A stretch of DNA of 64,000 nucleotides from Protonemura montana (lineage: Eukaryota > Arthropoda > Insecta > Plecoptera > Nemouridae): the NCBI GenBank assembly GCA_947568835.1, contig CANOQG010000023.1, positions 124,001 to 188,000 on the forward strand, read 5' to 3'. The position numbers were made by a program, and so were the translations under genes. The notes below the pieces were generated by a model. It did not search any database. It had not been told where the DNA came from and was given only the letters and a program-made list of their open reading frames with translations. This document shows positions 1-64,000 of the stretch, one piece after another (position 1 is the stretch's first letter; every line of letters starts with the position of its first letter).

Positions 1-1304
1 ATTCAAGCCCGGCCTCGCTCGCCTCATTCGGGGTGGGTGCCCGTCAGCGTTGGGTGCCAAGCCGAGACCGGCACCTTAACGTCCGCCCTGACCCAGTTTC
101 GACAGGGGTTCGGCCGGGACATTTTTTTCCACCTCCGCACTCACCTCCAGCATGGCTCTAGAATCATTTGCCTGGTCTCGCTCACCCATTGCTTTTATGC
201 GGGGGCGAAACGTACCGGTACCCCCACGAACCCATAGGTTTCCGGGCTGGCATTCGAGCAAGGCTCGGTGAAATCTTGCAACCTGATATTTTTATTGTAG
301 CCTGTGATAGTGCGGGCCTACAAAAAATTCAAGCCCGGCCTCGCTCGCCTCATTCGGGGTGGGTGCCCGTCAGCGTTGGGTGCCAAGCCGAGACCGGCAC
401 CTTAACGTCCGCCCTGACCCAGTTTCGACAGGGGTTCGGCCGGGACATTTTTTTCCACCTCCGCACTCACCTCCAGCATGGCTCTAGAATCATTTGCCTG
501 GTCTCGCTCACCCATTGCTTTTATGCGGGGGCGAAACGTACCGGTACCCCCACGAACCCATAGGTTTCCGGGCTGGCATTCGAGCAAGGCTCGGTGAAAT
601 CTTGCAACCTGATATTTTTATTGTAGCCTGTGATAGTGCGGGCCTACAAAAAATTCAAGCCCGGCCTCGCTCGCCTCATTCGGGGTGGGTGCCCGTCAGC
701 GTTGGGTGCCAAGCCGAGACCGGCACCTTAACGTCCGCCCTGACCCAGTTTCGACAGGGGTTCGGCCGGGACATTTTTTTCCACCTCCGCACTCACCTCC
801 AGCATGGCTCTAGAATCATTTGCCTGGTCTCGCTCACCCATTGCTTTTATGCGGGGGCGAAACGTACCGGTACCCCCACGAACCCATAGGTTTCCGGGCT
901 GGCATTCGAGCAAGGCTCGGTGAAATCTTGCAACCTGATATTTTTATTGTAGCCTGTGATAGTGCGGGCCTACAAAAAATTCAAGCCCGGCCTCGCTCGC
1001 CTCATTCGGGGTGGGTGCCCGTCAGCGTTGGGTGCCAAGCCGAGACCGGCACCTTAACGTCCGCCCTGACCCAGTTTCGACAGGGGTTCGGCCGGGACAT
1101 TTTTTTCCACCTCCGCACTCACCTCCAGCATGGCTCTAGAATCATTTGCCTGGTCTCGCTCACCCATTGCTTTTATGCGGGGGCGAAACGTACCGGTACC
1201 CCCACGAACCCATAGGTTTCCGGGCTGGCATTCGAGCAAGGCTCGGTGAAATCTTGCAACCTGATATTTTTATTGTAGCCTGTGATAGTGCGGGCCTACA
1301 AAAA
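1..1304 (+). repeat. Canonical (K) S units 1-4
   Basis: Four 326-bp units (starts 1, 327, 653, 979) with no difference I could see between them. The diagnostic K features are TTAACGTCC, GGCTCTAGAATC, CCGGTACCCCCACG and CATAGGTTTCC. The same version makes up the right end of this array and nearly all of array 2. Confidence 0.93.
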
Positions 1305-3586
1305 ATTCAAGCCCGGCCTCGCTCGCCTCATTCGGGGTGGGTGCCCGTCAGCGTTGGGTGCCAAGCCGAGACCGGCACCTTAACGTCCGCCCTGACCCAG
1401 TTTCGACAGGGGTTCGGCCGGGACATTTTTTTCCACCTCCGCACTCACCTCCAGCATGGCTCTAGAATCATTTGCCTGGTCTCGCTCACCCATTGCTTTT
1501 ATGCGGGGGCGAAAGGTACCGTTACCCCCAAGAACCCATCGGTTCCCGGGCTGGCATTCGAGCAAGGCTCGGTGAAATCTAGCAACCTGATATTTTTATT
1601 GTAGCCTGGCATAGTGCGGCCCTACAAAAAATTCAAGCCCGGCCTCGCTCGCCTCATTCGGGGTGGGTGCCCGTCAGCGTTGGGTGCCAAGCCGAGACCG
1701 GCACCTTATCGTCCGCCCTGACCCAGTTTCGACAGGGGTTCGGCCGGGACATTTTTTTCCACCTCCGCACTCACCTCCAGCATGGCCTTAGAATCATTTG
1801 CCTGGTCTCGCTCACCCATTGCTTTTATGCGGGGGCGAAAGGTACCGTTACCCCCAAGAACCCATCGGTTCCCGGGCTGGCATTCGAGCAAGGCTCGGTG
1901 AAATCTAGCAACCTGATATTTTTATTGTAGCCTGGCATAGTGCGGCCCTACAAAAAATTCAAGCCCGGCCTCGCTCGCCTCATTCGGGGTGGGTGCCCGT
2001 CAGCGTTGGGTGCCAAGCCGAGACCGGCACCTTATCGTCCGCCCTGACCTAGTTTCGACAGGGGTTTGGCCGGGACAATTTTTTCCACCTCCGCACTCAC
2101 CTCAAGCATGGTATCTCTATCGTTTGCTTGGTCTCGCTAACCCATTGCACTTATGCGGGGGCGAAACGTACCGGTACCCCAGAGAACCCATCGGTTCCCG
2201 GGCTGGCATTCGAGCAAGGCTCGGTGAAATCTTTCAACCTGATATATTTATTGTAGCCTGTGATAGTGCGGGCCTACAAAAAATTCAAGCCCGGCCTCGC
2301 TCGCCTCATTCGGGGTGGGTGCCCGTCAGCGTTGGGTGCCAAGCCGAGACCGGCACCTTAACGTCCGCCCTGACCCAGTTTCGACAGGGGTTCGGCCGGG
2401 ACATTTTTTTCCACCTCCGCACTCACCTCCAGCATGGCTCTAGAATCATTTGCCTGGTCTCGCTCACCCATTGCTTTTATGCGGGGGCGAAACGTACCGC
2501 TACCCCAGAGAACCCATCGGTTCCCGGGCTGGCATTCGAGCAAGGCTCGGTGAAATCTAGCAACCTGATATTTTTATTGTAGCCTGTGATAGTGCGGGCC
2601 TACAAAAAATTCAAGCCCGGCCTCGCTCGCCTCATTCGGGGTGGGTGCCCGTCAGCGTTGGGTGCCAAGCCGAGACCGGCACCTTATCGTCCGCCCTGAC
2701 CCAGTTTCGACAGGGGTTTGGCCGGGACAATTTTTTCCACCTCCGCACTCACCTCAAGCATGGTATCTCTATCGTTTGCTTGGTCTCGCTAACCCATTGC
2801 ACTTATGCGGGGGCGAAACGTACCGGTACCCCAGAGAACCCATCGGTTCCCGGGCTGGCATTCGAGCAAGGCTCGGTGAAATCTTTCAACCTGATATTTT
2901 TATTGTAGCCTGTGATAGTGCGGGCCTACAAAAAATTCAAGCCCGGCCTCGCTCGCCTCATTCGGGGTGGGTGCCCGTCAGCGTTGGGTGCCAAGCCGAG
3001 ACCGGCACCTTAACGTCCGCCCTGACCCAGTTTCGACAGGGGTTCGGCCGGGACATTTTTTTCCACCTCCGCACTCACCTCCAGCATGGCTCTAGAATCA
3101 TTTGCCTGGTCTCGCTCACCCATTGCTTTTATGCGGGGGCGAAACGTACCGCTACCCCAGAGAACCCATCGGTTCCCGGGCTGGCATTCGAGCAAGGCTC
3201 GGTGAAATCTAGCAACCTGATATTTTTATTGTAGCCTGTGATAGTGCGGGCCTACAAAAAATTCAAGCCCGGCCTCGCTTGCCTCATTCGGGGTGGGTGC
3301 CCGTCAGCGTTGGGTGCCAAGCCGAGACCGGCACCTTATCGTCCGCCCTGACCCAGTTTCGACAGGGGTTTGGCCGGGACATTTTTTTCCACCTCCGCAC
3401 TCACCTCAAGCATGGTATCTCTATCGTTTGCTTGGTCTCGCTAACCCATTGCTCTTATGCGGGGGCGAAACGTACCGGTACCCCAGAGAACCCATCGGTT
3501 CCCGGGCTGGCATTCGAGCAAGGCTCGGTGAAATCTAGCAACCTGATATTTTTATTGTAGCCTGTGATAGTGCGGGCCTACAAAAA
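1305..3586 (+). repeat. Variant S units 5-11 (types A, A, B, C, B, C, B)
   Basis: Seven diverged units lie between canonical blocks. Units 5 and 6 (1305, 1631) are type A, with GGTACCGTTACCCCCAAG in place of the K palindrome. Units 7, 9 and 11 (1957, 2609, 3261) are type B, with GGTATCTCTATCG and GACAATTTTTT or GACATTTTTTT forms. Units 8 and 10 (2283, 2935) are type C, with CCGCTACCCCAGAG. B and C alternate, making a 652-bp dimer period; open frames at 1989-2582 and 2641-3234 are 652 bp apart and differ by one residue in translation, which shows how similar the dimers are. Confidence 0.9.
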
Positions 3587-5853
3587 ATTCAAGCCCGGCC
3601 TCGCTCGCCTCATTCGGGGTGGGTGCCCGTCAGCGTTGGGTGCCAAGCCGAGACCGGCACCTTAACGTCCGCCCTGACCCAGTTTCGACAGGGGTTCGGC
3701 CGGGACATTTTTTTCCACCTCCGCACTCACCTCCAGCATGGCTCTAGAATCATTTGCCTGGTCTCGCTCACCCATTGCTTTTATGCGGGGGCGAAACGTA
3801 CCGGTACCCCCACGAACCCATAGGTTTCCGGGCTGGCATTCGAGCAAGGCTCGGTGAAATCTTGCAACCTGATATTTTTATTGTAGCCTGTGATAGTGCG
3901 GGCCTACAAAAAATTCAAGCCCGGCCTCGCTCGCCTCATTCGGGGTGGGTGCCCGTCAGCGTTGGGTGCCAAGCCGAGACCGGCACCTTAACGTCCGCCC
4001 TGACCCAGTTTCGACAGGGGTTCGGCCGGGACATTTTTTTCCACCTCCGCACTCACCTCCAGCATGGCTCTAGAATCATTTGCCTGGTCTCGCTCACCCA
4101 TTGCTTTTATGCGGGGGCGAAACGTACCGGTACCCCCACGAACCCATAGGTTTCCGGGCTGGCATTCGAGCAAGGCTCGGTGAAATCTTGCAACCTGATA
4201 TTTTTATTGTAGCCTGTGATAGTGCGGGCCTACAAAAAATTCAAGCCCGGCCTCGCTCGCCTCATTCGGGGTGGGTGCCCGTCAGCGTTGGGTGCCAAGC
4301 CGAGACCGGCACCTTAACGTCCGCCCTGACCCAGTTTCGACAGGGGTTCGGCCGGGACATTTTTTTCCACCTCCGCACTCACCTCCAGCATGGCTCTAGA
4401 ATCATTTGCCTGGTCTCGCTCACCCATTGCTTTTATGCGGGGGCGAAACGTACCGGTACCCCCACGAACCCATAGGTTTCCGGGCTGGCATTCGAGCAAG
4501 GCTCGGTGAAATCTTGCAACCTGATATTTTTATTGTAGCCTGTGATAGTGCGGGCCTACAAAAAATTCAAGCCCGGCCTCGCTCGCCTCATTCGGGGTGG
4601 GTGCCCGTCAGCGTTGGGTGCCAAGCCGAGACCGGCACCTTAACGTCCGCCCTGACCCAGTTTCGACAGGGGTTCGGCCGGGACATTTTTTTCCACCTCC
4701 GCACTCACCTCCAGCATGGCTCTAGAATCATTTGCCTGGTCTCGCTCACCCATTGCTTTTATGCGGGGGCGAAACGTACCGGTACCCCCACGAACCCATA
4801 GGTTTCCGGGCTGGCATTCGAGCAAGGCTCGGTGAAATCTTGCAACCTGATATTTTTATTGTAGCCTGTGATAGTGCGGGCCTACAAAAAATTCAAGCCC
4901 GGCCTCGCTCGCCTCATTCGGGGTGGGTGCCCGTCAGCGTTGGGTGCCAAGCCGAGACCGGCACCTTAACGTCCGCCCTGACCCAGTTTCGACAGGGGTT
5001 CGGCCGGGACATTTTTTTCCACCTCCGCACTCACCTCCAGCATGGCTCTAGAATCATTTGCCTGGTCTCGCTCACCCATTGCTTTTATGCGGGGGCGAAA
5101 CGTACCGGTACCCCCACGAACCCATAGGTTTCCGGGCTGGCATTCGAGCAAGGCTCGGTGAAATCTTGCAACCTGATATTTTTATTGTAGCCTGTGATAG
5201 TGCGGGCCTACAAAAAATTCAAGCCCGGCCTCGCTCGCCTCATTCGGGGTGGGTGCCCGTCAGCGTTGGGTGCCAAGCCGAGACCGGCACCTTAACGTCC
5301 GCCCTGACCCAGTTTCGACAGGGGTTCGGCCGGGACATTTTTTTCCACCTCCGCACTCACCTCCAGCATGGCTCTAGAATCATTTGCCTGGTCTCGCTCA
5401 CCCATTGCTTTTATGCGGGGGCGAAACGTACCGGTACCCCCACGAACCCATAGGTTTCCGGGCTGGCATTCGAGCAAGGCTCGGTGAAATCTTGCAACCT
5501 GATATTTTTATTGTAGCCTGTGATAGTGCGGGCCTACAAAAAATTCAAGCCCGGCCTCGCTCGCCTCATTCGGGGTGGGTGCCCGTCAGCGTTGGGTGCC
5601 AAGCCGAGACCGGCACCTTAACGTCCGCCCTGACCCAGTTTCGACAGGGGTTCGGCCGGGACATTTTTTTCCACCTCCGCACTCACCTCCAGCATGGCTC
5701 TAGAATCATTTGCCTGGTCTCGCTCACCCATTGCTTTTATGCGGGGGCGAAACGTACCGGTACCCCCACGAACCCATAGGTTTCCGGGCTGGCATTCGAG
5801 CAAGGCTCGGTGAAATCTTGCAACCTGATATTTTTATTGTAGCCTGTGATAGT
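3587..5853 (+). repeat. Canonical (K) S units 12-18, ending at the L junction
   Basis: Units start at 3587, 3913, 4239, 4565, 4891, 5217 and 5543. All match the canonical version of units 1-4 by eye, with no decay towards the right end. The last unit stops at base 311 of the monomer, after CTGTGATAGT, and is followed directly by the head of L repeat L1. Confidence 0.93.
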
Positions 5854-5932
5854 TCCTCAATTTTAGACTTAGAGACTTGAAATAAAAAAGGGAACAAGCG
5901 CTTGCATGAGGGCTAACCGTTTTTTGACATTC

Positions 5933-5952
5933 GGGACTCGGGGGGGCATGGG
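5933..5952 (+). other. G-run motif fitting the four-tract quadruplex pattern (L1 example)
   Basis: GGG, four bases, a run of seven G, CAT and GGG fit the G3+N1-7 pattern four times over, and a long T run follows on the same strand. The intact motif recurs in the heads of L2, L3, L6, L9, L11 and L14. It is reduced below four tracts in L4, L5, L7, L8, L10, L12, L13 and L15-L24 by changes in the first or middle tract. Folding is inferred from the pattern only. Confidence 0.55.
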
Positions 5953-6092
5953 CTCATTTTTTTTTTTTTGTTTTCCCTTTTTGACTTTTTTCTCTTCAAA
6001 AAAAAAAATACTTCTAACCATCCGATCGTCTTCGTGATACATAAAAACGAAGCGGACAATCATTGCGCTTCGAACCATGTCTTTGCTTTTTC

Positions 6093-6120
6093 TTAATTCG
6101 ATCGGAGGCCGTCAATCGAA
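6093..6120 (+). other. Conserved head hairpin (L1 example)
   Basis: ATTCGAT and ATCGAAT are exact inverses enclosing CGG-AGG-CCG and a TCA bulge, making a short interrupted hairpin. It occurs in all L heads; the centre is AGG or AGA and both versions keep CGG opposite CCG. Start and end are accurate to a few bases. A role is unknown. Confidence 0.5.
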
Positions 6121-6809
6121 TCACTTTTCTAATTCAATCGAGATTCCCCCCATGCTTCCTGGGTTAAATTTCAAATCTTCAAAACGACCTAACGTGCTGA
6201 GTTTTTATAGTTAATGTAAAAATCAAAAAAGGTCTTGTAGAGAACGCTATTCCCTCGAACTGTTTTTCACTCGGGGGGTCTCGCTCAAAATTTTCATTAA
6301 TTTTGGGGGGGGACAAAATTTTTTTTTTTTTTTCATTATAAAATTTTTTTCTCAGGTTAGATATTGTTCATATTCTAATACACTCTTAAACACCTTGTTA
6401 CCTACTACCAATTCAATTTTCATCAATATCTAACGTGTAGAAAAGTTTTTAGACTCATTTTACTTTTTTGGTTTTTTTTGTAAAATTTTTAATTTAATAA
6501 TTCTTCATTAAAATCTCATGAAACTTTTTTTACAACTACATCTATGTACGTACTAGCTGCAGTAAAAATTTCATTCATTTCGATTCATTGCAATTTTTTC
6601 TAGAATTTTTTCAATTTCAAAATCATCAAAACACTTAGCAGATTTTTCTCAATCCTGGACTTAGAAAAGTTTTGAAAAAAATATTTTTTGATCTCACTCA
6701 AAATTCCTCCCGGCACTTCACTCCCCATTGCCCGCCGAGCAAATTACTTCTTTCTGGGAAAAAAAATATTTTTTTAATTTTTTTAAAAAAATTTTAAACT
6801 TTATATTTT

Positions 6810-6979
6810 GTGCGGCCGATCACCAAGTACCCGGCACTTGAACACTTTTCACTTTTCGAGTTGGTCGGCGACCGCACTCGGTTTTCGCCGGGCGCCAACC
6901 ACTTCCCGGTCGGTCGTCACTTTCGTCCGTCAAGCATGTCGGCGGCCGCACTTTGACATTTTTCAACTTTTTTATTTTT
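6810..6979 (+). repeat. GC-rich leader of the minisatellite (L1 example)
   Basis: Every complete L unit has this 169-170-bp leader (also at 9296, 11506, 13807, 15315, 17894, 20290, 40116, 41718, 43788, 46274, 47875, 49945, 51920 and in each unit from L16 to L23). It is a diverged double copy. The first part opens GTGCGGCCGATCACC and closes GACCGCAC with AACACTTTTCACTTTTCGAG inside. The second part ends with the CGGCGGCCGCAC typical of normal copies. The terminal copy after each array has the same AACACTTTTCA core, so each minisatellite is bracketed by related edge copies. Confidence 0.85.
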
Positions 6980-7539
6980 GTGCGGCCGATCACCAAGTCC
7001 CGGCCACTCTAACTTCTCGTCCGCCAACCAAGTCGGCGGCCGCACTTTGACATTTTTCAAATTTTTTTTTTTGTGCGGCCGATCACCAAGTCCCGGCCAC
7101 TCTCACTGTCCGCCAACCTAGTCGGCGCCCGCACTTTGACATTTTTCAACTTTTTTTTTTTTGTGCGGCCGATCACCAAGTCCCGGCCACTCTAACATCT
7201 CGTCCGCCAACCAAGTCGGCGGCCGCACTTTGACATTTTTCAACTTTTTTATTTTTGTGCGGCCGATCACCAAGTCCCGGCCACCCTAACATCTCGTCCG
7301 CCAACCAAGTCGGCGGCCGCACTTTGACATTTTTCAACTTTTATATTTTTTGTGCGGCCGATCACCAAGTCCCGGCCACTCTAACATCTCGTCCGCCAAC
7401 CAAGTCGGCGGCCGCACTTTGACATTTTTCAACTTTTTTATTTTTGTGCGGCCGATCACCAAGTCCCGGCCACCCTAACATCTCGTCCGCCAACCAAGTC
7501 GGCGGCCGCACTTTGACATTTTTCAACTTTTTTATTTTT
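6980..7539 (+). repeat. 94-bp hairpin minisatellite in L1, six copies
   Basis: Copies start at 6980, 7073, 7163, 7257, 7352 and 7446 (93, 90, 94, 95, 94, 94 bp). Each has a GC-rich core bounded by GTGCGGCCG and its exact inverse CGGCCGCAC, an inner CCGCC/GGCGG stem with a 9-nt loop, and then a T-rich spacer. The 90-bp copy (7073) is the CACTGTCCGCC variant that ends GCGCCCGCAC and so loses the perfect outer stem. Most copies carry a NotI site (GCGGCCGC). Confidence 0.93.
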
Positions 7540-7830
7540 GTGCGGCCGATCACCAAGTCCCGGCTACTCTAACACTTTTCATCTTTCGAGCTGGTCGGCG
7601 CCCGCACTCTTATCATTCTGTCATTCACCCAACGCTAACCGCTTATCGGCAGATGAACATTTTTTTCCGCCAACATGGTCAATCTCCACACTTTGCAAAA
7701 TTTCTGAAAATATTATTTTTCACAATCTCCAATATTCTGAGGTATGGCTGTCGGAAATCACTACACCAACTTTTTATCATTATTTTCCCATTTTTACAAA
7801 ATTTGCCAAAAACTTCTTACACGAATAACT

Positions 7831-10040
7831 TCCTCAATTTCAGACTTAGAGACTTGAAATAAAAAAGGGAACAAGCGCTTGCATGAGGGCTAACCGTTTT
7901 TTGACATTCGGGACTCGGGGGGGCATGGGCTCATTTTTTTTTTTTGACTTCCCTTTTTGACTTTTTTCTCTTCAAAAAAAAAAATACTTCTAACCATCCG
8001 ATCGTCTTCGCGATACATAAAAACGAAGCGGACAATCATTGCGCTTCGAACCATGTCTTTGCTTTTTCTTAATTCGATCGGAGACCGTCAATCGAATCAC
8101 ATTTCTAATTCAATCGAGATTCCCCCATGCTTCCTGGGTTAAATTTCGGAAACTAAAAACGCTATAACTTTTTTGTCTTTCATAGTTAGGAGACGTTCTT
8201 ATTATCAGCGTGTACAACACACTCGTTGCTACTCTATTTTATTACTCTCGATCAACCCATCAACGTTTGCGCACTTTTAGGCTGGGTACAAAATTTTTTC
8301 ACTTTTTAATTTTTTTCTTCAATTCTCCCATCGCGATTTATTTCAAACTTTAATACGTTCTGTATTCATACGTTCCGCACACTCTGTAATTTTTTAATCG
8401 ATATCTAACCTTAACTTTTTTTTTTATATCAAATTTTATAGAAAAAATTTTTTTAATCTTTTATTGAATATTCATTTTTCATATTTAAGAAACGAAACTT
8501 TTTTTACAACTACCTCTTAGTACGAACTAGCATCCCTGCAAAATTCATTTATCTCCTTTGAAAATTGTCTACGTTATGAATTTTTCAATTTCATTTTCTA
8601 ATACGCAAATAATCGTAGTCCCATAAGAGCGCATGTTAATTTTTGGTGAAAAAAAAAATCACTAAATATTTAATAACTTTTTTGTTTTTAAGAGTTAGTG
8701 AACGTTTTTACTATCAGTGTGTACAGTTTACTTGCGGCTAGTGCCCGTATCAATCTCAATCGAACCCCTCAATTTTTGAGCACTTTTAGGATGGGTACAA
8801 AAATTTTTTTACTTTTTAATTTTTTTTTTCAAAACTCCCATCGCGATTTATTTCAAACTTTAATACGTTCTTTATTCATACGTTCTGCACACTCTGTATT
8901 TTTTTCATCTATATCTAACCTTAACGTTTTTTTTTATAACAAATTTTATAAAAACAAAATTTTTTAATCTTTTTTTTTTACAATCAATTTTAATATTTAA
9001 CGTATGAAACTTTTTTTCCAACTACCTTTATGTACGGACTAGCTACAGTAAAAATTTCATTCAATTCGCTTCATTGCAATTTTTTTTAGAATTTTTACAA
9101 TTTCAAAATCGTCAAAACACTTAGCAGATTTTTCTCAATCCTGGACTTAGAAAAGTTTTGAAAAAAATATTTTTTGATCTCACTCAAAATTCCTCCCGGC
9201 ACTTCACTCCCCATTGCCCGGCGAGCAAATTACTTCTTTCTGGGAAAAAAAAGATTTTTTTAATTTTTTTAAAAAAATTTAAAACTTTATATTTTATGCG
9301 GCCGACCACCAAGTACCCGGCACTTGAACACTTTTCACTTTTCGAGTTGGTCGGCGACCGCACTCGGTTTTCGCCGGGCGCCAACCACTTCCCGGTCGGT
9401 CGTCACTTTCGTCCGTCAAGCATGTCGGCGGCCGCACTTTGACATTTTTCAACTTTTTTATTTTTGTGCGGCCGATCACCAAGTCCCGGCCACCCTAACA
9501 TCTCGTCCGCCAACCAAGTCGGCGGCCGCACTTTGACATTTTTCAACTTTTATATTTTTTGTGCGGCCGATCACCAAGTCCCGGCCACTCTAACATCTCG
9601 TCCGCCAACCAAGTCGGCGGCCGCACTTTGACATTTTTCAACTTTTTTATTTTTGTGCGGCCGATCACCAAGTCCCGGCCACCCTAACATCTCGTCCGCC
9701 AACCAAGTCGGCGGCCGCACTTTGACATTTTTCAACTTTTATATTTTTTGTGCGGCCGATCACCAAGTCCCGGCTACTCTAACACTTTTCATCTTTCGAG
9801 CTGGTCGGCGCCCGCACTCTTATCATTCTGTCATTCACCCAACGCTAACCGCTTATCGGCAGATGAACATTTTTTTCCGCCAACATGGTCAATCTCCACA
9901 CTTTGCAAAATTTCTGAAAATATTATTTTTCACAATCTCCAATATTCTGAGGTATGGCTGTCGGAAATCACTACACCAACTTTTTATCATTATTTTCCCA
10001 TTTTTACCAAATTTGCCAAAAACTTCTTACACGAATAACT
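7831..10040 (+). repeat. L unit L2 (body b, three minisatellite copies, tail alpha)
   Basis: 2210 bp. After the head the sequence switches at GGAAACTAAAAACGCTATAAC to the long body type b. Two diverged half-copies of the body sit 509 bp apart; for example CACTTTTAGG occurs at 8272 and 8781. The leader (9296) begins ATGCGGCCGACC instead of GTGCGGCCGATC. The terminal copy starts at 9750 and the tail is alpha. Confidence 0.9.
9466..9749 (+). repeat. 94-bp hairpin minisatellite in L2, three copies
   Basis: Copies at 9466, 9561 and 9655 (95, 94, 95 bp). They include the CCACCCTAAC form and spacers with TTTTATATTTTTT. All three keep the GTGCGGCCG/CGGCCGCAC inverted ends. Confidence 0.93.
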
Positions 10041-12341
10041 TCCTCAATTTCAGACTTAGAGACTTGAAATAAAAAAGGGAACAAGCGCTTGCATGAGGGC
10101 TAACCGTTTTTTGACATTCGGGACTCGGGGGGGCATGGGCTCATTTTTTTTTTTTGACTTCCCTTTTTGACTTTTTTCTCTTCAAAAAAAAAAATACTTC
10201 TAACCATCCGATCGTCTTCGCGATACATAAAAACGAAGCGGACAATCATTGCGCTTCGAACCATGTCTTTGCTTTTTCTTAATTCGATCGGAGACCGTCA
10301 ATCGAATCACATTTCTAATTCAATCGAGATTCCCCCATGCTTCCTGGGTTAAATTTCGGAAACTAAAAACGCTATAACTTTTTTGTCTTTCATAGTTAGG
10401 AGACGTTCTTATTATCAGCGTGTACAACACACTCGTTGCTACTCTATTTTATTACTCTCGATCAACCCATCAACGTTTGCGCACTTTTAGGCTGGGTACA
10501 AAATTTTTTCACTTTTTAATTTTTTTCTTCAATTCTCCCATCGCGATTTATTTCAAACTTTAATACGTTCTGTATTCATACGTTCCGCACACTCTGTAAT
10601 TTTTTAATCGATATCTAACCTTAACTTTTTTTTTTATATCAAATTTTATAGAAAAAATTTTTTTAATCTTTTATTGAATATTCATTTTTCATATTTAAGA
10701 AACGAAACTTTTTTTACAACTACCTCTTAGTACGAACTAGCATCCCTGCAAAATTCATTTATCTCCTTTGAAAATTGTCTACGTTATGAATTTTTCAATT
10801 TCATTTTCTAATACGCAAATAATCGTAGTCCCATAAGAGCGCATGTTAATTTTTGGTGAAAAAAAAAATCACTAAATATTTAATAACTTTTTTGTTTTTA
10901 AGAGTTAGTGAACGTTTTTACTATCAGTGTGTACAGTTTACTTGCGGCTAGTGCCCTTATCAATCTCAATCGAACCCCTCAATTTTTGAGCACTTTTAGG
11001 CTGGGTACAAAATATTTTTCACTTTTTAATTTTTTTTTTCAAAACTCCCATCGCGATTCATTTCAAACTTTAATACGTTCTTTATTCATACGTTCTGCAC
11101 ACCCAGTAATTTTTTCATCTATATCTAACGTTAACTTTTTTTTTTAAAACAAATTTTATAAAAACAAAATTTTTTAATCTTTTTTTTTTATAATCAATTT
11201 TCATATTTAACGTATGAAACTTTTTTTCCAACTACCTCTATGTACGGACTAGCTGCAGTAAAAATTTCATTCGTTTCGGTTCATTGTAACTTTTTTTAGA
11301 ATTTTTACAATTTCAAAATCGTCAAAACACTTAGCAGTTTTTTCTCAATCCTGGACTTAGAAAAGTTTTGAAAAAAATATTTTTTGATCTCACCCAAAAT
11401 TCCTCCCGGCACTCTACTCCCCATTGCCCGCCGAGCAAATTACTTCTTTCTGGGAAAAAAAATATTTTTTTAATTTTTAAAAAAAAATTTTAAACTTTAT
11501 ATTTTGTGCGGCCGATCACCAAGTACCCGGCACTTGAACACTTTTCACTTTTCGAGTTGGTCGGCGACCGCACTCGGTTTTCGCCGGGCGCCAACCACTT
11601 CCCGGTCGGTCGTCACTTTCGTCCGTCAAGCATGTCGGCGGCCGCACTTCGACATTTTCCAACTTTTTTATTTTTGTGCGGCCGATCACCAAGTCCCGGC
11701 CACTCTAACATCTCGTCCGCCAACCAAGTCGGCAGCCGCACTTTGACATTTTTCAACTTTTTTTTTTTTGTGCGGCCGATCACCAAGTCCCGGCCACTCT
11801 AACATCTCGTCCGCCAACCAAGTCGGCGGCCGCACTTTGACATTTTCCAACTTTTTTTTTTTTGTGCGGCCGATCACCAAGTCCCGGCCACTCTAACATC
11901 TCGTCCGCCAACCAAGTCGGCAGCCGCACTTTGACATTTTTCAACTTTTATATTTTTGTGCGGCCGATCACCAAGTCCCGGCCACTCTAACATCTCGTCC
12001 GCCAACCAAGTCGGCGGCCGCACTTTGACATTTTTCAAATTTTTTTTTTTTGTGCGGCCGACAACCAAGTCCCGGCCACTCTCACACTTTTCATCTTCGA
12101 ACTGGTCGGCGCCCGCACTCTTATCATTCTGTCATTCGCCCAACGCTAACCGCTTATCGGCAGATGAACATTTTTTTCCGCCAACATGGTCAATCTCCAC
12201 ACTTTGCAAAATTTCTGAAAATATTATTTTTCACAATCTCCAATATTCTGAGGTATGGCTGTCGGAAATCACTACAACAACTTTTTATCATTATTTTCTC
12301 TTTTTTACCAAATTTGCCAAAAACTTCTTACACGAATAACT
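10041..12341 (+). repeat. L unit L3 (body b, four minisatellite copies, tail alpha)
   Basis: 2301 bp with body type b. Its head is nearly identical to that of L2 (offset 2210). From about 9750 onward the region is nearly identical to L6 at an offset of 6388. The terminal copy (12052) has GACAACC in place of GATCACC, and the alpha tail reads ACTACAACAAC. Confidence 0.9.
11676..12051 (+). repeat. 94-bp hairpin minisatellite in L3, four copies
   Basis: Copies at 11676, 11770, 11864 and 11958, each 94 bp. Versions ending GGCAGCCGCAC and GGCGGCCGCAC alternate; the CAG version breaks the NotI palindrome and one base of the outer stem. Confidence 0.93.
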
Positions 12342-14357
12342 TCCTCAATTTCAGACTTAGAGACTTGAAATAAAAAAGGGAACAAGCGCTTGCATGAGGG
12401 CTAACCGTTTTTTGACATTCCAGACTCGGGGGGGCATGGGCCCAATTTTTTTTTTTGACTTCTTTTTTTGACTTTTTTCTCCCCGAAAAAAAAAGTACTT
12501 CTAGTCATCCGATCATCTTCCCGTATCAAAAAACAGATGCGGACATTCATTGCGCTTCGAAACATGTCTTTGCTTTTTCTTATTTCGATCGGAGACCGTC
12601 AATCGAATCACATTTCTAATTCAATCGAGATTCCCCCATGCTTCCTGGGTTAAATTTCGGAAACTAAAAACGCTATAACTTTTTTGTCTTTCATAGTTAG
12701 GAGACGTTCTTATTATCAACGTGTACAACACACTTGCTGCTACTCTATTTTATTACTCTCGATCAACCCATCAACGTTTGCGCACTTTTAGGCTTGGTAC
12801 AAAATTTTTTTACTTTTTAATTTTTTTCTTCAATCCTCGCATCGCGATTCACTTCAAACTTTAATACGTTCTGTATTCATACGTTCCGCACACTCTGTAA
12901 TTTTTCGATCCATATCTAATGTTAACTTTTTTTTTTATATCAAATTTTATAGAAAAAAAATTTTCAATCTTTTTTTGAATATTCATTTTTCATATTTAAG
13001 AAACGAAACTTTTTTTACAACTACCTCTTAGTACGAACTAGCATCCCTGCAAATTTTATTTATCTCTCTCAAAAATTGTTCATGTTATGAATTTTTCAAT
13101 TTCATTTTCTAATACGCAAATAATCGTAGTCCCATAAGAGCCCATGTTAAATTTTGGTGAAAAAAAAAATCACTAAATATTTAATAACTTTTTTGTTTTT
13201 AAGAGTTAGTGAACGTTCTTACTATCAGTGTGTACAGTTTACTTGCGGCTAGTGCCCTTATCAATCTCAATCGAACCCCTCGATGTTTAAGCACTTTTAG
13301 GCTGGGTACAAAATATTTTTCACTTTTCAATTTTTTTCTTCAATCCTCGCATTGCGATTCATTTCAAACTTTAATACGTTCTGTGTTGATACGTTCCGCA
13401 CACTCTGTATTTTTTTCATCTATATCTAACCTTAACTTTTTTTTTTATAACAAATTTTATAAAAACAAAATTTTTTAATCTTTTTTTTTTATAATCAATG
13501 TTCATATTTAACGTATGAAACTTTTTTTCCAACTACCTCTATGTACGGACTAGCTACAGTAAAAATTTCATTCAATTCGCTTCATTGCAATTTTTTTTAG
13601 AATTTTTTCAATTTCAAAATCGTCAAAACACTTGGCAGATTTTTCTCAATCCTGGACTTAGAAAAGTTTTGAAAAAAATATTTTTTGATCTCACCCAAAA
13701 TTCCTCCCGGCACTTCACTCCCCATTGCCCGCCGAGCAAATTACTTCTTTCTGGGAAAAAAAATATTTTTTTAATTTTTTTAAAAAAATTTTAAACTTTA
13801 TATTTTGTGCGGCCGATCACCAAGTACCCGGCACTTGAACACTTTTCACTTTTCGAGTTGGTCGGCGACCGCACTCGGTTTTCGCCGGGCGCCAACCACT
13901 TCCCGGTCGGTCGTCACTTTCGTCCGTCAAGCATGTCGGCGGCCGCACTTTGACATTTTTCAAATTTTTTTTTTTTGTGCGGCCGATCACCAAGTCCCGG
14001 CCACTCTCACTGTCCGCCAACCTAGTCGGCGCCCGCACTTTGACATTTTCCAACTTTTTTTTTTTTGTGCGGCCGACAACCAAGTCCCGGCCACTCGAAC
14101 ACTTTTCATCTTCGAGCTGGTCGGCGCCCGCACTCTTATCATTCTGTCATTCACCCAACGCTAACCGCTTATCGCCAGATGAACATTTTTTTCCGCCAAC
14201 ATGGTCAATCTCCACACTTTGCAAAATTTCTGAAAATATTATTTCTCATAATTTCCAATATTTCTAGATACAGCCCTACGCTATCAGTAGACCAAGTTTT
14301 TAGTATTTTTTTTTTCATTTTCACAAAATTTGTCAAAATCTTCTGACACGAATAACT
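12342..14357 (+). repeat. L unit L4 (body b, one minisatellite copy, tail beta)
   Basis: 2016 bp. The head carries the CCAGACTCGG and TCTCCCCGAAAAA variants and body type b follows. The leader is at 13807, a single 90-bp minisatellite copy at 13977, the terminal copy at 14067, and the tail is beta (TAGATACAGCCCTACGC). Its front part is nearly identical to L7 (offset 6482). From 13977 it matches the region starting at 40380, on the far side of array 2. Confidence 0.9.
13977..14066 (+). repeat. Single 90-bp minisatellite copy in L4
   Basis: Only the CACTGTCCGCC 90-bp variant is present between leader and terminal copy. It is nearly the same as the copy at 40380-40469 in L9. Confidence 0.9.
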
Positions 14358-16428
14358 TCCTCAATTTTTGACTTAGAGACTTGAAATAAAAAAGGGAACA
14401 AGCGCTCACATCAGGGCTAACCGTTTTTTGACATTCAAGACTTGTGGGGGCATGGGCTCATTTTTTTTTTTTGACTTCCCTTTTTTGACTTTTTTCTCTT
14501 CAAAAAAAAAAAATACTTCTAACCATCCGATCGTCTTCGTGATACATAAAAACGAAGCGGACAATCATTGCGCTTCGAACCATGTCTTTGCTTTTTCTTA
14601 ATTCGATCGGAGACCGTCAATCGAATCACATTTCTAATTCAATCGAGTTTCCCCCCATGCTTCCTGGGTTAAATTTCAAATCTTAGAAACGACCTAACGT
14701 GCTGAGTTTTTATAGTTAATGTAAAAATCAAAAAAGGTCTTGTAGAGATTGCTATTCCCTCGAACTGTTTTTCACTCGGGGGGTCTCGCTCAAAATTTTC
14801 ATTAATTTTGGGGGGGGACAAAATTTTTTTTTTTTTTTCATTATAAAATTTTTTTCTCAGGTTAGATATTGTTCATATTCTAATACACTCTTAAACACCT
14901 TGTTACCTACTACCAATTCAATTTTCATCAATATCTAACGTGTAGAAAAGTTTTTAGACTCATTTTACTTTTTTGGTTTTTTTTGTAAAATTTTTAATTT
15001 AATAATTCTTCATTAAAATCTCATGAAACTTTTTTTACAACTACATCTATGTACGTACTAGCTGCAGTAAAAATTTCATTCATTTCGATTCATTGCAATT
15101 TTTTCTAGAATTTTTTCAATTTCAAAATCATCAAAACACTTAGCAGATTTTTCTCAATCCTGGACTTAGAAAAGTTTTGAAAAAAATATTTTTTGATCTC
15201 ACTCAAAATTCCTCCCGGCACTTCACTCCCCATTGCCCGCCGAGCAAATTACTTCTTTCTGGGAAAAAAAAGATTTTTTTAATTTTAAAAAAAAAATTTT
15301 AAACTTTATATTTTGTGCGGCCGATCACCAAGTACCCGGCACTTGAACACTTTTCACTTTTCGAGTTGGTCGGCGACCGCACTCGGTTTTCGCCGGGCGC
15401 CAACCACTTCCCGGTCGGTCGTCACTTTCGTCCGTCAAGCATGTCGGCGGCCGCACTTTGACATTTTTCAACTTTTTTATTTTTGTGCGGCCGATCACCA
15501 AGTCCCGGCCACTCTAACATCTCGTCCGCCAACCAAGTCGGCAGCCGCACTTTGACATTTTTCAAATTTTTTTTTTTTGTGCGGCCGATCACCAAGTCCC
15601 GGCCACTCTAACATCTCGTCCGCCAACCAAGTCGGCGGCCGCACTTTGACATTTTCCAACTTTTTTTTTTTTGTGCGGCCGATCACCAAGTCCCGGCCAC
15701 TCTAACATCTCGTCCGCCAACCAAGTCGGCGGCCGCACTTTGACATTTTTCAAATTTTTTTTTTTTGTGCGGCCGATCACCAAGTCCCGGCCACTCTAAC
15801 ATCTCGTCCGCCAACCAAGTCGGCAGCCGCACTTTGACATTTTTCAAATTTTTTTTTTTTGTGCGGCCGATCACCAAGTCCCGGCCACTCTAACATCTCG
15901 TCCGCCAACCAAGTCGGCGGCCGCACTTTGACATTTTTCAAATTTTTTTTTTTGTGCGGCCGATCACCAAGTCCCGGCCACTCTCACTGTCCGCCAACCA
16001 AGTCGGCGCCCGCACTTTAACATTTTCCAACTTTTTTTTTTTTGTGCGGCCGATCACCAAGTCCCGGCCACCCTAACATCTCGTCCGCCAACCAAGTCGG
16101 CGGCCGCACTTTGACATTTTTCAACTTTTTTTTTTTTGTGCGGCCGATCACCAAGTCCCGGCTACTCTAACACTTTTCATCTTTCGAGCTGGTCGGCGCC
16201 CGCACTCTTATCATTTTGTCATTCACCCAACGCTAACCGCTTATCGGCAGATGAACATTTTTTTCCGCCAACATGGTCAATCTCCACACTTTGCAAAATT
16301 TCTGAAAATATTATTTTTCACAATCTCCAATATTCTGAGGTATGGCTGTCGGAAATCACTACACCAACTTTTTATCATTATTTTCCCATTTTTACCAAAT
16401 TTGCCAAAAACTTCTTACACGAATAACT
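14358..16428 (+). repeat. L unit L5 (body a, seven minisatellite copies, tail alpha)
   Basis: 2071 bp with body type a. The head has the GCGCTCACATCAGG variant, which destroys the CAAGCGCTTG palindrome found in most heads, and ACTTGTGGGGGC, which removes the four-run G motif. It is nearly identical to L10 (offset 26403) until about 16316, where L5 continues with an alpha tail and L10 with a beta tail. Confidence 0.9.
15485..16137 (+). repeat. 94-bp hairpin minisatellite in L5, seven copies
   Basis: Copies at 15485, 15579, 15673, 15767, 15861, 15954 and 16044 (94, 94, 94, 94, 93, 90, 94 bp). The same copy number, lengths and order recur in L10 and L13. Confidence 0.93.
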
Positions 16429-18823
16429 TCCTCAATTTCAGACTTAGAGACTTGAAATAAAAAAGGGAACAAGCGCTTGCATGAGGGCTAACCGTTTTTT
16501 GACATTCGGGACTCGGGGGGGCATGGGCTCATTTTTTTTTTTTGACTTCCCTTTTTGACTTTTTTCTCTTCAAAAAAAAAAATACTTCTAACCATCCGAT
16601 CGTCTTCGCGATACATAAAAACGAAGCGGACAATCATTGCGCTTCGAACCATGTCTTTGCTTTTTCTTAATTCGATCGGAGACCGTCAATCGAATCACAT
16701 TTCTAATTCAATCGAGATTCCCCCATGCTTCCTGGGTTAAATTTCGGAAACTAAAAACGCTATAACTTTTTTGTCTTTCATAGTTAGGAGACGTTCTTAT
16801 TATCAGCGTGTACAACACACTCGTTGCTACTCTATTTTATTACTCTCGATCAACCCATCAACGTTTGCGCACTTTTAGGCTGGGTACAAAATTTTTTCAC
16901 TTTTTAATTTTTTTCTTCAATTCTCCCATCGCGATTTATTTCAAACTTTAATACGTTCTGTATTCATACGTTCCGCACACTCTGTAATTTTTTAATCGAT
17001 ATCTAACCTTAACTTTTTTTTTTATATCAAATTTTATAGAAAAAATTTTTTTAATCTTTTATTGAATATTCATTTTTCATATTTAAGAAACGAAACTTTT
17101 TTTACAACTACCTCTTAGTACGAACTAGCATCCCTGCAAAATTCATTTATCTCCTTTGAAAATTGTCTACGTTATGAATTTTTCAATTTCATTTTCTAAT
17201 ACGCAAATAATCGTAGTCCCATAAGAGCGCATGTTAATTTTTGGTGAAAAAAAAAATCACTAAATATTTAATAACTTTTTTGTTTTTAAGAGTTAGTGAA
17301 CGTTTTTACTATCAGTGTGTACAGTTTACTTGCGGCTAGTGCCCTTATCAATCTCAATCGAACCCCTCAATTTTTGAGCACTTTTAGGCTGGGTACAAAA
17401 TATTTTTCACTTTTTAATTTTTTTTTTCAAAACTCCCATCGCGATTCATTTCAAACTTTAATACGTTCTTTATTCATACGTTCTGCACACCCAGTAATTT
17501 TTTCATCTATATCTAACGTTAACTTTTTTTTTTAAAACAAATTTTATAAAAACAAAATTTTTTAATCTTTTTTTTTTATAATCAATTTTCATATTTAACG
17601 TATGAAACTTTTTTTCCAACTACCTCTATGTACGGACTAGCTGCAGTAAAAATTTCATTCGTTTCGGTTCATTGTAACTTTTTTTAGAATTTTTACAATT
17701 TCAAAATCGTCAAAACACTTAGCAGTTTTTTCTCAATCCTGGACTTAGAAAAGTTTTGAAAAAAATATTTTTTGATCTCACCCAAAATTCCTCCCGGCAC
17801 TCTACTCCCCATTGCCCGCCGAGCAAATTACTTCTTTCTGGGAAAAAAAATATTTTTTTAATTTTTAAAAAAAAATTTTAAACTTTATATTTTGTGCGGC
17901 CGATCACCAAGTACCCGGCACTTGAACACTTTTCACTTTTCGAGTTGGTCGGCGACCGCACTCGGTTTTCGCCGGGCGCCAACCACTTCCCGGTCGGTCG
18001 TCACTTTCGTCCGTCAAGCATGTCGGCGGCCGCACTTCGACATTTTCCAACTTTTTTATTTTTGTGCGGCCGATCACCAAGTCCCGGCCACTCTAACATC
18101 TCGTCCGCCAACCAAGTCGGCAGCCGCACTTTGACATTTTTCAACTTTTTTTTTTTTGTGCGGCCGATCACCAAGTCCCGGCCACTCTAACATCTCGTCC
18201 GCCAACCAAGTCGGCGGCCGCACTTTGACATTTTCCAACTTTTTTTTTTTTGTGCGGCCGATCACCAAGTCCCGGCCACTCTAACATCTCGTCCGCCAAC
18301 CAAGTCGGCAGCCGCACTTTGACATTTTTCAACTTTTATATTTTTGTGCGGCCGATCACCAAGTCCCGGCCACTCTAACATCTCGTCCGCCAACCAAGTC
18401 GGCGGCCGCACTTTGACATTTTTCAAATTTTTTTTTTTTGTGCGGCCGACAACCAAGTCCCGGCCACTCTAACATCTCGTCCGCCAACCAAGTCGGCGGC
18501 CGCACTTTGACATTTTTCAAATTTTTTTTTTTTGTGCGGCCGACAACCAAGTCCCGGCCACTCTCACACTTTTCATCTTCGAACTGGTCGGCGCCCGCAC
18601 TCTTATCATTCTGTCATTCGCCCAACGCTAACCGCTTATCGGCAGATGAACATTTTTTTCCGCCAACATGGTCAATCTCCACACTTTGCAAAATTTCTGA
18701 AAATATTATTTTTCACAATCTCCAATATTCTGAGGTATGGCTGTCGGAAATCACTACAACAACTTTTTATCATTATTTTCTCTTTTTTACCAAATTTGCC
18801 AAAAACTTCTTACACGAATAACT
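16429..18823 (+). repeat. L unit L6 (body b, five minisatellite copies, tail alpha)
   Basis: At 2395 bp this is the longest unit in the window. It is nearly identical to L3 at an offset of 6388, plus one added 94-bp copy at 18440-18533. That added copy begins GACAACC, a form otherwise confined to terminal copies, so it looks like a hybrid between a terminal copy and a normal copy. Confidence 0.9.
18064..18533 (+). repeat. 94-bp hairpin minisatellite in L6, five copies
   Basis: Copies at 18064, 18158, 18252, 18346 and 18440, each 94 bp. The first four match the four copies of L3 in order. The fifth is the extra GACAACC hybrid. Confidence 0.93.
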
Positions 18824-20845
18824 TCCTCAATTTCAGACTTAGAGACTTGAAATAAAAAAGGGAACAAGCGCTTGCATGAGGGCTAACCGTTTTTTGACAT
18901 TCCAGACTCGGGGGGGCATGGGCCCAATTTTTTTTTTTGACTTCTTTTTTTGACTTTTTTCTCCCCGAAAAAAAAAGTACTTCTAGTCATCCGATCATCT
19001 TCCCGTATCAAAAAACAGATGCGGACATTCATTGCGCTTCGAACCATGTCTTTGCTTTTTCTTAATTCGATCGGAGACCGTCAATCGAATCACATTTCTA
19101 ATTCAATCGAGATTCCCCCATGCTTCCTGGGTTAAATTTCGGAAACTAAAAACGCTATAACTTTTTTGTCTTTCATAGTTAGGAGACGTTCTTATTATCA
19201 ACGTGTACAACACACTTGCTGCTACTCTATTTTATTACTCTCGATCAACCCATCAACGTTTGCGCACTTTTAGGCTTGGTACAAAATTTTTTTACTTTTT
19301 AATTTTTTTCTTCAATCCTCGCATCGCGATTCACTTCAAACTTTAATACGTTCTGTATTAATACGTTCCGCACACTCTGTAATTTTTCGATTCATATCTA
19401 ATGTTAACTTTTTTTTTTATATCAAATTTTATAGAAAAAAAATTTTCAATCTTTTTTTGAATATTCATTTTTCATATTTAAGAAACGAAACTTTTTTTAC
19501 AACTACCTCTTAGTACGAACTAGCATCCCTGCAAATTTTAATTATCTCTCTCAAAAATTGTTCATGTTATGAATTTTTCAATTTCATTTTCTAATACGCA
19601 AATAATCGTAGTCCCATAAGAGCCCATGTTAAATTTTGGTGAAAAAAAAAATCACTAAATATTTAATAACTTTTTTGTTTTTAAGAGTTATTGAACGTTC
19701 TTACTATCAGTGTGTACAGTTTACTTGCGGCTAGTGCCCTTATCAATCTCAATCGAACCCCTCGATGTTTAAGCACTTTTAGGCTGGGTACAAAATATTT
19801 TTCACTTTTCAATTTTTTTCTTCAATCCTCGCATTGCGATTCATTTCAAACTTTAATACGTTCTGTGTTGATACGTTCCGCACACTCTGTATTTTTTTCA
19901 TCTATATCTAACCTTAACTTTTTTTTTTAAAACAAATTTTATAAAAACAAAATTTTTTAATCTTTTTTTTTTATAATCAATTTTCATATTTAACGTATGA
20001 AACTTTTTTTACAACTACATCTATGTACGTACTAGCTGCAGTAAAAATTTCATTCAATTCGATTCATTGCAATTTTTTCTAGAATTTTTTCAATTTCAAA
20101 ATCATCAAAACACTTAGCAGTTTTTTCTCAATCCTGGACTTAGAAAAGTTTTGAAAAAAATATTTTTTGGTCTCACCCAAAATTCCTCCCCGGCTCTACA
20201 CTCCTCATTGCCCGGCGAGCAAATTACTTCTTTCTGGGAAAAAAAAGATTTTTTTAATTTTTTAAAAAAAATTTTAAACTTTATATTTTATGCGGCCGAC
20301 CACCAAGTACCCGGCACTTGAACACTTTTCACTTTTCGAGATGGTCGGCGACCGCACTCGGTTTTCGCCGGGCGCCAACCACTTCCCGGTCGGTCGTCAC
20401 TTTCGTCCGTCAAGCATGTCGGCGGCCGCACTTTGACATTTTTCAACTTTTTTATTTTTGTGCGGCCGATCACCAAGTCCCGGCCACTCTAACTTCTCGT
20501 CCGCCAACCAAGTCGGCGGCCGCACTTTGACATTTTTCAAATTTTTTTTTTTGTGCGGCCGATCACCAAGTCCCGGCCACTCTCACACTTTTCATCTTCG
20601 AGCTGGTCGGCGCCCGCACTCTTATCATTCTGTCATTCACCCAACGCTAACCGCTTATCGGCAGATGAACTTATTTTTCCGCCAACATGGTCAATCTCCA
20701 CACTTTGCAAAATTTCTCAAAAAAATATCATTTTTCACATTCGCCAATATTCTGAGGTACTGCTGTCGGAAATCACTACATCAACTTTTTATCATTATTT
20801 TCTCATTTTTACCAAATTTGCCAAAAACTTCTTACACGAATAACT
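18824..20845 (+). repeat. L unit L7 (body b, one minisatellite copy, alpha-like tail)
   Basis: 2022 bp. It matches L4 to about 19925 and then changes: the sequence before the leader resembles the type a units (ACTACATCTATGTACGTACTAGC). The leader (20290) starts ATGCGGCCGACC as in L2. The tail is a diverged alpha form (CACATTCGCC, GTACTGCTGTCGG). Confidence 0.88.
20460..20552 (+). repeat. Single 93-bp minisatellite copy in L7
   Basis: One copy of the CTAACTTCTCG version lies between the leader and the terminal copy at 20553. The inverted ends are intact. Confidence 0.9.
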
Positions 20846-22138
20846 TCCTCAATTTCAGACTTAGAGACTTGAAATAAAAAAGGGAACAAGCGCTTGCACG
20901 AGGGCTAACCGTTTTTTGACATTCCAGACTCGGGGGGGCATGGGCCCAAATTTTTTTTTGACTTCTTTTTTTGACTTTTTTCTCCCCGAAAAAAAAAGTA
21001 CTTCTAGTCATCCGATCATCTTCCCGTATCAAAAAACAGATGCGGACATTCATTGCGCTTCGAAACATGTCTTTGCTTTTTCTTATTTCGATCGGAGACC
21101 GCCAATCGAATCACATTTCTAATTCAATCGAGATTCCCCCATGCTTCCTGGGTTAAATTTCGGAAACTAAAAACGCTATAACTTTTTTGTCTTTCATAGT
21201 TAGGAGACGTTCTTATTATCAGCGTGTACAGCACACTTGCTGCTACTCTATTTTATTACTCTCGATCAACCCATCAACGTTTGCGCACTTTTAGGCTTGG
21301 TACAAAATTTTCTTACTTTTTAATTTTTTTCTTCAATCCTCGCATCGCGATTCACTTCAAACTTTAATACGTTCTGTATTCATACGGTCCGCACACTCTG
21401 TAATTTTTCGATCCATATCTAATGTTAACTTTTTTTTTTATATCAAATTTTATAGAAAAAAATTTTTCAATCTTTTTTTGAATATTCATTTTTCATATTT
21501 AAGAAACGAAACTTTTTTTACAACTACCTCTCAGTACGAACTAGCATCCCTGCAAAATTCATTTATCTCCTTTGAAAATTGTCTACGTTATGAATTTTTC
21601 AAATTCATTTTCTAATACGCAAATATTCGTAGTCCCATAAGAGCGCATGTTAATTTTTGGTGAAAAAAAAAATCACTAAATATTTAATAACTTTTTTGTT
21701 TTTAAGAGTTAGTGAACGTTCTTACTATCAGTGTGTACAGTTTACTTGCGGCTAGTGCCCTTATCAATCTCAATCGAACCCCTCGATGTTTCAGCACTTT
21801 TAGGCTGGGTACAAAATATTTTTCACTTTTCAATTTCTTTCTTCAATCCTCGCATCGCGATTCATTTCAAACTTTAATACGTTCTGTGTTGATACGTTCC
21901 GCACACTCTGTAATTTTTCGATCCATATCTAATGTTAACTTTTTTTTTTATATAAAATTTTATAAAAAAAAAATTTTTTAATCTTTTTTTTTAAGAATCA
22001 TTATTCATATTTAACGAACGAAACTTTTTCTCCAACTACATCCATGTACGGACTAGCAGCAGTAAAAATTTCATTCAATTCGCTTCATTGCAACTCTATT
22101 CAGAATTTTTACAATTTCAAAATCGTCAAAACACTTGG
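20846..22138 (+). repeat. L unit L8, truncated (body b, no minisatellite, no tail)
   Basis: The head and both halves of body b are present, but homology stops after ACACTTGG at 22138, where other units continue CAGATTTTTCTC. Leader, minisatellite, terminal copy and tail are missing. The last part of the unit is more diverged than the same part of other units (for example AACGAACGAAACTTTTTCTCC and CAACTCTATTCAG), as expected at an old array edge that takes little part in homogenisation. Confidence 0.9.
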
Positions 22139-22299
22139 AAGAAATCTTGAGGGTTCACCGAGAGAGGCTGGATAATACACCGGCCGATCGTAAGTGAAAA
22201 CTTAACATTTGCCGGTGAAAACTTCGCTCTTTTCCGGCCGGGCATTTCGAACTCCTCTCTGTGTTGCACTTTCAGAAAAATTTTAATTCAATCACGGTC
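22139..22299 (+). other. Unrepeated boundary segment between L8 and array 2
   Basis: About 161 bp found nowhere else in the window. It contains two GTGAAAACTT direct repeats (22194-22203 and 22215-22224), three CCGG-rich stretches and the 9-mer CGGCCGATC that also opens each 94-bp minisatellite copy. GTAAGTG at 22190 and TTTCAG ending at 22275 would bound an 86-bp intron-like interval, but no open frame supports a gene. It may be old flanking DNA left at the array edge or part of a different repeat. The right limit is uncertain by several bases because the S homology fades in gradually. Confidence 0.75.
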
Positions 22300-22549
22300 T
22301 ATTGTCTGCCCTGACCTAGTTTCGACAGGGGTTTCGCCGGGACATTTTTTTCTACCTCCGCACTCACCTCCAGCATGGCTCTAGAATCATTTGCTTGGTC
22401 TCGCTCACCCATTGCTTTTATGCGGGGGCGAAACGTACCGCTACCCCCAAGAACCCATAGGTTTCGGGGCTGGCATTCGAGCAAGGCTGGGTGAAATCTA
22501 GCAACCTGATATTTTTATTGTAGCCTGGCATAGTGCGGGCCTACAAAAA
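22300..22549 (+). repeat. Diverged edge S unit of array 2
   Basis: This partial unit carries many private changes (GTCTGCCCTG, GGGTTTCGCC, TTTTTCTACC, GGTTTCGGGG, GGCTGGGTG). It mixes C-like CCGCTACC with A-like CCCCCAAG and K-like CATAGGTTTC. It is the most diverged S copy in the window and marks the outer edge of the array. Confidence 0.88.
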
Positions 22550-23853
22550 ATTCAAGCCCGGCCTCGCTCGCCTCATTCGGGGTGGGTGCCCGTCAGCGTT
22601 GGGTGCCAAGCCGAGACCGGCACCTTAACGTCCGCCCTGACCCAGTTTCGACAGGGGTTCGGCCGGGACATTTTTTTCCACCTCCGCACTCACCTCCAGC
22701 ATGGCCTTAGAATCATTTGCCTGGTCTCGCTCACCCATTGCTTTTATGCGGGGGCGAAAGGTACCGTTACCCCCAAGAACCCATCGGTTCCCGGGCTGGC
22801 ATTCGAGCAAGGCTCGGTAAAATCTAGCAACCTGATATTTTTATTGTAGCCTGGCATAGTGCGGCCCTACAAAAAATTCAAGCCCGGCCTCGCTCGCCTC
22901 ATTCGGGGTGGGTGCCCGTCAGCGTTGGGTGCCAAGCCGAGACCGGCACCTTAACGTCCGCCCTGACCCAGTTTCGACAGGGGTTCGGCCGGGACATTTT
23001 TTTCCACCTCCGCACTCACCTCCAGCATGGCCTTAGAATCATTTGCCTGGTCTCGCTCACCCATTGCTTTTATGCGGGGGCGAAAGGTACCGTTACCCCC
23101 AAGAACCCATCGGTTCCCGGGCTGGCATTCGAGCAAGGCTCGGTGAAATCTAGCAACCTGATATTTTTATTGTAGCCTGGCATAGTGCGGGCCTACAAAA
23201 AATTCAAGCCCGGCCTCGCTCGCCTCATTCGGGGTGGGTGCCCGTCAGCGTTGGGTGCCAAGCCGAGACCGGCACCTTATCGTCCGCCCTGACCTAGTTT
23301 CGACAGGGGTTTGGCCGGGACAATTTTTTCCACCTCCGCACTCACCTCAAGCATGGTATCTCTATCGTTTGCTTGGTCTCGCTAACCCATTGCACTTATG
23401 CGGGGGCGAAACGTACCGGTACCCCCACGAACCCATAGGTTTCCGGGCTGGCATTCGAGCAAGGCTCGGTGAAATCTTGCAACCTGATATTTTTATTGTA
23501 GCCTGTGATAGTGCGGGCCTACAAAAAATTCAAGCCCGGCCTCGCTCGCCTCATTCGGGGTGGGTGCCCGTCAGCGTTGGGTGCCAAGCCGAGACCGGCA
23601 CCTTATCGTCCGCCCTGACCTAGTTTCGACAGGGGTTTGGCCGGGACAATTTTTTCCACCTCCGCACTCACCTCCAGCATGGCTCTAGAATCATTTGCCT
23701 GGTCTCGCTCACCCATTGCTTTTATGCGGGGGCGAAACGTACCGCTACCCCAGAGAACCCATCGGTTCCCGGGCTGGCATTCGAGCAAGGCTCGGTGAAA
23801 TCTAGCAACCTGATATTTTTATTGTAGCCTGTGATAGTGCGGGCCTACAAAAA
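22550..23853 (+). repeat. Variant and hybrid S units at the left of array 2
   Basis: Four units. 22550 and 22876 are type A. 23202 starts as type B (GGTATCTCTATCG) but finishes as K (CCGGTACCCCCACG, CATAGG, TCTTGCAACC). 23528 starts as type B (TTATCGTCC, GACCTAG, GACAATTTTTT), switches near 23660-23690 to GGCTCTAGAATC and ends with the type C CCGCTACCCCAGAG. The order A, A, B, C-like repeats that of units 5-8 in array 1. Confidence 0.88.
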
Positions 23854-26800
23854 ATTCAAGCCCGGCCTCGCTCGCCTCATTCGGGGTGGGTGCCCGTCAG
23901 CGTTGGGTGCCAAGCCGAGACCGGCACCTTAACGTCCGCCCTGACCCAGTTTCGACAGGGGTTCGGCCGGGACATTTTTTTCCACCTCCGCACTCACCTC
24001 CAGCATGGCTCTAGAATCATTTGCCTGGTCTCGCTCACCCATTGCTTTTATGCGGGGGCGAAACGTACCGGTACCCCCACGAACCCATAGGTTTCCGGGC
24101 TGGCATTCGAGCAAGGCTCGGTGAAATCTTGCAACCTGATATTTTTATTGTAGCCTGTGATAGTGCGGGCCTACAAAAAATTCAAGCCCGGCCTCGCTCG
24201 CCTCATTCGGGGTGGGTGCCCGTCAGCGTTGGGTGCCAAGCCGAGACCGGCACCTTAACGTCCGCCCTGACCCAGTTTCGACAGGGGTTCGGCCGGGACA
24301 TTTTTTTCCACCTCCGCACTCACCTCCAGCATGGCTCTAGAATCATTTGCCTGGTCTCGCTCACCCATTGCTTTTATGCGGGGGCGAAACGTACCGGTAC
24401 CCCCACGAACCCATAGGTTTCCGGGCTGGCATTCGAGCAAGGCTCGGTGAAATCTTGCAACCTGATATTTTTATTGTAGCCTGTGATAGTGCGGGCCTAC
24501 AAAAAATTCAAGCCCGGCCTCGCTCGCCTCATTCGGGGTGGGTGCCCGTCAGCGTTGGGTGCCAAGCCGAGACCGGCACCTTAACGTCCGCCCTGACCCA
24601 GTTTCGACAGGGGTTCGGCCGGGACATTTTTTTCCACCTCCGCACTCACCTCCAGCATGGCTCTAGAATCATTTGCCTGGTCTCGCTCACCCATTGCTTT
24701 TATGCGGGGGCGAAACGTACCGGTACCCCCACGAACCCATAGGTTTCCGGGCTGGCATTCGAGCAAGGCTCGGTGAAATCTTGCAACCTGATATTTTTAT
24801 TGTAGCCTGTGATAGTGCGGGCCTACAAAAAATTCAAGCCCGGCCTCGCTCGCCTCATTCGGGGTGGGTGCCCGTCAGCGTTGGGTGCCAAGCCGAGACC
24901 GGCACCTTAACGTCCGCCCTGACCCAGTTTCGACAGGGGTTCGGCCGGGACATTTTTTTCCACCTCCGCACTCACCTCCAGCATGGCTCTAGAATCATTT
25001 GCCTGGTCTCGCTCACCCATTGCTTTTATGCGGGGGCGAAACGTACCGGTACCCCCACGAACCCATAGGTTTCCGGGCTGGCATTCGAGCAAGGCTCGGT
25101 GAAATCTTGCAACCTGATATTTTTATTGTAGCCTGTGATAGTGCGGGCCTACAAAAAATTCAAGCCCGGCCTCGCTCGCCTCATTCGGGGTGGGTGCCCG
25201 TCAGCGTTGGGTGCCAAGCCGAGACCGGCACCTTAACGTCCGCCCTGACCCAGTTTCGACAGGGGTTCGGCCGGGACATTTTTTTCCACCTCCGCACTCA
25301 CCTCCAGCATGGCTCTAGAATCATTTGCCTGGTCTCGCTCACCCATTGCTTTTATGCGGGGGCGAAACGTACCGGTACCCCCACGAACCCATAGGTTTCC
25401 GGGCTGGCATTCGAGCAAGGCTCGGTGAAATCTTGCAACCTGATATTTTTATTGTAGCCTGTGATAGTGCGGGCCTACAAAAAATTCAAGCCCGGCCTCG
25501 CTCGCCTCATTCGGGGTGGGTGCCCGTCAGCGTTGGGTGCCAAGCCGAGACCGGCACCTTAACGTCCGCCCTGACCCAGTTTCGACAGGGGTTCGGCCGG
25601 GACATTTTTTTCCACCTCCGCACTCACCTCCAGCATGGCTCTAGAATCATTTGCCTGGTCTCGCTCACCCATTGCTTTTATGCGGGGGCGAAACGTACCG
25701 GTACCCCCACGAACCCATAGGTTTCCGGGCTGGCATTCGAGCAAGGCTCGGTGAAATCTTGCAACCTGATATTTTTATTGTAGCCTGTGATAGTGCGGGC
25801 CTACAAAAAATTCAAGCCCGGCCTCGCTCGCCTCATTCGGGGTGGGTGCCCGTCAGCGTTGGGTGCCAAGCCGAGACCGGCACCTTAACGTCCGCCCTGA
25901 CCCAGTTTCGACAGGGGTTCGGCCGGGACATTTTTTTCCACCTCCGCACTCACCTCCAGCATGGCTCTAGAATCATTTGCCTGGTCTCGCTCACCCATTG
26001 CTTTTATGCGGGGGCGAAACGTACCGGTACCCCCACGAACCCATAGGTTTCCGGGCTGGCATTCGAGCAAGGCTCGGTGAAATCTTGCAACCTGATATTT
26101 TTATTGTAGCCTGTGATAGTGCGGGCCTACAAAAAATTCAAGCCCGGCCTCGCTCGCCTCATTCGGGGTGGGTGCCCGTCAGCGTTGGGTGCCAAGCCGA
26201 GACCGGCACCTTAACGTCCGCCCTGACCCAGTTTCGACAGGGGTTCGGCCGGGACATTTTTTTCCACCTCCGCACTCACCTCCAGCATGGCTCTAGAATC
26301 ATTTGCCTGGTCTCGCTCACCCATTGCTTTTATGCGGGGGCGAAACGTACCGGTACCCCCACGAACCCATAGGTTTCCGGGCTGGCATTCGAGCAAGGCT
26401 CGGTGAAATCTTGCAACCTGATATTTTTATTGTAGCCTGTGATAGTGCGGGCCTACAAAAAATTCAAGCCCGGCCTCGCTCGCCTCATTCGGGGTGGGTG
26501 CCCGTCAGCGTTGGGTGCCAAGCCGAGACCGGCACCTTAACGTCCGCCCTGACCCAGTTTCGACAGGGGTTCGGCCGGGACATTTTTTTCCACCTCCGCA
26601 CTCACCTCCAGCATGGCTCTAGAATCATTTGCCTGGTCTCGCTCACCCATTGCTTTTATGCGGGGGCGAAACGTACCGGTACCCCCACGAACCCATAGGT
26701 TTCCGGGCTGGCATTCGAGCAAGGCTCGGTGAAATCTTGCAACCTGATATTTTTATTGTAGCCTGTGATAGTGCGGGCCTACAAAAAATTCAAGCCCGGC

Positions 26801-29800
26801 CTCGCTCGCCTCATTCGGGGTGGGTGCCCGTCAGCGTTGGGTGCCAAGCCGAGACCGGCACCTTAACGTCCGCCCTGACCCAGTTTCGACAGGGGTTCGG
26901 CCGGGACATTTTTTTCCACCTCCGCACTCACCTCCAGCATGGCTCTAGAATCATTTGCCTGGTCTCGCTCACCCATTGCTTTTATGCGGGGGCGAAACGT
27001 ACCGGTACCCCCACGAACCCATAGGTTTCCGGGCTGGCATTCGAGCAAGGCTCGGTGAAATCTTGCAACCTGATATTTTTATTGTAGCCTGTGATAGTGC
27101 GGGCCTACAAAAAATTCAAGCCCGGCCTCGCTCGCCTCATTCGGGGTGGGTGCCCGTCAGCGTTGGGTGCCAAGCCGAGACCGGCACCTTAACGTCCGCC
27201 CTGACCCAGTTTCGACAGGGGTTCGGCCGGGACATTTTTTTCCACCTCCGCACTCACCTCCAGCATGGCTCTAGAATCATTTGCCTGGTCTCGCTCACCC
27301 ATTGCTTTTATGCGGGGGCGAAACGTACCGGTACCCCCACGAACCCATAGGTTTCCGGGCTGGCATTCGAGCAAGGCTCGGTGAAATCTTGCAACCTGAT
27401 ATTTTTATTGTAGCCTGTGATAGTGCGGGCCTACAAAAAATTCAAGCCCGGCCTCGCTCGCCTCATTCGGGGTGGGTGCCCGTCAGCGTTGGGTGCCAAG
27501 CCGAGACCGGCACCTTAACGTCCGCCCTGACCCAGTTTCGACAGGGGTTCGGCCGGGACATTTTTTTCCACCTCCGCACTCACCTCCAGCATGGCTCTAG
27601 AATCATTTGCCTGGTCTCGCTCACCCATTGCTTTTATGCGGGGGCGAAACGTACCGGTACCCCCACGAACCCATAGGTTTCCGGGCTGGCATTCGAGCAA
27701 GGCTCGGTGAAATCTTGCAACCTGATATTTTTATTGTAGCCTGTGATAGTGCGGGCCTACAAAAAATTCAAGCCCGGCCTCGCTCGCCTCATTCGGGGTG
27801 GGTGCCCGTCAGCGTTGGGTGCCAAGCCGAGACCGGCACCTTAACGTCCGCCCTGACCCAGTTTCGACAGGGGTTCGGCCGGGACATTTTTTTCCACCTC
27901 CGCACTCACCTCCAGCATGGCTCTAGAATCATTTGCCTGGTCTCGCTCACCCATTGCTTTTATGCGGGGGCGAAACGTACCGGTACCCCCACGAACCCAT
28001 AGGTTTCCGGGCTGGCATTCGAGCAAGGCTCGGTGAAATCTTGCAACCTGATATTTTTATTGTAGCCTGTGATAGTGCGGGCCTACAAAAAATTCAAGCC
28101 CGGCCTCGCTCGCCTCATTCGGGGTGGGTGCCCGTCAGCGTTGGGTGCCAAGCCGAGACCGGCACCTTAACGTCCGCCCTGACCCAGTTTCGACAGGGGT
28201 TCGGCCGGGACATTTTTTTCCACCTCCGCACTCACCTCCAGCATGGCTCTAGAATCATTTGCCTGGTCTCGCTCACCCATTGCTTTTATGCGGGGGCGAA
28301 ACGTACCGGTACCCCCACGAACCCATAGGTTTCCGGGCTGGCATTCGAGCAAGGCTCGGTGAAATCTTGCAACCTGATATTTTTATTGTAGCCTGTGATA
28401 GTGCGGGCCTACAAAAAATTCAAGCCCGGCCTCGCTCGCCTCATTCGGGGTGGGTGCCCGTCAGCGTTGGGTGCCAAGCCGAGACCGGCACCTTAACGTC
28501 CGCCCTGACCCAGTTTCGACAGGGGTTCGGCCGGGACATTTTTTTCCACCTCCGCACTCACCTCCAGCATGGCTCTAGAATCATTTGCCTGGTCTCGCTC
28601 ACCCATTGCTTTTATGCGGGGGCGAAACGTACCGGTACCCCCACGAACCCATAGGTTTCCGGGCTGGCATTCGAGCAAGGCTCGGTGAAATCTTGCAACC
28701 TGATATTTTTATTGTAGCCTGTGATAGTGCGGGCCTACAAAAAATTCAAGCCCGGCCTCGCTCGCCTCATTCGGGGTGGGTGCCCGTCAGCGTTGGGTGC
28801 CAAGCCGAGACCGGCACCTTAACGTCCGCCCTGACCCAGTTTCGACAGGGGTTCGGCCGGGACATTTTTTTCCACCTCCGCACTCACCTCCAGCATGGCT
28901 CTAGAATCATTTGCCTGGTCTCGCTCACCCATTGCTTTTATGCGGGGGCGAAACGTACCGGTACCCCCACGAACCCATAGGTTTCCGGGCTGGCATTCGA
29001 GCAAGGCTCGGTGAAATCTTGCAACCTGATATTTTTATTGTAGCCTGTGATAGTGCGGGCCTACAAAAAATTCAAGCCCGGCCTCGCTCGCCTCATTCGG
29101 GGTGGGTGCCCGTCAGCGTTGGGTGCCAAGCCGAGACCGGCACCTTAACGTCCGCCCTGACCCAGTTTCGACAGGGGTTCGGCCGGGACATTTTTTTCCA
29201 CCTCCGCACTCACCTCCAGCATGGCTCTAGAATCATTTGCCTGGTCTCGCTCACCCATTGCTTTTATGCGGGGGCGAAACGTACCGGTACCCCCACGAAC
29301 CCATAGGTTTCCGGGCTGGCATTCGAGCAAGGCTCGGTGAAATCTTGCAACCTGATATTTTTATTGTAGCCTGTGATAGTGCGGGCCTACAAAAAATTCA
29401 AGCCCGGCCTCGCTCGCCTCATTCGGGGTGGGTGCCCGTCAGCGTTGGGTGCCAAGCCGAGACCGGCACCTTAACGTCCGCCCTGACCCAGTTTCGACAG
29501 GGGTTCGGCCGGGACATTTTTTTCCACCTCCGCACTCACCTCCAGCATGGCTCTAGAATCATTTGCCTGGTCTCGCTCACCCATTGCTTTTATGCGGGGG
29601 CGAAACGTACCGGTACCCCCACGAACCCATAGGTTTCCGGGCTGGCATTCGAGCAAGGCTCGGTGAAATCTTGCAACCTGATATTTTTATTGTAGCCTGT
29701 GATAGTGCGGGCCTACAAAAAATTCAAGCCCGGCCTCGCTCGCCTCATTCGGGGTGGGTGCCCGTCAGCGTTGGGTGCCAAGCCGAGACCGGCACCTTAA

Positions 29801-32800
29801 CGTCCGCCCTGACCCAGTTTCGACAGGGGTTCGGCCGGGACATTTTTTTCCACCTCCGCACTCACCTCCAGCATGGCTCTAGAATCATTTGCCTGGTCTC
29901 GCTCACCCATTGCTTTTATGCGGGGGCGAAACGTACCGGTACCCCCACGAACCCATAGGTTTCCGGGCTGGCATTCGAGCAAGGCTCGGTGAAATCTTGC
30001 AACCTGATATTTTTATTGTAGCCTGTGATAGTGCGGGCCTACAAAAAATTCAAGCCCGGCCTCGCTCGCCTCATTCGGGGTGGGTGCCCGTCAGCGTTGG
30101 GTGCCAAGCCGAGACCGGCACCTTAACGTCCGCCCTGACCCAGTTTCGACAGGGGTTCGGCCGGGACATTTTTTTCCACCTCCGCACTCACCTCCAGCAT
30201 GGCTCTAGAATCATTTGCCTGGTCTCGCTCACCCATTGCTTTTATGCGGGGGCGAAACGTACCGGTACCCCCACGAACCCATAGGTTTCCGGGCTGGCAT
30301 TCGAGCAAGGCTCGGTGAAATCTTGCAACCTGATATTTTTATTGTAGCCTGTGATAGTGCGGGCCTACAAAAAATTCAAGCCCGGCCTCGCTCGCCTCAT
30401 TCGGGGTGGGTGCCCGTCAGCGTTGGGTGCCAAGCCGAGACCGGCACCTTAACGTCCGCCCTGACCCAGTTTCGACAGGGGTTCGGCCGGGACATTTTTT
30501 TCCACCTCCGCACTCACCTCCAGCATGGCTCTAGAATCATTTGCCTGGTCTCGCTCACCCATTGCTTTTATGCGGGGGCGAAACGTACCGGTACCCCCAC
30601 GAACCCATAGGTTTCCGGGCTGGCATTCGAGCAAGGCTCGGTGAAATCTTGCAACCTGATATTTTTATTGTAGCCTGTGATAGTGCGGGCCTACAAAAAA
30701 TTCAAGCCCGGCCTCGCTCGCCTCATTCGGGGTGGGTGCCCGTCAGCGTTGGGTGCCAAGCCGAGACCGGCACCTTAACGTCCGCCCTGACCCAGTTTCG
30801 ACAGGGGTTCGGCCGGGACATTTTTTTCCACCTCCGCACTCACCTCCAGCATGGCTCTAGAATCATTTGCCTGGTCTCGCTCACCCATTGCTTTTATGCG
30901 GGGGCGAAACGTACCGGTACCCCCACGAACCCATAGGTTTCCGGGCTGGCATTCGAGCAAGGCTCGGTGAAATCTTGCAACCTGATATTTTTATTGTAGC
31001 CTGTGATAGTGCGGGCCTACAAAAAATTCAAGCCCGGCCTCGCTCGCCTCATTCGGGGTGGGTGCCCGTCAGCGTTGGGTGCCAAGCCGAGACCGGCACC
31101 TTAACGTCCGCCCTGACCCAGTTTCGACAGGGGTTCGGCCGGGACATTTTTTTCCACCTCCGCACTCACCTCCAGCATGGCTCTAGAATCATTTGCCTGG
31201 TCTCGCTCACCCATTGCTTTTATGCGGGGGCGAAACGTACCGGTACCCCCACGAACCCATAGGTTTCCGGGCTGGCATTCGAGCAAGGCTCGGTGAAATC
31301 TTGCAACCTGATATTTTTATTGTAGCCTGTGATAGTGCGGGCCTACAAAAAATTCAAGCCCGGCCTCGCTCGCCTCATTCGGGGTGGGTGCCCGTCAGCG
31401 TTGGGTGCCAAGCCGAGACCGGCACCTTAACGTCCGCCCTGACCCAGTTTCGACAGGGGTTCGGCCGGGACATTTTTTTCCACCTCCGCACTCACCTCCA
31501 GCATGGCTCTAGAATCATTTGCCTGGTCTCGCTCACCCATTGCTTTTATGCGGGGGCGAAACGTACCGGTACCCCCACGAACCCATAGGTTTCCGGGCTG
31601 GCATTCGAGCAAGGCTCGGTGAAATCTTGCAACCTGATATTTTTATTGTAGCCTGTGATAGTGCGGGCCTACAAAAAATTCAAGCCCGGCCTCGCTCGCC
31701 TCATTCGGGGTGGGTGCCCGTCAGCGTTGGGTGCCAAGCCGAGACCGGCACCTTAACGTCCGCCCTGACCCAGTTTCGACAGGGGTTCGGCCGGGACATT
31801 TTTTTCCACCTCCGCACTCACCTCCAGCATGGCTCTAGAATCATTTGCCTGGTCTCGCTCACCCATTGCTTTTATGCGGGGGCGAAACGTACCGGTACCC
31901 CCACGAACCCATAGGTTTCCGGGCTGGCATTCGAGCAAGGCTCGGTGAAATCTTGCAACCTGATATTTTTATTGTAGCCTGTGATAGTGCGGGCCTACAA
32001 AAAATTCAAGCCCGGCCTCGCTCGCCTCATTCGGGGTGGGTGCCCGTCAGCGTTGGGTGCCAAGCCGAGACCGGCACCTTAACGTCCGCCCTGACCCAGT
32101 TTCGACAGGGGTTCGGCCGGGACATTTTTTTCCACCTCCGCACTCACCTCCAGCATGGCTCTAGAATCATTTGCCTGGTCTCGCTCACCCATTGCTTTTA
32201 TGCGGGGGCGAAACGTACCGGTACCCCCACGAACCCATAGGTTTCCGGGCTGGCATTCGAGCAAGGCTCGGTGAAATCTTGCAACCTGATATTTTTATTG
32301 TAGCCTGTGATAGTGCGGGCCTACAAAAAATTCAAGCCCGGCCTCGCTCGCCTCATTCGGGGTGGGTGCCCGTCAGCGTTGGGTGCCAAGCCGAGACCGG
32401 CACCTTAACGTCCGCCCTGACCCAGTTTCGACAGGGGTTCGGCCGGGACATTTTTTTCCACCTCCGCACTCACCTCCAGCATGGCTCTAGAATCATTTGC
32501 CTGGTCTCGCTCACCCATTGCTTTTATGCGGGGGCGAAACGTACCGGTACCCCCACGAACCCATAGGTTTCCGGGCTGGCATTCGAGCAAGGCTCGGTGA
32601 AATCTTGCAACCTGATATTTTTATTGTAGCCTGTGATAGTGCGGGCCTACAAAAAATTCAAGCCCGGCCTCGCTCGCCTCATTCGGGGTGGGTGCCCGTC
32701 AGCGTTGGGTGCCAAGCCGAGACCGGCACCTTAACGTCCGCCCTGACCCAGTTTCGACAGGGGTTCGGCCGGGACATTTTTTTCCACCTCCGCACTCACC

Positions 32801-35800
32801 TCCAGCATGGCTCTAGAATCATTTGCCTGGTCTCGCTCACCCATTGCTTTTATGCGGGGGCGAAACGTACCGGTACCCCCACGAACCCATAGGTTTCCGG
32901 GCTGGCATTCGAGCAAGGCTCGGTGAAATCTTGCAACCTGATATTTTTATTGTAGCCTGTGATAGTGCGGGCCTACAAAAAATTCAAGCCCGGCCTCGCT
33001 CGCCTCATTCGGGGTGGGTGCCCGTCAGCGTTGGGTGCCAAGCCGAGACCGGCACCTTAACGTCCGCCCTGACCCAGTTTCGACAGGGGTTCGGCCGGGA
33101 CATTTTTTTCCACCTCCGCACTCACCTCCAGCATGGCTCTAGAATCATTTGCCTGGTCTCGCTCACCCATTGCTTTTATGCGGGGGCGAAACGTACCGGT
33201 ACCCCCACGAACCCATAGGTTTCCGGGCTGGCATTCGAGCAAGGCTCGGTGAAATCTTGCAACCTGATATTTTTATTGTAGCCTGTGATAGTGCGGGCCT
33301 ACAAAAAATTCAAGCCCGGCCTCGCTCGCCTCATTCGGGGTGGGTGCCCGTCAGCGTTGGGTGCCAAGCCGAGACCGGCACCTTAACGTCCGCCCTGACC
33401 CAGTTTCGACAGGGGTTCGGCCGGGACATTTTTTTCCACCTCCGCACTCACCTCCAGCATGGCTCTAGAATCATTTGCCTGGTCTCGCTCACCCATTGCT
33501 TTTATGCGGGGGCGAAACGTACCGGTACCCCCACGAACCCATAGGTTTCCGGGCTGGCATTCGAGCAAGGCTCGGTGAAATCTTGCAACCTGATATTTTT
33601 ATTGTAGCCTGTGATAGTGCGGGCCTACAAAAAATTCAAGCCCGGCCTCGCTCGCCTCATTCGGGGTGGGTGCCCGTCAGCGTTGGGTGCCAAGCCGAGA
33701 CCGGCACCTTAACGTCCGCCCTGACCCAGTTTCGACAGGGGTTCGGCCGGGACATTTTTTTCCACCTCCGCACTCACCTCCAGCATGGCTCTAGAATCAT
33801 TTGCCTGGTCTCGCTCACCCATTGCTTTTATGCGGGGGCGAAACGTACCGGTACCCCCACGAACCCATAGGTTTCCGGGCTGGCATTCGAGCAAGGCTCG
33901 GTGAAATCTTGCAACCTGATATTTTTATTGTAGCCTGTGATAGTGCGGGCCTACAAAAAATTCAAGCCCGGCCTCGCTCGCCTCATTCGGGGTGGGTGCC
34001 CGTCAGCGTTGGGTGCCAAGCCGAGACCGGCACCTTAACGTCCGCCCTGACCCAGTTTCGACAGGGGTTCGGCCGGGACATTTTTTTCCACCTCCGCACT
34101 CACCTCCAGCATGGCTCTAGAATCATTTGCCTGGTCTCGCTCACCCATTGCTTTTATGCGGGGGCGAAACGTACCGGTACCCCCACGAACCCATAGGTTT
34201 CCGGGCTGGCATTCGAGCAAGGCTCGGTGAAATCTTGCAACCTGATATTTTTATTGTAGCCTGTGATAGTGCGGGCCTACAAAAAATTCAAGCCCGGCCT
34301 CGCTCGCCTCATTCGGGGTGGGTGCCCGTCAGCGTTGGGTGCCAAGCCGAGACCGGCACCTTAACGTCCGCCCTGACCCAGTTTCGACAGGGGTTCGGCC
34401 GGGACATTTTTTTCCACCTCCGCACTCACCTCCAGCATGGCTCTAGAATCATTTGCCTGGTCTCGCTCACCCATTGCTTTTATGCGGGGGCGAAACGTAC
34501 CGGTACCCCCACGAACCCATAGGTTTCCGGGCTGGCATTCGAGCAAGGCTCGGTGAAATCTTGCAACCTGATATTTTTATTGTAGCCTGTGATAGTGCGG
34601 GCCTACAAAAAATTCAAGCCCGGCCTCGCTCGCCTCATTCGGGGTGGGTGCCCGTCAGCGTTGGGTGCCAAGCCGAGACCGGCACCTTAACGTCCGCCCT
34701 GACCCAGTTTCGACAGGGGTTCGGCCGGGACATTTTTTTCCACCTCCGCACTCACCTCCAGCATGGCTCTAGAATCATTTGCCTGGTCTCGCTCACCCAT
34801 TGCTTTTATGCGGGGGCGAAACGTACCGGTACCCCCACGAACCCATAGGTTTCCGGGCTGGCATTCGAGCAAGGCTCGGTGAAATCTTGCAACCTGATAT
34901 TTTTATTGTAGCCTGTGATAGTGCGGGCCTACAAAAAATTCAAGCCCGGCCTCGCTCGCCTCATTCGGGGTGGGTGCCCGTCAGCGTTGGGTGCCAAGCC
35001 GAGACCGGCACCTTAACGTCCGCCCTGACCCAGTTTCGACAGGGGTTCGGCCGGGACATTTTTTTCCACCTCCGCACTCACCTCCAGCATGGCTCTAGAA
35101 TCATTTGCCTGGTCTCGCTCACCCATTGCTTTTATGCGGGGGCGAAACGTACCGGTACCCCCACGAACCCATAGGTTTCCGGGCTGGCATTCGAGCAAGG
35201 CTCGGTGAAATCTTGCAACCTGATATTTTTATTGTAGCCTGTGATAGTGCGGGCCTACAAAAAATTCAAGCCCGGCCTCGCTCGCCTCATTCGGGGTGGG
35301 TGCCCGTCAGCGTTGGGTGCCAAGCCGAGACCGGCACCTTAACGTCCGCCCTGACCCAGTTTCGACAGGGGTTCGGCCGGGACATTTTTTTCCACCTCCG
35401 CACTCACCTCCAGCATGGCTCTAGAATCATTTGCCTGGTCTCGCTCACCCATTGCTTTTATGCGGGGGCGAAACGTACCGGTACCCCCACGAACCCATAG
35501 GTTTCCGGGCTGGCATTCGAGCAAGGCTCGGTGAAATCTTGCAACCTGATATTTTTATTGTAGCCTGTGATAGTGCGGGCCTACAAAAAATTCAAGCCCG
35601 GCCTCGCTCGCCTCATTCGGGGTGGGTGCCCGTCAGCGTTGGGTGCCAAGCCGAGACCGGCACCTTAACGTCCGCCCTGACCCAGTTTCGACAGGGGTTC
35701 GGCCGGGACATTTTTTTCCACCTCCGCACTCACCTCCAGCATGGCTCTAGAATCATTTGCCTGGTCTCGCTCACCCATTGCTTTTATGCGGGGGCGAAAC

Positions 35801-38800
35801 GTACCGGTACCCCCACGAACCCATAGGTTTCCGGGCTGGCATTCGAGCAAGGCTCGGTGAAATCTTGCAACCTGATATTTTTATTGTAGCCTGTGATAGT
35901 GCGGGCCTACAAAAAATTCAAGCCCGGCCTCGCTCGCCTCATTCGGGGTGGGTGCCCGTCAGCGTTGGGTGCCAAGCCGAGACCGGCACCTTAACGTCCG
36001 CCCTGACCCAGTTTCGACAGGGGTTCGGCCGGGACATTTTTTTCCACCTCCGCACTCACCTCCAGCATGGCTCTAGAATCATTTGCCTGGTCTCGCTCAC
36101 CCATTGCTTTTATGCGGGGGCGAAACGTACCGGTACCCCCACGAACCCATAGGTTTCCGGGCTGGCATTCGAGCAAGGCTCGGTGAAATCTTGCAACCTG
36201 ATATTTTTATTGTAGCCTGTGATAGTGCGGGCCTACAAAAAATTCAAGCCCGGCCTCGCTCGCCTCATTCGGGGTGGGTGCCCGTCAGCGTTGGGTGCCA
36301 AGCCGAGACCGGCACCTTAACGTCCGCCCTGACCCAGTTTCGACAGGGGTTCGGCCGGGACATTTTTTTCCACCTCCGCACTCACCTCCAGCATGGCTCT
36401 AGAATCATTTGCCTGGTCTCGCTCACCCATTGCTTTTATGCGGGGGCGAAACGTACCGGTACCCCCACGAACCCATAGGTTTCCGGGCTGGCATTCGAGC
36501 AAGGCTCGGTGAAATCTTGCAACCTGATATTTTTATTGTAGCCTGTGATAGTGCGGGCCTACAAAAATTCAAGCCCGGCCTCGCTCGCCTCATTCGGGGT
36601 GGGTGCCCGTCAGCGTTGGGTGCCAAGCCGAGACCGGCACCTTAACGTCCGCCCTGACCCAGTTTCGACAGGGGTTCGGCCGGGACATTTTTTTCCACCT
36701 CCGCACTCACCTCCAGCATGGCTCTAGAATCATTTGCCTGGTCTCGCTCACCCATTGCTTTTATGCGGGGGCGAAACGTACCGGTACCCCCACGAACCCA
36801 TAGGTTTCCGGGCTGGCATTCGAGCAAGGCTCGGTGAAATCTTGCAACCTGATATTTTTATTGTAGCCTGTGATAGTGCGGGCCTACAAAAAATTCAAGC
36901 CCGGCGTCGCTCGCCTCATTCGGGGTGGGTGCCCGTCAGCGTTGGGTGCCAAGCCGAGACCGGCACCTTAACGTCCGCCCTGACCCAGTTTCGACAGGGG
37001 TTCGGCCGGGACATTTTTTTCCACCTCCGCACTCACCTCCAGCATGGCTCTAGAATCATTTGCCTGGTCTCGCTCACCCATTGCTTTTATGCGGGGGCGA
37101 AACGTACCGGTACCCCCACGAACCCATAGGTTTCCGGGCTGGCATTCGAGCAAGGCTCGGTGAAATCTTGCAACCTGATATTTTTATTGTAGCCTGTGAT
37201 AGTGCGGGCCTACAAAATATTCAAGCCCGGCCTCGCTCGCCTCATTCGGGGTGGGTGCCCGTCAGCGTTGGGTGCCAAGCCGAGACCGGCACCTTAACGT
37301 CCGCCCTGACCCAGTTTCGACAGGGGTTCGGCCGGGACATTTTTTTCCACCTCCGCACTCACCTCCAGCATGGCTCTAGAATCATTTGCCTGGTCTCGCT
37401 CACCCATTGCTTTTATGCGGGGGCGAAACGTACCGGTACCCCCACGAACCCATAGGTTTCCGGGCTGGCATTCGAGCAAGGCTCGGTGAAATCTTGCAAC
37501 CTGATATTTTTATTGTAGCCTGTGATAGTGCGGGCCTACAAAAAATTCAAGCCCGGCCTCGCTCGCCTCATTCGGGGTGGGTGCCCGTCAGCGTTGGGTG
37601 CCAAGCCGAGACCGGCACCTTAACGTCCGCCCTGACCCAGTTTCGACAGGGGTTCGGCCGGGACATTTTTTTCCACCTCCGCACTCACCTCCAGCATGGC
37701 TCTAGAATCATTTGCCTGGTCTCGCTCACCCATTGCTTTTATGCGGGGGCGAAACGTACCGGTACCCCCACGAACCCATAGGTTTCCGGGCTGGCATTCG
37801 AGCAAGGCTCGGTGAAATCTTGCAACCTGATATTTTTATTGTAGCCTGTGATAGTGCGGGCCTACAAAAAATTCAAGCCCGGCCTCGCTCGCCTCATTCG
37901 GGGTGGGTGCCCGTCAGCGTTGGGTGCCAAGCCGAGACCGGCACCTTAACGTCCGCCCTGACCCAGTTTCGACAGGGGTTCGGCCGGGACATTTTTTTCC
38001 ACCTCCGCACTCACCTCCAGCATGGCTCTAGAATCATTTGCCTGGTCTCGCTCACCCATTGCTTTTATGCGGGGGCGAAACGTACCGGTACCCCCACGAA
38101 CCCATAGGTTTCCGGGCTGGCATTCGAGCAAGGCTCGGTGAAATCTTGCAACCTGATATTTTTATTGTAGCCTGTGATAGTGCGGGCCTACAAAAAATTC
38201 AAGCCCGGCCTCGCTCGCCTCATTCGGGGTGGGTGCCCGTCAGCGTTGGGTGCCAAGCCGAGACCGGCACCTTAACGTCCGCCCTGACCCAGTTTCGACA
38301 GGGGTTCGGCCGGGACATTTTTTTCCACCTCCGCACTCACCTCCAGCATGGCTCTAGAATCATTTGCCTGGTCTCGCTCACCCATTGCTTTTATGCGGGG
38401 GCGAAACGTACCGGTACCCCCACGAACCCATAGGTTTCCGGGCTGGCATTCGAGCAAGGCTCGGTGAAATCTTGCAACCTGATATTTTTATTGTAGCCTG
38501 TGATAGTGCGGGCCTACAAAAAATTCAAGCCCGGCCTCGCTCGCCTCATTCGGGGTGGGTGCCCGTCAGCGTTGGGTGCCAAGCCGAGACCGGCACCTTA
38601 ACGTCCGCCCTGACCCAGTTTCGACAGGGGTTCGGCCGGGACATTTTTTTCCACCTCCGCACTCACCTCCAGCATGGCTCTAGAATCATTTGCCTGGTCT
38701 CGCTCACCCATTGCTTTTATGCGGGGGCGAAACGTACCGGTACCCCCACGAACCCATAGGTTTCCGGGCTGGCATTCGAGCAAGGCTCGGTGAAATCTTG

Positions 38801-39159
38801 CAACCTGATATTTTTATTGTAGCCTGTGATAGTGCGGGCCTACAAAAAATTCAAGCCCGGCCTCGCTCGCCTCATTCGGGGTGGGTGCCCGTCAGCGTTG
38901 GGTGCCAAGCCGAGACCGGCACCTTAACGTCCGCCCTGACCCAGTTTCGACAGGGGTTCGGCCGGGACATTTTTTTCCACCTCCGCACTCACCTCCAGCA
39001 TGGCTCTAGAATCATTTGCCTGGTCTCGCTCACCCATTGCTTTTATGCGGGGGCGAAACGTACCGGTACCCCCACGAACCCATAGGTTTCCGGGCTGGCA
39101 TTCGAGCAAGGCTCGGTGAAATCTTGCAACCTGATATTTTTATTGTAGCCTGTGATAGT
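23854..39159 (+). repeat. Highly homogeneous canonical S block, 47 units
   Basis: 46 full units and one 311-bp unit, all type K. Forward and reverse translations of successive units are the same throughout, except for three single-base differences: a lost A in the run at 36563-36567, C to G at 36906 and A to T at 37218. No other difference was noticed, although silent changes in every compared frame could be missed by eye. This uniformity implies recent amplification, strong conversion, or a consensus or assembly effect. Confidence 0.92.
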
Positions 39160-40760
39160 TCCTCAATTTTAGACTTAGAGACTTGAAATAAAAAAGGGAA
39201 CAAGCGCTTGCATGAGGGCTAACCGTTTTTTGACATTCGGGACTCGGGGGGGCATGGGCTCATTTTTTTTTTTTGACTTCCCTTTTTTGACTTTTTTCTC
39301 CCCGAAAAAAAAAATACTTCTAACCATCCGACTGTCTTCGCGATACATAAAAACGAAGCGGACAATCAATGCGCTTCGAACCATGTCTTTGCTTTTTCTT
39401 AATTCGATCGGAGACCGTCAATCGAATCACTTTTCTAATTCAATCGAGATTCCCCCCATGCTTCCTGGGTTAAATTTCAAATCTTCAAAACGACCTAACG
39501 TGCTGAGTTTTTATAGTTAATGTAAAAATCAAAAAAGGTCTTGTAGGGAACGCTATTCCCTCGAACTGTTTTTCACTCGGGGGGTCTCGCTCAAAATTTT
39601 CATTAATTTTTGCGGTGGACAAAATTTTTTTTTTTTTTTCATCAGAAAAATTTTTCCTCGGGTTAGATATTGTTCATATTCTAATACACTCTTAAACACC
39701 TTGTTACCTACTACCAATTCAATTTTCATCAATATCTAACGTGTAGAAAAGTTTTTAGACTCATTTTACTTTTTTGGTTTTTTTTGTAAAATTTTTAATT
39801 TAATAATTCTTCATTAAAATCTCGTCAAACTTTTTTTACAACTACATCTATGTACGTACTAGCTGCAGTAAAAATTTCATTCATTTCGATTCATTGCAAT
39901 TTTTTCTAGAATTTTTTCAATTTCAAAATCATCAAAACACTTAGCAGATTTTTCTCAATCCTGGACTTAGAAAAGTTTTGAAAAAAATATTTTTTGATCT
40001 CACCCAAAATTCCTCCCGGCACTCTACTCCCCATTGCCCGCCGAGCAAATTACTTCTTTCTGGGAAAAAAAATATTTTTTTAATTTTTAAAAAAAAATTT
40101 TAAACTTTATATTTTGTGCGGCCGATCACCAAGTACCCGGCACTTGAACACTTTTCACTTTTCGAGTTGGTCGGCGACCGCACTCGGTTTTCGCCGGGCG
40201 CCAACCACTTCCCGGTCGGTCGTCACTTTCGTCCGTCAAGCATGTCGGCGGCCGCACTTTGACATTTTTCAACTTTTTTATTTTTGTGCGGCCGATCACC
40301 AAGTCCCGGCCACTCTAACATCTCGTCCGCCAACCAAGTCGGCAGCCGCACTTTGACATTTTTCAAATTTTTTTTTTTTGTGCGGCCGATCACCAAGTCC
40401 CGGCCACTCTCACTGTCCGCCAACCTAGTCGGCGCCCGCACTTTGACATTTTCCAACTTTTTTTTTTTTGTGCGGCCGACAACCAAGTCCCGGCCACTCG
40501 AACACTTTTCATCTTCGAGCTGGTCGGCGCCCGCACTCTTATCATTCTGTCATTCACCCAACGCTAACCGCTTATCGGCAGATGAACATTTTTTTCCGCC
40601 AACATGGTCAATCTCCACACTTTGCAAAATTTCTGAAAATATTATTTCTCATAATTTCCAATATTTCTAGATACAGCCCTACGCTATCAGTAGACCAAGT
40701 TTTTATTATTTTTTTTTTCATTTTCACAAAATTTGTCAAAATCTTCTGACACGAATAACT
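39160..40760 (+). repeat. L unit L9 (body a, two minisatellite copies, tail beta)
   Basis: 1601 bp, directly after array 2. The head opens as in L1 (TCCTCAATTTTAGAC), but its later part resembles L17-L24 (TCTCCCCGAAAAA, TTTTTGCGGTGGAC, TTTTTCCTCGGG). The leader is at 40116 and the terminal copy at 40470. From the leader onward it is nearly identical to L12 and what follows at an offset of 6158. Confidence 0.9.
40286..40469 (+). repeat. 94-bp hairpin minisatellite in L9, two copies
   Basis: Copies at 40286 (94 bp, GGCAGCCGCAC version) and 40380 (90-bp variant). The pair recurs at 46444-46627 in L12. Confidence 0.93.
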
Positions 40761-42832
40761 TCCTCAATTTTTGACTTAGAGACTTGAAATAAAAAAGGGA
40801 ACAAGCGCTCACATCAGGGCTAACCGTTTTTTGACATTCGAGACTTGTGGGGGCATGGGCTCATTTTTTTTTTTTGACTTCCCTTTTTTGACTTTTTTCT
40901 CTTCAAAAAAAAAAAATACTTCTAACCATCCGATCGTCTTCGTGATACATAAAAACGAAGCGGACAATCATTGCGCTTCGAACCATGTCTTTGCTTTTTC
41001 TTAATTCGATCGGAGACCGTCAATCGAATCACATTTCTAATTCAATCGAGTTTCCCCCCATGCTTCCTGGGTTAAATTTCAAATCTTAGAAACGACCTAA
41101 CGTGCTGAGTTTTTATAGTTAATGTAAAAATCAAAAAAGGTCTTGTAGAGAACGCTATTCCCTCGAACTATTTTTCACTCGGGGGGTCTCGCTCAAAATT
41201 TTCATTAATTTTGGGGGGGGACAAAATTTTTTTTTTTTTTTCATTATAAAATTTTTTTCTCAGGTTAGATATTGTTCATATTCTAATACACTCTTAAACA
41301 CCTTGTTACCTACTACCAATTCAATTTTCATCAATATCTAACGTGTAGAAAAGTTTTTAGACTCATTTTACTTTTTTGGTTTTTTTTGTAAAATTTTTAA
41401 TTTAATAATTCTTCATTAAAATCTCATGAAACTTTTTTTACAACTACATCTATGTACGTACTAGCTGCAGTAAAAATTTCATTCATTTCGATTCATTGCA
41501 ATTTTTTCTAGAATTTTTTCAATTTCAAAATCATCAAAACACTTAGCAGATTTTTCTCAATCCTGGACTTAGAAAAGTTTTGAAAAAAATATTTTTTGAT
41601 CTCACTCAAAATTCCTCCCGGCACTTCACTCCCCATTGCCCGCCGAGCAAATTACTTCTTTCTGGGAAAAAAAAGATTTTTTTAATTTTTAAAAAAAAAT
41701 TTTAAACTTTATATTTTGTGCGGCCGATCACCAAGTACCCGGCACTTGAACACTTTTCACTTTTCGAGTTGGTCGGCGACCGCACTCGGTTTTCGCCGGG
41801 CGCCAACCACTTCCCGGTCGGTCGTCACTTTCGTCCGTCAAGCATGTCGGCGGCCGCACTTTGACATTTTTCAACTTTTTTATTTTTGTGCGGCCGATCA
41901 CCAAGTCCCGGCCACTCTAACATCTCGTCCGCCAACCAAGTCGGCAGCCGCACTTTGACATTTTTCAAATTTTTTTTTTTTGTGCGGCCGATCACCAAGT
42001 CCCGGCCACTCTAACATCTCGTCCGCCAACCAAGTCGGCGGCCGCACTTTGACATTTTCCAACTTTTTTTTTTTTGTGCGGCCGATCACCAAGTCCCGGC
42101 CACTCTAACATCTCGTCCGCCAACCAAGTCGGCGGCCGCACTTTGACATTTTTCAAATTTTTTTTTTTTGTGCGGCCGATCACCAAGTCCCGGCCACTCT
42201 AACATCTCGTCCGCCAACCAAGTCGGCAGCCGCACTTTGACATTTTTCAAATTTTTTTTTTTTGTGCGGCCGATCACCAAGTCCCGGCCACTCTAACATC
42301 TCGTCCGCCAACCAAGTCGGCGGCCGCACTTTGACATTTTTCAAATTTTTTTTTTTGTGCGGCCGATCACCAAGTCCCGGCCACTCTCACTGTCCGCCAA
42401 CCAAGTCGGCGCCCGCACTTTAACATTTTCCAACTTTTTTTTTTTTGTGCGGCCGATCACCAAGTCCCGGCCACCCTAACATCTCGTCCGCCAACCAAGT
42501 CGGCGGCCGCACTTTGACATTTTTCAACTTTTTTTTTTTTGTGCGGCCGATCACCAAGTCCCGGCTACTCTAACACTTTTCATCTTTCGAGCTGGTCGGC
42601 GCCCGCACTCTTATCATTTTGTCATTCACCCAACGCTAACCGCTTATCGGCAGATGAACATTTTTTTCCGCCAACATGGTCAATCTCCACACTTTGCAAA
42701 ATTTCTGAAAATATTATTTCTCATAATTTCCAATATTTCTAGATACAGCCCTACGCTATCAGTAGACCAAGTTTTTATTATTTTTTTTTTCATTTTCACA
42801 AAATTTGTCAAAATCTTCTGACACAAATAACT
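40761..42832 (+). repeat. L unit L10 (body a, seven minisatellite copies, tail beta)
   Basis: 2072 bp and nearly identical to L13 (offset 6157-6158) and, up to its tail, to L5 (offset 26403). The head has the GCGCTCACATCAGG variant. The tail reads ACACAAATAAC just before the next unit, where most units read ACACGAATAAC. Confidence 0.9.
41888..42540 (+). repeat. 94-bp hairpin minisatellite in L10, seven copies
   Basis: Copies at 41888, 41982, 42076, 42170, 42264, 42357 and 42447 (94, 94, 94, 94, 93, 90, 94 bp), in the same order as L5 and L13. Confidence 0.93.
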
Positions 42833-44808
42833 TCCTCAATTTTTGACTTAGAGACTTGAAATAAAAAAGGGAACAAGCGCTTGCACGAGAGCTAACCGTT
42901 TTTTGACATTCGGGACTCGGGGGGGCATGGGCTCATTTTTTTTTTTTTTTTTTCCCTTTTTGACTTTTTTCTCTTCAAAAAAAAAATACTTCTAACCATC
43001 CGATCGTCTTCGTGATACATAAAAACGAAGCGGACAATCATTGCGCTTCGAACCATGTCTTTGCTTTTTCTTAATTCGATCGGAGGCCGTCAATCGAATC
43101 ACTTTTCTAATTCAATCGAGATTCCCCCCATGCTTCCTGGGTTAAATTTCAAATCTTCAAAACGACCTAACGTGCTGAGTTTTTATAGTTAATGTAAAAA
43201 TCAAAAAAGGTCTTGTAGAGAACGCTATTCCCTCGAACTGTTTTTCACTCGGGGGGTCTCGCTCAAAATTTTCATTAATTTTGGGGGGGGACAAAATTTT
43301 TTTTTTTTTTTCATTATAAAATTTTTTTCTCAGGTTAGATATTGTTCATATTCTAATACACTCTTAAACACCTTGTTACCTACTACCAATTCAATTTTCA
43401 TCAATATCTAACGTGTAGAAAAGTTTTTAGACTCATTTTACTTTTTTGGTTTTTTTTGTAAAATTTTTAATTTAATAATTCTTCATTAAAATCTCATGAA
43501 ACTTTTTTTACAACTACATCTATGTACGTACTAGCTGCAGTAAAAATTTCATTCATTTCGATTCATTGCAATTTTTTCTAGAATTTTTTCAATTTCAAAA
43601 TCATCAAAACACTTAGCAGATTTCTCTCAATCCTGGACTTAGAAAAGTTTTGAAAAAAATATTTTTTGATCTCACTCAAAATTCCTCCCGGCACTTCACT
43701 CCCCATTGCCCGCCGAGCAAATTACTTCTTTCTGGGAAAAAAAATATTTTTTTAATTTTTTTAAAAAAATTTTAAACTTTATATTTTGTGCGGCCGATCA
43801 CCAAGTACCCGGCACTTGAACACTTTTCACTTTTCGAGTTGGTCGGCGACCGCACTCGGTTTTCGCCGGGCGCCAACCACTTCCCGGTCGGTCGTCACTT
43901 TCGTCCGTCAAGCATGTCGGCGGCCGCACTTTGACATTTTTCAACTTTTTTATTTTTGTGCGGCCGATCACCAAGTCCCGGCCACTCTAACTTCTCGTCC
44001 GCCAACCAAGTCGGCGGCCGCACTTTGACATTTTTCAAATTTTTTTTTTTGTGCGGCCGATCACCAAGTCCCGGCCACTCTCACTGTCCGCCAACCTAGT
44101 CGGCGCCCGCACTTTGACATTTTTCAACTTTTTTTTTTTTGTGCGGCCGATCACCAAGTCCCGGCCACTCTAACTTCTCGTCCGCCAACCAAGTCGGCGG
44201 CCGCACTTTGACATTTTTCAACTTTTATATTTTTGTGCGGCCGATCACCAAGTCCCGGCCACTCTAACTTCTCGTCCGCCAACCAAGTCGGCGGCCGCAC
44301 TTTGACATTTTTCAACTTTTATATTTTTGTGCGGCCGATCACCAAGTCCCGGCCACTCTAACATCTCGTCCGCCAACCAAGTCGGCGGCCGCACTTTGAC
44401 ATTTTTCAACTTTTATATTTTTGTGCGGCCGATCACCAAGTCCCGGCCACTCTAACATCTCGTCCGCCAACCAAGTCGGCAGCCGCACTTTGACATTTTT
44501 CAAATTTTTTTTTTTTGTGCGGCCGATCACCAAGTCCCGGCTACTCTAACACTTTTCATCTTTCCAGTTGGTCGGCGCCCGCACTCTTGTCATTATGTCA
44601 TTCGCCCAACGCTAACCGCTTATCGGCAGATGAACATTTTTTTTCCGCCAACATGGTCAATCTCCACACTTTGCAAAATTTCTGAAAATATTATTTTTCA
44701 CAATCTCCAATATTCTGAGGTATGGCTGTCGGAAATCACTACACCAACTTTTTATCATTATTTTCCCATTTTTACCAAATTTGCCAAAAACTTCTTACAC
44801 GAATAACT
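42833..44808 (+). repeat. L unit L11 (body a, six minisatellite copies, tail alpha)
   Basis: 1976 bp. The head has GCTTGCACGAGAGC and CGGAGGCCG, and is close to L1 and L14. Its terminal copy (44517) reads CATCTTTCCAGTTGG and is followed by CTTGTCATTATGTC, which links it to the terminal copies of L15-L24 rather than to its near-copy L14. Confidence 0.9.
43958..44516 (+). repeat. 94-bp hairpin minisatellite in L11, six copies
   Basis: Copies at 43958, 44051, 44141, 44235, 44329 and 44423 (93, 90, 94, 94, 94, 94 bp). Copies with CTAACTTCTCG come first and those with CTAACATCTCG last. Confidence 0.93.
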
Positions 44809-46918
44809 TCCTCAATTTCAGACTTAGAGACTTGAAATAAAAAAGGGAACAAGCGCTCACATCAGGGCTAACCGTTTTTTGACATTCGAGACTTGTGGGG
44901 GCATGGGCTAATTTTTTTTTTTTGACTTCCCTTTTTGACTTTTTTCTCCCCGAAAAAAAAAATACTTCTAACCATCCGATTGTCTTCGCGATACATAAAA
45001 ACGAAGCGGACAATCAATGCGCTTCGAACCATGTCTTTGCTTTTTCTTAATTCGATCGGAGACCGTCAATCGAATCACATTTCTAATTCAATCGAGATTC
45101 CCCCATGCTTCCTGGGTTAAATTTCGGAAACTAAAAACGCTATAACTTTTTTGTCTTTCATAGTTAGGAGACGTTCTTATTATCAGCGTGTACAGCACAC
45201 TTGCTGCTACTCTATTTTATTACTCTCGATCAACCCATCAACGTTTGCGCACTTTTAGGCTTGGTACAAAATTTTTTTACTTTTTAATTTTTTTCTTCAA
45301 TCCTCGCATCGCGATTCACTTCAAACTTTAATACGTTCTGTATTCATACGTTCCGCACACTCTGTAATTTTTCGATCCATATCTAATGTTAACTTTTTTT
45401 TTTATATCAAATTTTATAGAAAAAAAATTTTCAATCTTTTTTTGAATATTCATTTTTCATATTTTAGAAACGAAACTTTTTTTACAACTACCTCTTAGTA
45501 CGAACTAGCATCCCTGCAAATTTTATTTATCTCTCTCAAAAATTGTTCATGTTATGAATTTTTCAATTTCATTTTCTAATACGCAAATAATCGTAGTCCC
45601 ATAAGAGCCCATGTTAAATTTTGGTGAAAAAAAAAATCACTAAATATTTAATAACTTTTTTGTTTTTAAGAGTTAGTGAACGTTCTTACTATCAGTGTGT
45701 ACAGTTTACTTGCGGCTAGTGCCCTTATCAATCTCAATCGAACCCCTCGATGTTTAAGCACTTTTAGGCTGGGTACAAAATATTTTTCACTTTTCAATTT
45801 TTTTCTTCAATCCTCGCATTGCGATTCATTTCAAACTTTAATACGTTCTGTGTTGATACGTTCCGCACACTCTGTATTTTTTTCATCTATATCTAACCTT
45901 AACTTTTTTTTTTATAACAAATTTTATAAAAACAAAATTTTTTAATCTTTTTTTTTTATAATCAATTTTCATATTTAACGTATGAAACTTTTTTTCCAAC
46001 TACCTCTATGTACGGACTAGCTACAGTAAAAATTTCATTCAATTCGCTTCATTGCAATTTTTTTTAGAATTTTTTCAATTTCAAAATCGTCAAAACACTT
46101 AGCAGATTTTTCTCAATCCTGGACTTAGAAAAGTTTTGAAAAAAATATTTTTTGATCTCACCCAAAATTCCTCCCGGCACTTCACTCCCCATTGCCCGCC
46201 GAGCAAATTACTTCTTTCTGGGAAAAAAAATATTTTTTTAATTTTTTTAAAAAAATTTTAAACTTTATATTTTGTGCGGCCGATCACCAAGTACCCGGCA
46301 CTTGAACACTTTTCACTTTTCGAGTTGGTCGGCGACCGCACTCGGTTTTCGCCGGGCGCCAACCACTTCCCGGTCGGTCGTCACTTTCGTCCGTCAAGCA
46401 TGTCGGCGGCCGCACTTTGACATTTTTCAACTTTTTTATTTTTGTGCGGCCGATCACCAAGTCCCGGCCACTCTAACATCTCGTCCGCCAACCAAGTCGG
46501 CAGCCGCACTTTGACATTTTTCAAATTTTTTTTTTTTGTGCGGCCGATCACCAAGTCCCGGCCACTCTCACTGTCCGCCAACCTAGTCGGCGCCCGCACT
46601 TTGACATTTTCCAACTTTTTTTTTTTTGTGCGGCCGACAACCAAGTCCCGGCCACTCGAACACTTTTCATCTTCGAGCTGGTCGGCGCCCGCACTCTTAT
46701 CATTCTGTCATTCACCCAACGCTAACCGCTTATCGGCAGATGAACATTTTTTTCCGCCAACATGGTCAATCTCCACACTTTGCAAAATTTCTGAAAATAT
46801 TATTTCTCATAATTTCCAATATTTCTAGATACAGCCCTACGCTATCAGTAGACCAAGTTTTTATTATTTTTTTTTTCATTTTCACAAAATTTGTCAAAAT
46901 CTTCTGACACGAATAACT
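44809..46918 (+). repeat. L unit L12 (body b, two minisatellite copies, tail beta)
   Basis: 2110 bp and the only body b unit right of array 2. The body matches L4 (offset 32467), including the pre-leader sequence. The leader at 46274 begins a 4.4-kb block nearly identical to 40116-44516. Confidence 0.9.
46444..46627 (+). repeat. 94-bp hairpin minisatellite in L12, two copies
   Basis: Copies at 46444 (94 bp) and 46538 (90-bp variant), then the terminal copy at 46628 with GACAACC. Confidence 0.93.
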
Positions 46919-48989
46919 TCCTCAATTTTTGACTTAGAGACTTGAAATAAAAAAGGGAACAAGCGCTCACATCAGGGCTAACCGTTTTTTGACATTCGAG
47001 ACTTGTGGGGGCATGGGCTCATTTTTTTTTTTGACTTCCCTTTTTTGACTTTTTTCTCTTCAAAAAAAAAAAATACTTCTAACCATCCGATCGTCTTCGT
47101 GATACATAAAAACGAAGCGGACAATCATTGCGCTTCGAACCATGTCTTTGCTTTTTCTTAATTCGATCGGAGACCGTCAATCGAATCACATTTCTAATTC
47201 AATCGAGTTTCCCCCCATGCTTCCTGGGTTAAATTTCAAATCTTAGAAACGACCTAACGTGCTGAGTTTTTATAGTTAATGTAAAAATCAAAAAAGGTCT
47301 TGTAGAGAACGCTATTCCCTCGAACTATTTTTCACTCGGGGGGTCTCGCTCAAAATTTTCATTAATTTTGGGGGGGGACAAAATTTTTTTTTTTTTTTCA
47401 TTATAAAATTTTTTTCTCAGGTTAGATATTGTTCATATTCTAATACACTCTTAAACACCTTGTTACCTACTACCAATTCAATTTTCATCAATATCTAACG
47501 TGTAGAAAAGTTTTTAGACTCATTTTACTTTTTTGGTTTTTTTTGTAAAATTTTTAATTTAATAATTCTTCATTAAAATCTCATGAAACTTTTTTTACAA
47601 CTACATCTATGTACGTACTAGCTGCAGTAAAAATTTCATTCATTTCGATTCATTGCAATTTTTTCTAGAATTTTTTCAATTTCAAAATCATCAAAACACT
47701 TAGCAGATTTTTCTCAATCCTGGACTTAGAAAAGTTTTGAAAAAAATATTTTTTGATCTCACTCAAAATTCCTCCCGGCACTTCACTCCCCATTGCCCGC
47801 CGAGCAAATTACTTCTTTCTGGGAAAAAAAAGATTTTTTTAATTTTTAAAAAAAAATTTTAAACTTTATATTTTGTGCGGCCGATCACCAAGTACCCGGC
47901 ACTTGAACACTTTTCACTTTTCGAGTTGGTCGGCGACCGCACTCGGTTTTCGCCGGGCGCCAACCACTTCCCGGTCGGTCGTCACTTTCGTCCGTCAAGC
48001 ATGTCGGCGGCCGCACTTTGACATTTTTCAACTTTTTTATTTTTGTGCGGCCGATCACCAAGTCCCGGCCACTCTAACATCTCGTCCGCCAACCAAGTCG
48101 GCAGCCGCACTTTGACATTTTTCAAATTTTTTTTTTTTGTGCGGCCGATCACCAAGTCCCGGCCACTCTAACATCTCGTCCGCCAACCAAGTCGGCGGCC
48201 GCACTTTGACATTTTCCAACTTTTTTTTTTTTGTGCGGCCGATCACCAAGTCCCGGCCACTCTAACATCTCGTCCGCCAACCAAGTCGGCGGCCGCACTT
48301 TGACATTTTTCAATTTTTTTTTTTTTGTGCGGCCGATCACCAAGTCCCGGCCACTCTAACATCTCGTCCGCCAACCAAGTCGGCAGCCGCACTTTGACAT
48401 TTTTCAAATTTTTTTTTTTTGTGCGGCCGATCACCAAGTCCCGGCCACTCTAACATCTCGTCCGCCAACCAAGTCGGCGGCCGCACTTTGACATTTTTCA
48501 AATTTTTTTTTTTGTGCGGCCGATCACCAAGTCCCGGCCACTCCCACTGTCCGCCAACCAAGTCGGCGCCCGCACTTTAACATTTTCCAACTTTTTTTTT
48601 TTTGTGCGGCCGATCACCAAGTCCCGGCCACCCTAACATCTCGTCCGCCAACCAAGTCGGCGGCCGCACTTTGACATTTTTCAACTTTTTTTTTTTTGTG
48701 CGGCCGATCACCAAGTCCCGGCTACTCTAACACTTTTCATCTTTCGAGCTGGTCGGCGCCCGCACTCTTATCATTTTGTCATTCACCCAACGCTAACCGC
48801 TTATCGGCAGATGAACATTTTTTTCCGCCAACATGGTCAATCTCCACACTTTGCAAAATTTCTGAAAATATTATTTCTCATAATTTCCAATATTTCTAGA
48901 TACAGCCCTACGCTATCAGTAGACCAAGTTTTTATTATTTTTTTTTTCATTTTCACAAAATTTGTCAAAATCTTCTGACACAAATAACT
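46919..48989 (+). repeat. L unit L13 (body a, seven minisatellite copies, tail beta)
   Basis: 2071 bp and a near-copy of L10. One T fewer in the head T-run shifts the offset from 6158 to 6157. A private change gives CACTCCCACTGTCC near 48540. Confidence 0.9.
48045..48697 (+). repeat. 94-bp hairpin minisatellite in L13, seven copies
   Basis: Copies at 48045, 48139, 48233, 48327, 48421, 48514 and 48604, matching L10 copy for copy. One spacer reads TTTTTCAATTTTTT where L10 has TTTTTCAAATTTTT. Confidence 0.93.
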
Positions 48990-50964
48990 TCCTCAATTTT
49001 TGACTTAGAGACTTGAAATAAAAAAGGGAACAAGCGCTTGCACGAGAGCTAACCGTTTTTTGACATTCGGGACTCAGGGGGGGCATGGGCTCATTTTTTT
49101 TTTTTTGTTTTCCCTTTTTGACTTTTTTCTCTTCAAAAAAAAAATACTTCTAACCATCCGATCGTCTTCGTGATACATAAAAACGAAGCGGACAATCATT
49201 GCGCTTCGAACCATGTCTTTGCTTTTTCTTAATTCGATCGGAGGCCGTCAATCGAATCACTTTTCTAATTCAATCGAGATTCCCCCCATGCTTCCTGGGT
49301 TAAATTTCAAATCTTCAAAACGACCTAACGTGCTGAGTTTTTATAGTTAATGTAAAAATCAAAAAAGGTCTTGTAGAGAACGCTATTCCCTCGAACTGTT
49401 TTTCACTCGGGGGGTCTCGCTCAAAATTTTCATTAATTTTGGGGGGGGGCAAAATTTTTTTTTTTTTTTCATTATAAAATTTTTTTCTCAGGTTAGATAT
49501 TGTTCATATTCTAATACACTCTTAAACACCTTGTTACCTACTACCAATTCAATTTTCATCAATATCTAACGTGTAGAAAAGTTTTTAGACTCATTTTACT
49601 TTTTTGGTTTTTTTTGTAAAATTTTTAATTTAATAATTCTTCATTAAAATCTCATGAAACTTTTTTTACAACTACATCTATGTACGGACTAGCTGCAGTA
49701 AAAATTTCATTCATTTCGATTCATTGCAATTTTTTCTAGAATTTTTTCAATTTCAAAATCATCAAAACACTTAGCAGATTTCTCTCAATCCTGGACTTAG
49801 AAAAGTTTTGAAAAAATATTTTTTGGTCTCACTCAAAATTCCTCCCGGCACTTCACTCCTCATTGCCCGCCGAGCAAATTACTTCTTTCTGGGAAAAAAA
49901 AGATTTTTTTAATTTTTTTAAAAAAATTTTAAACTTTATATTTTGTGCGGCCGATCACCAAGTACCCGGCACTTGAACACTTTTCACTTTTCGAGTTGGT
50001 CGGCGACCGCACTCGGTTTTCGCCGGGCGCCAACCACTTCCCGGTCGGTCGTCACTTTCGTCCGTCAAGCATGTCGGCGGCCGCACTTTGACATTTTTCA
50101 ACTTTTTTATTTTTGTGCGGCCGATCACCAAGTCCCGGCCACTCTAACTTCTCGTCCGCCAACCAAGTCGGCGGCCGCACTTTGACATTTTTCAAATTTT
50201 TTTTTTTGTGCGGCCGATCACCAAGTCCCGGCCACTCTCACTGTCCGCCAACCTAGTCGGCGCCCGCACTTTGACATTTTTCAACTTTTTTTTTTTTGTG
50301 CGGCCGATCACCAAGTCCCGGCCACTCTAACTTCTCGTCCGCCAACCAAGTCGGCGGCCGCACTTTGACATTTTTCAACTTTTATATTTTTGTGCGGCCG
50401 ATCACCAAGTCCCGGCCACTCTAACTTCTCGTCCGCCAACCAAGTCGGCGGCCGCACTTTGACATTTTTCAACTTTTATATTTTTGTGCGGCCGATCACC
50501 AAGTCCCGGCCACTCTAACATCTCGTCCGCCAACCAAGTCGGCGGCCGCACTTTGACATTTTTCAACTTTTATATTTTTGTGCGGCCGATCACCAAGTCC
50601 CGGCCACTCTAACATCTCGTCCGCCAACCAAGTCGGCAGCCGCACTTTGACATTTTTCAAATTTTTTTTTTTTGTGCGGCCGACAACCAAATCCCGGCCA
50701 CTCGAACACTTTTCATCTTCGAGCTGGTCGGCGCCCGCACTCTTATCATTCTGTCATTCACCCAACGCTAACCGCTTATCGGCAGATGAACATTTTTTTC
50801 CGCCAACATGGTCAATCTCCACACTTTGCAAAATTTCTGAAAATATTATTTCTCATAATTTCCAATATTTCTAGATACAGCCCTACGCTATCAGTAGACC
50901 AAGTTTTTATTATTTTTTTTTTCATTTTCACAAAATTTGTCAAAATCTTCTGACACGAATAACT
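48990..50964 (+). repeat. L unit L14 (body a, six minisatellite copies, tail beta)
   Basis: 1975 bp and a near-copy of L11 up to the end of its minisatellite. It then switches to a beta-type terminal copy and tail (50674, GACAACCAAATCC). It also has GGTCTCACTC and CTCCTCATTGCC before its leader, forms that become fixed from L15 onward. Confidence 0.9.
50115..50673 (+). repeat. 94-bp hairpin minisatellite in L14, six copies
   Basis: Copies at 50115, 50208, 50298, 50392, 50486 and 50580. This is the last multi-copy minisatellite in the window. Confidence 0.93.
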
Positions 50965-52380
50965 TCCTCAATTTTAGACTTAGAGACTTGAAATAAAAAA
51001 GGGAACAAGCGCTTGCATGAGGGCTAACCGTTTTTTGACATTCGGGACTCGGAAGGGCATGGGATCATTTTTTTTTTTTTGTTTTCCCTTTTTGACTTTT
51101 TTCTCTTCAAAAAAAAAAATACTTCTAACCATCCGATCGTCTTCGTGATACATAAAAACGAAGCGGACAATCATTGCGCTTCGAACCATGTCTTTGCTTT
51201 TTCTTAATTCGATCGGAGACCGTCAATCGAATCACTTTTCTAATTCAATCGAGATTCCCCCCATGCTTCCTGGGTTAAATTTCAAATCTTCAAAACGACC
51301 TAACGTGCTGAGTTTTTATAGTTAATGTAAAAATCAAAAAAGGTCTTGTAGAGAACGCTATTCCCTCGAACTGTTTTTCACTCGGGGGGTCTCGCTCAAA
51401 ATTTTCATTAATTTTGGGGGGGGACAAAATTTTTTTTTTTTTTTCATAATAAAATTTTTTTCTCAGGTTAGATATTGTTCATATTCTAATACACTCTTAA
51501 ACACCTTGTTACCTACTACCAATTCAATTTTCATCAATATCTAACGTGTAGAAAAGTTTTTTGACTCATTTTACTTTTTTGGTTTTTTTTGTAAAATTTT
51601 TAATTTAATAATTCTTCATTAAAAACTCGTCAAACTTTTTTTACAACTACATCTATGTACGTACTAGCTGCAGTAAAAATTTCATTCATTTCGATTCATT
51701 GCAATTTTTTCTAGAATTTTTTCAATTTCAAAATCATCAAAACACTTAGCAGATTTCTCTCAATCCTGGACTTAGAAAAGTTTTGAAAAAATATTTTTTG
51801 GTCTCACTCAAAATTCCTCCCGGCACTTCACTCCTCATTGCCCGCCGAGCAAATTACTTCTTTCTGGGAAAAAAAAGATTTTTTTAATTTTTTAAAAAAA
51901 ATTTTAAACTTTATATTTTATGCGGCCGACCACCAAGTACCCGGCACTTGAACACTTTTCACTTTTCGAGATAGTCGGCGACCGCACTCGGTTTTCGCCG
52001 GGCGCCAACCACTTCCCGGTCGGTCGTCACTTTCGTCCGTCAAGCCAGTCGGCGGCCGCACTTTGACATTTTCCAACTTTTTACCTTTGTGCGGCCGATC
52101 ACCAAGTCCCGGCCACTCTAACACATTTCATCTTTCCTGTTGGTCGGCGCCCGCACTCTTGTCATTATGTCATTCGCCCAACGCTAACCGCTTATCGGCA
52201 GATGAACATTTTTTTTCCGCCAACATGGTCAATCTCCACACTTTGCAAAATTTCTGAAAATATTATTTTTCACAATCTCCAATATTTCGAGGTATGGCTG
52301 TCGGATATCACTCCATTAACTTTTTATCATTATTTTCTCATTTTTACCAAATTTGCCAAAAACTTCTGACATTAATAACT
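50965..52380 (+). repeat. L unit L15 (body a, no minisatellite, tail gamma), 1416 bp
   Basis: The first unit in which the leader (51920) runs directly into the terminal copy (52089) through TTTTTACCTTTGTGCGG. The tail is the gamma form (ATTTCGAGGTATGG, TCGGATATCAC). The head has a private GACTCGGAAGGGC and an L1-like start, so this unit is a transition between the two array types. Confidence 0.9.
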
Positions 52381-53796
52381 TCTTCAATTTCAGACTTAGA
52401 GACTTGAAATAAAAAAGGGAACAAGCGCTTGCACGAGGGCTAACCGTTTTTTGACATTCCGGACTCGGGGGGGCATGGGATCATTTTTTTTTTTTTGTTT
52501 TCCCTTTTTGACTTTTTTCTCTTCAAAAAAAAAAATACTTCTAACCATCCGATCGTCTTCGTGATACATAAAAACGAAGCGGACAATCATTGCGCTTCGA
52601 ACCATGTCTTTGCTTTTTCTTAATTCGATCGGAGACCGTCAATCGAATCACTTTTCTAATTCAATCGAGATTCCCCCCATGCTTCCTGGGTTAAATTTCA
52701 AATCTTCAAAACGACCTAACGTGCTGAGTTTTTATAGTTAATGTAAAAATCAAAAAAGGTCTTGTAGAGAACGCTATTCCCTCGAACTGTTTTTCACTCG
52801 GGGGGTCTCGCTCAAAATTTTCATTAATTTTGGGGGGGGACAAAATTTTTTTTTTTTTTTCATAATAAAATTTTTTTCTCAGGTTAGATATTGTTCATAT
52901 TCTAATACACTCTTAAACACCTTGTTACCTACTACCAATTCAATTTTCATCAATATCTAACGTGTAGAAAAGTTTTTTGACTCATTTTACTTTTTTGGTT
53001 TTTTTTGTAAAATTTTTAATTTAATAATTCTTCATTAAAAACTCGTCAAACTTTTTTTACAACTACATCTATGTACGTACTAGCTGCAGTAAAAATTTCA
53101 TTCATTTCGATTCATTGCAATTTTTTCTAGAATTTTTTCAATTTCAAAATCATCAAAACACTTAGCAGATTTCTCTCAATCCTGGACTTAGAAAAGTTTT
53201 GAAAAAATATTTTTTGGTCTCACTCAAAATTCCTCCCGGCACTTCACTCCTCATTGCCCGCCGAGCAAATTACTTCTTTCTGGGAAAAAAAAGATTTTTT
53301 TAATTTTTTAAAAAAAATTTTAAACTTTATATTTTATGCGGCCGACCACCAAGTACCCGGCACTTGAACACTTTTCACTTTTCGAGATAGTCGGCGACCG
53401 CACTCGGTTTTCGCCGGGCGCCAACCACTTCCCGGTCGGTCGTCACTTTCGTCCGTCAAGCCAGTCGGCGGCCGCACTTTGACATTTTCCAACTTTTTAC
53501 CTTTGTGCGGCCGATCACCAAGTCCCGGCCACTCTAACACATTTCATCTTTCCTGTTGGTCGGCGCCCGCACTCTTGTCATTATGTCATTCGCCCAACGC
53601 TAACCGCTTATCGGCAGATGAACATTTTTTTTCCGCCAACATGGTCAATCTCCACACTTTGCAAAATTTCTGAAAATATTATTTTTCACAATCTCCAATA
53701 TTTCGAGGTATGGCTGTCGGATATCACTCCATTAACTTTTTATCATTATTTTCTCATTTTTACCAAATTTGCCAAAAACTTCTGACATTAATAACT
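52381..53796 (+). repeat. L unit L16, 1416 bp (transition unit)
   Basis: Leader at 53336, gamma tail, no minisatellite. The head starts in the later form (GCTTGCACGAGGGC, CATTCCGGAC) but continues in the L1-type form (TTTTTTGTTTTCCC, AAATCTTCAAAACGACC), so it is a hybrid of L15 and L17 types. Confidence 0.9.
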
Positions 53797-55210
53797 TCTT
53801 CAATTTCAGACTTAGAGACTTGAAATAAAAAAGGGAACAAGCGCTTGCACGAGGGCTAACCGTTTTTTGACATTCCGGACTCGGGGGGGCATGGGCTCAT
53901 TTTTTTTTTTTGACTTCCCTTTTTGACTTTTTTCTCCCCGCAAAAAAAAATATTTCTAGTCATCCGATCGTCTTCGCAATACATAAAACAGATGCGGACA
54001 ATCATTGCGCTTCTATACATGTCTTTGCTTTTTCTTAATTCGATCGGAGACCGTCAATCGAATCAAATTTCTAATTCAATCGAGATTCCCCCATGCTTCC
54101 TGGGTTAAATTTGAAATTTTAAAAACGACCTAACGTGCTGAGTTTTTATAGTTAATGTAAAAATCAAAAAAGGTCTTGTAGGGAACGCTATTCCCTCGAA
54201 CCGTTTTTCACTCGGGGGGTCTCGCTCAAAATTTTGATTAATTTTTGCGGTGGACAAAATTTTGTTTTTTTTTTCATCAGAAAAATTTTTCCTCGGGTTA
54301 GATATTGTTCATATTCTAATACACTCTTAAACACCTTGTTACCTACTACCAATTCAATTTTCATCAATATCTAACGTGAGGAAAAGTTTTTAGACTCATT
54401 TTACTTTTTTGGTTTTTTTTGTAAAATTTTTAATTTAATAATTCTTCATTAAAAACTCATGAAACTTTTTTTACAACTACATCTATGTACGGACTAGCTT
54501 CAGTAAAAATTTCATTCATTTCGATTCATTGCAATTTTTTCTAGAATTTTTTCAATTTCAAAATCATCAAAACACTTAGCAGATTTCTCTCAATCCTGGA
54601 CTTAGAAAAGTTTTGAAAAAATATTTTTTGGTCTCACTCAAAATTCCTCCCGGCACTTCACTCCTCATTGCCCGCCGAGCAAATTACTTCTTTCTGGGAA
54701 AAAAAAGATTTTTTTAATTTAAAAAAAAAAATTTTAAACTTTATATTTTATGCGGCCGACCACCAAGTACCCGGCACTTGAACACTTTTCACTTTTCGAG
54801 ATAGTCGGCGACCGCACTCGGTTTTCGCCGGGCGCCAACCACTTCCCGGTCGGTCGTCACTTTCGTCCGTCAAGCCAGTCGGCGGCCGCACTTTGACATT
54901 TTCCAACTTTTTACCTTTGTGCGGCCGATCACCAAGTCCCGGCCACTCTAACACATTTCATCTTTCCTGTTGGTCGGCGCCCGCACTCTTGTCATTATGT
55001 CATTCGCCCAACGCTAACCGCTTATCGGCAGATGAACATTTTTTTTCCGCCAACATGGTCAATCTCCACACTTTGCAAAATTTCTGAAAATATTATTTTT
55101 CACAATCTCCAATATTTCGAGGTATGGCTGTCGGATATCACTCCATTAACTTTTTATCATTATTTTCTCATTTTTACCAAATTTGCCAAAAACTTCTGAC
55201 ATTAATAACT
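53797..55210 (+). repeat. L unit L17, 1414 bp (uniform array)
   Basis: The first unit of the uniform type: GAAATTTTAAAAACGACC body start, TTTTTGCGGTGGAC, gamma tail. Private forms are CTCCCCGCAAAAAAAAA near 53940 and CGAACCGTTTTTC near 54199. Confidence 0.92.
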
Positions 55211-56624
55211 TCTTCAATTTCAGACTTAGAGACTTGAAATAAAAAAGGGAACAAGCGCTTGCACGAGGGCTAACCGTTTTTTGACATTCCGGACTCGGGG
55301 GGGCATGGGCTCATTTTTTTTTTTTGACTTCCCTTTTTGACTTTTTTCTCCCCGAAAAAAAATATATTTCTAGTCATCCGATCGTCTTCGCAATACATAA
55401 AACAGATGCGGACAATCATTGCGCTTCTATATATGTCTTTGCTTTTTCTTAATTCGATCGGAGACCGTCAATCGAATCAAATTTCTAATTCAATCGAGAT
55501 TCCCCCATGCTTCCTGGGTTAAATTTGAAATTTTAAAAACGACCTAACGTGCTGAGTTTTTATAGTTAATGTAAAAATCAAAAAAGGTCTTGTAGGGAAC
55601 GCTATTCCCTCGAACTGTTTTTCACTCGGGGGGTCTCGCTCAAAATTTTGATTAATTTTTGCGGTGGACAAAATTTTGTTTTTTTTTTCATCAGAAAAAT
55701 TTTTCCTCGGGTTAGATATTGTTCATATTCTAATACACTCTTAAACACCTTGTTACCTACTACCAATTCAATTTTCATCAATATCTAACGTGAGGAAAAG
55801 TTTTTAGACTCATTTTACTTTTTTGGTTTTTTTTGTAAAATTTTTAATTTAATAATTCTTCATTAAAAACTCATGAAACTTTTTTTACAACTACAACTAT
55901 GTACGGACTAGCTTCAGTAAAAATTTCATTCATTTCGATTCATTGCAATTTTTTCTAGAATTTTTTCAATTTCAAAATCATCAAAACACTTAGCAGATTT
56001 CTCTCAATCCTGGACTTAGAAAAGTTTTGAAAAAATATTTTTTGGTCTCACTCAAAATTCCTCCCGGCACTTCACTCCTCATTGCCCGCCGAGCAAATTA
56101 CTTCTTTCTGGGAAAAAAAAGATTTTTTTAATTTTAAAAAAAAAATTTTAAACTTTATATTTTATGCGGCCGACCACCAAGTACCCGGCACTTGAACACT
56201 TTTCACTTTTCGAGATAGTCGGCGACCGCACTCGGTTTTCGCCGGGCGCCAACCACTTCCCGGTCGGTCGTCACTTTCGTCCGTCAAGCCAGTCGGCGGC
56301 CGCACTTTGACATTTTCCAACTTTTTACCTTTGTGCGGCCGATCACCAAGTCCCGGCCACTCTAACACATTTCATCTTTCCTGTTGGTCGGCGCCCGCAC
56401 TCTTGTCATTATGTCATTCGCCCAACGCTAACCGCTTATCGGCAGATGAACATTTTTTTTCCGCCAACATGGTCAATCTCCACACTTTGCAAAATTTCTG
56501 AAAATATTATTTTTCACAATCTCCAATATTTCGAGGTATGGCTGTCGGATATCACTCCATTAACTTTTTATCATTATTTTCTCATTTTTACCAAATTTGC
56601 CAAAAACTTCTGACATTAATAACT
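55211..56624 (+). repeat. L unit L18, 1414 bp (uniform array)
   Basis: Matches the uniform type. Private differences are CTTCTATATATGTC near 55430 and ACTACAACTATG near 55895. Confidence 0.92.
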
Positions 56625-58038
56625 TCTTCAATTTCAGACTTAGAGACTTGAAATAAAAAAGGGAACAAGCGCTTGCACGAGGGCTAACCGTTTTTTGACA
56701 TTCCGGACTCGGGGGGGCATGGGCTCATTTTTTTTTTTTGACTTCCCTTTTTGACTTTTTTCTCCCCGAAAAAAAATATATTTCTAGTCATCCGATCGTC
56801 TTCGCAATACATAAAACAGATGCGGACAATCATTGCGCTTCTATACATGTCTTTGCTTTTTCTTAATTCGATCGGAGACCGTCAATCGAATCAAATTTCT
56901 AATTCAATCGAGATTCCCCCATGCTTCCTGGGTTAAATTTGAAATTTTAAAAACGACCTAACGTGCTGAGTTTTTATAGTTAATGTAAAAATCAAAAAAG
57001 GTCTTGTAGGGAACGCTATTCCCTCGAACTGTTTTTCACTCGGGGGGTCTCGCTCAAAATTTTGATTAATTTTTGCGGTGGACAAAATTTTGTTTTTTTT
57101 TTCATCAGAAAAATTTTTCCTCGGGTTAGATATTGTTCATATTCTAATACACTCTTAAACACCTTGTTACCTACTACCAATTCAATTTTCATCAATATCT
57201 AACGTGAGGAAAAGTTTTTAGACTCATTTTACTTTTTTGGTTTTTTTTGTAAAATTTTTAATTTAATAATTCTTCATTAAAAACTCATGAAACTTTTTTT
57301 ACAACTACATCTATGTACGGACTAGCTTCAGTAAAAATTTCATTCATTTCGATTCATTGCAATTTTTTCTAGAATTTTTTCAATTTCAAAATCATCAAAA
57401 CACTTGGCAGATTTCTCTCAATCCTGGACTTAGAAAAGTTTTGAAAAAATATTTTTTGGTCTCACTCAAAATTCCTCCCGGCACTTCACTCCTCATTGCC
57501 CGCCGAGCAAATTACTTCTTTCTGGGAAAAAAAAGATTTTTTTAATTTTTTAAAAAAAATTTTAAACTTTATATTTTATGCGGCCGACCACCAAGTACCC
57601 GGCACTTGAACACTTTTCACTTTTCGAGATAGTCGGCGACCGCACTCGGTTTTCGCCGGGCGCCAACCACTTCCCGGTCGGTCGTCACTTTCGTCCGTCA
57701 AGCCAGTCGGCGGCCGCACTTTGACATTTTCCAACTTTTTACCTTTGTGCGGCCGATCACCAAGTCCCGGCCACTCTAACACATTTCATCTTTCCTGTTG
57801 GTCGGCGCCCGCACTCTTGTCATTATGTCATTCGCCCAACGCTAACCGCTTATCGGCAGATGAACATTTTTTTTCCGCCAACATGGTCAATCTCCACACT
57901 TTGCAAAATTTCTGAAAATATTATTTTTCACAATCTCCAATATTTCGAGGTATGGCTGTCGGATATCACTCCATTAACTTTTTATCATTATTTTCTCATT
58001 TTTACCAAATTTGCCAAAAACTTCTGACATTAATAACT
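56625..58038 (+). repeat. L unit L19, 1414 bp (uniform array)
   Basis: Matches the uniform type. It has CACTTGGCAGATTTC near 57400 where its neighbours have CACTTAGCAGATTTC. Confidence 0.92.
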
Positions 58039-59452
58039 TCTTCAATTTCAGACTTAGAGACTTGAAATAAAAAAGGGAACAAGCGCTTGCACGAGGGCTA
58101 ACCGTTTTTTGACATTCCGGACTCGGGGGGGCATGGGCTCATTTTTTTTTTTTGACTTCCCTTTTTGACTTTTTTCTCCCCGAAAAAAAATATATTTCTA
58201 GTCATCCGATCGTCTTCGCAATACATAAAACAGATGCGGACAATCATTGCGCTTCTATACATGTCTTTGCTTTTTCTTAATTCGATCGGAGACCGTCAAT
58301 CGAATCAAATTTCTAATTCAATCGAGATTCCCCCATGCTTCCTGGGTTAAATTTGAAATTTTAAAAACGACCTAACGTGCTGAGTTTTTATAGTTAATGT
58401 AAAAATCAAAAAAGGTCTTGTAGGGAACGCTATTCCCTCGAACTGTTTTTCACTCGGGGGGTCTCGCTCAAAATTTTGATTAATTTTTGTGGTGGACAAA
58501 ATTTTGTTTTTTTTTTCATCAGAAAAATTTTTCCTCGGGTTAGATATTGTTCATATTCTAATACACTCTTAAACACCTTGTTACCTACTACCAATTCAAT
58601 TTTCATCAATATCTAACGTGAGGAAAAGTTTTTAGACTCATTTTACTTTTTTGGTTTTTTTTGTAAAATTTTTAATTTAATAATTCTTCATTAAAAACTC
58701 ATGAAACTTTTTTTACAACTACATCTATGTACGGACTAGCTTCAGTAAAAATTTCATTCATTTCGATTCATTGCAATTTTTTCTAGAATTTTTTCAATTT
58801 CAAAATCATCAAAACACTTAGCAGATTTCTCTCAATCCTGGACTTAGAAAAGTTTTGAAAAAATATTTTTTGGTCTCACTCAAAATTCCTCCCGGCACTT
58901 CACTCCTCATTGCCCGCCGAGCAAATTACTTCTTTCTGGGAAAAAAAAGATTTTTTTAATTTTTTAAAAAAAATTTTAAACTTTATATTTTATGCGGCCG
59001 ACCACCAAGTACCCGGCACTTGAACACTTTTCACTTTTCGAGATAGTCGGCGACCGCACTCGGTTTTCGCCGGGCGCCAACCACTTCCCGGTCGGTCGTC
59101 ACTTTCGTCCGTCAAGCCAGTCGGCGGCCGCACTTTGACATTTTCCAACTTTTTACCTTTGTGCGGCCGATCACCAAGTCCCGGCCACTCTAACACATTT
59201 CATCTTTCCTGTTGGTCGGCGCCCGCACTCTTGTCATTATGTCATTCGCCCAACGCTAACCGCTTATCGGCAGATGAACATTTTTTTTCCGCCAACATGG
59301 TCAATCTCCACACTTTGCAAAATTTCTGAAAATATTATTTTTCACAATCTCCAATATTTCGAGGTATGGCTGTCGGATATCACTCCATTAACTTTTTATC
59401 ATTATTTTCTCATTTTTACCAAATTTGCCAAAAACTTCTGACATTAATAACT
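58039..59452 (+). repeat. L unit L20, 1414 bp (uniform array)
   Basis: Matches the uniform type. It has TTTTTGTGGTGGAC near 58488 where its neighbours have TTTTTGCGGTGGAC. Confidence 0.92.
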
Positions 59453-60866
59453 TCTTCAATTTCAGACTTAGAGACTTGAAATAAAAAAGGGAACAAGCGC
59501 TTGCACGAGGGCTAACCGTTTTTTGACATTCCGGACTCGGGGGGGCATGGGCTCATTTTTTTTTTTTGACTTCCCTTTTTGACTTTTTTCTCCCCGAAAA
59601 AAAATATATTTCTAGTCATCCGATCGTCTTCGCAATACATAAAACAGATGCGGACAATCATTGCGCTTCTATACATGTCTTTGCTTTTTCTTAATTCGAT
59701 CGGAGACCGTCAATCGAATCAAATTTCTAATTCAATCGAGATTCCCCCATGCTTCCTGGGTTAAATTTGAAATTTTAAAAACGACCTAACGTGCTGAGTT
59801 TTTATAGTTAATGTAAAAATCAAAAAAGGTCTTGTAGGGAACGCTATTCCCTCGAACTGTTTTTCACTCGGGGGGTCTCGCTCAAAATTTTGATTAATTT
59901 TTGCGGTGGACAAAATTTTGTTTTTTTTTTCATCAGAAAAATTTTTCCTCGGGTTAGATATTGTTCATATTCTAATACACTCTTAAACACCTTGTTACCT
60001 ACTACCAATTCAATTTTCATCAATATCTAACGTGAGGAAAAGTTTTTAGACTCATTTTACTTTTTTGGTTTTTTTTGTAAAATTTTTAATTTAATAATTC
60101 TTCATTAAAAACTCATGAAACTTTTTTTACAACTACATCTATGTACGGACTAGCTTCAGTAAAAATTTCATTCATTTCGATTCATTGCAATTTTTTCTAG
60201 AATTTTTTCAATTTCAAAATCATCAAAACACTTAGCAGATTTCTCTCAATCCTGGACTTAGAAAAGTTTTGAAAAAATATTTTTTGGTCTCACTCAAAAT
60301 TCCTCCCGGCACTTCACTCCTCATTGCCCGCCGAGCAAATTACTTCTTTCTGGGAAAAAAAAGATTTTTTTAATTTTTTAAAAAAAATTTTAAACTTTAT
60401 ATTTTATGCGGCCGACCACCAAGTACCCGGCACTTGAACACTTTTCACTTTTCGAGATAGTCGGCGACCGCACTCGGTTTTCGCCGGGCGCCAACCACTT
60501 CCCGGTCGGTCGTCACTTTCGTCCGTCAAGCCAGTCGGCGGCCGCACTTTGACATTTTCCAACTTTTTACCTTTGTGCGGCCGATCACCAAGTCCCGGCC
60601 ACTCTAACACATTTCATCTTTCCTGTTGGTCGGCGCCCGCACTCTTGTCATTATGTCATTCGCCCAACGCTAACCGCTTATCGGCAGATGAACATTTTTT
60701 TTCCGCCAACATGGTCAATCTCCACACTTTGCAAAATTTCTGAAAATATTATTTTTCACAATCTCCAATATTTCGAGGTATGGCTGTCGGATATCACTCC
60801 ATTAACTTTTTATCATTATTTTCTCATTTTTACCAAATTTGCCAAAAACTTCTGACATTAATAACT
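59453..60866 (+). repeat. L unit L21, 1414 bp (uniform array)
   Basis: Matches the uniform type with no private difference noticed by eye. Confidence 0.92.
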
Positions 60867-62280
60867 TCTTCAATTTCAGACTTAGAGACTTGAAATAAAA
60901 AAGGGAACAAGCGCTTGCACGAGGGCTAACCGTTTTTTGACATTCCGGACTCGGGGGGGCATGGGCTCATTTTTTTTTTTTGACTTCCCTTTTTGACTTT
61001 TTTCTCCCCGAAAAAAAATATATATCTAGTCATCCGATCGTCTTCGCAATACATAAAACAGATGCGGACAATCATTGCGCTTCTATACATGTCTTTGCTT
61101 TTTCTTAATTCGATCGGAGACCGTCAATCGAATCAAATTTCTAATTCAATCGAGATTCCCCCATGCTTCCTGGGTTAAATTTGAAATTTTAAAAACGACC
61201 TAACGTGCTGAGTTTTTATAGTTAATGTAAAAATCAAAAAAGGTCTTGTAGGGAACGCTATTCCCTCGAACTGTTTTTCACTCGGGGGGTCTCGCTCAAA
61301 ATTTTGATTAATTTTTGCGGTGGACAAAATTTTGTTTTTTTTTTCATCAGAAAAATTTTTCCTCGGGTTAGATATTGTTCATATTCTAATACACTCTTAA
61401 ACACCTTGTTACCTACTACCAATTCAATTTTCATCAATATCTAACGTGAGGAAAAGTTTTTAGACTCATTTTACTTTTTTGGTTTTTTTTGTAAAATTTT
61501 TAATTTAATAATTCTTCATTAAAAACTCATGAAACTTTTTTTACAACTACATCTATGTACGGACTAGCTTCAGTAAAAATTTCATTCATTTCGATTCATT
61601 GCAATTTTTTCTAGAATTTTTTCAATTTCAAAATCATCAAAACACTTAGCAGATTTCTCTCAATCCTGGACTTAGAAAAGTTTTGAAAAAATATTTTTTG
61701 GTCTCACTCAAAATTCCTCCCGGCACTTCACTCCTCATTGCCCGCCGAGCAAATTACTTCTTTCTGGGAAAAAAAAGATTTTTTTAATTTTTTAAAAAAA
61801 ATTTTAAACTTTATATTTTATGCGGCCGACCACCAAGTACCCGGCACTTGAACACTTTTCACTTTTCGAGATAGTCGGCGACCGCACTCGGTTTTCGCCG
61901 GGCGCCAACCACTTCCCGGTCGGTCGTCACTTTCGTCCGTCAAGCCAGTCGGCGGCCGCACTTTGACATTTTCCAACTTTTTACCTTTGTGCGGCCGATC
62001 ACCAAGTCCCGGCCACTCTAACACATTTCATCTTTCCTGTTGGTCGGCGCCCGCACTCTTGTCATTATGTCATTCGCCCAACGCTAACCGCTTATCGGCA
62101 GATGAACATTTTTTTTCCGCCAACATGGTCAATCTCCACACTTTGCAAAATTTCTGAAAATATTATTTTTCACAATCTCCAATATTTCGAGGTATGGCTG
62201 TCGGATATCACTCCATTAACTTTTTATCATTATTTTCTCATTTTTACCAAATTTGCCAAAAACTTCTGACATTAATAACT
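60867..62280 (+). repeat. L unit L22, 1414 bp (uniform array)
   Basis: Matches the uniform type. It has AATATATATCTAG near 61020 where its neighbours have AATATATTTCTAG. Confidence 0.92.
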
Positions 62281-63694
62281 TCTTCAATTTCAGACTTAGA
62301 GACTTGAAATAAAAAAGGGAACAAGCGCTTGCACGAGGGCTAACCGTTTTTTGACATTCCGGACTCGGGGGGGCATGGGCTCATTTTTTTTTTTTGACTT
62401 CCCTTTTTGACTTTTTTCTCCCCGAAAAAAAATATATTTCTAGTCATCCGATCGTCTTCGCAATACATAAAACAGATGCGGACAATCATTGCGCTTCCAT
62501 ACATGTCTTTGCTTTTTCTTAATTCGATCGGAGACCGTCAATCGAATCAAATTTCTAATTCAATCGAGATTCCCCCATGCTTCCTGGGTTAAATTTGAAA
62601 TTTTAAAAACGACCTAACGTGCTGAGTTTTTATAGTTAATGTAAAAATCAAAAAAGGTCTTGTAGGGAACGCTATTCCCTCGAACTGTTTTTCACTCGGG
62701 GGGTCTCGCTCAAAATTTTGATTAATTTTTGCGGTGGACAAAATTTTGTTTTTTTTTTCATCAGAAAAATTTTTCCTCGGGTTAGATATTGTTCATATTC
62801 TAATACACTCTTAAACACCTTGTTACCTACTACCAATTCAATTTTCATCAATATCTAACGTGAGGAAAAGTTTTTAGACTCATTTTACTTTTTTGGTTTT
62901 TTTTGTAAAATTTTTAATTTAATAATTCTTCATTAAAAACTCATGAAACTTTTTTTACAACTACATCTATGTACGGACTAGCTTCAGTAAAAATTTCATT
63001 CATTTCGATTCATTGCAATTTTTTCTAGAATTTTTTCAATTTCAAAATCATCAAAACACTTAGCAGATTTCTCTCAATCCTGGACTTAGAAAAGTTTTGA
63101 AAAAATATTTTTTGGTCTCACTCAAAATTCCTCCCGGCACTTCACTCCTCATTGCCCGCCGAGCAAATTACTTCTTTCTGGGAAAAAAAAGATTTTTTTA
63201 ATTTTTTAAAAAAAATTTTAAACTTTATATTTTATGCGGCCGACCACCAAGTACCCGGCACTTGAACACTTTTCACTTTTCGAGATAGTCGGCGACCGCA
63301 CTCGGTTTTCGCCGGGCGCCAACCACTTCCCGGTCGGTCGTCACTTTCGTCCGTCAAGCCAGTCGGCGGCCGCACTTTGACATTTTCCAACTTTTTACCT
63401 TTGTGCGGCCGATCACCAAGTCCCGGCCACTCTAACACATTTCATCTTTCCTGTTGGTCGGCGCCCGCACTCTTGTCATTATGTCATTCGCCCAACGCTA
63501 ACCGCTTATCGGCAGATGAACATTTTTTTTCCGCCAACATGGTCAATCTCCACACTTTGCAAAATTTCTGAAAATATTATTTTTCACAATCTCCAATATT
63601 TCGAGGTATGGCTGTCGGATATCACTCCATTAACTTTTTATCATTATTTTCTCATTTTTACCAAATTTGCCAAAAACTTCTGACATTAATAACT
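62281..63694 (+). repeat. L unit L23, 1414 bp (uniform array)
   Basis: Matches the uniform type. It has GCGCTTCCATACATG near 62495 where its neighbours have GCGCTTCTATACATG. Confidence 0.92.
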
Positions 63695-64000
63695 TCTTCA
63701 ATTTCAGACTTAGAGACTTGAAATAAAAAAGGGAACAAGCGCTTGCACGAGGGCTAACCGTTTTTTGACATTCCGGACTCGGGGGGGCATGGGCTCATTT
63801 TTTTTTTTTGACTTCCCTTTTTGACTTTTTTCTCCCCGAAAAAAAATATATTTCTAGTCATCCGATCGTCTTCGCAATACATAAAACAGATGCGGACAAT
63901 CATTGCGCTTCTATACATGTCTTTGCTTTTTCTTAATTCGATCGGAGACCGTCAATCGAATCAAATTTCTAATTCAATCGAGATTCCCCCATGCTTCCTG
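63695..64000 (+). repeat. L unit L24, partial at the window end
   Basis: Only the head is present, ending within CCATGCTTCCTG. It matches L17-L23, so the 1414-bp array continues to the right of the window. Confidence 0.92.

Follow-up and report, generated by a model that had tools for sequence, protein, structure and literature searches.

Array ends and junctions of satellites were reportedly treated by McAllister and Werren in 1999 and by Mravinac and Plohl in 2007. In a review of satellites under concerted evolution, the part drawn on here describes array centers that are better homogenized and array ends that carry divergent variants (PMC5615363). The satellite-like repeats analyzed here, from the stonefly Protonemura montana, consist of a short monomer (S) and a longer unit (L), and they resemble the satellites of that account in having array-specific interiors of monomer types A, B and C together with a divergent left edge. 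Compared to the same account, they show two differences. First, the right edges of two S arrays, A1 and A2, are without divergent monomers. Second, whole junctions recur with changed flanks, three kinds being present in six, two and two exact copies.

In another study, satellite arrays of Meloidogyne are described, in the portion of the paper used here, as having junctions in conserved motifs, one of which is similar to a CENP-B box (PMC3694981). Abrupt joins of unrelated repeats and a mosaic order of repeats are common to that system and to the present one. Unlike the boxes described in that portion, no such motif is prominent here, the right ends of S arrays falling at positions S326, S108, S111 and about S240, and junctions guided by a motif of the Meloidogyne type were not found at these right ends.

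A third comparison is offered by the intergenic spacers of Lepidoptera, which carry satellites linked to rDNA according to the available part of a further study (PMC10257491). The likeness lies in contig C5, where a 5.8S rRNA gene sits between blocks made up of L, bridge and S. Unlike the spacer satellites of that part, contig C32 consists of 248 kb of L and S, and its 64-kb window has no match to an Rfam family at the gathering score.

The literature search returned no paper tied to these L and S repeats. Edges that are conserved around a homogenized interior, together with flanks that are mosaic, make up satellite behavior of a known kind; the detail is unusual. Satellite junctions in multiple copies have seldom been observed, and recurrent junctions allow the age of a join to be told from the age of its neighbors and the events in a repeat field to be ordered.

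Organization of the repeats

The window, the whole stretch of 64,000 nucleotides analyzed here, corresponds to positions 124001-188000 of C32, a contig of 248,280 bp that was covered in full, in an assembly of 258,480,905 bp and 34 contigs. C32 is made up of S arrays, with a monomer of 326 bp, in alternation with fields of L units, and both its start and its finish lie inside S arrays. On this contig 98 L heads were recognized. From one recognized head to the next, the L units measure 1.1-2.6 kb, save in four longer intervals, two of which contain S arrays; their tails carry 94-bp subrepeats. At C32:87945-97013, two recognized heads are separated by 9,069 bp, far above the size of an L unit, and this interval may contain other sequence.

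Positions in S are numbered so that the final base ahead of the junction termed J1 is S326, the base that the original prediction had numbered 311. For the two S arrays of the window, TRF reported a period of 326 with 18.0 and 51.7 copies. Open reading frames of at least 130 amino acids number 59 in the window, and 57 of them lie inside the S arrays, most recurring each 326 bp; they were taken, without a family search, as chance frames. The coordinates of the features are collected in Table 1.

Table 1. Features of the two S arrays and their junctions (window positions unless a contig is named)
Feature	Position	Strand	Evidence or remark
A1 start	C32:121473, outside window		monomer blast
S array 1 (A1), right part	1..5853	+	TRF period 326, monomer blast on C32; ends in 7 type-B monomers
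Junction J1 copy 1, S326 to L head	5853..5854	+	TRF end 5853 and letter comparison
115-bp L-head tract, J1 copy 1	5854..5968	+	exact match to J1 copy 2 and to units C32:80218 and C32:231826 (T1 class)
L1, unit following J1 copy 1	5854..7830	+	from base 255 class of units such as C32:99084
Bridge unit left of A2	20846..22303	+	about 1,298 bp resemble L; 22143-22303 (161 bp) is own sequence
Left junction, L-bridge-S96	22303..22304	+	one of six identical places in the assembly
S array 2 (A2)	22304..39159	+	TRF, monomer blast, monomer typing
Junction J1 copy 2, S326 to L head	39159..39160	+	TRF end 39159 and letter comparison
115-bp L-head tract, J1 copy 2	39160..39274	+	exact match to J1 copy 1
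L9, unit following J1 copy 2	39160..40760	+	from base 116 class of C32:68228, 84462, 111927 and 214562; later other classes

The S repeats form long head-to-tail tandem arrays, and the 255 full monomers typed in seven arrays comprise 35 distinct sequences. The interiors are homogenized in an array-specific manner: A0 is chiefly of type A, A3 is chiefly of type C, and type B (55 of the 255 full monomers) was found among the seven arrays in A1 and A2 only. Inside A2, a run of 39 monomers (12.7 kb) is identical. The first partial monomer at the left edges is divergent (about 94%), and the monomer types E, F, G and C at these edges are shared between arrays. On the right, by comparison, A1 and A2 are of type B up to the final base. 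Since no other of the seven arrays has type B, the right parts of A1 and A2, J1 included, are probably common by descent. The absence of divergent monomers suggests, in turn, that the right edge of both arrays was cut secondarily. A1 contains an internal duplication (C32:122030-129201, which is window 1-5201 and the sequence upstream), in which the monomer types F K D L D M come again in this order 11 monomers (3,586 bp) on.

Two exact copies of one junction

Both S arrays of the window were originally predicted to stop at base 311 of the monomer and to enter L at one and the same point. The coordinates agree with this (5853 modulo 326 is 311), and the letters of window 5850-5870 are identical to those of 39156-39176. 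The two joins lie 33,306 bp apart. From each of them, identity of the two copies runs for 1,941 bp leftward in S and for 115 bp rightward in L, with differences beyond. Joins between L units read AACT/TCCTC and the S side reads TAGT/TCCTC, with one T in common, leaving the J1 break uncertain by 1 bp; the position at which L "starts" is a convention.

The assembly was also searched for other joins of S and L, as had been proposed, and the J1 break was found in two places only, both on C32. A 33-base pattern spanning J1 (at most 3 mismatches) matched assembly-wide at C32:129842 and C32:163148, with 0 matches for the control. A second pattern, in which the monomer end is followed by any base except G, likewise matched the two J1 places and no other in the assembly, and its reversed control gave 1 match.

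The L head that follows J1 is of a rare class. The exact 115-mer is present in 4 of the 98 L heads of C32, two of them being the J1 units, and the first 88 bp common to L1 and L9 open 6 of the 98, the J1 units again included. This classing of heads covered C32; similar L heads are also present on C26. Beyond the head, L1 and L9 had been described as different L subtypes, and in their alignment 61 of 1,599 positions are substituted, with a further 380 gap columns. L1 is the same as the two T1 units C32:80218 and C32:231826 through base 254, and T1 can last be distinguished from the next class at bases 12, 54 and 58, which places the switch within 59-254. In L9, the switch away from T1 falls within bases 89-115.

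Several comparisons addressed the composition of these two units. In L9 and in L1, 10 of 10 windows (106 bp each) match other L units perfectly, and the matching units vary along the unit. Triplet permutation tests, for which the parents were chosen after inspection, gave, for L9, p 0.0002 in two choices of parent pair and p 0.098 in a third; for L1, they gave p 0.005 and 0.0036. In a scan of 98 units, a second parent lowered the differences of L9 from 22 to 11, the sixth largest gain; L1 differed at 4 positions from the closest single parent, and a division between two parents saved 3 (4 to 1). Control triplets on other units with a T1 head identified u37 and u59 as mosaic and u96 as non-mosaic. 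The mosaic controls imply that L units generally exchange sequence in this field and that mosaicism is no peculiarity of the junction. Traces of exchange in the flanking L field are found in L9, which is a mosaic, and in other mosaic units. L1, with few sites supporting its switch, appears to be a mosaic weakly. The unit lengths from L1 on are 1,977, 2,210 and 2,301, parallel to the order 1,882, 2,210 and 2,300 at C32:99084-105475.

Left junction and other right ends

The left junction, at which L and bridge meet S96 and which the original prediction does not mention, is present in three identical copies on C32, two on C5 and one on C26. The bridge unit is 1,458 bp long, and its L-like part is 92-96% identical to other L units among the best matches shown. 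Its 161 bp of own sequence have exact copies only at the six left junctions. Five bridge units compared over their full length show 3-12 pairwise differences, with 3 between those of A1 and A2. Upstream of the bridge, the L units vary by array: the point of divergence between A1 and A2 lies some 40 bp above the bridge, and A1 and C5b remain identical for about 470 bp beyond it.

One more relative of the bridge (72%) lies on the chromosome-sized scaffold C11. At C11:211501-213000, L-like sequence is followed by this bridge and by S from about S92 (86-89%), for slightly more than two monomers. Because this diverged L-bridge-S has the same order, it suggests that the left edge is old and that the right edges are later and several. 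S may have arisen near this stretch of C11.

At least ten close S arrays were located (C32 has four, C26 two, C5 a short one and two larger ones, and C19 one), as counted from the stretches read and the matches listed, and further arrays are possible. The right end is readable in six of these ten and is of four kinds. First, A1 and A2 end at S326 and continue with an L head. Second, A0 on C32 and the first C26 array end at S108 and continue with an L tail. Third, one C5 array ends at S111, and fourth, the short C5 array ends at about S240, each continuing with sequence without an L match. In the other four, the right end is unreadable, since the contig runs out (A3, the second C26 array and C19) or an N gap intervenes (one C5 array).

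The join of S108 and L is present at exactly two places in the genome, C32:36072 and C26:19732, with GACC common to S and L. Its copies are identical over 1,732 bp read leftward and over 62 bp rightward, past which they differ by dispersed substitutions and by one indel of roughly 94 bp. As aligned, the two flanks are close relatives, and the case is a weaker one than that of J1.

Origin of the two J1 copies

The two J1 joins are, with good probability, copies of one event, the junction having been copied and its right flank exchanged. This reading is supported by the same break, the 1,941 bp of identical S, the private type B and the rare 115-bp L head. The duplication of one junction with later exchange of the flank was among the possibilities raised in the original prediction, and it accounts well for a tract of a rare class that leads into two different L classes. 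Parallel cases are provided by the S108 join, found twice, and by the left junction, found six times with unlike upstream L.

The following course of events would produce this arrangement. An S array within an L field may have been stripped of its older right edge by the joining of an interior S monomer to an L head of the T1 class, with a homology of at most 1 bp and thus in the manner of end joining. S would have been homogenized to type B as far as J1. Misaligned recombination between L units, by unequal crossing over or by conversion, would have duplicated the block of bridge, S and J1, and an exchange inside the first L unit, within the switch intervals of L9 and L1, would have set the same J1 before L units of different slots. 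We infer this order from the sequences compared here, in which either crossing over or conversion could have acted. On this view, the recombining L array carries the S block and its edges along as a passenger. The ancestral form to be expected, J1 leading into a complete T1 unit, was not found.

A bolder extension, which we consider rather improbable, is that the G7 and T12-13 runs of the L head (bases 87-116) are a recombination hot spot and that S blocks with fixed edges are re-plugged as cassettes through the rDNA-linked L field. The switch windows overlap near these bases, at 89-115 in L9, 59-254 in L1 and 81-99 in unit C32:174965.

Misassembly, by which a single real junction would have been placed twice, is an unlikely source of the two copies. 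The 39 identical monomers of A2 are hard to assemble and the termini of C32 fall within S arrays, but the J1 copies can be told apart at either end of their shared tract, and joins are repeated likewise elsewhere, that of S108 on two contigs and the left junction on three contigs that include a chromosome-sized one. The assembly is also easily checked because the junction copies differ at short range: a single read of about 2.1 kb across J1 would distinguish them.

A preferred end point, that is, a fragile or nicked site at S 326/1 or at the L head used independently by both arrays, is very unlikely, and the history given above does without it. The use of the same L point at both joins would be in keeping with such a site, as would an imperfect inverted repeat centered on the S break (z -2.17; equally good folding in 9 of 200 shuffles). 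However, an equally good inverted repeat is found at 14 of the 326 S positions, and the J1 site ranks 50 of 326 by folding energy. The preferred insertion or end point that had been suggested also disagrees with the readable right ends elsewhere, at S108 (two copies, joined to a different part of L), S111 and about S240. Furthermore, independent events leave the rare L head and the type-B monomers common to both arrays unexplained. S carries a motif similar to the CENP-B box that does not stand out from shuffles and lies away from J1.

Two candidate structures at the junction were considered. A CENP-B-box-like motif at J1 was rejected: with the CENP-B-box consensus, the best match in S was 8 of 9 at S32-48, a score matched by 21 of 300 shuffles. 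A cruciform at the S break was the other candidate, and the inverted-repeat figures given above lend it weak support.

A plain recent copy of the entire region, flanks included, is hardly credible, for near-identical arrays, bridge units and junctions are what it would give, but, judged by alignment, it is already contradicted by the unlike flanks, both right of J1, where L1 and L9 differ as described, and above the bridge, where the L units of A1 and A2 soon diverge. The original prediction that the region is not simply a recent copy holds as worded, the L flanks being different; the S array with both of its junctions, on the other hand, does look copied.

Linkage to rDNA and diverged relatives of S

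A 5.8S rRNA gene was identified at C5:17449670-17449824 on the minus strand (112.4 bits), with L-bridge-S blocks on both sides. Since the gene lies between such blocks, the L and S repeats are linked to rDNA, at least on C5. Scans of pieces of C5 did not reveal 18S or 28S genes; an N gap is present in these pieces.

Sequences of the S family extend beyond the close arrays. One S-derived pattern matched the assembly at 490 forward and 62 reverse places, 160 of them on C32, and a second matched at 270 forward and 116 reverse places. As candidates for a single-copy ancestor of S, diverged relatives were read at C5:18.94 Mb, C15:5.70 Mb and C16:28.34 Mb (82-89%), and further relatives at C5:17.464 Mb (89-94%) and at C11:211.5-213.0 and 226.5-228.0 kb (86-89%). 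The J1 break was not found among the diverged relatives in the stretches read on C5, C15, C16 and C11.

On the minus strand of C11:227391-293417, there are many S-family matches among those listed, with a spacing that is often a multiple of about 326 bp; the 1.5 kb read on C11 (226.5-228.0 kb) contain S at 86-89%. At C5:18.94 Mb, an open reading frame with an ISXO2-like transposase domain (PF12762, 58.3 bits against a cut-off of 27) occupies positions 161-1357 of the piece examined, beside a diverged S fragment.
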